Shown in pieces: positions 1-64,000 of a DNA stretch of 64,000 nucleotides. The notes below the pieces were generated by a model. That model made no database searches. It saw only the letters and a list, made by a program, of their open reading frames with translations, and was not told the DNA's origin. Source of the stretch: Candidatus Peribacteria bacterium (GTDB lineage Bacteria; Patescibacteriota; Gracilibacteria; UBA1369; UBA12463); assembly GCA_943354965.1 (NCBI GenBank), contig CALRDN010000003.1:1-64000 (forward strand), written 5' to 3'. The translations under genes and the position numbers were made by a program. The stretch's first letter is position 1, and each line of letters opens with the position of its first letter.

Positions 1-411
1 CATAAGCGTACTATTCATCCCACAATTAGTATCGTGGAAAATGCTTTTCGAGATGACGTTCTCTCTCACTCTGCTCCCGATCAGATGCCCGTACTTGTTT
101 TTGAAGAAGGTCATCGGATTGCAGCACTCATTCAAGAATTTCGACATGCAAAACTTCTCCCCTATATCATTCCAACGATGGCATCCAATCCAACACCTCT
201 TGTCAAAAAACCCCTGTTTTCTACACCATGGGATACCCTCCGTGAGCTTCTTCTCGACCTAGGAGTTCGCCGCATTAACCTGGGGGGAATGCTTTCTGGT
301 CAATGTGTTGAAGTCGCCCATACTCAACTTCAAAGAGTCTTTTACGTTGAGACATCCCTACCTGTTCATCCTCCAAAAAATGAATTGACAGTAGACCACT
401 TCGGCCTGTAG
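1..411 (+). CDS. C-terminal part of an unrecognised protein (5' end outside window)
   Basis: The reading frame is open from the first base of the window to a TAG stop at 409-411, so the gene begins upstream. A GTG at 34 could be read as a start, but nothing favours it. About 136 residues are visible. They look like a soluble alpha/beta protein (segments such as LGVRRINLGGML and QRVFYVETSLPVHPP) with no signal peptide or membrane segment. I do not recognise the family. The stop codon lies inside the -10 box of the promoter that drives the ribosomal protein genes downstream, so the two transcription units are packed together. Confidence 0.6.
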   Translation, partial: HKRTIHPTISIVENAFRDDVLSHSAPDQMPVLVFEEGHRIAALIQEFRHAKLLPYIIPTMASNPTPLVKKPLFSTPWDTLRELLLDLGVRRINLGGMLSGQCVEVAHTQLQRVFYVETSLPVHPPKNELTVDHFGL

Positions 412-414
412 TAT
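385..414 (+). promoter_or_regulatory. Probable sigma-70-type promoter of the rplJ-rplL operon
   Basis: A perfect TTGACA at 385-390 and TAGTAT at 409-414 are separated by 18 bp. The promoter overlaps the last codons of the preceding gene and would start a transcript near 421, giving a leader of about 210 nt before rplJ. Confidence 0.6.
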
Positions 415-419
415 CTCAG

Positions 420-595
420 CGCATCAGAGACAGGCGGCATCCCAACCGAAGCTGAAAAGCATAGGAAAACGGGTAGAAGTCCTCCCAAGATGGCATTAAG
501 AACACTCTTTCGAAGCTGAAATCCGAATAGTCGGATGAATAGCCTCATTATAAAGAGTTAAGCGTAAGTCTCTGCATGTCAGAGATTTTTTTGTA
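420..595 (+). ncRNA. Probable ribosomal protein L10 leader (autoregulatory mRNA leader)
   Basis: The roughly 210-nt untranslated leader before rplJ is rich in purine bulges and short helices, as in L10-leader RNAs, where L10 (or the L10-L12 complex) binds its own mRNA. A clear hairpin is TCCGA (522-526)/TCGGA (531-535) with loop ATAG. A terminator-like hairpin follows at 569-592. The position directly upstream of rplJ-rplL is the established location of this element. The detailed fold was not computed, so assignment to the Rfam family is inference. Confidence 0.5.
569..592 (+). terminator. Intrinsic terminator/attenuator in the rplJ leader
   Basis: TCTCTG (569-574) pairs perfectly with CAGAGA (580-585) across a 5-nt loop, followed by seven T (586-592). 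It lies only 40 nt before the rplJ start and behind the operon promoter, so it is more likely an attenuator controlled by the L10 leader than the end of the upstream gene. Confidence 0.6.
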
Positions 596-631
596 TATTA
601 CCCCTTTTATTTCTTAACCTAACCCCTACCT

Positions 632-1156
632 ATGGCTGCATCGAAAGCAAAAAAGCAGGAAATGCTCACTGAGGTTCAGGAATTGTTCGCGAATGGAAAA
701 TCATTCTTCTTCGCAGACTTCCGAGGACTTCCAGTAGCTGCTGTTTCAGCAATTCGAAAAGAGCTTCGGGCTAACAATGTCGGGTATAAGGTTGCCAAGA
801 AAACACTCATCCGCAAAGCTGCTGGCGAGCATGGTTATAAAGAGATTCCCCGTGAGGTCATGGAGGGCTCTGTAGCTATGACGGTTTCTTATGGTGATCC
901 TATTGCTCCGGCACGACTTCTCAAAAAGTTGAAAAAGACTTATGAGAAACTCGAGTTGCTCGGTGGACTTTTTGAAGGTCAGATTTTGTCGAGTAGCGAG
1001 GCTGCGCAATATGCTGCACTTCCATCAAAGGAGGAGCTCATCGCAAAGTTGGTCTACATGATGAAGTCACCAATTCAGGGTTTCCATGGTTCACTTCATG
1101 GTCTCCTTGCCAAGTTTGTTCGTACGGTTGATGCCGTCGCGAAACAAAAAGCTTAA
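632..1156 (+). CDS. rplJ: Large ribosomal subunit protein uL10
   Basis: This 174-aa protein matches L10 along its length. The N-terminal rRNA-binding part reads [16 protein letters not shown] and continues with [22 protein letters not shown] and [13 protein letters not shown]. The C-terminal helix ([20 protein letters not shown]) is the platform that binds L7/L12 dimers at the ribosomal stalk base. Length is normal for bacterial L10. It is followed after 32 bp by rplL, the usual pair. There is no Shine-Dalgarno motif before the ATG (context CCTACCT-ATG). Expression is probably feedback-controlled through the leader and attenuator upstream. The usual rplK-rplA genes are not seen directly upstream. 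Confidence 0.97.
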
Positions 1157-1188
1157 TATATTATTTATTTCTCTCTAATTTAATTTTT

Positions 1189-1569
1189 ATGGAACTCAGT
1201 TCAAACGCAAAAAAAGTTCTCGACGCAGTCAAAGAGCTCTCAGTCCTCGACCTTGCTGGCCTTGTTAAGGCTATGGAAGAAGAGTTCGGAGTTACTGCTG
1301 CTGCTCCTATGATGATGGCTGCTGCCGGTGGTGCTGGTGCTGCTGCTGAAGAAGTTTCTTCAACAGTAACTGTTACCCTTCTCGATGGTGGTGCAAGCAA
1401 GATCAATGTGATCAAGGCTGTTCGTGAGCTTACAGGTCTCGGACTTAAGGAAGCTAAGGACCTCGTAGATGGTGCTCCAAAGCCAGTTAAGGAAGGAATC
1501 GACCGTGCAGAAGGCGAGAAAGTCAAGAAGACTCTCGAAGATGCAGGTGCTAAGGTTGAAATGAAGTAA
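1189..1569 (+). CDS. rplL: Large ribosomal subunit protein bL12 (L7/L12)
   Basis: This 126-aa protein has the standard L7/L12 plan: an N-terminal dimerisation helix pair (residues 1-35, with [20 protein letters not shown]), an Ala/Gly/Met-rich flexible hinge (about 36-55), and the C-terminal globular domain that recruits translation factors ([20 protein letters not shown] and [13 protein letters not shown]). It forms the stalk of the 50S subunit on L10. The gene follows rplJ and is closed by a strong terminator 30 bp downstream. The region before the ATG is T-rich (TTTAATTTTT) without a Shine-Dalgarno motif. Confidence 0.98.
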
Positions 1570-1597
1570 ATCTTCGTTTCTTTATCTAAGAAACTAA

Positions 1598-1628
1598 TAA
1601 AGACCCCGGGAAACTGGGGTCTTTTTTT
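1598..1628 (+). terminator. Rho-independent terminator after rplL, possibly bidirectional
   Basis: AGACCCC (1601-1607) pairs with GGGGTCT (1616-1622), the stem being extended by A/T pairs, and is followed by a run of T to 1628. The A-tract on the 5' side gives a T-tract on the other strand, so it can also end the convergent membrane-protein gene whose stop codon is at 1627-1629. Confidence 0.9.
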
Positions 1629-1908
1629 ATGGAAATTCTGTACGACCTATCCAGAGAGGAAGCACGACGAAGTGGTGTAAAATGTCGGAGAGCAGAAGAG
1701 CTGCTCCAATCATTGTGAGCGTCTTGGACGTGTAAAAAAAGTGTGCGACAATTAGTATCAGTATTCCGATATATCCATGGTGGATTCTGGGTATATTCAT
1801 GTCTAACAGCTTCTGCGCGCTCGCATGCCATCCCTTCATCGATCCAAACATTACTCTGCCGATAATGGCTGCTAATTCTATTATGACCGTGAGGAGGAGA
1901 ATCTTCAT
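1627..1908 (-). CDS. Small membrane protein of unknown function
   Basis: This 93-aa protein is mostly hydrophobic, with about three membrane segments (residues 3-20, 45-62 and 65-85) and a polar stretch NIPRIHHGYIGI between the first two. I do not recognise the family. Conserved His residues in a membrane loop hint at a metal or proton site, but this is speculation. It has its own promoter: an extended -10 (TGA-TACAAT, 1923 to 1915 on the reverse strand) lies only 6 nt before the ATG, implying a leaderless message. It is divergent from lplB and converges on the rplL terminator. Confidence 0.6.
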   Translation of the reverse strand: MKILLLTVIIELAAIIGRVMFGSMKGWHASAQKLLDMNIPRIHHGYIGILILIVAHFFYTSKTLTMIGAALLLSDILHHFVVLPLWIGRTEFP

Positions 1909-1945
1909 GGCATTATTGTATCATATCTCTAAAAAAAAATGTTTA
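1909..1945 (-). promoter_or_regulatory. Extended -10 promoter of the small membrane-protein gene (leaderless)
   Basis: On the reverse strand TACAAT (1920-1915) is preceded by TGA, giving the extended TGN form. The -35 region is weak. Six bases separate the -10 from the ATG at 1908, so transcription would begin at or next to the start codon. Confidence 0.5.
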
Positions 1946-1970
1946 CTCGCCCCGAAAACGTCTGTACTAT
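1942..1970 (+). promoter_or_regulatory. Promoter of lplB-lplA (leaderless)
   Basis: TTTACT (1942-1947) and TACTAT (1965-1970) have the ideal 17-bp spacing. The lplB ATG is at 1977, only 6 nt after the -10, so the mRNA should begin at the start codon. Confidence 0.55.
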
Positions 1971-1976
1971 GCGCCT

Positions 1977-2369
1977 ATGGAATACATAGCTACCAAAAAA
2001 GTTGCCGGAGGAAAGTTGCTTCGCGTGAAGTGTGATGTAGAGGGAGGAGTTTTGAGTAATGTATCTCTGACCGGAGATTTCTTCATGCATCCGGAGGAGG
2101 GCGTGAGTGAGTTGGAAAATGCACTGAATGGTATGTCGAATGAGACACCCGTGAGGGAGTTCGTATCAAAACTGAATGACCTTATTCATGAGCGTGGTTT
2201 TGAGCTGATTGGATTTAGCGCGAGCAATATTGCAGAGACGCTTGTAGAAGCGATTCGTGGAGGTAAGGATAGCTGGGGAAGTGGAGGTGTTGCGAGCGGT
2301 GAGGCCGGCAAGGATGATACTTCCAGTGGACTTGATGAATTAGTACGGTCAGCTATTTCCGGTAAATAA
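1977..2369 (+). CDS. lplB: Lipoate-protein ligase accessory domain protein (LplB type)
   Basis: The 130-aa protein resembles the C-terminal domain of lipoate-protein ligases, here made as a separate polypeptide. The features are MEYIATKKVAGGKLLRVKCD, then GGVLSNVSLTGDFFMHPEEGVSELENAL, then a helical end. In Thermoplasma-type bipartite ligases this small subunit is needed for lipoate activation by the catalytic LplA. The catalytic subunit follows after 6 bp, which supports the assignment. The C-terminal tail (about residues 95-118) is Gly/Ser-rich and likely disordered. The start is set by a promoter 6 nt upstream. Alternative: a free-standing domain with a different partner, which the tight pairing makes unlikely. 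Confidence 0.75.
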   Translation: MEYIATKKVAGGKLLRVKCDVEGGVLSNVSLTGDFFMHPEEGVSELENALNGMSNETPVREFVSKLNDLIHERGFELIGFSASNIAETLVEAIRGGKDSWGSGGVASGEAGKDDTSSGLDELVRSAISGK

Positions 2370-2375
2370 TTTTCT

Positions 2376-3164
2376 ATGGCACTTTCTGATATTTCTTGGC
2401 GCGTAATTGAGTTGGAGACGCATGATGCTTTTATGAATATGGCATTGGATGAGGCGTGCTGCGAGAGTGTGGCGAGTGGGGTGAGTAAGGCTACTATCAG
2501 ATTTTACCGATGGAACCCAAGCGCGGTTTCTATTGGATATTTTCAGAGCTTGGATGATGAAATTAATATAGAGGCATGCGTTGCGGGCGGTGTAGACGTC
2601 ATTCGTCGACGTACGGGCGGCGGTGCGGTATATCATGATTTCGATGGAGAGATTACCTATTCCGTGATGGTTCCGGAGAAAGATTTTTGTAGTACGGATG
2701 GCGTGCGACTTGGCATTACTGAATCATATCATGAGATATGTGGATGGATTATTAACGGATTAAAATTAGTTGGAATCGATGCCGAGTTTAAGCCGATAAA
2801 TGATGTAATCGTTAGTTCATCGGGTAAGAAAATTTCCGGAAATGCGCAGACGCGAAGAGGTGGTGTAATCTTGCAACATGGAACAATTTTGCTGACCGTT
2901 GACGTGAAGAAGATGTTTTCTTTATTAAAAGTTGGGAAAGAAAAAATTGCCGATAAAATGATTGCGGCCGTTGAGGAGAGAGTGACTTCCGTGGCTCAGG
3001 TGCGGCCAGAGGTGACTCGCGAGGAGGTCTATAGCGCCCTGATGAGTGCATTTACGAGTGGGAAGACTTTTGAGGTGGGAACGTGGACCACAGAGGAGTC
3101 TGCGCGCGCAGAAGAGCTCGTACAGGAAAGATACCGGACGAAAGAGTGGAATGAGATGAGGTAA
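2376..3164 (+). CDS. lplA: Lipoate-protein ligase catalytic subunit (LplA family)
   Basis: This 262-aa protein belongs to the biotin/lipoate protein ligase fold. It shows the lipoyl-AMP-binding motif RRRTGGGAVYHDFDGEITYS (about residues 76-95), the N-terminal helix NMALDEACCE, and the catalytic-lysine region SSSGKKISGNAQTRRGGV followed by LQHGTILLTVD. It lacks the C-terminal accessory domain, which the preceding gene supplies. It would attach lipoate (or octanoate, as LipM-type relatives do) to the lipoyl domain of the E2 protein encoded at 4066-5331. No LipB is seen in the window, so octanoyl transfer for LipA may also fall to this enzyme. Its stop codon is 1 bp from that of the convergent aquaporin gene. 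Confidence 0.85.
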   Translation: MALSDISWRVIELETHDAFMNMALDEACCESVASGVSKATIRFYRWNPSAVSIGYFQSLDDEINIEACVAGGVDVIRRRTGGGAVYHDFDGEITYSVMVPEKDFCSTDGVRLGITESYHEICGWIINGLKLVGIDAEFKPINDVIVSSSGKKISGNAQTRRGGVILQHGTILLTVDVKKMFSLLKVGKEKIADKMIAAVEERVTSVAQVRPEVTREEVYSALMSAFTSGKTFEVGTWTTEESARAEELVQERYRTKEWNEMR

Positions 3165-3165
3165 T

Positions 3166-3840
3166 CTACTTCCTTCTGAGGTAGACGAGTTGGTAGAGGG
3201 CGGCTGCGAGAAGGGCGCCGAGGATAGGGCCGGCGAGGTAGACGTACCAGTTGGTCCACATGTTTGAGATAAGGGCTGGGCCGAACCATCGGGCCGGGTT
3301 CATGGCGGCGCCTGTGAGAAGACCTCCTACGAGAATGTCCATAGTGATCACTGAGCCGATTATGACTCCTGCGGTGTTGCTTCGAGTTTCTTTTTGATCA
3401 ACAGCAACAGAGAAAATGACGAGTACAAGTACAAAGGTAAGGATAGCCTCAATAATAATTCCTGAGACAGGAGAGAGTCCGCCGACGAGTGATGGAACGC
3501 CGTATTCGGTGACGAGGAGGTCGACGAAGATGAGTTTGAGCGCGAGCGTAGCGAGCGCGGCTCCAAGAAGTTGAGAAATAATATACGACACACCCTCCAT
3601 GATGCGCATTTTTTTCGTGGCCATCATGGCGATTGATACAGCCGGATTGAAGTGAGCTCCGGAAATATGTGCAAATGCATAAATACCTACCATAATAGCC
3701 AGTCCATGCGCCACTGCGACGCCTAGAAGATCAAATGTTCCAAATGTCTGGCCAACAATAACCGATCCAGCTCCCATGAATATGAGAAAAAACGTACCGA
3801 GAAGTTCAGCGAGATATTTTCTCCAATCTTGAGGATGCAT
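3166..3840 (-). CDS. Aquaporin / major intrinsic protein channel
   Basis: This 224-aa protein has six membrane helices and the two half-helix pore signatures of the MIP family, SGAHFNPAVS (about residue 60) and GAAMNPARWFGPAL (about residue 180). It starts with AELLGTFFLIFMGAGS, typical of the first helix. It should conduct water, possibly small neutral solutes such as glycerol. The residue after the selectivity-filter arginine is Trp (NPARW) where Ser is usual. The gene is convergent with lplA, and a candidate -10 (TACAAT) lies about 45 nt upstream of its ATG on the reverse strand. The family call is firm. Substrate cannot be told from sequence alone. Confidence 0.93.
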   Translation of the reverse strand: MHPQDWRKYLAELLGTFFLIFMGAGSVIVGQTFGTFDLLGVAVAHGLAIMVGIYAFAHISGAHFNPAVSIAMMATKKMRIMEGVSYIISQLLGAALATLALKLIFVDLLVTEYGVPSLVGGLSPVSGIIIEAILTFVLVLVIFSVAVDQKETRSNTAGVIIGSVITMDILVGGLLTGAAMNPARWFGPALISNMWTNWYVYLAGPILGALLAAALYQLVYLRRK

Positions 3841-4065
3841 AGTGGGGTGGGTTAGGTAGTGATTTATGTAAGCTAACGTTTCGTATTGTACCTCGGGGAG
3901 TATACTTTCGGCTTTACGTTTATGTTGCGTGAAATATTTTTTATATTTTATTACTTTTTGAGAGAGAGGAGTCAGTTCCTATTTTTTTATATATAGAAAT
4001 ATATAAGGAACTTATAAGAAATCTCCAGGGTTACTGCGGGGCGGATATTCGGCTATACCCACCTA
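3841..4065. other. Intergenic region between aquaporin and E2 genes
   Basis: About 225 bp without a coding frame. It holds an AT-rich core (3945-4020). A reverse-strand TACAAT at about 3890 may serve the aquaporin gene. No convincing hairpin terminator for the E2 gene was seen. Confidence 0.4.
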
Positions 4066-5331
4066 TTATTGTAGCTTCGACATTAGCGCATTCATAAATC
4101 GGGCGGCGACGGCGCCGTCGATGAGACGGTGGTCAAAGGTGAGGGAGAGGCCCATGGTTTTGATGAGGTGCGGTGCGGCTGTTGGATTTGCAGGGTCGAG
4201 CGCGAGGGTATCGCGTATTTTGCCGAGGCCAAGGATGGCAGACTGCGGATAATTAATGACTGGAGTAGCAAAATCGCCGCCTACAGAGCCATAGTTCGTG
4301 ATCGTGAAGCTTCCGCCTGACATTTCATCGAGCGTAAGTTTTTTCGACTTTGCTTTTTCGGCAAGGGTGACAATTTCTTGGGCAATCGCGTAGAGATCTT
4401 TCTTGTCAGCGTCTTTGATAACCGGAACGAGGAGACCCTCTTCTGTATCGACCGCTATGCCAATATGATAATAATTTTTGGTAACAATTTCTTCCGTAGA
4501 TTCATTAAGTTCACTATTTACTATTGGAAATTCTTTGAGTGTTTGCGTGACGGCCTGCACAATGTAGGCAAGGAAGGTGAGTTTGATATTTTGAGCCTGT
4601 GCTGCGGCTTTTTCTGCTTCTCGTTTATTGAAAAGATTTGTAATATCGAGTGTATCAAAGTGCGTAACAGGAACGGTATGTTTGTGCGATTCAGAGACGT
4701 GATCACCTACGGCTTTTCTGACTCCTCTGTATTCCGTAACGGTGACCGGACCGGGGAAAGTTTTTGATGATAGTGCGGTCGATGTCGGCTTGACTGACGA
4801 TATAGCCATAACGTCCGCGTCGGTGATCATTCCGTTTGAGCCGGAGCCCTTTATGGTTGATAGATCTACGCCAAGCTTGAGGGCGAGATTGCGGGTTCCT
4901 GGTAGGATTTTTGGTTGTATTGATAGATTTAAAGCTGGAATCTCTGCCCGGGCAGAAGGCGTGGCTGCTGGAATCTCTCTATTCGACGCGTCGATTGAGC
5001 CAACTACACCTGGTCCTTTATCTGGAGGAGGAACTGCGGCTGTAGCCGTTGCGGGTAAAATTGCAGATGTCGGTGCAGTAGGATTATATGCTTCTCCCTT
5101 ATCAGTAATCACTACGAGCGTGTCGCCGACTTTTATGGTTTCTTTTTCTGCATGAAATGTCTTGGCAATAACTCCCGCTCGAGGAGATGGAATTTCTACG
5201 ACGGCCTTGTCGGTTTCAATTTCTACCAGGACTTGGTCGGATTTCACCTCATCGCCTTCTTTCACGCGCCATTTGACGATTGTTCCTTCGTGAATTCCTT
5301 CGCCGACGTCTGGAAATTTGAATTCAAGCAT
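4066..5331 (-). CDS. pdhC: Pyruvate dehydrogenase E2 component (dihydrolipoyl acyltransferase)
   Basis: The 421-aa protein has one lipoyl domain at residues 1-78 with the modifiable lysine in IETDKAVVEI, and an Ala/Pro/Thr-rich linker (about 85-135). A peripheral subunit-binding domain follows at about 138-175 (TRNLALKLGVDLSTIKGSGS). The catalytic acyltransferase domain runs to the end, with the active-site motif FDHRLIDGAVAARF. It accepts the acetyl group from E1 and passes it to CoA. It is the last gene of a reverse-strand run with pdhA and pdhB, 10 bp after pdhB. The acyl specificity (pyruvate or branched-chain 2-oxo acids) is inferred from the E1 partners. The single lipoyl domain is usual for Gram-positive-type complexes. 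Confidence 0.92.
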   Translation of the reverse strand: MLEFKFPDVGEGIHEGTIVKWRVKEGDEVKSDQVLVEIETDKAVVEIPSPRAGVIAKTFHAEKETIKVGDTLVVITDKGEAYNPTAPTSAILPATATAAVPPPDKGPGVVGSIDASNREIPAATPSARAEIPALNLSIQPKILPGTRNLALKLGVDLSTIKGSGSNGMITDADVMAISSVKPTSTALSSKTFPGPVTVTEYRGVRKAVGDHVSESHKHTVPVTHFDTLDITNLFNKREAEKAAAQAQNIKLTFLAYIVQAVTQTLKEFPIVNSELNESTEEIVTKNYYHIGIAVDTEEGLLVPVIKDADKKDLYAIAQEIVTLAEKAKSKKLTLDEMSGGSFTITNYGSVGGDFATPVINYPQSAILGLGKIRDTLALDPANPTAAPHLIKTMGLSLTFDHRLIDGAVAARFMNALMSKLQ

Positions 5332-5341
5332 ATGTATTATA

Positions 5342-6337
5342 TTAAGAGGCCATTACGGTCGTAATTGCATTTTGAATTTGCTGAGCGTTAGGGAGGTACC
5401 ATTGCTCCGCCTGTAAGTATGGCACAGTTATGTCAGGTGCTGCAACGCGGTGGATGGGACTCTTGAGAGAGTAAAGGAGTTTTTCGGCTACCAGGGCGGC
5501 GATTTCGGCTCCCGGCCCGAAGGACTTCACTGCCTCCTGGACGATTACCAGGCGGCCGGTTTTTTCGACGGAGGCGAAAATAGTTGCTTGATCGATTGGA
5601 GAGATTGTACGCAGATCGATTAGCTCAACTGAATACTGTGCTGTTGTCGGATTTGTTTTGAGATTTTCCATAGCTGCCTGTGCCTCTCGAACCATTGCTC
5701 CCCATGCAATGACGGTAATGTCCGTACCTTCCTGGAGAACGTTTGCGACACCAATCGGTACGATATAATCTTCGAGGGGAACTTCTTGTTTGATGGCCCT
5801 ATAGAGTCTTTTCGGCTCCATGAAGATTACCGGATCCGGATCACGAATTGCCGCGAGGAGAAGACCTTTCGCATCGTATGGCGTGGAAGGATATACCACT
5901 TTTAGACCTGGAGTATGGGCAACAAATGTCTCGATAGATTCGGAGTGATGCTCGAGCGCTTTGATTCCGCCTCCACTTGGAACGCGCACTACCATCGGAA
6001 CGGTGTAGCGTCCTCGTGAACGATTGCGCATGCGTGCCGCATGCTGCAACATTTGATCAAGCATCTGATGATAAAATCCATCGAACTGAACCTCGACAAC
6101 CGGCTTGAATCCGTACATCGCGAGGCCAATCGCCATACCAGCGATTCCTGACTCCCCTAGCGGCGAATCAAAGACTCTGTCCTCCGTAAATTGCGCCTGT
6201 AATTTATCCGTAACGCGAAATACTCCACCATCTTTTCCAACGTCCTCACCAAAAATTAGCACTGACGGATCTCGCTCCATTTCCTGCTTGAGTGCGAGAT
6301 TAATTGCTTCGACGATATTTAGTTTTGGATTTTCCAT
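5342..6337 (-). CDS. pdhB: Pyruvate dehydrogenase E1 component, beta subunit
   Basis: This 331-aa protein matches E1-beta along its length: LNIVEAINLALKQEMERDPSV, FGEDVGKDGGVFRVTDKLQ, then FDSPLGESGIAGMAIGLAMYG and VRVPSGGGIKALEHHSES. The C-terminal transketolase-type domain ends with IHRVAAPDITVPY. It forms the alpha2beta2 thiamine-diphosphate enzyme with the product of the adjacent pdhA (5-bp gap). Length and motifs are normal. Relatives that act on branched-chain 2-oxo acids are similar, so pyruvate is the likely but unproven substrate. Confidence 0.93.
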   Translation of the reverse strand: MENPKLNIVEAINLALKQEMERDPSVLIFGEDVGKDGGVFRVTDKLQAQFTEDRVFDSPLGESGIAGMAIGLAMYGFKPVVEVQFDGFYHQMLDQMLQHAARMRNRSRGRYTVPMVVRVPSGGGIKALEHHSESIETFVAHTPGLKVVYPSTPYDAKGLLLAAIRDPDPVIFMEPKRLYRAIKQEVPLEDYIVPIGVANVLQEGTDITVIAWGAMVREAQAAMENLKTNPTTAQYSVELIDLRTISPIDQATIFASVEKTGRLVIVQEAVKSFGPGAEIAALVAEKLLYSLKSPIHRVAAPDITVPYLQAEQWYLPNAQQIQNAITTVMAS

Positions 6338-6342
6338 GACTA

Positions 6343-7440
6343 TTATATTTGTGGCAAATTACGAAGGAGTTCTTCTTTCTGTGCTTGTAGCTGCGGTGGA
6401 AGTACGGCATATGTGTAGTCAAACATATCTGATGGATTGTAGATTATCGCCTGAGCTTTTTCTACAATTGCCTCAATTTCTTTTTCATATTTCGCCGTGA
6501 GTTGATCTTCGGTCTCTTGAGTCCAAAGATTTTTTGACGCCAAATATTTTTGTAAACGTATCAATGGATCTCGTGGTTTCCATAGTTCGACTTCTTCCGG
6601 ATCACGATATTTTTTCGCATCATCAGAGGTAGTATGGTCGCCTAGACGATAGGTATATGCCTCAATCAATGTAATGCCCTCGCCTCTAATAGCTCTTTCT
6701 CGTGCGGTTTTTACGGCTACATACATTCCAATCAAATCATTCCCATCAACCTGGATTCCTGGGACTCCATAGGCGATTGCCTTCTGCGCGATTGTCGTTG
6801 ATGCCGTCTGATAACTTCTCGGAACAGAAATTGCCCACTGATTATTTTGACAAATTAATATCGTATTTGGTTTGAATACGCCGGCGCAGTTCATAGCCTC
6901 ATGGAAATCTCCTTCGCTCGTCGCACCATCTCCAAAAAAGGCGACTGCTACTTTTTGCTCTTTTTTCTTTTTCATACCAAGACCAACTCCTACCGCATGG
7001 AGCATTTGAGAGCCAACGACGATTGATATTGGCACGCAGTTCACGTTTTCCGGAGGACGACTTCCCATCTCATTACCCATCCAGTAGGAATACATATTTT
7101 CAATGGGAATACCATGGAGCCACATAATTCCGAGCTCACGAAATGCCGGCAAGAGCCAGTCTTCGGGCTTCATCACCAGTCCGGCTCCCATCTGTGTCGC
7201 CTCTTGTCCGCGAATTGAGGCATATGTTCCCATTCTCCCAGTACGCTGAAGATTATTTGCCTTCTGGTCGGCCATTTTCATAAAGAGCATTTTTTCGTAT
7301 GCTTGCTTGATGAGCTCATCTGTTAGTTCAGGTGGTCGAAGCGCTGATACAGCTGGATCGGCGGATATAACGCCGTTTTCATCCATGATCTGGAGGCGCT
7401 TACCTAGGAGAGGGTCGAACTGAGAAAAAATATCGGACAT
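6343..7440 (-). CDS. pdhA: Pyruvate dehydrogenase E1 component, alpha subunit
   Basis: The 365-aa protein carries the thiamine-diphosphate motif of E1-alpha: GDGATSEGDFHEAMNCA followed by NNQWAISVP. Upstream it has GQEATQMGAGLVMKPEDW, and downstream a phosphorylation-loop-like stretch TYRLGDHTTSDDAKKYRD. With pdhB and pdhC it forms a three-gene unit for oxidative decarboxylation of pyruvate. The gene for E3 (dihydrolipoamide dehydrogenase) is not in the window. lipA and a small ORF precede it on the same strand. Confidence 0.93.
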   Translation of the reverse strand: MSDIFSQFDPLLGKRLQIMDENGVISADPAVSALRPPELTDELIKQAYEKMLFMKMADQKANNLQRTGRMGTYASIRGQEATQMGAGLVMKPEDWLLPAFRELGIMWLHGIPIENMYSYWMGNEMGSRPPENVNCVPISIVVGSQMLHAVGVGLGMKKKKEQKVAVAFFGDGATSEGDFHEAMNCAGVFKPNTILICQNNQWAISVPRSYQTASTTIAQKAIAYGVPGIQVDGNDLIGMYVAVKTARERAIRGEGITLIEAYTYRLGDHTTSDDAKKYRDPEEVELWKPRDPLIRLQKYLASKNLWTQETEDQLTAKYEKEIEAIVEKAQAIIYNPSDMFDYTYAVLPPQLQAQKEELLRNLPQI

Positions 7441-7492
7441 TTGATAGCGTTATCGTACGGTATTTAAGATTCTTTGTGAAGGATAAGCTGCC

Positions 7493-7720
7493 TTATTTGC
7501 ATGGACCGGAAGACACTCCATACGCTACTCTTATACAGGCGTCACCGTTACCCCAAGAGCCACTATTATTGCTGCCGTCATCTTCGTCACCTATAACTGC
7601 CGCAACGAGAGCTGTCGTATCCCGAACTTCTTGCGCGATTTTCGGTAAGGGTAGGTGACAGCCTCCGCGAGTTTCGCGCCCATCATCTTCCCCTAGATCT
7701 GCTAGTGGTAACTTGTTCAT
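7493..7720 (-). CDS. Small unrecognised ORF between lipA and pdhA
   Basis: A 75-codon frame on the same strand as the lipoyl/PDH genes, with gaps of 31 bp to lipA and 52 bp to pdhA. The product is acidic and Gly-rich, contains a TRGGC motif at residues 18-21 and three Cys, and ends SSGPCK. I know no family for it. A good -10 (TATAAT, 7735-7730 on the reverse strand) lies 9 nt before the ATG, so it may have its own promoter. It could be a short regulatory or secreted peptide, or a chance frame. Its only support is position, promoter and lack of a better occupant. Confidence 0.35.
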   Translation of the reverse strand: MNKLPLADLGEDDGRETRGGCHLPLPKIAQEVRDTTALVAAVIGDEDDGSNNSGSWGNGDACIRVAYGVSSGPCK

Positions 7721-7751
7721 ATTTTTAAGATTATATTTTCGGAAGGTAACT

Positions 7752-8648
7752 TTACTTACTATTGTCGGATTTTACAAGTGTTTTCACAAAGAGTTCTCCA
7801 GCTTTGTATGAGCTTCGCACCAGAGGGCCGGAAGCTACATAGATAAAACCGAGGTCGAGACCGATTTTTTCAAGTTTCTTGAACTGGTCGGGATGGACGT
7901 ATTCTTTTAGGGAAATATGCGTCTCCGATGGGGGAAGATATTGACCAAGCGTGAGCATATCCGTTCCGACGTCGCGGAGATCTTTCATGGTCTGAATTAT
8001 TTCTTCCTCTGTCTCACCAAGTCCAAGCATGATGGAAGATTTTGTGTAGATATTTTGTGCGATTTTTTTTGCATTTTTTAGTACTTGAAGCGATTGCGCA
8101 TATGCTGCGCGGCCGTCTCGTACAAATTTCGTGAGCCCTTCAGTTGTCTCTATGTTATGCGCAAATACGACGATGCCACTTTCTAAAATTACCTTGAGGG
8201 CGACCGCGTTTCCTCGCAAATCCGAGGCGAGCATCTCGATGAGAATTTTTGGATTTTCTTTGTGAATCGCGCGAATACATTGTGCAATATGTGCGGCTCC
8301 GCCGTCCGGAATATCGTCGCGCGCCACCATCGTCAAAACAATATAATCGATGTTCATTTTCTTGATCGATTGGGAAATTTTGTAGGGCTCGAGAGGATCA
8401 ACCTCTTGATGTGGATTGCCAGTCTTCACGGCACAAAATCGGCAGCCTCGCGTACAGGTCTCGCCCAGGAGCATAAATGTCGCCGTTCCGCCGCTCCAAC
8501 ATTCGGAGAGGTTCGGGCAGTGTGCCTCCTCGCAAACCGTCTTTAAACCGGTAGTTTGAAGCTGTTTTTTGATTTTTTCGAAGGATTCCGTAGATGGCGG
8601 ACGGATCTTGAACCACTCGGGAAGTGCTGGGCGTTTCTGGGTCTTCAT
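7752..8648 (-). CDS. lipA: Lipoyl synthase (radical SAM)
   Basis: LipA inserts two sulfur atoms into protein-bound octanoate. The radical-SAM cluster motif is CTRGCRFC. The auxiliary cluster motif, CEEAHCPNLSEC, is complete. The C-terminal RSSYKAGE supplies the serine ligand of the auxiliary cluster. The ATG at 8648 gives 298 aa and about 38 residues before the first cysteine motif, starting MKTQKRPALPEWFKI, which fits known LipA proteins. A GTG at 8717 would add 23 residues with no family counterpart, so I prefer the ATG. The enzyme serves the E2 protein of the neighbouring pdh genes. Together with lplB-lplA the cell has both synthesis and attachment routes for lipoate. Confidence 0.93.
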   Translation of the reverse strand: MKTQKRPALPEWFKIRPPSTESFEKIKKQLQTTGLKTVCEEAHCPNLSECWSGGTATFMLLGETCTRGCRFCAVKTGNPHQEVDPLEPYKISQSIKKMNIDYIVLTMVARDDIPDGGAAHIAQCIRAIHKENPKILIEMLASDLRGNAVALKVILESGIVVFAHNIETTEGLTKFVRDGRAAYAQSLQVLKNAKKIAQNIYTKSSIMLGLGETEEEIIQTMKDLRDVGTDMLTLGQYLPPSETHISLKEYVHPDQFKKLEKIGLDLGFIYVASGPLVRSSYKAGELFVKTLVKSDNSK

Positions 8649-8808
8649 AGCATGAAGATTAGCTGATTTTAGTGTGGTCGTCCACGCTTCAGCAGAAGTG
8701 TCCTTTGGGGCAACCACAACCCTTTCTTTGATTATGTCATTTTTTAGCTTTACTTTGCCTATTTTTACTCATTAATACGTCTCTATCCCACAATTAGCCT
8801 CTAAGCTA

Positions 8809-8837
8809 TTTACATAATAGTCAAAATTTGGTACAAT
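8809..8837 (+). promoter_or_regulatory. Promoter of the type IV pilus operon
   Basis: TTTACA (8809-8814) and TACAAT (8832-8837) with a 17-bp spacer, about 30 bp before the first pilus gene and divergent from lipA. Confidence 0.65.
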
Positions 8838-8867
8838 GACTGGATATAAAAAACAAAAGAAAAACAA

Positions 8868-10439
8868 ATGCACAAGTTATTTAGTTTCGAAAATTCAGAT
8901 TTGTTTGATTTCAATGCTGAGGCAAAGCTCTTTCATTTCCTAGGAGACGCCTCGGGCGGTGACATTACCATCTCAACTCCGCATCTTACTGATGCTCAAC
9001 CTCCGACGCCAAGTGGTGAGGCCGGTTCATTTGCATTAGGTGGAAATATCGCCGCAGGAAGTGTCGGTTCTCCGAAATCTGCAGCGCCGGGAGAAGATAC
9101 ATTCCTCAAGAATCTCGCATCACAGAAACAGAAAAACAGTGATAGTGATCTCGTTTTACAGGCATTGGCACAGAGCGAGGGGAAAAATGTTGAAAAGAAA
9201 AAAGCCATACTTGGAGAGCTACCAAAAATTGATACCAGCCTCTTCATCGATCGTGAATTTCATCTCAAAAAACAACTCTCATTTATCAAAGTTTTGTTTG
9301 CCTCATTGATTTCACTTGGATTTGTTTTGTATATGCTTTTCTTCACGCAACTTAATCCCGACATCACTCTTTTTGGTAATCAAAATGCTGGCGCCAAATT
9401 GAAAATTTCGAGCGACTCACTGAGAAGTGTCATGACCGATGTAAATTACAATCGTTATCGTTCGGCAAAAGAATATCTCGATCAGTTTTTCTACAAATCA
9501 AATGAATACTTGCAGGTTTATGATGCGTGGAGAGCTGCTGACAACTCGAAAAAGGACGCGTTAGCCGCCGATCTTGAAAAGGCAAAAAATGAACTTGTGA
9601 AGCCATTTGAGTTGGCTCGAGGCATTCTCGCTAAACAAAACTTTACGGTCGTATACCGCGAACAGAGCCTGGTTCCGAATGCCGTCGGTATGGATCCGGA
9701 AGTACTCAAAGAAGAAGAAAAAAAGTTAGCCACCGCTGAGTTCAATACGCTCTTGCAGGAGAATATTGCTGAGAAAAAGCGTATAGCCTCGGAGGAGCTT
9801 AAGAGTCTCACCTCGGGAACAAATAAAGAACTCAAGAAACAAGAAATTCGAGATATGGATGAGCTCTTACAGCTCATTGGCAACGCTGCGCTCCAGCAAC
9901 TTATTTCTACCGATATCAAAAAAATGCCGCATAACAAGTTGCGTGAACACATTATTAAAATTTCTTCGAAATATAATAATCGTCTCGCCTTTATTTTCCA
10001 GATCAAGGATAAGCGCATTCCGTGGGCTGTTCTCATTAAGGAAATTTATACCAAGACCGAGGCGAGCGATAGTAACTTTAAGACGAAGCTTTATAAAGAT
10101 CTTGGAGGCATTCTCTATACCGGATTTGATTTTGACGGATCTACCGGACGCCTCACTATTAGCGGTAATGCAAAGACCTTCGATGGCCAAAACTTCAAAA
10201 TTCTTGCCATACTTATTGATCAACTGGAAGGCTCAACGCGATTCAAAGATGTAGAGATGCGGAATTTTTCAAAAACATTTTCCGAGAAAGATGGCTTCGA
10301 GGGAAACTTCAAAATTGATTTGGGAATTCAGCCAGATGGCGAGATACATGACCGCGATAAGATAATCGGTCTCGGCCAAGACGCACAATTCTTTGGAGAT
10401 ACTACACCCGCCGTACCTGCCATAACTCCAAAACCTTAA
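8868..10439 (+). CDS. PilN-like pilus assembly membrane protein with long N-terminal extension
   Basis: This 523-aa protein opens with about 140 polar residues, probably cytoplasmic and partly disordered. One membrane segment follows (about 144-166, FIKVLFASLISLGFVLYMLF), then a long, charged, mostly helical extracytoplasmic part with coiled-coil stretches. Near the end (about 425-505) a segment reads LTISGNAKTFDGQNFKILAI and then LIDQLEGSTRFKDVEM, the pattern of the PilN/GspL ferredoxin-like domain. It is the first gene of an operon with pilO-like, pilB and pilC genes, where PilN would be expected. Normal PilN has about 180 residues, so this is greatly enlarged. No pilM is present. The start ATG follows an A-rich leader. 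Confidence 0.55.
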   Translation: MHKLFSFENSDLFDFNAEAKLFHFLGDASGGDITISTPHLTDAQPPTPSGEAGSFALGGNIAAGSVGSPKSAAPGEDTFLKNLASQKQKNSDSDLVLQALAQSEGKNVEKKKAILGELPKIDTSLFIDREFHLKKQLSFIKVLFASLISLGFVLYMLFFTQLNPDITLFGNQNAGAKLKISSDSLRSVMTDVNYNRYRSAKEYLDQFFYKSNEYLQVYDAWRAADNSKKDALAADLEKAKNELVKPFELARGILAKQNFTVVYREQSLVPNAVGMDPEVLKEEEKKLATAEFNTLLQENIAEKKRIASEELKSLTSGTNKELKKQEIRDMDELLQLIGNAALQQLISTDIKKMPHNKLREHIIKISSKYNNRLAFIFQIKDKRIPWAVLIKEIYTKTEASDSNFKTKLYKDLGGILYTGFDFDGSTGRLTISGNAKTFDGQNFKILAILIDQLEGSTRFKDVEMRNFSKTFSEKDGFEGNFKIDLGIQPDGEIHDRDKIIGLGQDAQFFGDTTPAVPAITPKP

Positions 10440-10445
10440 ATATAT

Positions 10446-11105
10446 ATGGACACCATTCCACAAACACAATTAGGATCGCCGGCATTTATTCGCCAGCACT
10501 ATCTCAGCAGGAGCATCAAGCTCTATCTGATCGGCGTTGTTATCGTGGGACTCCTTGTGTCCTTTTATGGCATAGAAAAATATCTCGAGTATAGCGATAA
10601 AGCTACTATTGTAAGCGATAGCGAAAAAGAGCTCGTTACGTTGACTCAGTCTAAGAAAGATGAGGGAGACACTTATGCCAAGGTTCGCACTGAGTATAAG
10701 GCTCAAGACGAATCCATGCTGAAGGAGCTCGCACTCGTGTTTCCTTCACAGGAAAATTACACCGAGTTAACGAAGATTTTTGATGCGTATTTCTTGGAAA
10801 ATAATCGTACTACCAATCCTATTATTGCTACTGATATGCAGTTTGGGACGCCGACGAGAGATAAGGGTGGTAAATATGATGTCCTTCCTATTAGTATGAA
10901 TATTACAGCCTCAGAGGCCAATTTCTATAAGTTTCTCTCCTTCGTTCAGGACTCCGGAACACTTTCCAAGAAACTTCGACTTCTGGATTTGAAATCCGTA
11001 CAGATGAATTTCGCTGAAGATGAGGCTGGGGCTACAGGAGCAAACAAAAATAAAATTCAGTTCCGCGCTGAGATTCAGGCATATTTTCAAAAAGATAAAT
11101 CATGA
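10446..11105 (+). CDS. PilO-like pilus assembly protein
   Basis: This 219-aa protein has one N-terminal membrane helix (about 27-46, LYLIGVVIVGLLVSFYGIEK), a coiled-coil region (50-95) and a C-terminal domain. In that domain, EANFYKFLSFVQDSGTLSKK and a final strand resemble the PilO ferredoxin-like fold. It should pair with the PilN-like protein to link the platform to the pilus. It lies 6 bp after the previous gene, and its TGA stop overlaps the ATG of pilB (ATGA), implying translational coupling. This TGA also shows that UGA is a stop in this organism. Confidence 0.7.
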   Translation: MDTIPQTQLGSPAFIRQHYLSRSIKLYLIGVVIVGLLVSFYGIEKYLEYSDKATIVSDSEKELVTLTQSKKDEGDTYAKVRTEYKAQDESMLKELALVFPSQENYTELTKIFDAYFLENNRTTNPIIATDMQFGTPTRDKGGKYDVLPISMNITASEANFYKFLSFVQDSGTLSKKLRLLDLKSVQMNFAEDEAGATGANKNKIQFRAEIQAYFQKDKS

Positions 11106-12370
11106 TAGATAATGCTAAATTTCAGCAACTCAAAGAGGCAATCATTGCGGGAAATATCCCACAACTTGCCCTGATGATGATCTCGTTGGCACTTGATATG
11201 CGTGCCTCTGATATTCATATAGAGCCTGAAGAAAAACTCATACGTATTCGTTATCGTATTGATGGATCATTGCAAAAAATCGTAGAATATCCACCAAACA
11301 TTCATCCGGCTGTTGTTTCTCGAGTGAAGATTATGTCTAACTTGAAAATTGATGAGCAGCGTATTCCGCAGGATGGTAGATGTCAGGTAACCTCAAAAGA
11401 TAACCGCGAAATGGATCTTCGTGTTTCTACTTTTCCTACCGTAAATGGTGAAAAGATCGTTATGCGTATCCAAGATAAATCACGAAAAATTCCTGATGTT
11501 ACGGAAATCGGTTTAGATGGAAATAATTTCAAATACCTCATGGAGGGACTCGAGAGTCCAAACGGAATTATCCTTACTTCTGGTCCTACAGGTTCTGGAA
11601 AAACGACAACGCTGTATACATGTTTGAATAAGATTAATACTGAAGATGTAAATATTTTGACGATTGAAGATCCAGTTGAAATTCAAATGGATGGATTGAG
11701 TCAGAGTCAGGTACATCATGATATTCAGTATGATTTTGCGATGGGTATGCGCGCCGCACTTCGTCAGGATCCCGATATTATCATGGTCGGAGAAATTCGT
11801 GATCATGAAACGGTTGATATTGCGATTGAGGCTTCATTGACGGGTCATTTGGTATTATCAACGATTCATACTAATAGCGCGGTTGAGACCCTAACTCGTA
11901 TTGAAAATATGGATGTTCCGGAGTTTCTCGTCGCCTCGACGGTGGAGGTAATTATCGCTCAACGTCTCGTGCGTAAGTTGTGCCAGTCGTGTAAACAGCC
12001 GGCTACCGTGCCTGTCGAACCTCTCCTCGCTGCGCAAATTGATAAGGCTCTTGCTGGTGGTGTTGAGGCAAAATTTCCTGGATTAGATAAGGCGTTACTC
12101 GCGGGTAAAGCGTTTTTTGTCGCTAAGGGATGCGACCAGTGCAACAATATCGGATACTTCGGACGTATGGCGATTTATGAAGTGTTGCGTATGAATAATG
12201 AAATTCGACGCTTGATTCTCGATAAAGCTCCTTCCGTTCAGATTGAAAAAGCAGCCATTAAATTGGGAATGATCACGTTGGAACAAGATGGTTTAGTAAA
12301 ATGTTTAAAAGGCATTACCTCATTAGAAGAAGTGTACGCCGTAGCCCGTAAGGTTGAAGAATATGTCTAA
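11102..12370 (+). CDS. pilB: Type IV pilus assembly ATPase PilB (GspE family)
   Basis: The 422-aa ATPase has the secretion-ATPase signatures in order: ASDIHIEPEE (N2 domain), Walker A GPTGSGKTTTLY, the Asp box TIEDPVEI, Walker B DPDIIMVGEIRD, and the His box GHLVLSTIHTN. A tetracysteine zinc site (CQSC and then CDQC) follows and marks it as an assembly ATPase of the PilB/GspE type and not PilT. It lacks the N-terminal MshEN domain of full-length PilB (usually about 560 aa), so its control may differ. It powers pilin polymerisation at the inner membrane with PilC. It overlaps pilO by 4 nt and pilC by 8 nt. Confidence 0.92.
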   Translation: MIDNAKFQQLKEAIIAGNIPQLALMMISLALDMRASDIHIEPEEKLIRIRYRIDGSLQKIVEYPPNIHPAVVSRVKIMSNLKIDEQRIPQDGRCQVTSKDNREMDLRVSTFPTVNGEKIVMRIQDKSRKIPDVTEIGLDGNNFKYLMEGLESPNGIILTSGPTGSGKTTTLYTCLNKINTEDVNILTIEDPVEIQMDGLSQSQVHHDIQYDFAMGMRAALRQDPDIIMVGEIRDHETVDIAIEASLTGHLVLSTIHTNSAVETLTRIENMDVPEFLVASTVEVIIAQRLVRKLCQSCKQPATVPVEPLLAAQIDKALAGGVEAKFPGLDKALLAGKAFFVAKGCDQCNNIGYFGRMAIYEVLRMNNEIRRLILDKAPSVQIEKAAIKLGMITLEQDGLVKCLKGITSLEEVYAVARKVEEYV

Positions 12371-13637
12371 TACTGTTGGAGAAAATTCGGAAAATGCCCT
12401 GAAGGGAGCCATAAATTTGCTTGGTAGCGAATCTGGTTCCGATGACTCCGGTATCACTCCTATTACTCTCGATATTGCTGAGGTATCTATGGTGAAGAAG
12501 CTCATCGAACAGGAGCAACTTCGTTATGGAAAACTAACCGGTAATCCGATTCTCGACTTTTTTTATCGTATTAATGACTGGCTCGTCGCCCATTCTCAGG
12601 TTACCGTGAAGGATTTGGCAAGTTTTTTCCGATTATTGGCAGTGATGATTAATGCCGGTGTTCCATTGATTAAATCTCTCGAAACGCTCTCGGCACAGTC
12701 TGCGCAGAGTCCGAAATTAGCGCGCATAATTTCTGAAATTTCTCAAAAAATTGAGCAGGGAAAAAGTTTGTCTGATGCGATGAGTATGTATAAGGACGTG
12801 TTTGATGACTCTCAAATTGGTATGACGAAGTCGGGTGAGGCGACAGGTCAGCTGAATCAAGTGCTTACCGGTTTAGCTGATAGACTTGAGAAAAACGCCT
12901 CTATCGGTGCCAAGGTAAAAGGTGCGTTGATTTATCCTCTCGTTATTGTCACGCTTTTGATCGTCGTTGTGTTTGTGATGATGGTCGTCGTCGTTCCCAA
13001 GATGACGGAGTTTTTCACACAGTCCGGCAAAGAGCTTCCATTCGCAACGAAGATCTTGATTACTATGAGTGAATTTTTCCAGAATTACTGGATGTTCATT
13101 GGTGTTGTCGTAGTCGGTCTCATCTTGTCCATAAGCGCCTGGAGAAAAACGGTAATGGGACGTTATCAGTGGGATGGTATGCTTCTGAAAATTCCTATGT
13201 TCGGTCCATTAATTCGTAAGAGCTTGCTGGCTCGCTTCGCTCGCCTCCTCAGTGATTTGCTGGAAAGTGGCGTGCAGGTGGTGCAGTCGCTCCATATTAT
13301 CGCTGATGCTATCGGTAATGATGTGTATCGACAGCGTTTGATTCTGGCTTCACAGGATGTCGAGCAGGGTATTCCCCTTGCTGAGTCTTTGAATGATCCA
13401 AGTCTCTTCCCGGTTGTTTTGATCAATATGATTGAAATTGGTGAACAGACTGCGCATTTGGATGTCGTGGCCGAGAAGGTTGCCGCCCTCTATGACGATG
13501 AGGTTGATGCCATGATTCAGGGTTTGACCAAGGCTTTTGAGCCTATTTTGCTCATTATGATCGGCTTGGTGGTAGGTGGCATGGTCGCCGCCGTCATGCT
13601 TCCGATTATGGATATGTCGAACGTGGCCGGTGGCTAA
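12363..13637 (+). CDS. pilC: Type IV pilus inner-membrane platform protein PilC (GspF family)
   Basis: This protein (424 aa from the ATG at 12363; a TTG three codons earlier is less likely) has two GspF domains. The first is at about residues 80-200 (FFRLLAVMINAGVPLIKSLETL and SGEATGQLNQVLTGLADRLEK). The second is at about 285-410 (ARFARLLSDLLESGVQVVQSL and IEIGEQTAHLDVVAEKVAALYDDE). Three membrane helices are visible (about 198-220, 245-270 and 395-415). PilC couples the PilB motor to pilin extraction from the membrane. The start overlaps the end of pilB. The N-terminal 60 residues are acidic and likely disordered. A copy of a dispersed 15-16-bp motif lies at 13230-13244. Confidence 0.92.
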   Translation: MSNTVGENSENALKGAINLLGSESGSDDSGITPITLDIAEVSMVKKLIEQEQLRYGKLTGNPILDFFYRINDWLVAHSQVTVKDLASFFRLLAVMINAGVPLIKSLETLSAQSAQSPKLARIISEISQKIEQGKSLSDAMSMYKDVFDDSQIGMTKSGEATGQLNQVLTGLADRLEKNASIGAKVKGALIYPLVIVTLLIVVVFVMMVVVVPKMTEFFTQSGKELPFATKILITMSEFFQNYWMFIGVVVVGLILSISAWRKTVMGRYQWDGMLLKIPMFGPLIRKSLLARFARLLSDLLESGVQVVQSLHIIADAIGNDVYRQRLILASQDVEQGIPLAESLNDPSLFPVVLINMIEIGEQTAHLDVVAEKVAALYDDEVDAMIQGLTKAFEPILLIMIGLVVGGMVAAVMLPIMDMSNVAGG

Positions 13638-13677
13638 TTTTACCTTCATCATTCCGGAGTTTCTGCTTTTGTCGTGC

Positions 13678-13706
13678 TTGCATTAAGTACAAAAATCATG
13701 TATAAT
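13678..13706 (+). promoter_or_regulatory. Promoter of the surface-protein pair after pilC
   Basis: TTGCAT (13678-13683) and a perfect TATAAT (13701-13706) with 17-bp spacing, directly after pilC. It lets the two surface genes be expressed separately from the pilus machinery. Confidence 0.7.
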
Positions 13707-13707
13707 G

Positions 13708-13738
13708 TTTTTAAGGAAATAAAAATATACCTTAAAAA
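13708..13738 (+). promoter_or_regulatory. 5'-UTR hairpin at the mRNA start
   Basis: TTTTTAAGG (13708-13716) is a perfect inverted repeat of CCTTAAAAA (13730-13738), with a 13-nt A-rich loop. It begins at the expected transcription start and ends 9 nt before the ATG at 13748. It could stabilise the message of an abundant surface protein or hide the initiation region. Confidence 0.5.
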
Positions 13739-13747
13739 CAAATACCT

Positions 13748-14302
13748 ATGGAGCAGCAGATTCCGTTCTCCGAACCAAATACTGGTTCAAAAAAAACCCT
13801 CTTTATTATTCTCGGCGCTGTTGTGGCGGTCGTGATTATTGCTTTTGTCGCAACGAATGGCGGCGGATTGATGGGTTCGTTTATCGGTGGAACAGCGGCT
13901 AGTGGCCTCAAGGTTTCCGTGACCGATGCAACCTTCCTCAAGAGTGGAGATCTCGCTCTTACGTATTCTATGGAGAATACGGGCGATACTGTTACGAACA
14001 AAGATTTTTATATTTTATTCAAGGGATTTGTGAACCGCGTGAAGGTACCAACCTTTGTAAAGCCATGGAATGACCAGGGTTTGACAGAGCTTCGCAAGGG
14101 CGAAAAAGTTACCTACAACACGGTAATTCCACAGTCCATGTTTCCATCAGAGACATACGGTGCTATCGATGACGCATCCGGCTTACCTCCATCAATCTCA
14201 CCAATCAAAACGGTTGAGGTAAAGCTCTTTGGTTTTGACAGCCAGGGTAGTGAGGCAGAACTCGCAACCTCGAAAGAAGTTCTACCAACTATAGAAAAAT
14301 AA
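13748..14302 (+). CDS. Membrane-anchored extracellular protein, unknown function
   Basis: This 184-aa protein has a short polar N-terminus, one membrane helix (about 16-37, KTLFIILGAVVAVVIIAFVA), a GSFIGG motif and then a beta-rich domain of about 130 residues (LKVSVTDATFLKSGDLALTY). That domain resembles in pattern the segment at about residues 956-1078 of the next protein. It has no family name I can give. A strong promoter and a 5'-UTR hairpin precede it, and the large SLH protein follows after 33 bp, so the two are probably co-expressed surface components linked to the pilus operon. Confidence 0.7.
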   Translation: MEQQIPFSEPNTGSKKTLFIILGAVVAVVIIAFVATNGGGLMGSFIGGTAASGLKVSVTDATFLKSGDLALTYSMENTGDTVTNKDFYILFKGFVNRVKVPTFVKPWNDQGLTELRKGEKVTYNTVIPQSMFPSETYGAIDDASGLPPSISPIKTVEVKLFGFDSQGSEAELATSKEVLPTIEK

Positions 14303-14335
14303 CCCTCACTTACAAACCCTAAAACAAAAACCAAT

Positions 14336-17300
14336 ATGAATACACCGCTTAACATCAAAAAAATCGCCCTCATCGTCACCGGCCTCGTGGTCGTTGTCGC
14401 ATTGGGAGTTTTCTTGGGAAGGGGCAATCTCTTCAAGGGAAGCTTTATCGGAACTGAGTCCGATGCTATTCCTAGCCCTTCAGGCCTCGAGGTTACAAAA
14501 AACGCCGCTAATAAATATATCCTTAGCTGGGGCTATTCTCCAGATGCTTCTGTCTCCAAGTTCACCTATACCGATGGGGCTGGTGATAAAGTTCCCGTGA
14601 GCGCAGTATTCAATTGGACTATTAAAAATTCTGCAGGTGATACTATCGTCGATGCGGATGCGGATAATACTGCCTTCCCTTTGCCAGGGTCTACTTGTGT
14701 TAAAAATCTCAACGACCCCGATATGGGGAATTTTTTCAATGGGTATACCTGTCAGGATGTTGTCTTGAGTGATGATATCGTTGCTAAGTTTGTACCTGGA
14801 GCTACCTATACCTTCAGCGTTCAGGCCTATACGGGCGTTGTTGATAAAACAACTGATCCGGCAAACCCTACGCGACAGATTTCTAAATATGGAACGGTAA
14901 CATATATGCCAATTCCAGTCCCTACCATCACCCCTGCAAATCCTCTTGATACCGTTGCATTCAAAGGTGTTGACCCTGTGACGGGCGTGCCTCAGTTCAT
15001 TGATTATGGATGGAATGATGCAAGCTATAGGGCTGGTGATACTAATTCAAAATTTACTGATCATGATGCTTCCTATTTCGGATTTGGTTGGGAGATTACA
15101 GATGTAACTATTACCGGAGAGGCAAAAGTTATTCTCAAGAAAGATGTTTTTGGTGATCCGGGTCCACTATCGTTCCCAATCGTTGGCTCACTCATTCCGA
15201 TCGGAATGGCACCATTTACTTCTGAGGCAGCAGCAAAACAGACCTGTCTCATGAATCCAAGTGGTTTCGCTGAGAAGATCTGGACCTGCAAGACCGGCTA
15301 TATTGGCTATATTCCAGCAGTAGAAGGATTTATTGATGGCCATGCTTATGTCGTTTCTGTCAGCGTTTACAATGGCACGACGGATGTAGATGGTAATCCT
15401 GTCGCAAGTGCCCCAAAGAGTTCAAAAGCATTCGTCGTAAAGGCGACACCTGCAAAACCTGCAGATTTCGTTACGTTCAATGGAGTTGACCCTGTAACGG
15501 GTGTTCCTGGTGCTATTAACTGGGGATATGACACTTCTGCAGCAAATACATCAAATTCAAAATTTGCTGATAATTTTAAATCCTATTTCGGATTTGGTTG
15601 GGAGATTACAGATGTAACTATTACCGGAGAGGCACCAGTTGTTTTCAAGAAAGATGTTTTCGGAGATCCTGGTACAATGTTTTCATCTACAAGCAGCCCA
15701 TTTACCTCTGAGGCTTCAGCGAGAGCGACATGCTCGGTCGCACCTAGCAATTTCGATGGCAATATCTGGACCTGCAATAAGGCTTATGTTCCAGATGTAA
15801 GAGGGTATATCGATGGTCACTCATACAAAGCTACCGTGCAAGCGTACAATGGCCTTCGGGATGTTGCTGGTAATTTAGTTCCTAGCGCGCCCGTATCTTC
15901 TGGAAAATTCACTATCAAGGGAACTCCGGCAAAATCTGTCGACTATGCTATGTTCACCGAAGTTGATCCTGTGACGGGCGTTCCGCACTTCATCGACTGG
16001 GGATATGACACTTCCGCTGCAAATAAATCAAATTCTAAATTTGCCGATAACTTTAAGTCCTATTTCGGATTTGGTTGGGAGATTGCTGATGTAACTATTA
16101 CTGGAGAGGCACCTGTTATTCTGAGCAAAGGTCTCTTTGAGGATCCTGGTACGCTCGCATTCCCTTCTAGCAACCCATTCACCTCTGAGGCGATGGCACG
16201 GAATACTTGTATGGTAGATACTATTTGGACCTGCACCAGAGCATACATCCCTGCACTGAAGGGCTTTACAAATGGTCACTCATACAAAGCTACCGTGAAA
16301 GCATATAATGGTCTTCGGGATGCAAATGGCCTCGATGTTGGAAGTGCTCCTGTGACTACAAAAACATTCACCATGAAGGCTGCTAAGGTTGAGGTCGTCG
16401 CTGATTCCTCCTCTGATACCACAGCCCCAAAGGTAGTTTCAGCTACCTCGATTACTCCAAATCAAGTGAAAGTTGTCTTCTCTGAAAAGGTAAAACTTCC
16501 GGCAGTTCCAGAAAGTGCATTTTCTATTATTAATACAAACTATAAGAATGCAGATGGTACCCCTGGATCTATCAAAGTAACAGGTGTCGTTCTCGACCCT
16601 GATGACCTATCCGGAGCGACCGTTATTCTTACTACCGGCGACCAAGGCTTAGGTATGCCCTATGTTCTTACTGTAGGAAATGGCATTACGGATCTTGCTG
16701 GCAATGCTATTATTCCTGGTGCCTCCGATACCGCCGCCTTCGCCGGCACTGCCATTCAACCACCAGTACTTGATTATGTTAACGTAACCCTTCCTACAAA
16801 AGCAGGTGACAAGATTACCTTTGCCTATGGATGGAACGATTCATCCGTTAAGCCAAATGCGGCTAATACATTCCTGAAGGATTCAAATGATGCCTATCAG
16901 TTTGTATATAACTGGATCATTCGTGACGACAAGGGTACCGAAGTGTGGGCTGGAAATAGTCCATTTTCCAAAGTCTCCGAAGAACCTATTTGCTCTGTTC
17001 CAATGAGCGAGAAAGGACTATACGGTTGGATTTGCAAGAATAATAGCATTCCATTGAATGCGACATTAAAGCCTGGTCAAACCTATACTCTTGGCGTTCA
17101 AACGTTCTTCAAAAGTAATTATTCCACATTCCTCACCTTCTCCAAACCATTTATTATGCCTGCTGCTGCGATGACTCCCGTGACTCCGGTGACGCCTGTC
17201 GTTGTCATTCCCCCAACCATGACTCTCAAGAATTTGAGCGTGAAGAAGTTGACGGATGGAAACGTGGCTCTTACGTATACAATTGATCTTGCCGGAAAGT

Positions 17301-18607
17301 GGACGGCTACAGAATTTAGCAGCGAGGTTCGCTTGAATAATTCAAAAATATTTGTGGCAAAGTTCAATGAGACCGTGAAGCCTGGAACAACTACATATAC
17401 CTACGAGGTAGTTCTTCTTCCTTGGGAGATCAAGGCTGGTGATACATTGAAAGTATTTATGAATGCCAGTGGTCTCAACGCAAATGATTACACTAATGAC
17501 GGGCAGTCCGTTGTTTATGACGCTGGTGCCAAGATCTTGGATGCGGTTGTTGGATTAGTTACGGCCAATGCCCTTCCTAGCGCTACGGTTGGCTCTCCAT
17601 ATAGTGCGGCAATCGTCGTGAAGGATGGTGTGGCTCCTTACAAATATATCGTGGGTGCCGGTTCGACACTTCCTGATGGACTTAGTCTGGATCCTTTGAC
17701 GGGTGTATTAAGCGGAACTCCTATAAAAGATAATGCCTATGCATTTGGACTTAGTATTACTGATGCTAAAAAGGCCGCATTGAACGCTACCTTTACGTTA
17801 AAGGTTGTTCCTGCACCTGTTGCCGGTACGGTTGTTGTTCCTGCTGGAGGCGGAACGACGATTATCAATAATTATACGACCTATAATCCGGTAGCACCTG
17901 CTGTGCCTGCTGTGCCTGCTGTGCCTGCTGTGCCTGCTGTGCCTGCTGTGCCTGCTGTGCCTGCTGTGCCTGTTGTTCCCGCAACGCCACCTTCAAACCG
18001 ATTCCTCTTCCCTATTAATCTCGGACCTTCCCTCTTCCAGGATGTCGCTTACCACTGGGCACGAAATTATATTAACGTCCTATGGAATGCCGGATTTGTT
18101 CAGGGCTACACGGGAAGAACATTTGGTCCGGATGATTCGTTGACCCGAGGTCAGTTACTCAAGATTGTCATGGAGTCTCTCCACTATAAGATTCCTACAA
18201 AGGTCGCCTACAGTCCTTGTGTCGATGTTCAGACAAATCAATGGTATGCGAAGTACTTTGCCGTCGCTCGAGAGAAGGGAATTATTGGAGGCTATACCGA
18301 TGGCACATGCCGACCTAATAAGATCACCAATCGCGCAGAGTCATTGAAGATTCTCTATGCTGCTATTGCGCAAATGCCGGAAGTCCCCGTCATGAAGGTA
18401 ACCGCTACTGTTCCTGCAGGATTCCGAAACACTTTCTACGACCTCAATGAGAACTCATGGTATTACCCATACTTCGCTAATGCTCAGAGTCTTGGAATTA
18501 TCAACGGATTCGCCGATGAGACCGCACGACCGGATAGCGAGTTGAGCCGAGCTCAGATGGCCAAGATCGTCGTCCTCATGATGCAGAAGTTGGCATGGGC
18601 GCAGTAA
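14336..18607 (+). CDS. Large surface protein with repeated Cys-pair domains and three SLH domains
   Basis: This 1,423-aa protein starts with a membrane helix (residues 8-26) followed by KGSFIGTES. Four domains of about 150-170 residues follow (about 44-682), and a fifth lies at about 816-942. Each has a Trp-Gly strand and a Cys pair about 12-25 apart (as in TC...IWTC), so a disulfide per domain is likely. An SbsA-like Ig domain is at about 694-815, a segment like the preceding 184-aa protein at 956-1078, and a putative-Ig domain (PDGLSLDPLTGVLSGTP) at about 1080-1162. A Pro-Ala-Val linker (1188-1215) leads to three SLH domains (about 1225-1423: FQDVAYHWARNYINVLW, CVDVQTNQWYAKYF, FYDLNENSWYYPYF). 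SLH domains normally bind cell-wall polymers. Its place after pilB-pilC suggests an adhesive or pilus-associated role, which is inference. Confidence 0.85.
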   Translation: MNTPLNIKKIALIVTGLVVVVALGVFLGRGNLFKGSFIGTESDAIPSPSGLEVTKNAANKYILSWGYSPDASVSKFTYTDGAGDKVPVSAVFNWTIKNSAGDTIVDADADNTAFPLPGSTCVKNLNDPDMGNFFNGYTCQDVVLSDDIVAKFVPGATYTFSVQAYTGVVDKTTDPANPTRQISKYGTVTYMPIPVPTITPANPLDTVAFKGVDPVTGVPQFIDYGWNDASYRAGDTNSKFTDHDASYFGFGWEITDVTITGEAKVILKKDVFGDPGPLSFPIVGSLIPIGMAPFTSEAAAKQTCLMNPSGFAEKIWTCKTGYIGYIPAVEGFIDGHAYVVSVSVYNGTTDVDGNPVASAPKSSKAFVVKATPAKPADFVTFNGVDPVTGVPGAINWGYDTSAANTSNSKFADNFKSYFGFGWEITDVTITGEAPVVFKKDVFGDPGTMFSSTSSPFTSEASARATCSVAPSNFDGNIWTCNKAYVPDVRGYIDGHSYKATVQAYNGLRDVAGNLVPSAPVSSGKFTIKGTPAKSVDYAMFTEVDPVTGVPHFIDWGYDTSAANKSNSKFADNFKSYFGFGWEIADVTITGEAPVILSKGLFEDPGTLAFPSSNPFTSEAMARNTCMVDTIWTCTRAYIPALKGFTNGHSYKATVKAYNGLRDANGLDVGSAPVTTKTFTMKAAKVEVVADSSSDTTAPKVVSATSITPNQVKVVFSEKVKLPAVPESAFSIINTNYKNADGTPGSIKVTGVVLDPDDLSGATVILTTGDQGLGMPYVLTVGNGITDLAGNAIIPGASDTAAFAGTAIQPPVLDYVNVTLPTKAGDKITFAYGWNDSSVKPNAANTFLKDSNDAYQFVYNWIIRDDKGTEVWAGNSPFSKVSEEPICSVPMSEKGLYGWICKNNSIPLNATLKPGQTYTLGVQTFFKSNYSTFLTFSKPFIMPAAAMTPVTPVTPVVVIPPTMTLKNLSVKKLTDGNVALTYTIDLAGKWTATEFSSEVRLNNSKIFVAKFNETVKPGTTTYTYEVVLLPWEIKAGDTLKVFMNASGLNANDYTNDGQSVVYDAGAKILDAVVGLVTANALPSATVGSPYSAAIVVKDGVAPYKYIVGAGSTLPDGLSLDPLTGVLSGTPIKDNAYAFGLSITDAKKAALNATFTLKVVPAPVAGTVVVPAGGGTTIINNYTTYNPVAPAVPAVPAVPAVPAVPAVPAVPAVPVVPATPPSNRFLFPINLGPSLFQDVAYHWARNYINVLWNAGFVQGYTGRTFGPDDSLTRGQLLKIVMESLHYKIPTKVAYSPCVDVQTNQWYAKYFAVAREKGIIGGYTDGTCRPNKITNRAESLKILYAAIAQMPEVPVMKVTATVPAGFRNTFYDLNENSWYYPYFANAQSLGIINGFADETARPDSELSRAQMAKIVVLMMQKLAWAQ
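14932..16380 (+). repeat. Three tandem copies of an about 160-codon repeat inside the SLH gene
   Basis: Copies begin near 14932, 15451 and 15927. Each contains GTTGA(C/T)CCTGT near its start and a stretch encoding SYFGFGWEI (about 15070, 15583 and 16060), nearly identical in DNA. High similarity between copies points to recent duplication and makes copy-number change by recombination possible. Confidence 0.85.
17897..17968 (+). repeat. Minisatellite: eight perfect copies of a 9-bp unit (CCTGCTGTG)
   Basis: Eight identical in-frame 9-bp units encode a Pro-Ala-Val linker between the Ig-like part and the SLH anchor. Because the unit is a multiple of three, slippage changes linker length without breaking the frame. 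Confidence 0.95.
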
Positions 18608-18652
18608 TACGCGTGGCGTGACGAATAGTGAGTAGCCGAATTGCAAATCATC

Positions 18653-18687
18653 AGACGGTAGAGCCAAAAACTCTACCGTCTTTTTTT
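18653..18687 (+). terminator. Strong intrinsic terminator after the SLH gene
   Basis: AGACGGTAGAG (18653-18663) pairs perfectly with CTCTACCGTCT (18671-18681) across a 7-nt loop, followed by T to 18687. It closes the pilus/SLH transcription unit. Confidence 0.93.
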
Positions 18688-18738
18688 GTGAGTAGTCGGG
18701 GGTTGAGCAGCATTGCTCGAGCCGTTCGAAAGATGAAC

Positions 18739-19557
18739 CTACCTCCGCCTCATCTCATAGAATTTCACATCTATTGCATGTGCGATTTGGTGATGTTCTT
18801 TGCAAAGTGGCGCCAAGAAGTTCGGATTATGAGATGGGATTACTCCAAACCGTCTTGTATGATGTATGGTATTTGATGGCTTCCTGCAATGCCCTATTGA
18901 ACATACATTCCCATACTCTTTTCTGAGAATGTTTTTGACTCTTGCGGGAATGTGCCTGGAAGAATGCTCCGGAAGTGATTCTGCAATCTGTTCTTTTGCT
19001 TGGATGATTTCTTTTTCTCGATCATTTAGTGCCTTCCTGAGGAGCTCATTAATATCTATTCCTTTTTTCTCAAGTTCTATTAATTTTTCTCTCACATCAG
19101 TATCGAGATGCAACTCTTGCGCAAATAGCAAATTACTTTCTGGCTTGTGCGTGCGCACAATTTCAGCTTCACTCACACCTTGACGTATATCTCTTACGAA
19201 TGTTTCAATCGCTGATTGTGACATGATTTGTACTTTTTCCGCCAACGTTTCTTGATTCTCGACTGTAGCGATCGATGCAATCCTGGAAAGTTTATTTACA
19301 CTTACCGTGCCTTCTTCTAATAACTTCTTCAATACCGGCTTATCGGTAAAATTTTTAAAAACACTCAGGGCCCGAGATACCTGCTCCTCGCTCAGTCCTG
19401 CCACTTTTTTCGCATACTCATAAACGCTGGAACATCCGCGCTTTTCATATAATTCCCGCCTAGAAACTTCCGGCAGTAATCCAATAACTTTATTGCGGTA
19501 TTCAAGAGCTTTTTTGCCAAAATATTCAAAACGAGATAAAAGGTCTGTATCGGTCAT
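18739..19557 (-). CDS. HNH endonuclease-domain protein
   Basis: This 272-aa protein has a helical N-terminal part (about 1-200) with a coiled-coil stretch near 165-195, and a C-terminal HNH domain. The domain shows KEYGNVCSIGHC (zinc Cys), then NTIHHTRRFGVIP (the HH of the motif), NPNFLAPLCKEHHQIAH and its closing Cys/His. The layout, a helical region before a terminal HNH, resembles the DUF222/HNH proteins often found in several dispersed copies. Its role (mobile nuclease or host DNA metabolism) is not visible from sequence. It stands alone, convergent with the SLH terminator and divergent from ldh. Confidence 0.8.
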   Translation of the reverse strand: MTDTDLLSRFEYFGKKALEYRNKVIGLLPEVSRRELYEKRGCSSVYEYAKKVAGLSEEQVSRALSVFKNFTDKPVLKKLLEEGTVSVNKLSRIASIATVENQETLAEKVQIMSQSAIETFVRDIRQGVSEAEIVRTHKPESNLLFAQELHLDTDVREKLIELEKKGIDINELLRKALNDREKEIIQAKEQIAESLPEHSSRHIPARVKNILRKEYGNVCSIGHCRKPSNTIHHTRRFGVIPSHNPNFLAPLCKEHHQIAHAIDVKFYEMRRR

Positions 19558-19782
19558 GGGCTTATGGGATGAATAAATAAAAAAAGCGGCCAGAAATAAT
19601 CCTTGGAACTTCTCTCATGAGAACCTCCAATGTATAGGACTAATTCCTTAACCGTTTTGTGCATAGATTATATCAAATTAACCGCAGAGGATAAACATAA
19701 ACAACACATTCTAACGTGACAAGGGCGAATAAAAATGATGGAGTATACCTGCCCCACAATGCAACCATAGATTACAAAATAT

Positions 19783-19812
19783 TTGTCCCATTCCGAAAGA
19801 ATAGGGTAGACT
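19783..19812 (+). promoter_or_regulatory. Candidate promoter of ldh
   Basis: TTGTCC (19783-19788) and TAGACT (19807-19812) with an 18-bp spacer. Only 4 nt separate it from the first ATG (19817), so either the mRNA is leaderless or translation begins at the second in-frame ATG (19844). Confidence 0.35.
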
Positions 19813-19816
19813 CCAG

Positions 19817-20794
19817 ATGACATTATTTTTACATTCACATTCTATGTTCTCCGCCCACAAAACAGACCAAACCCTTACGGACAAGTTCAAAGTTTCTATT
19901 ATCGGTTGTGGAAATGTGGGCGCGACTATGGCTTATGCACTGCTTCTCGATGGAGCGGTTACCGACCTCGCGATTATTGATATGAACAAAGAAAAAGCTG
20001 AAGGCATCCTCCTCGATCTCGGCCACTCCCTCCCGTTCACGTCATACATCAAGCTCTCCGGAGGTGACGATTATGCGCTTTGTGCCGACTCGGATGTAAT
20101 TATTATCACGGCGGGGAAGAAACAGGCGGATGGCGAGTCCCGTTTGGATTTGATCCAGGCCAACCGTGCTATTTTTGAGAGTATGATTCCGAAAATTGCC
20201 GCAGCGGCACCCAATTCACTCCTGATGATCGTAACAAATCCTGTCGATGTGCTCACCTATGAGGCTCTGCGAATTTCCGGATTTCCCGAGAATCGCGTAT
20301 TTGGAACGGGCACGACGCTCGATACCTCGCGTCTCCGTTTTAACATTTCTGAAAAAATTCATATCCATCCACAAAATATCGAAGCTTATATTCTCGGCGA
20401 GCATGGAGACAGCTCTTTCCCGGTATATGGCTCGGCAAATGTCTCCGGCAAGCCACTTTTGGAGTTCCCTGAGTTCACTCAAGAGGCCGCTAGCCAGTGC
20501 TATGACGATACAAAAAATGCCGCCTATCGTATCATCCATGACGTCGGCTACACCTGCTACTCCATCGCCACCGTCGCCCGCGAACTTGTACGAAATATTT
20601 TTAATGATTCACGAAAAGTTTTTCCTCTCTCCGTCAAACTCCACGACTACTATGGCGTTTCCGATGTTGCCCTGAGCGTTCCGTGTGTATTGAGCCGCAA
20701 TGGTATTGAAAAAATAATTTCTGTGCCGCTGAATGAGACTGAACAGGGGCAGCTGAAAAAGAGTGCAGAAATACTTTCAGGATTGATTCGCTAA
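19817..20794 (+). CDS. ldh: L-lactate dehydrogenase
   Basis: This 325-aa NAD-dependent enzyme shows the Rossmann motif IIGCGNVGATMAYAL, the NPVDVLTYEAL strand, and the catalytic stretch AYILGEHGDSSFPV with the active-site His. The substrate-specificity loop reads AGKKQADGESRLDL. A Gln at the position where malate dehydrogenases have Arg indicates lactate/pyruvate as substrate. It regenerates NAD+ from pyruvate, competing with the PDH complex encoded at 4-7.4 kb. The start is at 19817 or, less likely, 19844 (MFSAHKTDQ), since the first nine residues are not family-like. Pilin genes follow after 22 bp. Confidence 0.93.
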   Translation: MTLFLHSHSMFSAHKTDQTLTDKFKVSIIGCGNVGATMAYALLLDGAVTDLAIIDMNKEKAEGILLDLGHSLPFTSYIKLSGGDDYALCADSDVIIITAGKKQADGESRLDLIQANRAIFESMIPKIAAAAPNSLLMIVTNPVDVLTYEALRISGFPENRVFGTGTTLDTSRLRFNISEKIHIHPQNIEAYILGEHGDSSFPVYGSANVSGKPLLEFPEFTQEAASQCYDDTKNAAYRIIHDVGYTCYSIATVARELVRNIFNDSRKVFPLSVKLHDYYGVSDVALSVPCVLSRNGIEKIISVPLNETEQGQLKKSAEILSGLIR

Positions 20795-20816
20795 TATATT
20801 TATAACTCCTCACTAC

Positions 20817-21314
20817 ATGAAAATATTCAAAAAAGGTTTCACGCTCATTGAGCTCCTGATCGTCATCGTAATCATCGGTATTTTGTCTGTAGGATTTGCT
20901 CCTACACTTTTGAATGCGCCGAAAAAGGCGAGGGATGGCATCAGAAAAGGAAATATAGCGAGCATTAAGGATGCGATTGAGGCGCAAGCGCTAGAGAAGG
21001 GTGTGTATCCAACTACAAACAATGGATTAACATGCAAAACTCTAAATGCATATTTCGCTGGTACCACCTATTTTCAAGGTGGACAAATACCAAAAGACCC
21101 AGCTCCCGCCAACTCCGCATGTCCTTCCAATGAGGGTTATTTATTTGCCAACTACGATTCAGCAAAATGCTATGTAATTGGGGCTAAGTTAGAAATAAGC
21201 GGCTCTGGCAATAGTAATGTTAATAATACTAGCATGGGGTTCTGCACTGATCCTACTAAGTTGATAAGCGGAGCTACTTCAAAGGATTATTATTATGTGA
21301 TAGTCAATTACTGA
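20817..21314 (+). CDS. Type IV pilin-like protein (first of a tandem pair)
   Basis: This 165-aa prepilin has a short leader ending at the prepilin-peptidase site KKG/FTLIELL, followed by the hydrophobic helix IVIVIIGILSVGF. The C-terminal domain has four Cys and ends in Tyr. It would be the subunit extruded by PilB-PilC. The second pilin at 21445 has a nearly identical N-terminal third and a different head domain. It lies 22 bp after ldh without a visible separate promoter. The TGA stop (21312-21314) is direct evidence for standard use of UGA. Pseudopilin or minor-pilin roles cannot be excluded. Confidence 0.9.
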   Translation: MKIFKKGFTLIELLIVIVIIGILSVGFAPTLLNAPKKARDGIRKGNIASIKDAIEAQALEKGVYPTTNNGLTCKTLNAYFAGTTYFQGGQIPKDPAPANSACPSNEGYLFANYDSAKCYVIGAKLEISGSGNSNVNNTSMGFCTDPTKLISGATSKDYYYVIVNY

Positions 21315-21331
21315 GCATAAATTCCATATTT

Positions 21332-21352
21332 TGTTGCATAATTTCTGCAACA
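21332..21352 (+). terminator. Hairpin after the first pilin gene
   Basis: TGTTGCA (21332-21338) pairs perfectly with TGCAACA (21346-21352) across a 7-nt loop. There is no clean T run after it, so it may be a weak terminator or an mRNA-stability element between the two pilins. Confidence 0.4.
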
Positions 21353-21384
21353 TATTCTGATTCATATTCCAAAGCCAGTTTAGC

Positions 21385-21413
21385 TTGTAAAAAAGGGGTT
21401 ATTTTTGTACACT
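21385..21413 (+). promoter_or_regulatory. Promoter of the second pilin gene
   Basis: TTGTAA (21385-21390) and TACACT (21408-21413) with 17-bp spacing, 31 bp before the ATG. It allows independent expression of the second pilin and perhaps the giant-protein operon. Confidence 0.5.
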
Positions 21414-21444
21414 TGAGATACTTATTTTTCTCACATATTTACGT

Positions 21445-21945
21445 ATGAAAAAGCTTCTCCAGAGGCGGCAGGGATTCACGCTCATTGAGCTCCTTATCGT
21501 CATCGTTATCATCGGAATTTTGTCAGTAGGATTTGCTCCTACACTTTTGAATGCGCCGAAGAAGGCTCGTGATGGTGTCAGAAAAGGACAGATTGCACGT
21601 ATTCAGCAGGCGGTTGAGGCATATGCGTTGGATCAGTCAAAATATCCTGCTACGGGATGCATCACTTCTGACACCGATGTTGGCAAAGCACTGGCTCCAT
21701 TTTTCCAAGGAAGTGTACTACCAAAAGATCAATCTGTTCAGGCATTTGATGCCGATCCAAAACCTACTGCCGCATGCGCTAGTGGTTTCTATTTCTACAA
21801 TCCAGGCTCATGCTATGCCATTATGACAAAACTTGAGGTTGGACCAGGAAATACCGATAAACTTACTCCTGACTGTGCAGCATCTCTGAATACTGGTACG
21901 GATCAGAAGTTAACTCCCTATTTTGCTGTCACTCAGAAGTACTAG
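21445..21945 (+). CDS. Type IV pilin-like protein (second of a tandem pair)
   Basis: This 166-aa prepilin has a leader ending RRQG/FTLIELL and the same helix as the first pilin. The DNA of the two genes is nearly identical from the cleavage site through LLNAPKKARDG, then diverges strongly. Four Cys are again present in the head domain, so both heads are probably disulfide-stabilised. The pair arose by duplication or gene conversion. It lies upstream of the giant secreted protein and may be the major pilin, given its own promoter. Confidence 0.9.
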   Translation: MKKLLQRRQGFTLIELLIVIVIIGILSVGFAPTLLNAPKKARDGVRKGQIARIQQAVEAYALDQSKYPATGCITSDTDVGKALAPFFQGSVLPKDQSVQAFDADPKPTAACASGFYFYNPGSCYAIMTKLEVGPGNTDKLTPDCAASLNTGTDQKLTPYFAVTQKY

Positions 21946-21962
21946 TCTTTCATAATCTTTCT

Positions 21963-21991
21963 GGGCGGTATGCGCGTGTCGTGTGCCGCCC
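21963..21991 (+). terminator. GC-rich hairpin between second pilin and giant gene
   Basis: GGGCGG (21963-21968) pairs with CCGCCC (21986-21991) with a 17-nt loop and is followed by a moderately T-rich stretch. It may attenuate read-through from the pilin into the giant-protein gene. Confidence 0.4.
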
Positions 21992-22027
21992 GAGTTGTTC
22001 TTTCAGAAGTTTCACTCCGTACTTTTC

Positions 22028-25000
22028 ATGCCTCATTTCTCGCTCAAGCACAGCATTGTTGCCGTCGTCTTGGCTGCCTTTCTGGCGGCGAATGTGGTGC
22101 AGGTGCCGGTGGTGTTTGCGGAGGCTATTTCGACGTATGGGGTGGATGAGAAGGGTAGTGATTTTGGGCTTATGGGAGCCAATGTGAAGGATGCACATGA
22201 TTTGGTGGCGATTGTGGTGAGTGAGGATGTGTGGAATGATTCGCAAAAATATGCAGGATTATCGGGGTCGTATGATGATGTCGATAAGGAAAAATTACAG
22301 AATCGCGTGAAGCGATATGCGGAGGATGTTCAGGCAGCGTTGCCGAAGACAAATACGATAATTATTCCTGTTTCCGGTGCAGCGGAGAGTGTTTTGAAGG
22401 TGCAGCAGGTGTTGGAAAAATTATATTTAGGAGGACAAAAAGTCAGCGGTAATGCGACGCAGCTGAGTGGCGTGGTTTTGGTGGGGAATGTACCACTACC
22501 GGTGGTCACGAAGGGGTCACAGTCGTTTATAAGTGTTTTGCCGTATACGGATTTCGTAGAGCCGAGTTATGTTTTTGATGCTGGTTTGCAGAAGTATACA
22601 AGAAGCCCATCCGCTCCTGCGGCTCCAAAAGCGGAGATTTGGCATGGAGTGATTCATGCGCCGGTAAAGGGTTTGCAGGGAATGGGTATGTTGGCGGAAT
22701 ATTTTGATAAAAATCATTTGTACCATAGTGGGAACAAAGATTTCTCTGAGTTTGGTAAAAAAATTCTTTATAATGATTTGGTTGCGGAGTCGAAGAATAT
22801 GAATCGTGCGAGCTTTCCGCGATACCAGCAGTTTTTGAAAGAGATGGAAGATATTGTGTATAGTCGATTCAGTGCTAAGTGGCTCTCTGCCTTGCAAAAA
22901 CAGTTTGACGGAGGAACGGGAGAACCGATCACTGACATCCCTGATATCCAAACCGTACAGCCGATACAGAGTTATCATTTGAGCTATCCTGAACTTTTTG
23001 GGACGTTACTGGGTTCGATTACGGATTTTGCGACGGGCAGTGGCAGGTGGAGCGAGGATGATGTTGAGAGCATGCCTTCACTCATTGCAAAGAAGGATGC
23101 CTACATGATGCAGACCATTCGAGAGACCAATGATGCTATTGAGGCAAAGATTGATACTGAGCTCGAGGCCGTCCAGAAGCCACTTCCGCTCTACCGTGAT
23201 ACGACGATTGAGGGCGTGGTGCGATATCAAAATCCAGGGAAGATAGGTTTACTGAAGAGTATTGCCTCTACATTGTCCGGTAAAATTACTTCGAATGATT
23301 ATTTGATTGGAGGTGGTAAATTTGTTTTTACGAATAACTCTGTCATCGCGGGGATACAGTATGTAAATGGTGTTGCTTCCGGTGATATCGTGCGGGCACA
23401 GCAGTGCTCGACGTATGCGGGAAGCTCGCAGATCGTTCGTTTTATTCGTTCTTTGAATCCTCTAACTATCAATGTGAGCGGAGCTACGGGTGCGGCAGGT
23501 GAATCTGATAATGCGAAAAATCCTGGACTGCTGCCGACACTTGGAGTGACAACCAGAACGCTGAGCTCGAGTGAGGCGTCGAAATTAAGTCAGGGTAATA
23601 TCCTGCACGGAGCGATCGTTGAGGCGGATAAAGAGTTGGGATTGCCGGCGAAGTTTGCGGCGGTGAGCCTGAATCAGGGGGATATTTTGTTAGATCTCGA
23701 TGGGGCCACTATTGATGAAGATCATCCCGTTCCCTCGCTTCTGCAGACGAAAAGCGTGGGCCAGAAGGTTCAGATTGGGCTGTATCGTGACGGAAAAACA
23801 CTGAGTGCCAATTCGGTAATACTTGATGCTAATTCTGATTCTCTCGTAGCGGGATGCTATGGAATTAATTTCACGAATGAAAAAAATGTCATCGCGGGAA
23901 AAGAAAAACGTCTTTGCTTCCCATTGGCAAGTACCTATCCGATTGCTGATCATGCCGGGACGACTCCGATTGATAGTATTGTGGGATTAAGCGATATGGA
24001 TCGCGGCTTGAGCTGTACGTCGTTTCGCGGACAGAAGCAGTTCAACACCTTCATGGATGAGGTAAGAAAATATTTGGGCGACTCGAGAAGTGATGGCCCA
24101 TCGGGACTTACCGTTCCTAATTTGCCAACGCAGGAGCCATCAAAGATTTTGCTACTTGAGAAGAAATTGGTGCTCGGAGCGCCGCAGGATTTTTCTTTTC
24201 AGCAGTTTTTGGACCTGCAGGGAATTATGAATGTACAGGATGATAATGGTGATTATTCCGATACCAATGCGAACGGAAAGGTTGATCAGATTGCGTGGAT
24301 TGATTATAACGGAAATGGAAAGTTGGATTTGTGGGTGAATCCTAAACTTACCGGGAGTTCGGTGAATGTCGTGAGTTTGCCAGGCGAGGATGACCTCTTG
24401 TCGGTGCTATTTAGTAAACTACCTTTATCGCTGAGCGTAGAGGAGTACAGGGCGAAATTTCCTCAGTTCTTCCAGGGATCGAAATACGTGGGACCTTATA
24501 CGGGAGAGTTTGTGGGTGGAGATTTCGGCGTAGATGACCCATCAGAAATTGGATTTGGATATAAACCACTTGGGACAAGTGAGGCTGAGCGCTGGGGAAA
24601 TATTCAGAAAAAATATTTGGAAGTTGTATCTCCTATTGTATATGCCACACCCCGCAGAGCTCCGACGCAGCAGGAATATCGAGCACACTTGCAGGCGATG
24701 CAAAAAAATCATCCGGGTTTAAAACTGGATGTGCTGAATTTATTGTATGGAGGAAGTAGTTGCATCACTTCGGGCACGGGATGCGTGGATGAACTCCTGC
24801 AGATTGATGGCTTGCGCAAGAGCACTTCTGATATATGGATGAGATTCTCTTCCTTAAAAGAAAAAGATATTTCCAGCGTGGGATATCACAAAGAGCCTAC
24901 CGCTGCGACACTCGGCGCACAGTTCAAGGGCGTTCTCTCGTCGGCTCTTCCTATCGATAAACCACGGCATGCAACCTTCATAGACAAAAGTGGTTCGGCA

Positions 25001-28000
25001 AAAACGTTTATCTATCCGAATGTTTTTTCTGTATCAACCTATAGCGAGCTAGTGAAGAAACTTGGAGAGAGTGAGAAAAGTTTGACTGAATATGGGGATT
25101 CCAAGAGTAATGGCTTGCTGACGGCAATGTTTTCAGCGGATGAGGCGAAGAAAATTCAATCGCTCTTGGATTGGAGGGGTTTGAGTTTGGATCAGAAACA
25201 TGCACGGATCATGTTGGAATATCTCAATCCATCTGTCGACGGATATATCGATGACTCACCGCTCGGATATGAGGCGATGTATTTTGTCGCTAATGGGAAG
25301 CCGACATCCTATGCTACCGACTTCTCGGGAGAGGGACTTGTCACGGAAGATGACCCTGAATATATGGCTATCATGAGCGGAGATAGCGTCAAGGGTCAGG
25401 GGAGTATCGTGGCCTCGGCGGCAAATGGAGTTTCTATAGATACGAGTGCGAGTGGCGGCGTTCCTGTTACTGCTGCATCCGAATCAGTTTCTGTCAGTAC
25501 AAAATCTGCTGCCGCTTCTGCGTCCTCGCCTGCCGATTTTTCGGATCCCGATGTTGTTGATATCGATAAGTGGTTTCCTGCGATTGAAAAATGGCTCGAT
25601 AATCTGAAAAATTCTTTTAAGCCTTTGGGATTAAGCCTCACGCATGTTGGTGGCTATGACTCTCTCGTGGCTCCTGGAGCCCCTCTGCAAACTCTGAAGA
25701 TATCTCTTCCAAAGATGAATCCCCTGATTGGCGGAGATAGTGTAGTTGTCGACGTTATTGGATTTGATGCCAAGGGTTCACTCGCGACGAATGATCACAC
25801 CTCTCTTGTTCGACTGGATGTTGCAGGATTGGATTCGAGTCCTGAAAGCGCGAAGGTAATTCCCGATGAGAGCGATATGCCGGATGGAGGCATCTATTTG
25901 TCTCAGGGACATGCGAGTTTCCAAATTGTTCCCGGGAAAAAAGCACAGACTATTGTTGTGAGGGCGCGAGCCACTGTGTCGGGAGCGAGCATAGCGAGCG
26001 ACAGTGTAACGCTTCGTATTTCCGAGGCGACTGATGCTGATACGGTTGTGGCGAGCGACGCATTACTAGGTGTTCCGAACTCTGTCACGTTGAACGCCGA
26101 AAATGCGATACTCATCGCTCCCACCGTCCTCCCTGCCCTGCCGCAGACCGTCTCCGTTTCGCTTTCTGATGCTGCAGGCCATCCAGTAGAGGGTCAACTT
26201 GCCTCGTATACTATTACTGTCAGTGGTCCGGTATCTGTTTCCGGAATAAGCGATTCTGATTCTAGCCGTGAAGGATATCAGGTCGAAAGTATGGGTCAGC
26301 CCATAAAAATATCTCTCACGCCAACGGCGCAGTCCGGTCAGGTCGTCATTACGGCGTCGAGCTCGAAAGATGACGGATCTCCGATGAATCGTACGCTTAC
26401 TTTGCCTATCCGTAGCGATCTCCATCTCGCCGTATCGAGCAATGTCTCTCAGCTCAAGGCTGATGATGGAACTTCCGTGGCCGTTGTTACGGCAACCGTT
26501 CGCGATGCGGGCGGAGTTATTATTCCAACCTTCTCCGGACCGGTTCATTTTTCTATTGATGACACGAAACTTGGAATCTTCTCTTCGCAGACACCTACGC
26601 ATTTTTCCAAGGGTCAGGCCGTTGTAACCCTTCAATCAAGTACGCGCAGTGGAAATGTGCATGTAATAGTTGATGGCTCAGGACTTCCTCCTGCCAAGGC
26701 TTCTGTTGAAATTCTCCCATTACAGGCTGCCGGTATTCAGATTGTAAATGGCGCCAAAACGCTTGCTCTTGCGGCTGGATCTAATCTTGTCCTTAACGTA
26801 GTAGATCAGTACGGCAATCTGGCTACGGAGAACTCCCTTCCTCTACAGATTCGCATAACCTCAAAAACGGAAAAATATGGCAATCTTAGATCTGCAAATG
26901 GCACGCTCTCGAAAACCCTCATAGCCTATGCTCAGCGCGGAGCCGGAGCTGTTACCGTTCAGGCAAGTGACGTTTCTGGAGCTATTCATATTGTCGCGTC
27001 CTCACCGGGACTCAGTGGCGCTGCCTATGAAATTACTACCAGTGGCGTGAGTGGTAATGGAGTTATCTCCTCTCTGAATCCAAGTGTTCTCTATGCTTCG
27101 TTTCTCGGCGGACCTTTTGGAAAAGTTTCTGAACAGAATTATCTTGCCGGCACTATGTTGTTTAGCGGGAAGATGGAGGCTGCTGCTGCCCTCTCGACTG
27201 ATGCAAAACCTCTCCATAATCTCATCAGTATTGGAGCTTATGGTGGTGTGACTGTGTTTGATTCTGCGGCTGCGATACGCGTTCTCTCCTCTAGCGAGGG
27301 TGATCCGCTACGGATGTCGCTTACGACGAATGTCGGCAAAGATACCGTAGGTGAACTGATTATCAAGCGTGATGGAAAGGCTTCTGATTATGTCAGTATG
27401 GTGGCTACGGGAACGGATGCTTATTCTTTTGCCCCTACCGGTTCCGCTGGTACTAACGGGGTAATTCGCGACTCTGAAAAAGATCTTCTCCGTATCTTTG
27501 GCAGCGGCGGTGTACAAATTCTCGATCCGAAGATTACCGTGACGTTATCGGCTACGCCTTCCAACAAATTTATCTCACTCGATGTGAGTAGTGACTCAAG
27601 TGTCATCGCTACGATCCGTATTCCCTTTGATGCCGTGAACTCTCTCGCCCTTCTCAACGCTCCTCCTGCGTCATATCAGCAGTTACCAATCGGCGTGTGG
27701 TTAGTGAATCAAATTCACAGTGGAGATTATATTTTTGAGCCGTCCTATAGCGGTTTTTCTTCGGAAGAGCCGATGGGATATAAACTTGTCAGCACACTCT
27801 CTACTGATATCACGGCGAGCGATACTATTGGCTCTTCTTCAACTTCGCTCGAGGATGCTTCCTTTACGAACGGTATTGGTTTTGCCGGAGATAATAAACA
27901 CATGCTCCTTCTGGCCGCCGGAAATACGGTCGGTGAGTCGCACAAATCCTATCCTTCCGAGATTGGAATCGTATTAGGTGATCCTACCGTTCGGCTTCCA

Positions 28001-31000
28001 GGAGCAAACGCGCCGTCGGCGATGGGCTTCTCTATGGATCTGGGAAAAAGTATCGGATCAGTCACGCAGGGCGCAAAAGTTCTTCTCCCTCTTGATGTAA
28101 ATAATGATGGCAAAAAAGATCTCCTCGTGGGCAATGAAGATGGTTCAATTCGTTATTTCCAGTATACGGGAGGCTCGGAGACGTTCCGCGATAGAGGCGA
28201 GCTGCTGCGTGTAAAGCATGGTATCTATGATGCAGGAGTTGCTGATATTGATGGGGATGGAGATGAAGATATCGTCATCGCTACAAAAGAATCCTGTACG
28301 ACGAAAGAGACATGTGTTGATATTTATCGAAATAACAAAGGATCATTTACTCGGGAGAATCTCGGGCTTGCTATCGAGCCGGATCGACGTGTCGCCGTAA
28401 TGCGGCTTGTTGATATGAATGCCGATGGTGTGCCTGATCTTCTCGTATCACTTACTAATGGCGAAATCCGTCTATTCTACAATGATGGCAAGGGTGTTTT
28501 TGAGCATAGCGGTCAGCTCATTGGCTCATTCAATGTCTCTCCTGGACAGAGGGTTCTTCTCTCGGCCGGTACGAGTGTTGCGCTGGCGGCTGGGGGAGCG
28601 AGCGTAGCGAGCGATATAACTTTCGCTTCGGATTCTCATGATAGTTTTGCGGATATATTCGCTCAGCCGGAGGGAAGTGCCAATGCCATGTTGGTTTATT
28701 TTGTCGCTAATGGCTCGTCATCCCTGAAGGGCGGTCATGTGATGTATCGAAAAATTGAGGTACCTGCGGGCATCTCAACATCAGATGCTATGGATAAACT
28801 CAAGGACGATCTTTCCGCGACACTGTCTCCAAAGGGCTCCACTGGAGCCAAATCTGAACTTACCGCTGCCGGTCAGGGTATGAGTCTCCTTATGAATGAA
28901 AATAATAAAGATGCCAATCACGATGGTATCCCTGACTATATCGATGGCTCTTCGGCGGATGACATTATCAACAAAGCCAGTAGCGTTGTCAGCTCCGTGA
29001 AATCAACTATCAAGAAGTTGCGCTGTGGCGAGGGATGTCTACCCCTACCTGTAAACTTTGCTTTTTTAGCACCCGGTCCAATTAATGTTAATGGAAAATC
29101 TGTCGGCGATGATCCTTTTGCCATTCCGGTTTTTGGTGCGGCTGGTGGTTGTTACCCTTGGCCAATTTGGCCACCGTGCCCATATACGAATAAGGCCCAG
29201 ACATTCCGTATCTACGTCTCCCCTACACTCACCGGACAGGTTGGATTTGGCATATGTTGGGGTGGTTCGTTCAAGAATGCGAAGTGTGCCGCCTTTGCTC
29301 CGAATATATCCTTTATTCCAAAAGGCCTCTGCAAGGCCATTTCCCAAAAAATGAATACCGTGCTGAAGAACGCCTCATCGTTTGGATCCGGTGGTGGCAG
29401 TGGATTTACCTCGATGATTGCGGGAGGCGGCAAGAAGTTTCCAAGTACCGATACCTCCAATACCCATACCAATAAAGAACTTCTACAGGGTTATGGTGTT
29501 GAAGCGAATGTCGCCAGCAATATTCGCATACCGGGATTCCCTGCTGCTTTCACGGACTGGATCGATCGACAAATTGAAGAAATTCTCGATAAACTTACCG
29601 ACCTCCCTGATCTCTATCTCATGTATCCGGACCTCGGTTCTGCCGGAAGAGCGGTGATACCTCAGATGTCTTCCGGCAAAATTGCAGGATACTCCACCTT
29701 CCTCGCGTGGCTCAATAGTGTCCCCTTGATTCAGATTGAGCCGAAGCCCGTTCTCCTCATTCTTCCATCTCTCACAAAGGGACAGATTTTGAAACTCGAG
29801 GCGAATCTTGGCTTGTGGCTTAATGATTTGACGCTCGAGATATTCCGCGTGAAGTCCCTCTTTGGCTGCGAAAAACAGACAAAAGATAAACGCTATATCG
29901 ATATCTGCGGATTGATTGATGTAAAAGGAAATATTCTTTTCAAGAAAATTAATGATATTTTCAAAACACTTGATGCCTATAAAGCATTTCCAAAAAAACT
30001 TCTTCAATATCGTAATATTGAGTCTAAATATATTAGTCAGATTATCAACTATCTCACCACTGTCAGCCAGTTCCTCGGTGGATATATCCGCAGACAAGAG
30101 AAACGTCTCGGAGCGTGGGTGGATATGATCAAGTCCGTGAAAAAGGCCCTGGGGCAGTGGCAATACGTCGTAGATATTACACAAAAATACGCTGAGAATT
30201 GTGATAGCTGCAAGACAGAGAGAGGCTCGCTTTTCCCTGTACTCCTCAATGCATTTGTAAATATTCCTCCACCGCCGATTATCGCTTTTCCAAAATGGCC
30301 TGACATTATCATGGACTTCTCTCGTGTTCAGACTGGCGTCAAAATTGTCTGGCCGGATCTCACCTTTGCTCCAAAACAGATTCTTCTCCCAATACTTCCT
30401 TCCATCAAACTCCCCATTGATATCAATCTTCTCGCTGAATTGGGCGGATTAGACAAATTAAGTAGTGTCAATATTTCCAAGATCACTATCGACCTCAGCG
30501 CTACCTTTGATTCTTATATTCCCGTACTACCAGCCCTTCCTGCCGTACCTTCTCTTCCTAATTTACCGGATCTTCCACCACTTCCTGCCTTCAAACTTCC
30601 TGACATCCCTCCTGCCCCTAGAATTCCCGGCTTGGACAAGATCAAAGGCGGAAGTCTGAGTAAATCTCTTGCGAGTATCAAAGATCTCCTCGAGATCGTA
30701 TGTTTAGTAAAAAAAGGATATGTGATTGTGGATGAGGATAGCGTTAAGAGCAATCTCAAGACGATGATTGAGCAGCTCACACAACGATCGTTGACTCCGC
30801 CATTGAGTATTGATCTGGAAAAAACTGTTTCCTATCCACCTATAAAATATGATGCCGTTGAGCAGATTATTCTTCGAGGAAAATTCAAATTTGAGCTGGG
30901 GACTGACGTTATCTACAAGACCTTCAAGAGTTTTGCCGATAGCGTAAATAGTGAAACGACTGATCTCGTGAGGGGTATAAATAGTCTAGGTGCTAAGGGC

Positions 31001-34000
31001 AAGTTGGGCAGTTTTAATTCTGATGAAAGTCAGATCCATCTCGTGGCTGAGCAGGCATCTGTTGATATTTCCAAGCTTCCTCTTGCGAATGGAGACAACA
31101 ATACCGTTAACGCCTCAAGTGTTCTGGGTCATCAATTACAACAATACTTAGCCGATAGAACGATCGAGATGCCCGATCTTTCGAGTGAAATCATCGCCTC
31201 TACTACCCCGCTCAGTAAATATATGGCACAGGCGAGTGCTGGTGATACTATTCCTGATTCTTCTGGATCGAGGATGGTTGCGTTGGCTACAGGAGCAGCT
31301 GAAGAGATAGGAACAGGAGCGAGTGTGGCACCTACTGCCGCTGGTGTGATGAGTGATTATGCCGATAGTGCCGCTCAGCCTGTTGGTATATTCCTTTCGA
31401 ATCCTGCGACGGGCAATGCGGAAAAACTTCTCTCCTATACTCTTGAGACCGGTCGCGATCCGGTCTTAAGTCAGATTGACGTTGATAATGATGGTGATAC
31501 CGATGTTTTCTATAGTTTCGGTGGGGATATTTATTTCAAAGAAAATCAGACAAAACATACTACCGATGCCTACAATGAAGTAGATACCTCGAGCCCGATG
31601 GTGTCTTCATTGGAAGATCTCTCACCGGCCGCAGGAGGAGTGAATGGAGTCTCTTTTGATGACTCACAACGTGATCTCATCACGCTTTCATGGAATGCCT
31701 CGGTTAACAGTATTGGATATGAACTTGATTTGTGGAGTGTAGAAAATGGCTTGCAGAGGCGCCAATACCTATTGCCAGTTGCCAGTGGTCAGATCCCCTA
31801 TAATGCAAGTATTGTGACTGAAGAAATTTCTGATGATAATTCCGTATCGATTTCACTGTCGTTACCATATGGGAATACCTACTTCCAGATCGTTCCGCTT
31901 GGGGCAAAGGGTGCGAAAGGTACGCCATCCTCTGTGCATTTGTTCGCGCCACAAATTTGCGGAGATTCTACGCCTCCTCTTTCCTCGCTTGAGGGTGGAA
32001 TAGGTGGAGAGAGTGCCGGCGGAGTTGCTGGTGGTGCCACGGGAGATGATATCCGTAGCGTCGCCCTAGGCAAAACACTATCTATCAATTTATCTGGCAT
32101 CGTCGATGTGAAGTCGCAGATTGTGAAATATTATGCCGATTCTGACCTCTCAAAGGACTCAAATGGTGATGGTAATCCGGAAAATGATAACGATGTGAGT
32201 TCTACGCTACCATCATTGACGTTTGGTCCTTATTTCAAAAATGGCGATGTGAATGTGAAGGTGTTTGCAGAAAATGCCCATGGCAATGTGAGTGAACAGG
32301 TACTTGGCATTCGTGTCTATGTTCCAAATATTTTTCTCAAACATGCCTCTGCGCAAGACGGCAGTGTCTATGGGTATATCAGTCCCGGCGAGGGTGATGT
32401 TCCTTTCTCTCTTGTTCGCGAAAGAGGAGGTAACGCCGAGATTGTTGGAGATTATCTAACTGACTCCGTAGGAAACTTCTCCGTGAGTGGATTGCAGACT
32501 TCCGGCAAGACCGTTATTCGCAATATAAAGAATGAAATTGTGGCCGAGTACGAAAGCGAGACTGGAAAGTTCCGCATTTTAATGACCGGATATTCGCTAC
32601 GTGCTCACGTTGCCGCTCCCGCTTATCTGGCGACCGTAGAAGTTGTTGATTCAAACGGAACGGTACTGGCTAGCTCATTTGCCGTGCCGGATGCCAATAC
32701 TGATGTTACCAATGATCCTGCCTCGCTCCCCTATACTCCAACCACCGTGGGGGTTATGAAAGGTGTTCATGTCGCCGACCGAAACGAAAGTGATTCCGTC
32801 CTGCTCAAGAGTATTCCTGCGGATGATCCGGCTTATTTCGGTGGAACAGAAATCGTACGTCGAGATACCAATGGCGATACGAGACTGGCCCTTATCGACT
32901 CTAGCGCGCATATACTCATTACTGACGAGCGTGTATCCATTCGACTGAGGGACGTAGCCGATATGCCTTATTCGTTTGAAGTCTTGTTGGACTCCAAGGT
33001 TATTGGAGAGATATTTATCGCTACAAAAATTCCTTCGAAACCTATTATTCTAGATCCGACCGAGTTCTCTATTCCTGCGAGTACATCCGTAGACGCACAG
33101 GTCGCTGCTATTCCTATCGAATCCCTGACTCCTTCGTCAAACTTTTCCGATATTGCCAAGGGGACCGAGCTCTACAGTGCTGTATCTGCACTGCAGGGCG
33201 ATGGTATTATTGAGGGATATCAAGAAAACGGACAACAGGTGTTTAAACCAGATCAGGCGATCTTGCGCGCGGAATACACCAAGATCGTGCTCAAGGCATT
33301 ATGTATTGTTCCGCGCGCCTCAGCCTACCAAGCCCCATCCCCCTTCTCTGATATTACCTTCACTCAGCCAGTATCCTGGTTCTATCCGTTCGTGAAGGAA
33401 TCATTCTTGCTTAATTTGATTACGGGATATACAGGGGAGAAAAACGCCTCAGGCGTTTCCCCATTCAAGCCACTTGCCTATATCTCACGCGCTGAGTCGG
33501 TAAAAATTCTCATAGAAGCACTACGTATGTTGAATGTCATCCGTCTCGACTCTGTAAGTATCGGCTCAAGCGAGGCCTGGTATGCGCCATTTATGAAGGT
33601 TGGCCAAAATCTTACACCCTATACTATTGCACCAACCGCCAGCTCTTCCGCAAAGACGAAGGAGTCTTTTATCATCACTCCTTCCGAGTCACAATCTCCA
33701 AATTATCGCATGACACGAGGTGATTTTGCCATCATGGCTGCTCGAGTTTTCAAAACGTACGACTGCTACAAAGATTCCCGTGACGCCAAATTAAAAAAGC
33801 TCCAGGAAGATATGGCCCTTCAGCAAAAGACAGTGCAGGACGCCGCACAAAAAGCACTAGACGCCAAGCGATCGGCGGCATTTACTCAACTCCAAAAAAC
33901 ACTTTCTCAGAAAACTTCCAAGCTCTCGCCAGGCATCTATGCATTCCTTCCTGTTTGCAACTCCTGCCCATGCGCCTCAGTCATAGATAATACCGGCCAG

Positions 34001-34102
34001 CTCTTACCAGGAGATCGAATTTTTGCAATACTATCTACAAAGGATCATGCAACTATTCTCAAAAAAAGTAATGTTATTATTCTTCCTATCTTACAGCCAT
34101 AA
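22028..34102 (+). CDS. Giant (4,024-aa) secreted multidomain surface protein with SLH anchor
   Basis: I take ATG 22028 as the start because a signal peptide follows at once (VAVVLAAFLAANVVQVPVVFA). A GTG at 21983 is less likely. Domains in order: an alpha/beta N-terminal part (about 45-198), a PDZ-like domain (about 512-603, with LNQGDILLDLDG) and Asp/Asn-rich calcium-loop motifs (about 737-768, DYNGNGKLD). Two bacterial Ig/invasin-like domains follow (about 1468-1668). An FG-GAP/VCBS-type repeat array is at about 2015-2181 (DVNNDGKKDLLVG, DIDGDGDEDIV, DMNADGVPDLL). Then come a Cys-rich segment (about 2332-2440), a Pro-rich linker (about 2828-2871), a lone FG-GAP motif (about 3143), an Fn3-like domain (about 3211-3311), three SLH-like domains (about 3705-3911) and a coiled coil. 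It opens a five-gene run of exported proteins. Its role is probably cell-surface adhesion or a large surface structure (inference). Confidence 0.85.
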   Translation: MPHFSLKHSIVAVVLAAFLAANVVQVPVVFAEAISTYGVDEKGSDFGLMGANVKDAHDLVAIVVSEDVWNDSQKYAGLSGSYDDVDKEKLQNRVKRYAEDVQAALPKTNTIIIPVSGAAESVLKVQQVLEKLYLGGQKVSGNATQLSGVVLVGNVPLPVVTKGSQSFISVLPYTDFVEPSYVFDAGLQKYTRSPSAPAAPKAEIWHGVIHAPVKGLQGMGMLAEYFDKNHLYHSGNKDFSEFGKKILYNDLVAESKNMNRASFPRYQQFLKEMEDIVYSRFSAKWLSALQKQFDGGTGEPITDIPDIQTVQPIQSYHLSYPELFGTLLGSITDFATGSGRWSEDDVESMPSLIAKKDAYMMQTIRETNDAIEAKIDTELEAVQKPLPLYRDTTIEGVVRYQNPGKIGLLKSIASTLSGKITSNDYLIGGGKFVFTNNSVIAGIQYVNGVASGDIVRAQQCSTYAGSSQIVRFIRSLNPLTINVSGATGAAGESDNAKNPGLLPTLGVTTRTLSSSEASKLSQGNILHGAIVEADKELGLPAKFAAVSLNQGDILLDLDGATIDEDHPVPSLLQTKSVGQKVQIGLYRDGKTLSANSVILDANSDSLVAGCYGINFTNEKNVIAGKEKRLCFPLASTYPIADHAGTTPIDSIVGLSDMDRGLSCTSFRGQKQFNTFMDEVRKYLGDSRSDGPSGLTVPNLPTQEPSKILLLEKKLVLGAPQDFSFQQFLDLQGIMNVQDDNGDYSDTNANGKVDQIAWIDYNGNGKLDLWVNPKLTGSSVNVVSLPGEDDLLSVLFSKLPLSLSVEEYRAKFPQFFQGSKYVGPYTGEFVGGDFGVDDPSEIGFGYKPLGTSEAERWGNIQKKYLEVVSPIVYATPRRAPTQQEYRAHLQAMQKNHPGLKLDVLNLLYGGSSCITSGTGCVDELLQIDGLRKSTSDIWMRFSSLKEKDISSVGYHKEPTAATLGAQFKGVLSSALPIDKPRHATFIDKSGSAKTFIYPNVFSVSTYSELVKKLGESEKSLTEYGDSKSNGLLTAMFSADEAKKIQSLLDWRGLSLDQKHARIMLEYLNPSVDGYIDDSPLGYEAMYFVANGKPTSYATDFSGEGLVTEDDPEYMAIMSGDSVKGQGSIVASAANGVSIDTSASGGVPVTAASESVSVSTKSAAASASSPADFSDPDVVDIDKWFPAIEKWLDNLKNSFKPLGLSLTHVGGYDSLVAPGAPLQTLKISLPKMNPLIGGDSVVVDVIGFDAKGSLATNDHTSLVRLDVAGLDSSPESAKVIPDESDMPDGGIYLSQGHASFQIVPGKKAQTIVVRARATVSGASIASDSVTLRISEATDADTVVASDALLGVPNSVTLNAENAILIAPTVLPALPQTVSVSLSDAAGHPVEGQLASYTITVSGPVSVSGISDSDSSREGYQVESMGQPIKISLTPTAQSGQVVITASSSKDDGSPMNRTLTLPIRSDLHLAVSSNVSQLKADDGTSVAVVTATVRDAGGVIIPTFSGPVHFSIDDTKLGIFSSQTPTHFSKGQAVVTLQSSTRSGNVHVIVDGSGLPPAKASVEILPLQAAGIQIVNGAKTLALAAGSNLVLNVVDQYGNLATENSLPLQIRITSKTEKYGNLRSANGTLSKTLIAYAQRGAGAVTVQASDVSGAIHIVASSPGLSGAAYEITTSGVSGNGVISSLNPSVLYASFLGGPFGKVSEQNYLAGTMLFSGKMEAAAALSTDAKPLHNLISIGAYGGVTVFDSAAAIRVLSSSEGDPLRMSLTTNVGKDTVGELIIKRDGKASDYVSMVATGTDAYSFAPTGSAGTNGVIRDSEKDLLRIFGSGGVQILDPKITVTLSATPSNKFISLDVSSDSSVIATIRIPFDAVNSLALLNAPPASYQQLPIGVWLVNQIHSGDYIFEPSYSGFSSEEPMGYKLVSTLSTDITASDTIGSSSTSLEDASFTNGIGFAGDNKHMLLLAAGNTVGESHKSYPSEIGIVLGDPTVRLPGANAPSAMGFSMDLGKSIGSVTQGAKVLLPLDVNNDGKKDLLVGNEDGSIRYFQYTGGSETFRDRGELLRVKHGIYDAGVADIDGDGDEDIVIATKESCTTKETCVDIYRNNKGSFTRENLGLAIEPDRRVAVMRLVDMNADGVPDLLVSLTNGEIRLFYNDGKGVFEHSGQLIGSFNVSPGQRVLLSAGTSVALAAGGASVASDITFASDSHDSFADIFAQPEGSANAMLVYFVANGSSSLKGGHVMYRKIEVPAGISTSDAMDKLKDDLSATLSPKGSTGAKSELTAAGQGMSLLMNENNKDANHDGIPDYIDGSSADDIINKASSVVSSVKSTIKKLRCGEGCLPLPVNFAFLAPGPINVNGKSVGDDPFAIPVFGAAGGCYPWPIWPPCPYTNKAQTFRIYVSPTLTGQVGFGICWGGSFKNAKCAAFAPNISFIPKGLCKAISQKMNTVLKNASSFGSGGGSGFTSMIAGGGKKFPSTDTSNTHTNKELLQGYGVEANVASNIRIPGFPAAFTDWIDRQIEEILDKLTDLPDLYLMYPDLGSAGRAVIPQMSSGKIAGYSTFLAWLNSVPLIQIEPKPVLLILPSLTKGQILKLEANLGLWLNDLTLEIFRVKSLFGCEKQTKDKRYIDICGLIDVKGNILFKKINDIFKTLDAYKAFPKKLLQYRNIESKYISQIINYLTTVSQFLGGYIRRQEKRLGAWVDMIKSVKKALGQWQYVVDITQKYAENCDSCKTERGSLFPVLLNAFVNIPPPPIIAFPKWPDIIMDFSRVQTGVKIVWPDLTFAPKQILLPILPSIKLPIDINLLAELGGLDKLSSVNISKITIDLSATFDSYIPVLPALPAVPSLPNLPDLPPLPAFKLPDIPPAPRIPGLDKIKGGSLSKSLASIKDLLEIVCLVKKGYVIVDEDSVKSNLKTMIEQLTQRSLTPPLSIDLEKTVSYPPIKYDAVEQIILRGKFKFELGTDVIYKTFKSFADSVNSETTDLVRGINSLGAKGKLGSFNSDESQIHLVAEQASVDISKLPLANGDNNTVNASSVLGHQLQQYLADRTIEMPDLSSEIIASTTPLSKYMAQASAGDTIPDSSGSRMVALATGAAEEIGTGASVAPTAAGVMSDYADSAAQPVGIFLSNPATGNAEKLLSYTLETGRDPVLSQIDVDNDGDTDVFYSFGGDIYFKENQTKHTTDAYNEVDTSSPMVSSLEDLSPAAGGVNGVSFDDSQRDLITLSWNASVNSIGYELDLWSVENGLQRRQYLLPVASGQIPYNASIVTEEISDDNSVSISLSLPYGNTYFQIVPLGAKGAKGTPSSVHLFAPQICGDSTPPLSSLEGGIGGESAGGVAGGATGDDIRSVALGKTLSINLSGIVDVKSQIVKYYADSDLSKDSNGDGNPENDNDVSSTLPSLTFGPYFKNGDVNVKVFAENAHGNVSEQVLGIRVYVPNIFLKHASAQDGSVYGYISPGEGDVPFSLVRERGGNAEIVGDYLTDSVGNFSVSGLQTSGKTVIRNIKNEIVAEYESETGKFRILMTGYSLRAHVAAPAYLATVEVVDSNGTVLASSFAVPDANTDVTNDPASLPYTPTTVGVMKGVHVADRNESDSVLLKSIPADDPAYFGGTEIVRRDTNGDTRLALIDSSAHILITDERVSIRLRDVADMPYSFEVLLDSKVIGEIFIATKIPSKPIILDPTEFSIPASTSVDAQVAAIPIESLTPSSNFSDIAKGTELYSAVSALQGDGIIEGYQENGQQVFKPDQAILRAEYTKIVLKALCIVPRASAYQAPSPFSDITFTQPVSWFYPFVKESFLLNLITGYTGEKNASGVSPFKPLAYISRAESVKILIEALRMLNVIRLDSVSIGSSEAWYAPFMKVGQNLTPYTIAPTASSSAKTKESFIITPSESQSPNYRMTRGDFAIMAARVFKTYDCYKDSRDAKLKKLQEDMALQQKTVQDAAQKALDAKRSAAFTQLQKTLSQKTSKLSPGIYAFLPVCNSCPCASVIDNTGQLLPGDRIFAILSTKDHATILKKSNVIILPILQP

Positions 34103-34104
34103 CT

Positions 34105-34728
34105 ATGAGTCAACGCGTTCGTCATTATAGTGCCTATATTTTCGGTTCACTGATCGGTGTCGCCATGTTCGTCGCCGTGTCTACCGGTGTACCGATGATT
34201 TTCGCTCAGGTCAGTCCCGTATCAGCCCCTGACGCAATAGTATCTACACCCATAAGCGCTGCCGACCAGAGCTGTAGAGATGCGATGCCTCCTATCTTTG
34301 CCGCAGAACAAAAGAAATTTGTAGATTTCATGAATAATCATTTCAAAAATGCAGCACCTACTTCCACGCTTCTCCAGACCGGACTCGACCGTCTTCAGAA
34401 CTATCGCAGCACCCTCATCACCGCGCGAAATTCATTTGCACTCACTTCCGTCTACCAATCAGCGGCCAGCGGCGAATCATCACTCTGTGATAATGATGTT
34501 AACGCTCAAATCTTGATTGCCGAGCAGACCTTTCAGTCTTATGTCGAGGAGACCGCCTTTTCCAAAAAATCTACCGCCCTTACGGAAAAATTATCCGGTA
34601 TCAATGGAAAACTGCGCACATTGAATGAGCTTCTCATCCAACTCAATGGCTATTTTGCCTCATTCGATAGCGCTCTCCCGGGCTTCACTCAAAAATGTAT
34701 CAAAAAAGATGGTAGCACGACTCCGTAA
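34105..34728 (+). CDS. Exported helical protein, unknown function
   Basis: This 207-aa protein has an N-terminal signal segment (about 11-35, ending PMIFAQ) and a mature part predicted largely helical, with three Cys (SCRDAM, SLCDND, QKCIKK). It begins 2 bp after the stop of the giant protein, so it is surely co-transcribed and probably translationally coupled. The region SGINGKLRTLNELLIQLNGY is coiled-coil-like. I recognise no family. Its general plan (signal, helical bundle, few Cys) is like that of the next gene, so the two may be paralogues or partners in one extracellular complex with the giant protein. Confidence 0.7.
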   Translation: MSQRVRHYSAYIFGSLIGVAMFVAVSTGVPMIFAQVSPVSAPDAIVSTPISAADQSCRDAMPPIFAAEQKKFVDFMNNHFKNAAPTSTLLQTGLDRLQNYRSTLITARNSFALTSVYQSAASGESSLCDNDVNAQILIAEQTFQSYVEETAFSKKSTALTEKLSGINGKLRTLNELLIQLNGYFASFDSALPGFTQKCIKKDGSTTP

Positions 34729-34746
34729 TTTTACTGATTCTCTCTT

Positions 34747-35490
34747 ATGTCTTTCTTTTCTCCTACTCATTCCCATACAACAAAAAAACACTCCCCAAAG
34801 AGTGCCCTAAGTCATGGTGTTTTTTCTGGTGTTTTGGTGAGCTTACTTATCTCTCTTGCTCTTCAGTTCCTTCCTCTCACGTCGAATGCCGCTGATAATA
34901 GCCCTTTCTCCGTGAAGGATTTAGCAAAAATTGCGAGTCAGCTCGAGAATGTCGATAGCTCTATGGAAAGTCTGAGCTCTCTCTACCACCAGACGGTGAA
35001 CAATATCGTCAACGCTTATATGGACGGCTTTACCAAAAACAATGCCGATAACAAGGCTCTCGTTGCGCCGCCAAAAGATCCCGCCGAGTGCACAACCGTA
35101 GGTGCAAAAATGAACCTCAGTACCTACTGCCTCTTTCTCCGTATTGATGGACTGTATATCCCATACTCCAATACCCTAAAACTCAAACAAAGTACGGTAT
35201 TACAAGATATTGCCGCCATCCAGCAGGGGAAGAATTATCTGGATAATACTGCAAACGACTACCGCCTTCGCCAGGATTGGATCAACAAGGAACTTACCGC
35301 ATCTCGCAGCGCCCTCGATAACGTTCTGCGCGCCTATAGCGAACTCCTCATTCAATATCCGATGCATTTGGAGTATCAAAAAACACTCAAGCTCCTCATC
35401 AAATATTACGATCACCTCTCTGATGTTCGCAAGAAAGTCTCTACCTATCCTGCACGATTCCAAGACGTCACGACCGCTAACTGCACCTAA
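34747..35490 (+). CDS. Exported helical protein, unknown function
   Basis: This 247-aa protein has a long charged N-region followed by a signal or anchor helix (about 24-47, VFSGVLVSLLISLALQFLPL, then SNAAD as a likely signal-peptidase site). The mature part is helical, with repeated heptad-like stretches (IASQLENVDSSMESLSSLYH and NVLRAYSELLIQYPMHLEY) and three Cys. It lies 18 bp after the previous gene in the same operon. No family is recognised. It most likely works outside the membrane with its operon partners. Confidence 0.7.
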   Translation: MSFFSPTHSHTTKKHSPKSALSHGVFSGVLVSLLISLALQFLPLTSNAADNSPFSVKDLAKIASQLENVDSSMESLSSLYHQTVNNIVNAYMDGFTKNNADNKALVAPPKDPAECTTVGAKMNLSTYCLFLRIDGLYIPYSNTLKLKQSTVLQDIAAIQQGKNYLDNTANDYRLRQDWINKELTASRSALDNVLRAYSELLIQYPMHLEYQKTLKLLIKYYDHLSDVRKKVSTYPARFQDVTTANCT

Positions 35491-35501
35491 ACTTCCTCCT
35501 C

Positions 35502-37277
35502 ATGAGACGCTCATTCCTCATATCAACTACACTCACCCTACTGCTCATTGGAGCGGCAATGGGTGTCGAACGCGATATGGGAATGGGTAGTGCTGTGCGA
35601 ATGACACGCGCTGCATTTGCGGCATCTGATATACCCGTGCTCGATCCTCCACCTACCACCCACGCCGTTTTTTCTACAATGCTTCGGGCTGTAGGTATCG
35701 ATAATCCAAGCGGTGAGATTACCTCTGGTGATGTATTCGGGGATACTCCCAAAAATCTCTATACCTATGTTTATCAGCAGATATTTGAGCGTCCCGACCA
35801 AGATGCCATGATGGATATTGCAGGCGGTTATGGTCTCACCCCCGTTGATGCGCGCGCTGTATTGCAGGGATCAGTCGCACCATTGATGCGTGGAAAAATA
35901 AACTATACCCAGGACCGCGCTATCGCCGATGTGAACAAAATTCAGAAATCCTACGCTGAAATGCTGCGTCAACGACGAATGAAATATGAGCTTCAGCTCA
36001 CCGTCCTTCCTACAGAGATCTTCTCTAATGGAAACTTGGATGATTCCGGTTTTGATCTGATTAATGACCTTAATCTCATTGAGGAAATTCTCTTTGTCGA
36101 TAAGACAAAAGTATATTTGAATCAACAGCCGTTTGGCTCGAAGGGTTTAACTGTCAATAAAAATATTGGCTCACAGATTGGTTCAAACTCATCTACCACT
36201 TCGGGAACCGGCTCATCCGGATCTGCGAGCGGAGTTACATCCGGATCTGGAAATACTTCATCCACAACTCCTTCATCCGATAACAGCGCCAAGTCATTCA
36301 CTCTGGATAATATCCTCAAGGGCACGGCAGCAAGTGGTGGTGATTTAAACTACTGCGCATCAGGTTCTCCTCTTAACAAAGCCCTGGATCAGTATGCGAA
36401 GGATGGCGGAGCAGATGGTACGTCCGGAGCAAACACGGGGACTTCGTATGGAGACACGGGAGGTGGTTCTAATGCCACCGTCGCAACCACCATAGAAAAT
36501 ATCGATGTTGCCTCCGTAGTTCCCCCTGAACTCGCCCAGACTACCGCCATTCCTCGTGGTGTCTTCACCCCGCCAAGTGATTCATTCTGTAGCGAAATCG
36601 GTGGAACGCTTCTCTATACCTATCGTACAAAAATCGGCGGTGCGGAACATGAAATCTTCTGCATGAGTTTGGACAAAAAAATACGCACCTATACGTCATT
36701 CAGCCCTACTAAGTCATGTATTCAGTGTGCTGTCGCTGCCATGAATGAGGATATGAAAAAGCTTCTCTCTAAAAACATCACTCCAAATAAGCTTACCGGC
36801 AACATGTATGAATCCACGAAGTGCAAGTCTGCTATTAACTTTTCCGATCGCCTGAATATGAATATCATCATGGTTCCGACTCCAATCATTACACCAAATA
36901 AATATGGAATGTTTGTCGTTGGTGATATGACGAAGCGCATAAACGCCTATGTACGAAACTACCTTCCTTACGGTAATCCAAAAGATAGCCCTCCGGAACG
37001 CATCAAAGACGAGGCTGTTGCGAATCTTGGTGACTCTAGCACCATCAATGTCGTCGACCAAATCCAAGCGCAGATTGCCGCTAACAGAAAATCAATTGCC
37101 GAGAGTCAAGCCATGCAACCCATCGAACAGACTGGCGCAGCAAAGAATGCCTCATATCAGCAAGTGATCAAGGAAATGCGTCTCATGACCTCCTACTTTC
37201 AATCATTCCAGGATATTTTCGTACGTCTCGGCACAAACGCAAAAGGTATTTGCGATAAAAAAGATATTAATAGTTAA
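35502..37277 (+). CDS. Exported protein with Ser/Thr/Gly linker, unknown function
   Basis: This 591-aa protein has a signal peptide (MRRSFLISTTLTLLLIGAAMG, with a possible later site at AAFAAS). A helical domain follows (about 45-205). A low-complexity Ser/Thr/Gly linker (about 225-268) then leads to a second part with several Cys, including CIQC at about residue 406. The linker suggests two separately folded extracellular modules. It lies 11 bp after the previous gene and 8 bp before the next. No known enzyme motif was found. The CxxC could bind metal or form a disulfide. Confidence 0.7.
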   Translation: MRRSFLISTTLTLLLIGAAMGVERDMGMGSAVRMTRAAFAASDIPVLDPPPTTHAVFSTMLRAVGIDNPSGEITSGDVFGDTPKNLYTYVYQQIFERPDQDAMMDIAGGYGLTPVDARAVLQGSVAPLMRGKINYTQDRAIADVNKIQKSYAEMLRQRRMKYELQLTVLPTEIFSNGNLDDSGFDLINDLNLIEEILFVDKTKVYLNQQPFGSKGLTVNKNIGSQIGSNSSTTSGTGSSGSASGVTSGSGNTSSTTPSSDNSAKSFTLDNILKGTAASGGDLNYCASGSPLNKALDQYAKDGGADGTSGANTGTSYGDTGGGSNATVATTIENIDVASVVPPELAQTTAIPRGVFTPPSDSFCSEIGGTLLYTYRTKIGGAEHEIFCMSLDKKIRTYTSFSPTKSCIQCAVAAMNEDMKKLLSKNITPNKLTGNMYESTKCKSAINFSDRLNMNIIMVPTPIITPNKYGMFVVGDMTKRINAYVRNYLPYGNPKDSPPERIKDEAVANLGDSSTINVVDQIQAQIAANRKSIAESQAMQPIEQTGAAKNASYQQVIKEMRLMTSYFQSFQDIFVRLGTNAKGICDKKDINS

Positions 37278-37285
37278 TTTTTCTC

Positions 37286-38413
37286 ATGAAAATTTCTCGT
37301 ACTCATATCGGCAGAATCGGCAAGCTCACAGCGCTTGCTGCTTGCCTTGGTGCCATCGGCTTCATGGGAATCGTACTCGTTCCTCAGATAAGTCTTGGCG
37401 CGAGCACTAATCCTTTTATCCCCTCTAACTACCCAAACATTCAGGGTTGCCCTATTAATTCTCGTTTTGATAACTGGGGTCGATTCATCAAGGACGGTGC
37501 GTCATTCTCTGATTTCTATTCGAACTGGGGAGATATTTTCACCCGTAACTCTTGTCAGCAGCAGGATATTTTCGCTATTCAAAAAACAATCGAAGGCACC
37601 CAAAATCAACTCAGGCAAAAAATCTTTCAGTGTCAGTCTGGTGGCCTCTCCGAGCTCAGCACCAAAATTCATGAACTTCAGTTTGAACTGGAATATGTCC
37701 GCCACGTTATCGATACCGACGATGAACGTCCGGCACCCGAAGGTACTAAAGGGGAAGTTCGTCCGCCTGCGGCTATTGTTCAATATATGCTCGATAGTCC
37801 TATGCTCAAAGATGGCACTATTAGCAGCGACCGATTTGATGCGCTCTTCGCTATCGTTCAGCAAAAGTATGCTACGCGAGTCGAACAGTATCGTAACTGC
37901 AAGGATGCCGACTGGGCGGCCCTCACGAAGCAATGGAACAACTTCACCTCTACCTGGGCCGGTATTAAGCCTGCCACGCAGCAATCTGCCAAATCCCTCA
38001 ATAATCGAGTTAACGGGTTCCTAGATGCCCCCTCGGATCACAATGGCCGCTTCCTCGGTGGTCTTCTCGACATCAAAATGAATGGGCTTACTCCGGAGCG
38101 AAATCTTGCTGGAGTGTATCAGGATCTCACTCGCGATGTACGCACCGGTGCCGCAAAAAATCCCCCGGACTACTCTGTCTTCCTCAATCAAGCAGAGAGT
38201 GAACATGATCGCTACTCTCGTGACGCGGAAGACGCCAAGAGGAAGTCATATTATGAAGGCCTATTTCGATATACTTCGGATGCCTCTGGTGACGAGGTAA
38301 AGATTGAAATTCAAAAAATGAACTCTATTATTCAGGCTACCATTCAGCCGGTGATCGATAATATGCGCGCCTGTACGGCTTTGATTGCACAGAGACAGTG
38401 TGGGGGAAAGTAA
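37286..38413 (+). CDS. Exported Cys-containing helical protein, unknown function
   Basis: This 375-aa protein is the last gene of the giant-protein operon. A signal peptide covers about residues 15-39 (LTALAACLGAIGFMGIVLVP, with LGAS as a likely cleavage region). The mature protein is mostly helical, with Cys in QGCPINSRF, NSCQQQD, FQCQSG, RNCKDAD, RACTAL and RQCGGK. Six Cys suggest several disulfides. No family is recognised. The weak inverted repeat that follows (GCGG near 38415 with CCGC near 38453) and a T-rich stretch may mark the transcript end. Confidence 0.7.
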   Translation: MKISRTHIGRIGKLTALAACLGAIGFMGIVLVPQISLGASTNPFIPSNYPNIQGCPINSRFDNWGRFIKDGASFSDFYSNWGDIFTRNSCQQQDIFAIQKTIEGTQNQLRQKIFQCQSGGLSELSTKIHELQFELEYVRHVIDTDDERPAPEGTKGEVRPPAAIVQYMLDSPMLKDGTISSDRFDALFAIVQQKYATRVEQYRNCKDADWAALTKQWNNFTSTWAGIKPATQQSAKSLNNRVNGFLDAPSDHNGRFLGGLLDIKMNGLTPERNLAGVYQDLTRDVRTGAAKNPPDYSVFLNQAESEHDRYSRDAEDAKRKSYYEGLFRYTSDASGDEVKIEIQKMNSIIQATIQPVIDNMRACTALIAQRQCGGK

Positions 38414-38575
38414 GCGGTTCATAACGTACTCACACAAACATAAGCCGCCCTTCTTTTTCAGTGAGGGTGACGTATGTTGGGGGAATTCGAGGCTTTTCTA
38501 GGGCAAAATTTAAACTGTTTGGGGGTGTAGTTGGGGTCTGAGAGACGAAAACGAGATCTGACACTAACGTGTCTA
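38414..38575. other. Non-coding stretch after the giant-protein operon
   Basis: About 160 bp with G-rich plus-strand tracts (38470-38540) and no convincing ORF. Possible weak terminator at its left end as noted for the preceding gene. Confidence 0.4.
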
Positions 38576-38749
38576 CTATCCAAGAACAAACGAGAGCAGT
38601 GATGTGGCGAAAGTCCTTCTTTTTCCTTCCTGTGAGGAAGTGACTGGCGAGTGGTTCAGCTCGAGCTCGACTACCTCAGCTTTGCAATATGGGCAAAGAT
38701 TGATTTTGTTCGAGACGGACTTACCGCACGTATAGCAGTTGAGAATCAT
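38576..38749 (-). CDS. Tiny zinc-ribbon protein (57 aa)
   Basis: This reverse-strand frame begins at ATG 38749 and ends at TAG 38576-38578. The product starts MILNCYTCGKSVSNKINLC and continues PYC. It thus has two CxxC knuckles 11 residues apart (CYTC and CPYC), the pattern of a small zinc ribbon, followed by an acidic/polar tail and a hydrophobic end. It lies 61 bp after the HTH gene on the same strand and may be co-transcribed with it. Zinc ribbons of this size often act with RNA polymerase, the ribosome or DNA-binding partners. The precise role is unknown. Confidence 0.6.
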   Translation of the reverse strand: MILNCYTCGKSVSNKINLCPYCKAEVVELELNHSPVTSSQEGKRRTFATSLLSFVLG

Positions 38750-38810
38750 GTGAGTGAGGGGGAGAGGGTGAGTGAGGGTTTTGAGGGGGATTTTTTGTGT
38801 GATTCTTTTT

Positions 38811-39203
38811 CTACGTCTCTAGGTTGATGCTGTATATCTGGTCGCTTGTCTCGGAAAAGTTTTTGGGAATATTTGGGATGCTATATGCGGGTGGCTGTGG
38901 ACTGGTGACTTCTACTTTCTCTTCCGTCGTTGCATACCTTGGGAAGTGTGCCGGGATCGGTAGGGTGACTTGATTGAGTGTCACGGTACCTGCCTGGCCC
39001 GCCGACGAGGCGCGCATTACATCCATCGCGGAGTCATGGGCTGTCTGTCCGAGGAAGGCGTTGATCTCACTCTCGGTTGTTCGGTAGACCCGACCAAATT
39101 TGAGTGCTCGCAACTTCCCTTCTCTGATCCACTTCAATACGGTGTATTGATGAACCTGGAGAATCTCGGCGACCTGCTTCGGAGTGTAGAATTTTTCATT
39201 CAT
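38811..39203 (-). CDS. Excisionase/MerR-type helix-turn-helix DNA-binding protein
   Basis: This 130-aa protein has an N-terminal HTH_17/excisionase-type winged helix (residues 5-52: FYTPKQVAEILQVHQYTVLKWIREGKL, then ALKFGRVYRTTESEINAFL), followed by a Pro-rich, probably disordered tail. Such domains occur in phage excisionases and in small chromosomal regulators. No integrase is nearby, so a regulator is more likely. It is one of the few genes here with a Shine-Dalgarno-like AGGAG before the ATG. It also has an extended -10 (TGG-TATGCT) about 8 nt upstream. Three near-identical 14-bp repeats lie 37-100 bp upstream and are candidate operators for autoregulation. Confidence 0.85.
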   Translation of the reverse strand: MNEKFYTPKQVAEILQVHQYTVLKWIREGKLRALKFGRVYRTTESEINAFLGQTAHDSAMDVMRASSAGQAGTVTLNQVTLPIPAHFPRYATTEEKVEVTSPQPPAYSIPNIPKNFSETSDQIYSINLET

Positions 39204-39239
39204 GGACTCCTAGCATACCATACGATATGTCAACTTCTC

Positions 39240-39303
39240 TACACTTTTTTACATTTTAGACTGTTCTACTATACTTTTTTATATTCTTTTACACTTTATT
39301 ACA
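39240..39303. repeat. Three 14-bp direct repeats on one helical face
   Basis: TACACTTTTTTACA (39240-39253), TATACTTTTTTATA (39270-39283) and TACACTTTATTACA (39290-39303). Their starts are 30 and 20 bp apart, close to whole turns of DNA, as in cooperative operator or iteron arrays. Confidence 0.8.
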
Positions 39304-39520
39304 GTCTACGTTGTCCTACCTACCGACTCGGGAAACCTGAACTTTAACTAAACCCTATCAAACTTAATGTAATGTAATTTATTTAAACTCTTACTTTGTT
39401 GTGCCAACTTTAGCAAAGTTATTTATCGTTTACAATGTTTTTGTACACTTTTCTTAATTTGTTTAAATCTTATTAAAGTTATTATATTTTGTGTTTGAGC
39501 TTATTTGTTTATCGTTAGCC

Positions 39521-39576
39521 ATATTTAATACAATCTGATGATATTTAATTACATCTAATGATATTGAATTTGTTCA
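39521..39576. repeat. Tandem 20-bp direct repeats (2.5-3 copies)
   Basis: Units begin ATATTTAATACAATCTGATG (39521), ATATTTAATTACATCTAATG (39541) and ATATTGAATTTGTTCA (39561, partial). The period is exactly 20 bp. Confidence 0.75.
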
Positions 39577-39710
39577 ACCATTGTGCAAAACTTTTTCATA
39601 ACTTGTCACTCCAGCTATTGTGCGGTTTTTATAATGATTTTTAATTCTATCTCTTTTAAAAGTAGGGCACGTCAAAATGACGAACCTCATAGCTGTACTA
39701 TTTTAAAAAA

Positions 39711-42632
39711 CTACATAATCTTCTTCAGCCACTTTCCAGTAAGGGAGGTCTTGGATTTGATGATGTCTTCGGGGGTGCCTTGGGCGACGAGTTCGCCACC
39801 GCCGTCGCCGCCTTCTGGACCCATGTCGAGGAGGTGGTCGCAGCATTTGATGACGTCGAGGTTGTGCTCGATGATGAGGACGGTGTTGCCCTTCTCTACG
39901 AGACGCTGGAGAACCTCCAGGAGACGTCGGACGTCGTCAAAGTGGAGACCGGTGGTAGGTTCGTCGAGGACGTAGAGGGTACGGCCGGTCGAGCGGCGAG
40001 AAAGTTCTGTCGCGAGTTTGATACGCTGGGCTTCGCCGCCGGAGAGCGTGGTTGCGGACTGACCGAGGTGGAGGTAGTTGAGACCGACATCGACTAGGGT
40101 TTGCATCTTCGTCTTGATTGATGGTACTGCCTGGAAAAACTCGAGTGCCTCTTCCGTAGTCATATCGAGAACGTCGGCAATGTTTTTTCCACGGTAACGG
40201 ATTTCCAATGCTTCGTTGTTATATCGGCGGCCCTTACACTCTTCGCAAGGTACGTATACATCTGGAAGGAAGTGCATCTCAATTTTCTTAATACCATCAC
40301 CGGCACAAGCCTCGCAACGACCTCCCTTCACATTGAACGAGAAGCGACCGCTCTTGTAGCCACGCATGCGAGAATCGCTTGTTTGAGCGAAGATTTCACG
40401 AATGTCCGTAAACACTCCGGTATAGGTAGCTGGATTACTTCGTGGTGTACGACCAATCGGAGATTGATCAATATTAATAATTTTATCGATATGTTCGATA
40501 CCCTCGATTCGCTCGTGACGGCCCGGCTGCTCGTGACTTCCGTAGAGCTCTTGTGAGATTTTTTTCACCAAGATGTCATTAATCAGTGTCGATTTTCCTG
40601 ATCCGGATACACCCGTGACACCAATAAGTGTACCAAGTGGAAACTTCGCGGTAACCGTCTTGAGATTATGCTCAAATGCCCCAACAATTACTAACTGCTT
40701 GCCATTCCCCTTTCTTCGTACTTTTGGCATCTTGATACTCTCTTTCCCTGAAAGGTATCTTCCTGTAAGTGAGTTTGGATTATCCATGACCTCCTGTGGC
40801 GTACCGTGTGCCACAACCTGTCCGCCGTGCTTACCTGCGCCCGGTCCAATATCCAATAAATAATCCGCCTGGAGCATCATGTCACTATCATGCTCTACGA
40901 CGATGACGGTGTTGCCAAGCTCCTTTAAATGAACGAGTGTCTTGATTAATTTTTCATTATCATTTTGATGAAGTCCGATAGATGGCTCATCCAAGACATA
41001 AACCACACCTGATAATCGTGAACCGATTTGTGTAGCGAGACGAATACGCTGCGCCTCACCTCCGGAGAGCGTGTTAGCGGCACGATTGAGTGTTAAATAT
41101 GAGAGACCTACATCGGTCAAAAATTGTAATCGTGAGTTCACCTCCTGGAAAATTAATTTTCCGATATGTTTCTCGCTCTCGCTCAGCACAAGTCCGTTGA
41201 AAAATGTTTTGGCCTTACCGACGGAAAATTCCGTGACATCGATAATCGACATATCTCCAACCTTCACCGCAAGAACCTCAGGGCGAAGCCGTTTCCCATG
41301 ACACATAGGACAGTCGAGAATTCGCATAAAGGTCTCAATCTTCTTTCTCACATAATCTGAGTCCGTTTCTAAATATCTACGTTCGAGATTTGGAATAACT
41401 CCTTCGAATGTTGTTGTATATTCTCCGCGGAAGCCAGGAGTTAGCGCCGGGGTTTCGTCGTCATCGCCCTCTGTTGGCCTACTCGCGCCTATATTTATCG
41501 TATATTTTTTGTCTCCTGTTCCATAAAACACTATATCCATCGCCTCTTTTGAAAGATTCTTCACGGAAGTATTCATGGAGAATTTGTAGGTCTTTGCTAC
41601 CGCCTCGAGAATACGATTATACCATGTCAAGTGCGACGTAGTGGCCGACCATGGCATGATAGCACCCTCTGCGAGCGTTAAATCTTTGCTTGGAAGTACG
41701 AGTGTCGGATCGATCTCCAATTTCGTTCCAAGTCCATGACAGGTAGGACAAGCTCCATGCGGTGAGTTGAAAGAGAAAAATCGTGGAGAAATTTCAGGAA
41801 TAGAAATATTACAATCTGCGCAGGCGAAACGCTCTGAAAATACTTCTTCTTTCTTGGTGTCATTATCTTGAATGATCATTATACCCTCGCCGTGCTTGAG
41901 GGCGATCTCGACGGAATCGGCGAGACGGGATCGATCTGAGTTTGGAACTTCAATTTCCTCACCTGTTGAAAGTTTTTCTACGGTTCTACCGAAGTTTTTG
42001 ATTACGAGACGATCAACTACGACATCAATTGAATGCTTCTTTGTCTCATCAAGCTCAGGAATTTCGAGGACGTTTACTACTTCGCCGTCTACTCTTACGC
42101 GGACAAATCCATCTTTTTTAATTTTCTCAATCGCTTTTTCATGACGTCCTTTTCTGTCTCTCACGGCTGGCGAGAGAATCAAAATCTTCTTTCCCTCCGG
42201 CATAGCCGCCACGATCTCAACAATCTGAGATGTTGATTGTCTGGAAATAGTTTTTCCACACTCCGGACAGTGAGGATGACCGATTTTCGCAAAAAGTAGT
42301 CGCAAATAATCATAAATTTCTGTCACGGTTCCGACGGTAGAGCGCGGATTACGCGGTGCGGTCTTCTGATCAATAGAAATAGCCGGGCTTAAACCCTCGA
42401 TTGAGTCTACATCCGGCTTCTCCATGAGCTGGAGAAACTGACGCGCATAGGTCGAAAGTGACTCTACATATCGTCTCTGGCCCTCAGCGTAAATCGTATC
42501 AAAGGCGAGGGAACTTTTTCCCGAGCCTGAAAGACCCGTCATTACCGTAAGCTGATTCCTCGGGATTTCCACGCTCACATTCTTTAAATTGTGAATTCGG
42601 GCTCCCTTTACAATAATTTTGTCATTTGTCAT
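39711..42632 (-). CDS. uvrA: Excinuclease ABC subunit A
   Basis: The 973-aa protein is full length. The first ATP-binding half has Walker [15 protein letters not shown] and a zinc site (CPEC...CPTC type, with CADC and CPTC near residue 255-290). The UvrB-binding and insertion regions follow, then an ABC signature [15 protein letters not shown] with Walker [14 protein letters not shown]. The second half has [15 protein letters not shown], a zinc finger (CEAC...CEEC) and a second signature [16 protein letters not shown] with [11 protein letters not shown]. UvrA finds bulky DNA lesions for nucleotide-excision repair. The start is preceded by a 6-bp perfect hairpin. recF and a PrsW-type gene lie upstream on the same strand. 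Confidence 0.98.
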
Positions 42633-42636
42633 GGTA

Positions 42637-42654
42637 CCGTGCAGCGTAGCACGG
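42637..42654 (-). promoter_or_regulatory. Perfect hairpin/palindrome immediately upstream of uvrA
   Basis: CCGTGC (42637-42642) pairs with GCACGG (42649-42654) across 6 nt and ends 4 nt before the ATG. A reverse-strand TATAAA (42661-42656) directly precedes it, so it would lie at the 5' end of the mRNA or act as an operator over the start site. Confidence 0.45.
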
Positions 42655-42686
42655 ATTTATACAAGATTCAAGTCTATAGAGTCCCC

Positions 42687-43571
42687 TTATCCTATAATCG
42701 CATCAACGGTCTCTCCGATGAGATTGGAAGCTGGCGCACTATCATGTGTCGTAAGGTAGCCAAATTTCTTACTATTTTCCTTTTTTTCGAAGAGGTAGGT
42801 CAGATAAATATAGCCAATAATGAGGAATGGCACGAGGAGGAAGGTCCACTCCATTTCGAGGAAGACGTTGAAAATAGCGTGGAGCGTTGCGGCGATGAGG
42901 AAGCCTTGCACGAGGTTCTGTACGGCAAAAATCTTTTCATCATCGATTCCAAAAATCTTCTCCATCATCTTTGGCCAAATGATTGTTTTTTGTTGACGAA
43001 GGATTGGTGTGGAGAAATAGGAAATACCATAATAGTAGCCCATCATTCCCGAGAAGAGGACGTGCACGAAGGTGGAAAAAATCGAACGGAAGATAAACGG
43101 CAACATGAGGTTTTGCGGCCCCTGATGCACCCAAATGTTATGAAAGTACATAATATTTTCCGTGAAAGAAAATCCGAGAGCGCAGAGAATCGATAGCTCA
43201 ATTACATCATCAATATCATGAAATTCACTCGTGCCCATCGCACGAACGGCAATATGTTTCATAAACTCTTCTATGACACCAACGATAGCAAATGTGAGAA
43301 TGACGCTGAGCGGAATACTCACAAATCCTAATGGTCCAATCATATTCGCCGTAAATGGCTGCGTATAGCGAAAGGCGTTAATCCATGGGAAAAACTGCCA
43401 GAGATATTTATAAAAAAGAATCGGAAAGACTGCTGTCGCACCGAGGAAGAATGCATAGAAGATTACACTTCTTCTGTAGGGATTTTTTACGTAAAAAATA
43501 TACCCCCACACTGCTGCAGGAATTCCTGCCAGGAGAATCGATCCTATAATTTGTATGATTTGGGAGTTCAT
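42687..43571 (-). CDS. PrsW-family intramembrane metalloprotease
   Basis: From ATG 43571 this is a 294-aa polytopic membrane protein with about eight helices. A TTG at 43652 would add 27 unconvincing residues. It shows the three PrsW/Rce1-like catalytic motifs in membrane segments: VIEEFMKH (glutamate pair), STFVHVLFSGMMGYYYG (His) and ATLHAIFNV (His), plus FSFTENIMY. PrsW-type enzymes cut membrane proteins, for example anti-sigma factors. No anti-sigma factor is seen nearby, so the substrate is unknown. It lies between recF and uvrA on the same strand, 54 bp before uvrA. Confidence 0.82.
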   Translation of the reverse strand: MNSQIIQIIGSILLAGIPAAVWGYIFYVKNPYRRSVIFYAFFLGATAVFPILFYKYLWQFFPWINAFRYTQPFTANMIGPLGFVSIPLSVILTFAIVGVIEEFMKHIAVRAMGTSEFHDIDDVIELSILCALGFSFTENIMYFHNIWVHQGPQNLMLPFIFRSIFSTFVHVLFSGMMGYYYGISYFSTPILRQQKTIIWPKMMEKIFGIDDEKIFAVQNLVQGFLIAATLHAIFNVFLEMEWTFLLVPFLIIGYIYLTYLFEKKENSKKFGYLTTHDSAPASNLIGETVDAIIG

Positions 43572-43680
43572 ATCTGCGGTGTTTGGGTTCGGTTCATTCT
43601 TTTGATTATACCATGAAAAGCCCCTAAAGCCAAGGCAAAGCTGATACTGCAAAAAGGCAGCCTCCTCTATGCCATATATT

Positions 43681-43757
43681 GAAATGCTCGCGAATTGCTA
43701 GCTCTATGGGGTACAAATGCTAAGGAATTGCTAAGGAGATGCTAGCATATCAAAAAC
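43681..43757 (+). repeat. Element of six degenerate 11-bp repeats ending in ATATCAAAA (copy 1)
   Basis: Read in 11-bp steps from 43681 the units are GAAATGCTCGC, GAATTGCTAGC, TCTATGGGGTA (degenerate), CAAATGCTAAG, GAATTGCTAAG and GAGATGCTAGC, then ATATCAAAAAC. A cognate element in opposite orientation lies at 46888-46963. Confidence 0.75.
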
Positions 43758-43785
43758 CGCATAATAAGAAGGGCGCCGACCGTTA

Positions 43786-44922
43786 TTAATCCATTATTTG
43801 CCCCTCGTGAACTTTCCTAACCGTTGAAGCTGAGCGCAGCTTTGGAGAGGTTGGAAGTGGGTTGCCCTGTGCGACGGTCATAATGATCTGGGTATTAGGC
43901 GGGAGCATCTCAAAAATGTCATTTTTACGATCGGAGTCGAGCTCGGAGAAGATATCGTCGAGGAGAATGATCGGAGTTTCGCCGGTTTTGTAGGCAAACC
44001 AAGCAATCTCGGCCTCCTTGAGTCCCATGAGCGCTGATCGAAGCTCGCCGCGAGAGGCGATGAGTTCGAGAGGGTATCCACGAATTTTCAGCTTTATATC
44101 GTCGCGGTGCGGGCCTACGGAGGTATGGGTGGAGCGAGTATCCCGGGAACGATTCTGCGTAAGGGCATGAAGGAGAAGAGATTGAATCTCATTTTGAAGC
44201 TGAGTTGAAGCTGAATTTTGGAGAAAGCTTACGTAGTCGATCTGATAGAGTGCCTCTCCTACCTGTTCGCAAAGCTGTTTTCGGAGAAAATCAATAAGTT
44301 CAAGTCGACTAGTCAACAAAGCTGCTCCAGCTTCGGCGAGTGGCGGATCCCATATGTCGAGGGCTGAGATAGAGGCAGTTCCCAGCTTTATCTGAAGCAG
44401 AAGAGCGTTGCGTTGGGATAAAAGCTTCTGGTAGGTCTGAAGCTGTCTCATATATCCCGGAACGGTTTGGATGAGAATGGTATTGATATATTTTCGGCGA
44501 AGAGCGGGCTCTCCGGTGAGAATATGAAGGTCCTCAGGGCGGAAGAGGACGGTTTTTATGTGTCCAAGAAACTTGGGGGCAGAGATTTTGGTACCGTTTT
44601 TTTTGAGAACACGCTGATGCTGCGGTGTGGTGATCTCGCACATCTCCAAATGAATAGGCGTGTCTGTTTTATCAGTCTGAGACTGATCTCCCGAGACCCC
44701 CTTCGCTTCGATTCGGAAAAAATCTTTATCAAACTGCTTCAAAAATTCACGATCTCCTAGTCGGAACGACTTTGTGATCGCCATCAGGTACATCGCCTCC
44801 AGAAAATTTGTTTTTCCTTGCGCGTTTTCTCCACTCAATATGACGATTGGCTCATCAGGGAAAGCAAAATCGAGCCTCGCGTAGTTGCGAAAATTTTCGA
44901 GATGGAGAGAGTTAAGTTTCAT
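43786..44922 (-). CDS. recF: DNA replication and repair protein RecF
   Basis: This 378-aa SMC-like ATPase matches RecF: N-terminal LHLENFRNYARLDFAF, Walker A GENAQGKTNFLEAMY, GHIKTVLFRPEDLHILTGEP, the signature region SVGPHRDD followed by ASRGELRSALMGLK, and Walker B PIILLDDIFSELDSDRK. It helps load RecA at gaps. dnaA and dnaN, its usual neighbours, are not in the window. A -10 (TACACT, 44935-44930 on the reverse strand) lies 7 nt before the ATG, so the mRNA may be leaderless. The gene is divergent from thrS. Confidence 0.95.
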   Translation of the reverse strand: MKLNSLHLENFRNYARLDFAFPDEPIVILSGENAQGKTNFLEAMYLMAITKSFRLGDREFLKQFDKDFFRIEAKGVSGDQSQTDKTDTPIHLEMCEITTPQHQRVLKKNGTKISAPKFLGHIKTVLFRPEDLHILTGEPALRRKYINTILIQTVPGYMRQLQTYQKLLSQRNALLLQIKLGTASISALDIWDPPLAEAGAALLTSRLELIDFLRKQLCEQVGEALYQIDYVSFLQNSASTQLQNEIQSLLLHALTQNRSRDTRSTHTSVGPHRDDIKLKIRGYPLELIASRGELRSALMGLKEAEIAWFAYKTGETPIILLDDIFSELDSDRKNDIFEMLPPNTQIIMTVAQGNPLPTSPKLRSASTVRKVHEGQIMD

Positions 44923-44953
44923 TGCCGCGAGTGTAACATATTTTGATCAAGGT

Positions 44954-44981
44954 TTGCATTGTGATGGAAAGCAGCTAGAAT
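44954..44981 (+). promoter_or_regulatory. Promoter of thrS
   Basis: TTGCAT (44954-44959) and TAGAAT (44976-44981) with a 16-bp spacer, 31 bp before the thrS ATG. It overlaps the region used by the divergent recF promoter. Confidence 0.55.
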
Positions 44982-45012
44982 GTGTGGGCTCCTATGTTTT
45001 AATACTATTTTC

Positions 45013-46827
45013 ATGCCTCCACGATCATCAAAACCAGCAGAAACAGACCCAATTTATGGCATGAGACACTCATGCGCGCATATGCTCGCCCAGGCGGTAT
45101 TGCAGATTTTTCCTGATGCAAAATTGGGAGTTGGACCGGTGATTGAAAATGGCTTTTATTATGACTTTCAGCTTCCAAGGACGTTAACTCCGGAGGATAT
45201 GAAAGATCTCCAGAAGAAGATGGAGCATATTGGAAAGCAGGGGCAGACGTTTGTACGACAAGAAAAAACGATCGTGGAGGCGAAAGAATTTTTGAAAAAT
45301 GGAGGAATGGGAGTGAAAACGGGAACGGGATCCGACACCTCCGGTGTCCAGCCATTCAAAATTGAGCTCGTAGAGGATCTCGCGGCAAAAGGAGAGACGG
45401 GCGTAAGCTTTTATGAAAATGTGGATCAGAAAGGTGAGGTACGATTTGTAGATTTATGCCGTGGAAATCACACGGAAACGACCGGAAAAGTCGGAGCGTT
45501 TCAACTCACAAGTATTGCCAGCGCGTACTGGAAGGGAGACAGCGAAAATCCATCGATGCAGCGTATTTATGGTGTCTGCTTCGAGACAGAGGCGGAGTTG
45601 AAAGAATACCTCGCACGAATTGAAGAGGCGAAGAAACGTGATCATAAAATTCTTGGAAAACAGTTAGGATTATTTGCATTTAGTCCGCTTGTTGGTGCGG
45701 GTTTGCCGTTGTTTCTTCCAAAGGGCGCTCGTTTGAAAAAACTATTAGAAGATTTCATTACGAAGGAAAAAGAAAAACGTGGATACTCATTTGTTTGCAT
45801 TCCACACATCGCGAAAGATGCGTTGTATGTCACGAGCGGACATTTGGGAAAGTATGATGCCATGATGCCGATTATGGAGACGGAAGAAGGCGGAGATGCT
45901 CTCGTGATGAAGGCGATGAACTGTCCGCATCACTTTGAATTATTCAAAGCAGAAGCACACTCATACCGTGAATTACCGCTTCGTTATGCGGAGAATACGA
46001 CGGTATATCGAAATGAAAAAAGCGGTGAGGTAAACGGATTATTCCGAGTACGCGCTGTCACGCAGGATGATACGCACCACTTCGTGCGACATGATCAGAT
46101 CGGTTCTGAAATTGATATGATCTTGGGTTTGACTCGCGTGGTCTATGAAAAATTTGATTTCAAAAACTTCCGTGCTCGTGTCAGTATCCGCGATCCGAAA
46201 AAGCCGGAGAAATATTTTGGTGATGATGCGTTATGGCAGCTTGCCGAGAAAAATCTCGTAGAGGGCGTACAACGATGGGGTGCAGAATACTTCATCGGTG
46301 AGGGAGAAGCGGCTTTCTACGGACCTAAAATCGATATCATGGTAGAGGATGCGTTGGGACGAGAATGGCAGCTCACTACCGTTCAGCTCGACTTCACTCA
46401 GCCGGAAAATTTTGATCTGGAGTATACCGGGGAAGACGGGAAGCGACAGCGGCCGGCCGTATTGCATGTTGCGATTTTCGGCTCGCTCGAGCGATTTATG
46501 GGAATTATTATTGAGCATTTCGCCGGAGCATTTCCCGCATGGCTCGCGCCGATTCAGGTACGCATTCTGCCGGTGAGTGATCAGTTTCTACCCTATGCCA
46601 CCGAGGTTTTTGAGAAATTGCGAGCGGAGGGGTGCCGAGTGGAAATCGATACTGCGGCGGAGACGTTGGGTAAAAAAATCCGAAATGCCGAGCATACTCG
46701 AGTGCCATACATGGTCGTTATTGGCGAAAAAGAAACAGCCGATAAAACCGTTGCCGTGCGCGATTATGCTACGAAAAAACAGGAGACGATGGAGCTGAAT
46801 GCGTTACTTGTACTGCTGCGAGCGTAA
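45013..46827 (+). CDS. thrS: Threonyl-tRNA synthetase, lacking the TGS domain
   Basis: From ATG 45013 the protein has 604 aa (a GTG at 44980 is unlikely). It begins directly at the editing domain (RHSCAHMLAQAVLQIFPDAKLGVGP, then GFYYDF and a CRGNH motif). The class-II catalytic domain follows, with MNCPHHFELFKAEAHSYRELP (motif 2 and zinc Cys), LFRVRAVTQDDTHHF and the motif-3 stretch GSLERFMGIIIEHFAGAFP. A C-terminal anticodon-binding domain ends the protein. The ubiquitin-like TGS domain of about 60 residues at the usual N-terminus is absent, while the editing domain is kept. The context before the ATG (TATTTTC-ATG) has no Shine-Dalgarno motif. Confidence 0.96.
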   Translation: MPPRSSKPAETDPIYGMRHSCAHMLAQAVLQIFPDAKLGVGPVIENGFYYDFQLPRTLTPEDMKDLQKKMEHIGKQGQTFVRQEKTIVEAKEFLKNGGMGVKTGTGSDTSGVQPFKIELVEDLAAKGETGVSFYENVDQKGEVRFVDLCRGNHTETTGKVGAFQLTSIASAYWKGDSENPSMQRIYGVCFETEAELKEYLARIEEAKKRDHKILGKQLGLFAFSPLVGAGLPLFLPKGARLKKLLEDFITKEKEKRGYSFVCIPHIAKDALYVTSGHLGKYDAMMPIMETEEGGDALVMKAMNCPHHFELFKAEAHSYRELPLRYAENTTVYRNEKSGEVNGLFRVRAVTQDDTHHFVRHDQIGSEIDMILGLTRVVYEKFDFKNFRARVSIRDPKKPEKYFGDDALWQLAEKNLVEGVQRWGAEYFIGEGEAAFYGPKIDIMVEDALGREWQLTTVQLDFTQPENFDLEYTGEDGKRQRPAVLHVAIFGSLERFMGIIIEHFAGAFPAWLAPIQVRILPVSDQFLPYATEVFEKLRAEGCRVEIDTAAETLGKKIRNAEHTRVPYMVVIGEKETADKTVAVRDYATKKQETMELNALLVLLRA

Positions 46828-47091
46828 GCCATAAAAGCTCACTTTTAAAAATGTATTTAACTCACAGGATATCTCCTCTAAATGCTTGTTTTGATATGAT
46901 ATCAATTTGATAGCAATTTAGTATCAAGTTGCTATGGGTTTGTATATCGTATGATAGCTTTTCAAAAGTGAGGCAGAAGATGCCCCCGGAACCCCATTAA
47001 TGAATATCCCCCAAGGGACACCCCCCCCCTTAGGGACAACTCTGCTGAGCCGCCTGCTGGGGCGCAGGTGATATCACTTCGATTTCCAATC
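46828..47091. other. Intergenic region after thrS with inverted repeat and C9 tract
   Basis: About 265 bp without a gene. CTCACTTTT (46838-46846) and AAAAGTGAG (46964-46972) form a long-range inverted repeat enclosing the 11-bp repeat element (46888-46963). A tract of nine C (47021-47029) lies further on, between AAGGGACA and TTAGGGACAA. No standard T-tailed terminator is evident. Confidence 0.6.
46888..46963 (-). repeat. Element of six degenerate 11-bp repeats ending in ATATCAAAA (copy 2)
   Basis: On the plus strand the units are GATATCAATTT (46898), GATAGCAATTT (46909), AGTATCAAGTT (46920), GCTATGGGTTT (46931), GTATATCGTAT (46942) and GATAGCTTTTC (46953), preceded by GTTTTGATAT (46888). 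The reverse strand aligns without gaps over 38 nt to 43727-43764. It includes a 15-bp palindrome at 46891-46905. Confidence 0.7.
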
Positions 47092-49560
47092 TCAATGTGG
47101 CTTATACTTCGGAATCTCGCTATTGAACTCTCGCATTGCGGGGAAAATTAATCCCGGGAAAAGTACATCGCGGAAGAGTCCGAGTGATCGATCGGCGTCA
47201 TACACATCATGCGACATGACGGTTTCTTGGCTTAACCATCCGATGCAGAGGTTTTCGATGGTATAGAGTTGTACCTCCACTGTTTCGGTGATCATCTTGC
47301 CGTCCTTGGCTCGAATGTGATGTCTGGATCCTCGCTGTCCGGCGCGATGATGCGCTGATAGAATCGCCGTTACCGATGGCCTTTCTTTCTTCTTGAGACG
47401 CCCGCTACTCGGATCCTCCACCTTTACGGTTGTTCCACCGATTTCATTAAATACAAAATCCTTTGCTCTGCGCATCTGCTTGCGAATATTTCCGTTTACC
47501 GCCACGCATGTACGTGTTCCATCTGTTATTTCTCTTTCGCCCTGTCGTAACTGCGATATAAGTCTTGATTGCAATGACTTAGAGTTCCATAGTATTCCAT
47601 TTTCTTCAAAACTAGGACTAAAGAAATAGAGCGTTAACGGCTCGTCCTGATGATGAAGCGTCACTTCGTAGAGCGTTACTTCTTCTATCTTTTTTTCTTC
47701 ATAGAATCTACCATCAATCTCTTTTAATGGCTTTCCCTCGCCACTATCATGCTCTCCTTCCTGAACTTGCTCGTACCTGTATTCCGGAACTCTTGCTTTC
47801 ATAAAGTCGCTCAAAACCGGTGCGCCCGATTCATCCACTTCCTGTAGAATTCTCCACCTGAATTTCACAGGTTTTATTTCCTCCGGAACAATTCCAAATC
47901 TCTCACGAAATCTCTCGTCAAATGCCTTTGTCGTTTCTATAAACCTTGACGTATCCCCACCTGGCAACATATCGTGTGATTTGTACCAAAACTCAAGCAT
48001 AGTCCGTGCCTCATACCCTACGATTCGCTCAATCATTCCATGTAAATCCTCCTCGCTTGAAGCATATTCCCTGAGCTGATAGGTATCCGTAATCCACTGA
48101 CCAGCTTCATCATTATCCTCCAGGAATAGCGAAGGATTATCGCACCATACCATGAGATTTTTGATGTTTCTCTCATTTTCAATTGCGGGAATAAATACCG
48201 CCATCTGCTTCTCTGGTACCGAATCCGGGACAAAATGAAGTGCCTCTCTTTTAATTTTATCTATGGTTTTTTTACCCTCATTAATTTCTCTTTCTATCAT
48301 CGCCCTCGCTTCACTTACCGTCATATTTTCTAATTCTAACCTCCATAAAAGTCTACTTTCTCCCATTTTTGCTTCTTCAACTAACATGTGGATCGGTTCC
48401 CTCATTTCAGCTTTCGGAACGATAATACGGGCCATGGTATTCATACTTACCACCGTCGTCTCAGCTATATCCATTCTGAACTTTGGGACTCTTTGGTCGC
48501 GAATATCCTTGATAAAATGGCGAGCAAACCAAGAGTGAAAACTATTTCCATTTGTAACACCATATCCCGCTTCTCCCGTAGCCTCTTGCACCTCTACTCG
48601 TTTCTTCCTTCGCACTTTCTGACGCGCTTCGCGCGCCTTGAAAATCGACTGCGTGAATAAAAGCCTATCGAGATTTTCCAATCTGAATCCGATTTTTTCG
48701 AGATATTCAATTAATTGTTTGCGTGGTCCTTCCAATGTTAAAATCTTTTCTCCCTGTTCGCCTAACACTCGAGCAAAAAGAAAATCTAATATTGTTCGGT
48801 TTTTCTTGAACGCTTCTTCGAATTTAGAAGTACTAATATCTACAGTCTCCTTCACAATTCTCTCCGTGAGATCCGTCATAATATCTTGATCACCCTTCAT
48901 GATATCAATCACATTCATGTCCGAATATTTCTCTTGTAGCCTCTCTATGACTTCAAACACCTTCCTCTCTTCCTTTTCTGTTCCGTATACTAAAATAAAT
49001 TCACTGAATTCATGCTTAAGTGCGTCAATTTGACTTTGAATTACTCCTGCGCGAAAAGGAAGTTCTGTCGTTGCTCCGGTCTGCATTCTGTTGTCTCTTC
49101 TTTCTTGCAACCCTTGAAAAAAACTTTCAAGAAGATCTCTTACGAGTTTACTCGAATTTGTAGTATCATCCGGATCACTTCTCCCAAGAAGTTCCAAAAA
49201 CTCGCCAGGAAGTAAATGATGATCACGAATCACTTCATCCACTAGATCGTTCATAATTCCTTTTAGAGAGGCTCGCACATCTCCGGCTCGGCGTTTTACG
49301 TTCGTCGTAAGCCCTTGGTGAATTTTATCCTTTTTCACGTCATCGAGCATCAAAGCATCATAAGGTCTCATTTCCCGATCCTTTACTTTCACATGAGCTT
49401 TTGGCTCCTCTGTCTCCTGCTCCATTTCCGCCTCGGGAACAACACTATTCAATAAATTTCCCGCTGAATCATATGTGCCCGTCGTGCTAGCCCAATCGTC
49501 GGCATGGGCATTTCCATCGTCATTGGTCATCGGTCTTGGAATATCGGGACTACTGGACAT
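47092..49560 (-). CDS. Large cytoplasmic protein of unknown function (822 aa)
   Basis: This protein has no signal peptide or membrane helix. It starts with an acidic, disordered region (about 1-70), continues with long charged helices (about 75-480, including ERKVFEVIERLQEKYSDMN and a KVRRKKRVEVQEA basic patch), and ends with a mixed alpha/beta part. Near the C-terminus, RGSRHHIRAKDG followed by TVEVQLYT faintly recalls the RelA/SpoT synthetase pattern, but key residues are not convincing and I do not assign it. It has a very good promoter (TTGCCA, 18 bp, TGG-TATAAT) with the -10 six nt before the ATG. It is divergent from the ATP synthase operon. Confidence 0.7.
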   Translation of the reverse strand: MSSSPDIPRPMTNDDGNAHADDWASTTGTYDSAGNLLNSVVPEAEMEQETEEPKAHVKVKDREMRPYDALMLDDVKKDKIHQGLTTNVKRRAGDVRASLKGIMNDLVDEVIRDHHLLPGEFLELLGRSDPDDTTNSSKLVRDLLESFFQGLQERRDNRMQTGATTELPFRAGVIQSQIDALKHEFSEFILVYGTEKEERKVFEVIERLQEKYSDMNVIDIMKGDQDIMTDLTERIVKETVDISTSKFEEAFKKNRTILDFLFARVLGEQGEKILTLEGPRKQLIEYLEKIGFRLENLDRLLFTQSIFKAREARQKVRRKKRVEVQEATGEAGYGVTNGNSFHSWFARHFIKDIRDQRVPKFRMDIAETTVVSMNTMARIIVPKAEMREPIHMLVEEAKMGESRLLWRLELENMTVSEARAMIEREINEGKKTIDKIKREALHFVPDSVPEKQMAVFIPAIENERNIKNLMVWCDNPSLFLEDNDEAGQWITDTYQLREYASSEEDLHGMIERIVGYEARTMLEFWYKSHDMLPGGDTSRFIETTKAFDERFRERFGIVPEEIKPVKFRWRILQEVDESGAPVLSDFMKARVPEYRYEQVQEGEHDSGEGKPLKEIDGRFYEEKKIEEVTLYEVTLHHQDEPLTLYFFSPSFEENGILWNSKSLQSRLISQLRQGEREITDGTRTCVAVNGNIRKQMRRAKDFVFNEIGGTTVKVEDPSSGRLKKKERPSVTAILSAHHRAGQRGSRHHIRAKDGKMITETVEVQLYTIENLCIGWLSQETVMSHDVYDADRSLGLFRDVLFPGLIFPAMREFNSEIPKYKPH

Positions 49561-49596
49561 GGCTCAATTATACCATATTTTATGTTTTTGTGGCAA
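49561..49596 (-). promoter_or_regulatory. Leaderless promoter of the 822-aa protein gene
   Basis: On the reverse strand, TTGCCA (49596-49591), an 18-bp spacer and an extended -10 TGG-TATAAT (49572-49567). The ATG follows after 6 nt. Confidence 0.65.
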
Positions 49597-49644
49597 ATCG
49601 GCTTTGAGTGATTATTAGCCCTCAAGAAAGTTCAAATTTTACCC

Positions 49645-49673
49645 TTGCTTTTTTCTTGCAACATTTCTACTAT
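49645..49673 (+). promoter_or_regulatory. Promoter of the ATP synthase operon
   Basis: TTGCTT (49645-49650) and TACTAT (49668-49673) with 17-bp spacing, 40 bp upstream of atpD. Confidence 0.6.
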
Positions 49674-49686
49674 CTTTCGGAACTAA

Positions 49687-51114
<1,428 letters not shown>

Positions 51115-51147
51115 TTATTTAGAAAAATTTTTCTTCTAAAAAATCTC

Positions 51148-51588
51148 ATGAAAATTCCTTTTTATCTCGTCACACCGGAAAAAATCGTCTTCCAACAGGA
51201 TGTCGAATCGGCAACTATGCCTACGGTTGATGGAGAGATCACGGTTTTACCACATCATATTCCCCTTATCACAGCGCTTACTCATGGCGTCATCCAGCTC
51301 AAGACCGCTGAGGAAACGCATTATGTATCAGTAAGCCACGGAGTTGTAAAAGTCGACTCTATGGGAATCACGGTACTATCAGCAAGTGCTGAGAGAGCCG
51401 ACGAGATGGTCATGGAACAAGTTGAAAAAGCCCTCGCAGATGCCAAGAAACTCGCTGAGCTCAAGAAAGAAAGTGATGAAGAGTACATTCAAGCAATGGC
51501 AATTGTGGCCAAAGAAAGCGCTCGACTCCATGCTCTCCGAAAACATCACACACGAGTACAAGATATAACCGGCAGATCCTCATCATAA
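51148..51588 (+). CDS. atpC: F-type ATP synthase subunit epsilon
   Basis: This 146-aa subunit has the N-terminal beta-sandwich (IPFYLVTPEKIVFQQDVESATMP, TVDGEITVLPHHIPLITAL) and a C-terminal helical hairpin (about 88-140). The hairpin in this family can inhibit ATP hydrolysis. It follows atpD by 33 bp and precedes the atpI-like gene by 5 bp. The length is normal. Confidence 0.93.
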   Translation: MKIPFYLVTPEKIVFQQDVESATMPTVDGEITVLPHHIPLITALTHGVIQLKTAEETHYVSVSHGVVKVDSMGITVLSASAERADEMVMEQVEKALADAKKLAELKKESDEEYIQAMAIVAKESARLHALRKHHTRVQDITGRSSS

Positions 51589-51593
51589 ATAGT

Positions 51594-51839
51594 ATGGATA
51601 AAAAAGAGACAAAAAGAGAAAAGTCAGCAATGTGGTTAGCGCTCGACGTAGCATGGGAGCTTGGATACATCGTCGTCATACCCATCGTTGTACTGGGAGC
51701 AGGAGGAGCTTATGCAGATAAAAAATTCGGAACATCACCATTATTTCTCTTCATCGGAATCATCATCGCCTTCACTGTCACCTCAATAGCCGCCTACCGA
51801 AAGATCAAAGTCATAACTCAAGAAATTAACTCATTGTAA
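51594..51839 (+). CDS. AtpI/AtpZ-type small membrane protein of the ATP synthase operon
   Basis: This 81-aa protein has two membrane helices (about 21-40 and 49-68) with a short loop containing GGAYADKKFGTSP, the pattern of the AtpZ/AtpI family. These proteins help c-ring assembly or carry magnesium/calcium in other bacteria. It lies between atpC and atpB, 1 bp before atpB. In N-type (sodium) ATPase operons the related atpQ has the same position after atpDC. Confidence 0.75.
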   Translation: MDKKETKREKSAMWLALDVAWELGYIVVIPIVVLGAGGAYADKKFGTSPLFLFIGIIIAFTVTSIAAYRKIKVITQEINSL

Positions 51840-51840
51840 G

Positions 51841-52731
51841 ATGTCACAAGAAATAGTAGTACAAACGGGAACGGGAGAAGGAACGGGTACAGCACCGACT
51901 GCTGCCGGTGTGGAAACGAGCACGTTTTTCCCACCAACTATCTACTCTGAGACGGTTGGACATGTTGGAGGTTTTGAAATTCGAAATACCTTATTGATGT
52001 CCTGGATTTCGGTATTATTCCTGTGCATTGTTGCATGGAGATTTTCACGAAAATACGTGGAGAATGCCGTTCCTAATGGTTTTCAGAATCTCGTGGAAAT
52101 GATTATCGAGGGATTATATGACTTTTTCCACTCGGTAACTCAGGATACAAAACAGACAAAACAGTTCTTCGGTGTTTGCGCCACGATCTTTTTCTTCATC
52201 GTCGTCTCAAACTGGTTCGGTATCTTCCCTGGCGTTGGACCGATTGGTATCTGGGAAATGCATAACGGACATGAAATTCTGGTTCCTCTCTTCCGATCAA
52301 CATTCTCTGACGTGAATATGACGCTTGCCATCGCCTTTATCTCGGTCTTCATGACTCAGGTATATGGTATGATGAATCTCAAATTTGGTGGATACTGGGG
52401 TAAGTTCTTTGTAAACCCCCTTAGGGATCCGATTGGATTTGCCGTTGGATTACTCGAACTTATTTCTGAATTCTCTAAGATTATCTCCTTTAGTTTCCGT
52501 CTTTACGGAAATATATTCGCGGGTGAGGTGCTTCTCGCGGTTATCGGCTTCTTGGCACCCTATCTCGCATCAATTCCTTTCTACGGCCTCGAACTTTTCG
52601 TCGGTCTCATTCAAGGATTGGTGTTCTCACTTCTTACGTTGGTCTTCTTCAAAATGGGATCGACTGGTCACGGTGACCACGACGAGGTTGCGCATACCTC
52701 AGACGTAAAACATGCTGTTATCGCATCATAA
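51841..52731 (+). CDS. atpB: F-type ATP synthase subunit a
   Basis: The 296-aa protein has five to six membrane helices. The essential arginine lies in the signature SFRLYGNIFAGEVLL of helix 4/5, with LELISEFSKIIS before it and LFVGLIQGLVFSLLTLVFF as the last helix. The first about 40 residues (Gly/Thr-rich, TGTGEGTGTAPTAAG) form an unusual extension, and the C-terminus is His/Asp-rich (GHGDHDEVAHTSDVKH). It forms the half-channels for the coupling ion next to the c-ring. Confidence 0.95.
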   Translation: MSQEIVVQTGTGEGTGTAPTAAGVETSTFFPPTIYSETVGHVGGFEIRNTLLMSWISVLFLCIVAWRFSRKYVENAVPNGFQNLVEMIIEGLYDFFHSVTQDTKQTKQFFGVCATIFFFIVVSNWFGIFPGVGPIGIWEMHNGHEILVPLFRSTFSDVNMTLAIAFISVFMTQVYGMMNLKFGGYWGKFFVNPLRDPIGFAVGLLELISEFSKIISFSFRLYGNIFAGEVLLAVIGFLAPYLASIPFYGLELFVGLIQGLVFSLLTLVFFKMGSTGHGDHDEVAHTSDVKHAVIAS

Positions 52732-52756
52732 ATTTATTATTTAATACACCCAATTT

Positions 52757-52972
52757 ATGGATAAAAATCTTTTCGTAGCGCTCGTAATCGCCGTTGGTTC
52801 AGCAATTCCAGCCTACTCAATCGGCAAGATTGGTGCACATGGTCTCGACGCTATCGGACGAAATCCAGAAGCAGCTCCAAAAGTTCAGACAGCTATGATT
52901 CTCGCAATCGCTTTTGCTGAAGCTATCGCTATTTACGCTCTCGTTGTTGCTCTTATCATCAAGTTTGTGTAA
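52757..52972 (+). CDS. atpE: F-type ATP synthase subunit c
   Basis: This 71-aa hairpin protein has two membrane helices joined by the polar loop IGRNPEAAPKV. The ion-binding glutamate sits in AIAFAEAIAIYALVVALI. Glu is followed by Ala, not Ser/Thr, and the Gln of sodium sites in helix 1 is replaced by Ile, so protons are the likely coupling ion. The glycine motif of helix 1 is altered to I-x-A-x-S-x-G (in IPAYSIGKIG), which may change ring size. Confidence 0.95.
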   Translation: MDKNLFVALVIAVGSAIPAYSIGKIGAHGLDAIGRNPEAAPKVQTAMILAIAFAEAIAIYALVVALIIKFV

Positions 52973-53047
52973 CAGACACGCGGGTCAGCAGACCTGTCCC
53001 TCCGGGGAAAGTGTCATATCCCGTTTTCTTTATAATTATTTTTCCTC

Positions 53048-53548
53048 ATGGAACTCATCTCAAAGTTAGGCATTAACCTCGGCATGCTCGTTGCGCAGCT
53101 CGTAAACTTCCTTCTTTTGCTTTTTATTCTTAAGAAGTTTGTATACGGTCCTGTTCTCGAAAAGCTGGAGCAGCGTAAAAACATGATTGCTAAGTCGGTC
53201 AGCGACTCAAAGGCTGCCGATGAGACCCTCAGAGATATCGAGAAGGCTCGTAGTGAGATGATTGAAAAAACTAAATCTCAATCTCTTGCTATGATCGAAG
53301 CTGCTGCAACAAGTGCTGAAGAAGCCAAAAACAGCATTACTGAAAGCGCACGTCGTGAGGCTCAAGCTATCTTTGATCAGAGCAAACTCCAGATCGCTCG
53401 CGAGAAGGAGAAGATGCTCAAGGAGGCTGGTGAAGAACTTGGAAGATTGGTCGTGAGGGCCGCCGAGAAGATCATCGAGCGTGAGTTCACTCCTGAAGAT
53501 CAGAAGCGACTTGCCACACAGGCTACCGAGCAGTTTGGACAGAAATAA
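53048..53548 (+). CDS. atpF: F-type ATP synthase subunit b
   Basis: This 166-aa subunit has an N-terminal membrane helix (about 10-30, LGMLVAQLVNFLLLLFILKKFVYGP) and a long charged coiled coil (about 40-150) that forms the peripheral stalk with the delta subunit. Only one b gene is present, so a b2 homodimer is expected. It lies 75 bp after atpE and 20 bp before atpH. Confidence 0.95.
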   Translation: MELISKLGINLGMLVAQLVNFLLLLFILKKFVYGPVLEKLEQRKNMIAKSVSDSKAADETLRDIEKARSEMIEKTKSQSLAMIEAAATSAEEAKNSITESARREAQAIFDQSKLQIAREKEKMLKEAGEELGRLVVRAAEKIIEREFTPEDQKRLATQATEQFGQK

Positions 53549-53568
53549 TTTTTCCTCAGAAACTTTTC

Positions 53569-53964
53569 ATGAAACTTACCGCCAAACAGTACGCTGAAGT
53601 CCTCGTCAATGTCGTCTCAAAGGCACCTGCTGCCGCTGACCGTTTTGGTGAGTCATTCTGGGCGCTGTTACGAGAGAACCGACAAGAGAAGCTTTTTGGC
53701 TCTATCATGCGCCAGGCAAAGAAGCTGTGGAATGAAAAGCACGGTATCGTCGAGGTGACGGTAACGGTCGCGAGCGAGGATGGCAATGAAAAAGAAAAAC
53801 TCATCGCGAGTCTCGAAAAAGCTCTTGGAAAGAAGGTTCAACTTCATATGAAGGTCGATCCAACTATCAAGGGTGGAATTATTCTGCAAGTTGATGACGC
53901 GCGTTATGATGCCTCTGTTTCCGGAAAACTCGCAGCACTATCCCGACAATTTCAGACACTCTAA
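53569..53964 (+). CDS. atpH: F-type ATP synthase subunit delta (short form)
   Basis: This 131-aa protein aligns with delta: AKQYAEVLVNVVSKAP at the N-terminus and a C-terminal domain with GIVEVTVTVASE, LGKKVQLHMKVDPTIKGGIIL. Typical delta subunits have about 177 aa; here part of the N-terminal helical domain is missing. It connects the b stalk to the top of alpha3beta3. Its position between atpF and atpA is canonical. Confidence 0.85.
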   Translation: MKLTAKQYAEVLVNVVSKAPAAADRFGESFWALLRENRQEKLFGSIMRQAKKLWNEKHGIVEVTVTVASEDGNEKEKLIASLEKALGKKVQLHMKVDPTIKGGIILQVDDARYDASVSGKLAALSRQFQTL

Positions 53965-54030
53965 GTTCAGACCGTATTCTACGCACATTCATTCACAAAA
54001 AACTTTTACAACCATTTACTCAACGACTCT

Positions 54031-55533
54031 ATGCAAGACTCCGTACTAGACGCCCTCAAAAGGCACATTCAGGACTTTCGATCTACCTCTACCGTTGAAC
54101 ACACTGGTACGGTTCTCGAGGTTGGTGATGGTATCGCTCGATTGAGCGGACTTAAGGACGTGAAGTCTTCTGAGGTTCTTGAGTTCCCAAACGGTGTATA
54201 CGGCTGGGCCCTTAACTTGGAAGAAGATACCGTAGGATGCGTTATCTTGGGTGATTCCAAGCAGGTCAAAGAAGGCGATACGGTAAAATCTACCGGACGA
54301 ATTCTCTCCGTTCCTGTTGGCGAAGGAATGATTGGACGTGTTGTAAACGCTTTGGGTGAGCCATTAGATGGCAAAGGAGCTATCGTAAGTACAAAACAAT
54401 ATCCTGTGGAAAAAGTTGCTCCTGGTGTTATTACTCGTAAGTCTGTCGGTGTTCCACTCCAGACCGGTATTCGTGCCATCGATGGTATGATTCCGATTGG
54501 TCGTGGTCAGCGTGAGCTGATTATCGGCGATCGTCAGACGGGAAAAACCGCTATTGCGATTGATACGATTTTGAATCAAAAAGGAAAAGGTGTGATTTGT
54601 ATTTATGTAGCGATCGGCCAGAAGGAGTCCAAGATCGCGAAGATCGTTGCTGAGCTCGAGCGCCACGGCTCTATGGCCTATACCATCGTTGTGGTTGCCG
54701 GTGCATCACATCCTGCCGCATTCCAATTTCTCGCTCCGTACTCCGGTTGTGCTATTGGAGAATATTTCGTTGATCAGGGAAAAGATGTGTTGGCGGTTTA
54801 CGATGACCTTTCCAAGCATGCATGGGCTTATCGACAGATGTCATTGCTCCTCAAGCGTCCACCTGGTCGTGAGGCTTACCCTGGAGATATTTTTTACCTC
54901 CACTCCCGCTTATTGGAACGTGCGGTTTGTTTGAATGAAGAAAATGGTGGTGGATCGCTTACTGCCCTCCCGGTTATTGAAACTCAGGCAGGTGATGTAT
55001 CTGCGTATATTCCTACGAATGTTATCTCCATTACGGATGGTCAGATTTATTTGGAACCGGATCTCTTCTTCAAGGGTATTCGTCCCGCTATTAACGTCGG
55101 TCTCTCGGTTTCACGTGTAGGATCTGCCGCTCAGGTAAAGGGTATGAAGAAGGTTGCTGGTAAATTACGTTTGGAACTTGCCCAGTATCGTGAACTTGCT
55201 GCGTTCGCGCAGTTTGGTTCTGATCTCGATGCGGCGACGAAGCGACAACTTGATTTGGGAGCTCGTTTGACTGAGATTTTGAAACAAGATCAGTATGAGC
55301 CAACTCCTGTCGAACAACAGATTACGATTATCTATGCCGCCATCAATGGCCACTTGAACGAGCTAGAGACAACACAGGTTAAGGCTTTTATGAAGGGCTT
55401 TTTCTACCACTTGTCTACCGCTCAGAAGGTCTTCATGGATCAGTTCGCCGCCAAGCCGGAGATCACTCCGGAAAATGAGGTAAAATTGAAGGAGATTATT
55501 ACTGGCTATAAGAATGAATTTCTAAACAAATAA
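54031..55533 (+). CDS. atpA: F-type ATP synthase subunit alpha
   Basis: This 500-aa regulatory subunit has [20 protein letters not shown], Walker [31 protein letters not shown], the [18 protein letters not shown] stretch and the signature [17 protein letters not shown]. Full length and canonical. It is followed by atpG after 4 bp. Confidence 0.98.
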
Positions 55534-55537
55534 AACC

Positions 55538-56458
55538 ATGGCAGGAAGTCGAGAAATACGCAGAAAGATCAAATCAATCAAGGCAACCAAGCAGATCACG
55601 CGAGCCATGGAGCTCGTCTCTGCCGCAAAAATGAAACGTGCGGTCAACCATGCCCTCGGTATGCGTGCCTATGCTTCAACCGCCTTGATGGTGCTCTCAC
55701 ATCTTGCTGACAAAACTCATCCCGACCTTCATCCATTACTTGAGGTTCGCAATTCGACGAAGCGTGTGCTCGTCGTTGCCTACTCATCGGATCGTGGACT
55801 CTGCGGAAGTTTCAATGCCTTGTTATTCAAAAAAGTAGTTGAACATGAGAAAGAATTGAAACAGGAGATTCCTGGAATTGAAATTGATTATATGGCTGTT
55901 GGAAAACGTGTTGGTGAGTTTTTGGCTCGCACGGGCCGAAATGTCGTCGCCTCATTCACGGGTATGACGAACCGACCATCTCTCCAGTCTACCCTTCCTG
56001 TTGGAAAAATTGCATTGGATTCATATTTAGAAAAACGATACGACCGCGTGGTACTCGTATATCAGCACTTCCTCTCTGCTCTCTTCCAGAAACCTACCGC
56101 TTTTCAATTGCTTCCTTTCAGTACGGAAACACTCATCGAGATGGGCGCAGAACTCAATCTCTTCAAACACATCAATCAGAATATCAAAGAAGAGGGCGAA
56201 GAATATCTCTTCGAACCTTCGGCTGATGTCATCTTGGAAGAACTCCTTCCCCAGCTGACCCAAATGCAGCTCTTCCAGGCCGTCTTAGAGACGACTGCGT
56301 CCGAACACTCCGCTCGAATGGTTGCGATGCGTGCCGCCACGGATAATGCCACTGAAATGATGTCAGACCTCACCCTACACTTGAACCAGGTCCGTCAGGC
56401 CGGTATCACCCGCGAAATCGCCGAAATCTCGGCTGGCAAGATCGCGTTGGGGTTGTAG
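55538..56458 (+). CDS. atpG: F-type ATP synthase subunit gamma
   Basis: This 306-aa central-stalk subunit has N-terminal helix SREIRRKIKSIKATKQITRAMELVSAAKMKR and the C-terminal helix ATDNATEMMSDLTLHLNQVRQAGITREIAEISAG, with SSDRGLCGSFNALLF in between. It is about 20 residues longer than the E. coli protein. It is the last gene of the operon and converges with the 1,334-aa gene 19 bp away. No clear terminator was seen between them. Confidence 0.97.
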   Translation: MAGSREIRRKIKSIKATKQITRAMELVSAAKMKRAVNHALGMRAYASTALMVLSHLADKTHPDLHPLLEVRNSTKRVLVVAYSSDRGLCGSFNALLFKKVVEHEKELKQEIPGIEIDYMAVGKRVGEFLARTGRNVVASFTGMTNRPSLQSTLPVGKIALDSYLEKRYDRVVLVYQHFLSALFQKPTAFQLLPFSTETLIEMGAELNLFKHINQNIKEEGEEYLFEPSADVILEELLPQLTQMQLFQAVLETTASEHSARMVAMRAATDNATEMMSDLTLHLNQVRQAGITREIAEISAGKIALGL

Positions 56459-56477
56459 TGCACTTCTTGGCTTGATA

Positions 56478-59400
56478 CTATTCTCCTCCTGCTCCTGCTT
56501 CTGCCTGTGCAGCCGCTTTTGCTTTTGCTCTGGCTACCAGGGCTGGGTCTGGGTTTCCGCTGTATCCTTTTAGATTACAATCGTTTACGATCTTAAATAG
56601 CGCCTCCTCTCCAATATAATTTATCGCACTATTAAGCTCCGGACCGAACTCCTCGATGAAATTTTCAATCTGTTTCTGTCTCCCTCCGCCCACATCCGCG
56701 GATGCTTTGTCTACTTTTTCGAATAATATCTTCCACTCATCCCCTTTCTCTGCCTTCGCTCCAATCTTCAAAATCATATTCCTCATCTGATCTATATGAA
56801 ATTTTGATGGAGTCAACGGATCTACTACCGATCCATCATTGTCCAAAACGTTATCCGAAATTACCTGCTTTTTTGTATCACTTTTCAGAAAACGTCCTGT
56901 AATAATTCCATCAAAATTCACGTACGAGAGAATGGCCTTTTCGAGGAGATTTCTGTTTTTGGTTGCAGCAAGGGTCCGTGACCATTCGCTGAATCCCGGG
57001 AACACGTTGAGATATCCCGGTGGTGAGAAGTACTTCTTGTCACCTGCCGATGATCCACACATATTTCTCACCTGCCGATAATCAAGACACGGCATGAAAA
57101 AGTGAGCATCATCATGATCTATACCCTCGGCTGCTCGCGATGCCTTCAGGGTTCTCGTCTGTGTTGTATGATGGGGCATAATTTTTTTCCAGAAGAACTC
57201 ATGTACATTCTTTCCCGGACTATATTTCTTCTTACTTGGGTCTGAATCCTTATCAAAAAAGTTCGCCATTACCTGGAAATCGCTCACCGTAAATGTTCGA
57301 TTATAATGCGGCGGAACCTGACTCTGCATCGTCGTTAACGTCAAAGGCTTATCCTCATCCTTTGCCTGCGTGAAAAAGTCTAGCCATGGTTGCTTGTTAC
57401 ACAGGCCATTAATATCAGCAACACGATCCAGTGTAAGGAGATTTGTGGCCACTCCCATGACGATATAGTAGAGCCTGTTTTCAGCGCTCGATTTTCCTTC
57501 TTCGATCGCATAACGAATAAACTCCTCATATTTCTGCGGATCTACCTGATTTCCCTTCATATGCTCGCTCAATAACGTCCTCATTCCACCGGTTAGGCCG
57601 TTCGGATCATTTTCAAGCGCTGCGGCGTCGCTCTTATACTTATCCAAACCGGACTTGTAGGCGCCCTTATTTTTTGCTTTCCATGAGTCGTACAAATTAT
57701 CGTCTCCCCATATATTTTCAAATGCATCCTTCAGATAATCCATACCTTTTTTTGGAATACCAGAAGGACTCATCCCCACAATTGCATAGGCGTTACCATC
57801 ATTTGGAATAGGAATTTTCTTATCATTTGATAGCGCCGGTATGCGATTAATCGCCTTCCATGTGCGCACATCATCCCATCGCATCATACCTTTCTCCGTG
57901 AGAACTTGAATACAGGCCTTGATCTGATCCTGATTAGAGCTCCCATTCAAAAGTCCACGAATTTCAAAGTCACCCATATGCGCCATGGCGTGTTCAAACT
58001 TTCCGACTTCCTCGTGCTCGGTATCTTCCTTGATACGTAACATTTCCGTACCGATGAATGGTAGGTGTGAACCAAATTTCGAAAATCTATTCTTCATTCT
58101 ACGTTCCCACGTACGCGTCCAATATTCCCAGATGTGCTTGCCGAGCTGACCAACATCCTGCGCACTAAGAAACTGTGTCTCGTTCCATATATGGGCGATT
58201 GTTCCCTCATGCGGTATAGTGACATTTGCCTTTTGCCTCGCTGCTTCCTCATCCATCCATGTTTTTTGCTGGGCCTCCTCTGGAGTTAATGCTGGTCCTG
58301 CATGGGCGCCGTGGTCTTCCTTTGCATGGGCATCATGGAGTGCATGATTCTGCTCTTCAAGCTCTTGCATGTCGGCAATCTCATCCAACTCATCCTCAAG
58401 TTTTTTTGTATATTTTTCTCGCGCCTCAATACGCTTGCCCTCTGGAATCATGGCCGTAGCAGCTGTAGCCACTACAAGTGGATCATTTGATCGCCAGTTA
58501 GCGTTCATCGCGTGCCGGAGGAGTTCTGCCGGTCTATATGATGCCCTACTAATGCGCGTCATCTCGACGTCATCATCCTTGGTCACTTCTTTTACGGTGA
58601 GGAAATTTTTCTGCTCCAACGGGCCATATGCCAACTGCCCCCCTTTTTGAAAACTTACCGGAGCGGCGCCGGGATTGCCATGAACGGCCTTCCAATTATT
58701 GTAGGCATTTTCTGCTTCTACGCCACTCTTCAGATGAGGTACCACCTGGAATCGCTTGATCCATTGGGAAAACTCTCCATAAGTGAGCTTCTTTTTTGCA
58801 ATAGGTCGCGTAAGTATTTGTCCGGCAACCGTTCCACTTCCCGGATATACGACGTTCACTTCTCTATCGAGCTCTACAAAACCATCTGCGTGTATTTTTG
58901 CAATTTTTGCAAAGTTTATCTCATTCTTCTCATTCTTTTTTATCTCATATTCCAGCTCCATTCCTTCTCGGAGAGGGAGCTTCATCGCGTCGAACTGGAT
59001 CTCACGATCGAGCTCTTCTTTGTTATCAATAACTTGGTGTGCCTGCGTATCTGTTACCCATTTCTTGAAACGGCCGAATGTTTCACGCCCTGCGCCTGTT
59101 ACAACAACCAATGGTAGATTGTCTATTTCTATTTTCTCTCCGTTCCAATCAAGTGTTTCATCTGTTGGTTTGTCGAGATATACTCCCTGGACCTCTGTAG
59201 TGACCCATTTGTGCTCGATGATATTATCATCGCGCAGCACCTCCATCTTGTATTGAATTTTCGTGCCAGGTTTGAGATTGATTCCAGATTGCTTACTGCA
59301 GTTCGCGATATCTTGTTTCAGACGAACACGCTTCATCGTCTCTTCCATGCGCGGGGCGAGTTCCTTGATCGTGATGGCGTCATAATTTTTGGCAATTTTT

Positions 59401-60482
59401 GCCTGAATGTCCTGCAGGAAACAAAGTCGTTCTTCAATGTGCTTCAGCGTATCGCTTGGAATTAATTTTGAAAGATCCACTCCGGTCTTATCCCTTGCCT
59501 CGGCCATTCCTCGCTTCATGTCGTCTTTATCAATTCTTTTTTCTGATTTACGGATAGCATCGCCGAAACATTCGCTCAACATGATGTCGATCGCTTTTTC
59601 TATTTTTGGATCACCTTTTGCGATGGAATCTTTTGTTCTCCTTGTTAATTCACCCCATGAATCAAGATGTGATTTGCTGGCATCGCCAAACTCCTTAATC
59701 ATAGCGCGAACTTTCTCGGCATCTTCCGGAGAATCAATCTTTGCACTCAAATAATCCTGCGCCTCTACGCCTACAAACTCGGTTAGGCTCTTACGAAAAC
59801 GATCTTCTTCGCTGTCAAAAGCGCTTATTCCTGATACGTCCTGAAGTGCTTTCTTCTCACTCAGAGGATTCTCTTTCATGAAATTCTTGAAGTCTTTTGC
59901 GGACTTCGGATCGCGAATAAATGCCTTGGCTGCATTTTTGTGCTTATCGCTATTGCTGTCGAGGGCGCTGAGCGCGAGATCGAAATCTGATGGAGAAATT
60001 CTTCCGGTAAGTTCATGCTCGGCGAGATCTCTGCGAAATAACGGCTCATTGCCATCTCCCTTCGGTTCATGAGAGCACTCGTAGAGTTTATTAAATCTAT
60101 ATGCCGTAATTGAACCTTGTGTAAGGCGCAATGCAAGCGTGCGATCCATAAACATACTACTACTTGCCAATCTTTTTGCTTTTTCATAATTTCCCGTACT
60201 CAACTTCCCGTCGCTCATCATCTTGTTGAGATTTTTCATGAGATCATCGGCGCTCGTCGAGTTGAGCGAACCCATAATTTTGTTCCCCATACTATCCGTC
60301 ATCGCATCGAGCGGAGTAGCCGGCTTCTTCTTTTCCTCCTCCTCACTTGAACTTCCGCTACCGGATCCCTTTCCCGAAGACGAACTTGCTGCCGGTACAA
60401 AAAAGGCCCTCCTACCCGTGAACAATATGTTCTCGGCGCTGGAGCACTTCAGGAGCTGGTTTTGGATATACCAGTTATTCAT
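56478..60482 (-). CDS. Very large protein of unknown function (1,334 aa)
   Basis: After about 25 residues comes a Ser/Gly/Glu low-complexity stretch (SSSSGKGSGSG, SSSEEEEKKK). A long, largely helical, charged body follows with no membrane helix or signal peptide. A short beta-rich, repeated-looking part at about 375-600 contains GTKIQYKMEV and EGMELEYEIKKN. A His-rich stretch (HDAHAKEDHGAHAG) is near 730-745, and the end is Ala/Lys-rich. No family is recognised. It has its own promoter and lies downstream of a polytopic membrane protein of the same strand, so it may be a cytoplasmic partner of that system. Confidence 0.7.
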   Translation of the reverse strand: MNNWYIQNQLLKCSSAENILFTGRRAFFVPAASSSSGKGSGSGSSSEEEEKKKPATPLDAMTDSMGNKIMGSLNSTSADDLMKNLNKMMSDGKLSTGNYEKAKRLASSSMFMDRTLALRLTQGSITAYRFNKLYECSHEPKGDGNEPLFRRDLAEHELTGRISPSDFDLALSALDSNSDKHKNAAKAFIRDPKSAKDFKNFMKENPLSEKKALQDVSGISAFDSEEDRFRKSLTEFVGVEAQDYLSAKIDSPEDAEKVRAMIKEFGDASKSHLDSWGELTRRTKDSIAKGDPKIEKAIDIMLSECFGDAIRKSEKRIDKDDMKRGMAEARDKTGVDLSKLIPSDTLKHIEERLCFLQDIQAKIAKNYDAITIKELAPRMEETMKRVRLKQDIANCSKQSGINLKPGTKIQYKMEVLRDDNIIEHKWVTTEVQGVYLDKPTDETLDWNGEKIEIDNLPLVVVTGAGRETFGRFKKWVTDTQAHQVIDNKEELDREIQFDAMKLPLREGMELEYEIKKNEKNEINFAKIAKIHADGFVELDREVNVVYPGSGTVAGQILTRPIAKKKLTYGEFSQWIKRFQVVPHLKSGVEAENAYNNWKAVHGNPGAAPVSFQKGGQLAYGPLEQKNFLTVKEVTKDDDVEMTRISRASYRPAELLRHAMNANWRSNDPLVVATAATAMIPEGKRIEAREKYTKKLEDELDEIADMQELEEQNHALHDAHAKEDHGAHAGPALTPEEAQQKTWMDEEAARQKANVTIPHEGTIAHIWNETQFLSAQDVGQLGKHIWEYWTRTWERRMKNRFSKFGSHLPFIGTEMLRIKEDTEHEEVGKFEHAMAHMGDFEIRGLLNGSSNQDQIKACIQVLTEKGMMRWDDVRTWKAINRIPALSNDKKIPIPNDGNAYAIVGMSPSGIPKKGMDYLKDAFENIWGDDNLYDSWKAKNKGAYKSGLDKYKSDAAALENDPNGLTGGMRTLLSEHMKGNQVDPQKYEEFIRYAIEEGKSSAENRLYYIVMGVATNLLTLDRVADINGLCNKQPWLDFFTQAKDEDKPLTLTTMQSQVPPHYNRTFTVSDFQVMANFFDKDSDPSKKKYSPGKNVHEFFWKKIMPHHTTQTRTLKASRAAEGIDHDDAHFFMPCLDYRQVRNMCGSSAGDKKYFSPPGYLNVFPGFSEWSRTLAATKNRNLLEKAILSYVNFDGIITGRFLKSDTKKQVISDNVLDNDGSVVDPLTPSKFHIDQMRNMILKIGAKAEKGDEWKILFEKVDKASADVGGGRQKQIENFIEEFGPELNSAINYIGEEALFKIVNDCNLKGYSGNPDPALVARAKAKAAAQAEAGAGGE

Positions 60483-60531
60483 AAGCGTAGGGGGTTATTC
60501 ATCCTGCTACCTCTGTCCTGTCTTTGATTGT

Positions 60532-60559
60532 ATTTTACTATATTTTTCATGTATTGCAA
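60532..60559 (-). promoter_or_regulatory. Promoter of the 1,334-aa protein gene
   Basis: On the reverse strand TTGCAA (60559-60554) and TAAAAT (60537-60532) with a 16-bp spacer, about 50 nt before the ATG at 60482. Confidence 0.5.
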
Positions 60560-60606
60560 GTTTTTTGTGTTGAGGTGAGGCTGGGGGAGCTTAGGGGTTT
60601 ATAGGA

Positions 60607-63141
60607 TTATGGAGCGGCATTAATGGCTGCAACTAGGGCTGCTGCGTCAGCTGCTGACATTTTCGGAGGTGGGCCTGTAAGAGCTGCAATCGTTGCGGCA
60701 GTCATCGCTGCTGTCCTGCTTGCCTTACTAACGCTTTCCTCTGAATAAAGTTTTGCAATCTCAATTCCTCTATCGGCTGGATTTGCCATACCGCTACCGA
60801 CAAGAGCGGCATTATGCTTCTGAATGGCCGCCGCTGTCGCAGCCGGAGTAGGAGGAGTTGTAGAATTCATGGCTTTAATTACCTGAACAACAACTGCGTC
60901 CGCTTTCATAGTTGTATTTATTTGCTGTGCTGGCGTTTGAGGTGTGGCAGGTGCTGGAGCTGCTGGCGGAGGCATAAATCTTTGAATTTTTGGGAGTGTA
61001 AGCTTACCGGCCACTGCCTCCTTATGAAGCTCATGAAATTCTGGTTTGTAATTCGGGTTACCTGGGTTTAAATAGTCTGGGCGATCATGACCAATCTTTT
61101 TAACCGCATCAATAAGCTCCTTTTGGTTGGCAAGGTAGTAACTCGCATCATTTTTCCTTTCCCCCAAAAGACTCTTCAAAGCATCTGGAGAGGTGGCCTC
61201 GCTAAGTGGTTGCGCTCCATGTCCGATTCCCAGAAGATCTCGCGCATTCTGCATTCTCTTGTTATCTTTTTCCTGCAATATTTCATGCATAAGTCCTGGA
61301 ATGAGATCCACTCCAATTTTTCCCATCTTTTGGAGATCGTGATGGCCGGCGTGTGGGGTGACAACCTGGAAGAGAGGAGTGTACTTGAATGGAGCCTTGG
61401 CGAGCCATGTGCCGGCAGTCTGAGCTCCTTCGAGAATAGGACCGGTGATTTTGTCGCTGATCGTATCGCTTGTGGCGGTTTTGATGCCGTACCAGAGGAA
61501 TACAACACTTCCGATTGCCACGAGGAGATCCTGGAAGGTATCGATACTCGAGGTCGGAGCTCCGCTCGTCAGTGTGCCCTGGCCGTTGTAATTAATATTC
61601 TGCATCGTCGCCAATAAAATAAATCCAATAGAAAGGACGAATCCGATAAGCATCGGTGCGATGAGTGTTTTCACAATCTTGCTTGAATTTCCTCCCACCC
61701 CTGGAATAGGAAATGTCGCATTGAGGACAATTACCGGTGAGAAAATAATAATCATCCACAATACGGCCGCGCGCGTGAAGAGTACTACAACGAGCACGAC
61801 GAAACTGACGGCGTAGATCAAGAACATGACCAACGAGAAAAGCATGTTGATCGTGAGCGCCGCTATACCGCCTTTTGCCGCTGCAGCCGAAACCTTTGGC
61901 AAGTCTTGAATATTCATAAACTTGATCGCAATAATCATCAATGAACTATCCACATTCCAACTCTTGAGATAGCGCTGTACTTTGTCATTAATCACCAGTT
62001 TTCCGTTTTTGTCCGGAACACACATGGCCGAACTAGAGGAAGAACCTTTGGAGGAATAATATTTATTCGTATTTTCTTTACACGTAGCTTCAGTTTTCTT
62101 GTCACTCTCGCATAGTTTTAATGCATTATTCTTCGCATCTGTTGCGAGATTTACCGCTAAATCTCCGCCGCCTCCGATGGTGTCACAAATCGGCCCCTGC
62201 GCTTTTTGAATTTCCAGCAAGGTCGCCTGGGTGAGACGGGCATCGGTTTGACCAATAGAAAAGGCGAATGTCGTACCTACATTTATTACATCCAAGACTA
62301 CTTTTACGCCGGCGTAGGAGAAGTTTACCAATACTAATCCAATAATAATCTTTGGAAGTGCTTTTTTGAGTTCGAGCATGGAAACGGTTTCGCCAAGTCC
62401 TACTACATTATAAAGTGCGACGGCGAGTAAGAGTAATACATAGGCGATATTTACGAGATTTCTCACCTGAATCCACATCTCACTCAATTTCAAATCAATG
62501 GCTCCTGTATAGAGGAAGTCGCTCTTCATCAAGCCTCCGGCAAACATCAGTAACGGCCAGAGAAGCTGCGATATCATGCTCAAAATAATCGAAAGAACCT
62601 TCGAGAGCATCACAATGATATCATTATTCGGAAGCACCGATCCGACCGACTGACCACCTATGGTTGATCCGGGGGCGGTAGCTGGACTGGCTGCCGCTAC
62701 GACTGTATTAAATTTGGTTGTCGCGGCCGTTACTGTTGCATCATATTCCGCTATCGCGGCATTACTCGCTGCCTTGAATTTTGCCTCTGCGGCAGTTTTT
62801 GCTGCCTCATCCGTTGCGGCCGCAATTTCTGCATCACGGACTTTCTCCGCTGCGAGTATCAATGGATCTCTTTTTTCCGCCGCCGCATTTTTTGTCGCCG
62901 TAAGTTCTTTACCTGCTTCATCTACGGCAGCCTTCTGCTTATCCTTTGCAGCCTTCGCTTCAGCGGCATCCTTTTCCGCCTTTATCTCTTCTGCTGTTTT
63001 TGGCTTTTCTTCTGCTGGTGCCGCTGCGGCCTGTGCATAGGTTATGTTGGCGGAAAATACGTTCGTGAAACTGGCGAGAGTTACCACGATGAGGAGGCTG
63101 AGGGCTATGTTTCGGAGGATGTGAGTATGTATGTTTTTCAT
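60607..63141 (-). CDS. Polytopic membrane protein with signal peptide; VirB6/TrbL-like outline
   Basis: This 844-aa protein has a signal peptide (about 10-37, ending ITYAQA) and an Ala/Lys/Glu-rich coiled-coil region (40-150). At least six membrane helices follow between about 175 and 560 (for example LSKVLSIILSMISQLLWPLL, IAYVLLLLAVALYNVVG, IIIGLVLVNFSYAGVKVVLD and MLIGFVLSIGFILLATM). A soluble Ala/Pro-rich C-terminal part of about 250 residues ends the protein. The arrangement of a long multi-helix core with soluble ends recalls VirB6/TrbL channel components of type IV secretion, but no signature residues prove it. Neighbouring genes are equally unknown. A loop between helices carries several Cys (CDTIGG, LCESDKK, TCKEN, MCVPD). 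Confidence 0.6.
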   Translation of the reverse strand: MKNIHTHILRNIALSLLIVVTLASFTNVFSANITYAQAAAAPAEEKPKTAEEIKAEKDAAEAKAAKDKQKAAVDEAGKELTATKNAAAEKRDPLILAAEKVRDAEIAAATDEAAKTAAEAKFKAASNAAIAEYDATVTAATTKFNTVVAAASPATAPGSTIGGQSVGSVLPNNDIIVMLSKVLSIILSMISQLLWPLLMFAGGLMKSDFLYTGAIDLKLSEMWIQVRNLVNIAYVLLLLAVALYNVVGLGETVSMLELKKALPKIIIGLVLVNFSYAGVKVVLDVINVGTTFAFSIGQTDARLTQATLLEIQKAQGPICDTIGGGGDLAVNLATDAKNNALKLCESDKKTEATCKENTNKYYSSKGSSSSSAMCVPDKNGKLVINDKVQRYLKSWNVDSSLMIIAIKFMNIQDLPKVSAAAAKGGIAALTINMLFSLVMFLIYAVSFVVLVVVLFTRAAVLWMIIIFSPVIVLNATFPIPGVGGNSSKIVKTLIAPMLIGFVLSIGFILLATMQNINYNGQGTLTSGAPTSSIDTFQDLLVAIGSVVFLWYGIKTATSDTISDKITGPILEGAQTAGTWLAKAPFKYTPLFQVVTPHAGHHDLQKMGKIGVDLIPGLMHEILQEKDNKRMQNARDLLGIGHGAQPLSEATSPDALKSLLGERKNDASYYLANQKELIDAVKKIGHDRPDYLNPGNPNYKPEFHELHKEAVAGKLTLPKIQRFMPPPAAPAPATPQTPAQQINTTMKADAVVVQVIKAMNSTTPPTPAATAAAIQKHNAALVGSGMANPADRGIEIAKLYSEESVSKASRTAAMTAATIAALTGPPPKMSAADAAALVAAINAAP

Positions 63142-63163
63142 TGGTTTTTGTGTTTTTTGTCGG

Positions 63164-63541
63164 TTATGCGTTTCCGAAGAAGAGAGGAAACATAGTGGCG
63201 CCCCCTACTATGGTGGCCGATGATGCTCCTCCTATGATGAGCGCATTGCGAACAAAATTTGATTCTTTTCGTGGTACGGCCGGTAGATTAAATGTTCTTT
63301 TCTTCTTTGCTTTTTCCCTCTCAGCAAATTGTTCCTGTTCATCTTGCTGGGCTTGAGCCTTCTCCATCCCTTCTCCCTCTGCTTTTTTCACGGCATTGTC
63401 ACTGGCCGTTTGCTCTTCCCGATTTTTCATTACGCTTGCTTGCGCCACCTGCACTTGACCGATAGATTGTATGGCACCTAGCATCATCGTCCGTGCGGCG
63501 AGATTTTCCTTATTAGCCTGAATGTTCATTGGTGTTGCCAT
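63164..63541 (-). CDS. Small tail-anchored protein, unknown function
   Basis: From the ATG at 63541 the protein has 125 aa (four codons upstream another ATG at 63553 is possible). It is a charged helical, Gln/Glu/Lys-rich protein (AEGEGMEKAQAQQDEQEQFA) with a single C-terminal membrane helix (about 100-122, ALIIGGASSATIVGGATMF). It is 22 bp upstream of the polytopic protein gene and likely co-transcribed. Confidence 0.6.
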   Translation of the reverse strand: MATPMNIQANKENLAARTMMLGAIQSIGQVQVAQASVMKNREEQTASDNAVKKAEGEGMEKAQAQQDEQEQFAEREKAKKKRTFNLPAVPRKESNFVRNALIIGGASSATIVGGATMFPLFFGNA

Positions 63542-63574
63542 ATAGGTGAGCATTTTCTCAGAAAATACAAATAA

Positions 63575-64000
63575 TTATTTTATACCGTGGAGACGTTTCA
63601 TTTCCGCTACATGCTGTTTCAATATGTCGGTATTCTGCATTGTTCTAGAGGCCAATATAACGTTCGCATACTGTATAAATTCGCTGCCCTCTTCTCCAAC
63701 CCCGCTCTTTGATTTTGCCTCTTGCAGTAGCGCGATTAGCTCGGGACTTACTCCTCTTATCACTTCGTGATTTTTTGTTTTACTGTCTTTGCCTTCGGCG
63801 AACGTTAACATTTCTTCAATTTTTACATTCATTGGCTGCTTCTTATCCGTCTTCTCTCTTCGAATAAGTGTCAATAACTCAACCATTCCTGTCTCTTTCT
63901 TTCCTCCTGGAATATCTTTCTGCGCTCTCGTGAAATATTTATCGGTAATGCGTGGCTTGTTGATAATCATCTCGCACATAGCCATCGCTATCGCTTGATC
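63575..64000 (-). CDS. Unrecognised protein, 5' end beyond the window
   Basis: The reading frame is open to the window edge. An ATG at 63985 is possible, but five further codons without a stop precede it, so the true start is probably outside. The visible part (about 141 residues) is soluble and helical, with Lys/Glu-rich stretches and no motif I recognise. It is 33 bp upstream of the tail-anchored protein gene and belongs to the same reverse-strand cluster. Confidence 0.55.
   Translation of the reverse strand, partial: DQAIAMAMCEMIINKPRITDKYFTRAQKDIPGGKKETGMVELLTLIRREKTDKKQPMNVKIEEMLTFAEGKDSKTKNHEVIRGVSPELIALLQEAKSKSGVGEEGSEFIQYANVILASRTMQNTDILKQHVAEMKRLHGIK

What the first reader, a model, noticed from the sequence alone, without database searches (positions are those of the whole stretch)
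56478..64000. Second unknown multi-protein system: polytopic membrane protein plus a 1,334-aa partner
Four consecutive reverse-strand genes encode a polytopic protein with signal peptide and coiled coil, a tail-anchored protein, a soluble helical protein and a very large soluble protein. The membrane protein has a VirB6/TrbL-like outline, so a type IV secretion-related or DNA-uptake apparatus is conceivable.
Basis: inference. Interest (0 to 1): 0.55.

Follow-up and report, generated by a model that had tools for sequence, protein, structure and literature searches.

The report
Missing VirB6 of Gracilibacteria secretion system
In a tiny, poorly known bacterium (Candidatus Peribacteria), these genes encode a highly diverged channel-base protein of a type IV secretion machine, together with unfamiliar partner proteins including a giant one found only in its own class; a recent survey had reported this channel-base protein as absent from the class.

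Summary
The genes are real and form one conserved cluster: a PH-like two-TM protein (just beyond the right edge), a ~500-aa helical protein, a tail-anchored protein, an 844-aa polytopic protein, and a 1,334-aa soluble protein (BIG). The polytopic protein has homologues in 56 of 59 genomes of the order, and the gene order recurs. No Pfam or NCBIfam model matches it. Its profile nevertheless finds homologues in 189 of 240 Patescibacteria. In distant classes these sit directly beside PrgI/VirB3, TrsD and VirB4 (7 of 14 loci). Profile-profile alignment links the window family to that VirB4-linked set (99.6%, E 2e-24). A merged Patescibacteria profile then matches pooled plasmid VirB6 (TrwI/PrgH; 96%; reversed controls at most 2.5%). 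No secretion ATPase lies nearby, but the same genome carries VirB4, PrgI-TrsD, VirB2-type pilins and three VirD4-like ATPases on other contigs. Verdict: a divergent, extended VirB6 of a dispersed Patescibacteria type IV secretion system, the component a 2025 survey called absent in Gracilibacteria. BIG is confined to the class (18 of 21 genomes against 0 of 219). The PH-like protein lies near VirB6 across the phylum. What the partners do is inference. AlphaFold models were too poor for a structural test.

The parts
60607..63141 (-). Divergent 'extended' VirB6-like polytopic protein, 844 aa: signal-like N-terminus, lineage-specific coiled coil, about 7 TM segments, hydrophilic C-terminal tail
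   Evidence: ORF; homologues in 56/59 order genomes and 189/240 phylum genomes; link to VirB4-linked VirB6 and plasmid VirB6
61288..62628 (-). Conserved VirB6-like core (residues 172-618)
   Evidence: alignment A5 of 23 sequences, 15 invariant columns including W, R, NF, R...W, SP and P
62185..62187 (-). Conserved Cys319 in the large loop (candidate disulfide with Cys374)
   Evidence: invariant column in A5; positions
62020..62022 (-). Conserved Cys374 in the large loop
   Evidence: invariant column in A5, but the loop alignment is gappy
63164..63553 (-). Tail-anchored protein, 129 aa; counterparts of 164-622 aa in the same slot in relatives, many with a C-terminal hydrophobic segment
   Evidence: position conserved; C-terminal segment by hydropathy; no sequence family shown
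63575..64000 (-). 3' end of a ~546-aa helical protein (whole gene 63575-65215 of the contig); immediately upstream lies a 186-aa two-TM, PH-like protein (contig 65235-65795), also part of the cluster
   Evidence: A2; A3
56478..60482 (-). BIG: giant soluble protein, 1,334 aa; no signal peptide or TM; class-specific
57408..58229 (-). Most conserved module of BIG (residues 752-1025), the marker used for its distribution
   Evidence: alignment A8; 18 of 21 class genomes, 0 of 219 others

Best explanation
The 844-aa protein is the VirB6 of the single, dispersed Patescibacteria-type (monoderm, MPF_FATA-related) type IV secretion system of this Peribacteria genome. It would sit in the membrane as the base of the translocation channel or pilus platform and work with the VirB4 ATPase, PrgI/VirB3, TrsD and VirB2-like pilins that are encoded on other contigs. 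The genes encoded with it are proposed accessory parts on the cytoplasmic and membrane face: a PH-like two-TM protein, a ~500-aa helical protein, a tail-anchored protein and BIG. BIG would be a class-specific cytoplasmic platform that recruits or feeds substrates. Shown here: the gene cluster, its conservation, the homology chain to VirB6, presence of the other components in the genome, and the distributions. Inferred: assembly into one machine, topology, and every role of the partners. By analogy with Saccharibacteria, the machine would serve contact with or exploitation of a host cell rather than conjugation.
For: The VirB6 profile finds one copy in the own genome and homologues in 189/240 Patescibacteria. 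In 7 of 14 distant-class loci the homologue is collinear with PrgI, TrsD and VirB4 (a chance of about 7e-9 if loci were independent), with Pfam PrgI, TraG P-loop and T4SS_pilin hits where scanned. hhalign, window family against the VirB4-linked set: 99.6%, E 1.9e-24; reversed controls 1-1.5%. Merged Patescibacteria profile against pooled TrwI/PrgH: 96.2%, E 2.3e-9; reversed 1.7%. Same genome: VirB4, PrgI, ten pilin matches above cut-off, TrsD beside PrgI, three TrwB/VirD4-like ATPases. VirB4 is in 53/59 order genomes. BIG lies next to VirB6 in the order and in one genome of another family; PH lies next to BIG in a third family where VirB6 is elsewhere. PH lies within 20 kb of VirB6 in 20 of 69 genomes outside the class, 3.6 expected. 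The 2025 survey reports VirB6 'absent' in Gracilibacteria and VirB3/TrsD detached from VirB4 there (PMC12102498).
Against: No Pfam or NCBIfam VirB6/TrbL model matches any member. Direct comparison of the window family with plasmid families is weak (PrgH 37.8%, TrwI 0.3%), so the link to plasmid VirB6 is transitive. One profile-versus-own-reversal comparison gave 61%, so middling scores of membrane profiles mean little. No T4SS ATPase is adjacent in this order. The structural test failed for lack of alignment depth. Partner roles rest on gene neighbourhood only, and in a sister family PH-BIG and VirB6 are not adjacent.
Confidence: 0.75

Rival explanations
1. The polytopic protein descends from VirB6 but now belongs to an independent membrane complex with BIG and the other cluster proteins, no longer working with VirB4.
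For: The cluster was not seen beside VirB4 in the order relatives compared; BIG, the helical and the tail-anchored proteins have no counterpart known to me in described T4SS.
Against: It is the only VirB6-like copy in a genome that keeps VirB4, PrgI, TrsD and pilins; a published survey found T4SS genes dispersed in this class as well (PMC12102498).
Confidence: 0.13
2. BIG is not part of the machine but a large protein exported by it (an effector or surface protein acting on the host cell).
For: Very large, encoded with a secretion component, no Sec signal, variable N-terminal half.
Against: Single copy, present in nearly all genomes of the class sampled, and its most conserved module is shared at 20-42% identity to the window copy, more like a structural part than an arms-race effector; it is paired with a membrane protein (PH) in a sister family.
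Confidence: 0.15
3. The cluster is a DNA-uptake (competence) apparatus.
Against: No competence gene in the cluster; homologues elsewhere accompany VirB4/PrgI; in a Saccharibacterium comEC is dispensable while the T4SS is essential.
Confidence: 0.04
4. Chance resemblance of a polytopic membrane protein; the profile merely detects hydrophobic segments.
For: No curated model matches; membrane profiles give spurious scores (one reversed control 61%).
Against: Only one match in the whole own genome; reversed controls against the VirB4-linked set 1-1.5% against 99.6%; independent gene-context support.
Confidence: 0.03

Closest known systems
VirB6 of the Patescibacteria T4SS (VirB4/PrgI/TrsD-linked; survey PMC12102498)
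   Same: Homologous core (99.6%), shared motifs, polytopic protein with a signal-like N-terminus, same partner set in the genome
   Different: Detached from VirB4; so diverged that the survey reported it absent from Gracilibacteria; sits in a different cluster with BIG, PH and two further proteins
Extended VirB6 proteins (700-900 aa, MPF_FA type; review PMC12857230)
   Same: Size, five or more hydrophobic helices, added hydrophilic unstructured domains
   Different: Relationship to that subfamily not tested; large Cys-bearing loop
PrgH (pCF10) and TrwI (R388)
   Same: Profile similarity around the R...LW...SP region and following helices when all Patescibacteria are merged
   Different: 266-342 aa, far shorter; direct comparison with the window family is inconclusive
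TrbL/VirB6 Pfam family PF04610
   Same: Polytopic outline
   Different: No match at E 10 in the own genome

Membership tests
VirB6 (T4SS channel base) | Polytopic membrane protein (four or more TM) with a large extracytoplasmic loop | tested here: met
   About 7 TM peaks and a ~130-170-aa loop in most of the members read; the side of the loop is inferred
VirB6 (T4SS channel base) | Homology to VirB6 proteins of recognised systems | tested here: met
   99.6% to the VirB4-linked Patescibacteria set; merged profile 96.2% to pooled TrwI/PrgH, reversed at most 2.5%. Transitive: the direct window-family comparison is inconclusive (37.8% and 0.3%)
VirB6 (T4SS channel base) | Match to a curated VirB6/TrbL model (usual detection criterion, not defining: the VirB4-linked relatives scanned fail it too) | tested here: not met
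VirB6 (T4SS channel base) | VirB6 fold / pentamer | tested here: inconclusive
   model pLDDT 41, not usable
Patescibacteria T4SS | VirB4 ATPase in the genome | tested here: met
   695 aa, TraG P-loop 1.6e-23; 53/59 in the order
Patescibacteria T4SS | PrgI/VirB3 and TrsD | tested here: met
   PrgI 1.1e-15 at C8; TrsD-like gene beside it, which recognises the genes in the TrsD position next to VirB4 elsewhere
Patescibacteria T4SS | VirB2-like pilins | tested here: met
   10 matches above the PF18895 cut-off, several in arrays
Patescibacteria T4SS | VirD4-type coupling ATPase | tested here: met
   three TrwB/TraG/HerA-like ATPases of 848-911 aa
Patescibacteria T4SS | VirB6 gene clustered with VirB4 (usual, not universal) | tested here: not met
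   different contigs in G000; over 400 kb apart in the one-contig genome G054. Dispersal in Gracilibacteria is also reported for VirB3 and TrsD
Patescibacteria T4SS | VirB8 and relaxase | not tested
   no search made
Patescibacteria T4SS | Secretion activity | not testable with these tools
   uncultivated organism

The most novel reading that the evidence does not exclude
BIG, the PH-like protein, the helical protein and the tail-anchored protein form a previously undescribed inner-face module of the T4SS. BIG is an invention of the class, while the PH-like protein is an overlooked general accessory of the Patescibacteria T4SS.
Probability: 0.4. Interest if true: 0.72.

Novelty: new variant of a known kind. 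Interest (0 to 1): 0.58.

Why it matters
The T4SS is one of the few machines shown to be essential for the epibiotic life of a Patescibacterium, and its parts list is incomplete. A 2025 survey found VirB6 absent from the class Gracilibacteria and suspected extreme divergence; this work supplies the candidate, its motifs and its location. It also names partners (a class-wide giant protein and a phylum-wide PH-like membrane protein) that have no counterpart known to me and can be tested. If right, a T4SS without a visible VirB6 becomes complete, and 'hypothetical' genes in many genomes gain a system.

Tried and rejected
(1) Secretion ATPases beyond the right edge: none seen to contig position 116000. 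(2) Pfam/NCBIfam on members of the VirB6-like family, Pfam on the BIG and PH families and on the single helical protein of this genome: no credible family. The VirB6 model was not searched because a match would have meant nothing. (4) PDB sequence search with the core and BIG profiles: nothing. (5) Viral contigs scan: no relative. (6) The 822-aa gene at 47092-49560 as a sixth member, because some relatives have a 468-901-aa gene between BIG and thrS: unrelated by profile, and matches among 21 genomes searched only within the genus. (7) The ~590-aa neighbour in relatives: it is the counterpart of the window gene 44980-46827, which reads as threonyl-tRNA synthetase, not part of the system.
Full report
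ORIGIN. The window is positions 1-64000 of a 125,679-base contig (C3) of a 1.16-Mb genome estimated 100% complete. Named relatives of the 844-aa protein come from 'Candidatus Peribacteria bacterium' MAGs. In GTDB the order Peribacterales belongs to the class Gracilibacteria of Patescibacteria (own knowledge; NCBI places Peribacteria in Peregrinibacteriota).

ANATOMY. Reading on the minus strand from upstream, the cluster is: a 186-aa protein with two TM segments followed by a short domain that I read as PH-like (contig 65235-65795); a 546-aa helical protein with weak hydrophobic segments (63575-65215, cut by the window edge); a 129-aa tail-anchored protein (63164-63553); the 844-aa polytopic protein (60607-63141); and BIG, 1,334 aa (56478-60482), convergent with the ATP synthase operon. 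The 'PH-like' label rests on my reading of the sequence; Pfam gave only weak scattered hits, one of them DUF5673. An M23/LysM peptidase, the kind of enzyme that can stand in for VirB1, lies just upstream at contig 66376-67599. Homologues lie within the 20-kb stretch in 7 of 20 relatives.

CONSERVATION. The 844-aa protein has homologues in 56 of 59 genomes of the order. In the 20 loci of 20 kb or less that I read, the order PH / ~500-aa helical / variable slot (absent in a few) / polytopic / BIG recurs. Exceptions are one locus without a recognisable PH and one without BIG beside the polytopic gene. The variable slot is filled by proteins of 164-622 aa, many ending in a hydrophobic segment; the helical protein of the window is only about 11-27% identical to other members. 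The conserved core of the polytopic protein (alignment A5, 23 sequences) has 15 invariant columns, including two cysteines in the big loop.

WHAT THE POLYTOPIC PROTEIN IS. No Pfam or NCBIfam model matches the family, PF04610 finds nothing in the genome, and the core profile finds nothing in the PDB. The core profile does find homologues in 189 of 240 genomes drawn from the whole phylum, and a single match in the own genome. I read 14 loci from distant classes, selected on that score and on contig position. In seven of them the homologue stands in a row with PrgI, TrsD and VirB4; an eighth has TrsD beside it. The PrgI and TrsD genes of the window's own genome, used as queries, recognise those genes, and Pfam confirms PrgI, the TraG P-loop of VirB4 and a T4SS pilin in those scanned. 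Chance co-location would be about 7e-9 if loci were independent, which they are not fully.

PROFILE-PROFILE TESTS. The window family against the nine VirB4-linked homologues gives 99.6%, E 1.9e-24. Reversing either side gives 1.0-1.5%. The merged Patescibacteria profile against pooled TrwI (R388 type) and PrgH (pCF10 type) gives 96.2%, E 2.3e-9; reversed 1.7%. Two cautions apply. The window family alone against PrgH is only 37.8% and against TrwI 0.3%. A profile against its own reversal gave 61%, so only high scores with clean controls count. The link to plasmid VirB6 is therefore transitive.

THE REST OF THE MACHINE. The same genome has VirB4 (C6; TraG P-loop 1.6e-23), PrgI (C8; 1.1e-15) with a TrsD-like gene directly beside it, ten pilin matches above the PF18895 cut-off, several in arrays on C20 and C4, and three TrwB/VirD4-like ATPases. 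VirB4 is found in 53 of 59 order genomes, mostly at 64-94% identity. It is not beside the VirB6-like cluster: in the one-contig genome G054 they are over 400 kb apart. So the system is dispersed. This agrees with the survey PMC12102498, which reports VirB3 and TrsD detached from VirB4 in Gracilibacteria, and states that VirB6 is absent there, 'suggesting extreme sequence divergence'. My result is the candidate for that missing part.

THE PARTNERS. BIG's conserved module (A8) is found in 18 of 21 genomes of the class and in 0 of 219 others. In one genome of another family of the class BIG follows the VirB6-like gene (L133). In a further family BIG and VirB6 are apart, but BIG is directly preceded by PH in two genomes, near thrS and dnaA-like genes (L199, L202). 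PH itself is phylum-wide (184 of 240 genomes). Outside the class it lies within 20 kb of the VirB6-like gene in 20 of 69 genomes with both listed, against 3.6 expected. Relatedness of genomes makes that p-value too optimistic, and the lists were truncated by the tool. These observations tie PH to the T4SS neighbourhood and BIG to both PH and VirB6. They do not show function.

MECHANISM. Established knowledge: VirB6 forms a pentameric base on which pilins and the channel build, next to VirB3 and the VirB4 ATPase; 'extended' VirB6 proteins carry extra hydrophilic domains, and those of 700-900 aa are described for the MPF_FA class (review PMC12857230). In a Saccharibacterium, the T4SS and its pilin array are essential for growth on the host, and comEC is not. 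Inference: the 844-aa protein is that base here; PH, the helical and the tail-anchored proteins decorate the membrane face; BIG is a cytoplasmic platform. BIG could instead be an exported protein; I give that 0.15.

LIMITS. Topology is from hydropathy only. The report proposes no experiment on a pathogen.

Noticed in passing
window 56478-60482 (BIG), L168:16176-17939 (own genome, C2), L204:889-2229 (sister family): BIG proteins share a short N-terminal pattern about 15-30 residues in (basic residue, 2-3 hydrophobics, F/Y, then a Gly/Ser/Pro-rich linker). At least two unrelated-looking soluble proteins carry the same pattern: a possible N-terminal sorting tag.
   Followed up: partly
window 47092-49560: 822-aa minus-strand protein with no Pfam match; among 21 genomes searched, matches occur only within the genus. 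Lies between thrS and the ATP synthase operon.
   Followed up: partly
window 44980-46827 and L039-L055: thrS is next to BIG, or one gene away, in most order relatives; in the window the ATP synthase operon and the 822-aa gene lie between them, so the region has been rearranged.
   Followed up: partly
L163:8446-9679 (own genome C8): Stand-alone PrgI-TrsD pair, detached from VirB4.
   Followed up: partly
L164 and L165 (own genome C20, C4): Arrays of VirB2-like (PF18895) pilin domains, several per reading frame in places.
   Followed up: no
window 21983-34102: A 4,039-aa ORF with a signal-like N-terminus, downstream of two pilin-like genes.
   Followed up: no
VirB4 matches in G020, G038, G045, G024, G029, G055 and others: Several VirB4 matches in relatives contain one or two in-frame stop codons; perhaps only at the C-terminal end, not examined.
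   Followed up: no
L002:10379-11599 (contig 66376-67599): LysM + M23 peptidase just upstream of the cluster; homologue nearby in 7 of 20 relatives; candidate VirB1-like cell-wall enzyme.
   Followed up: partly
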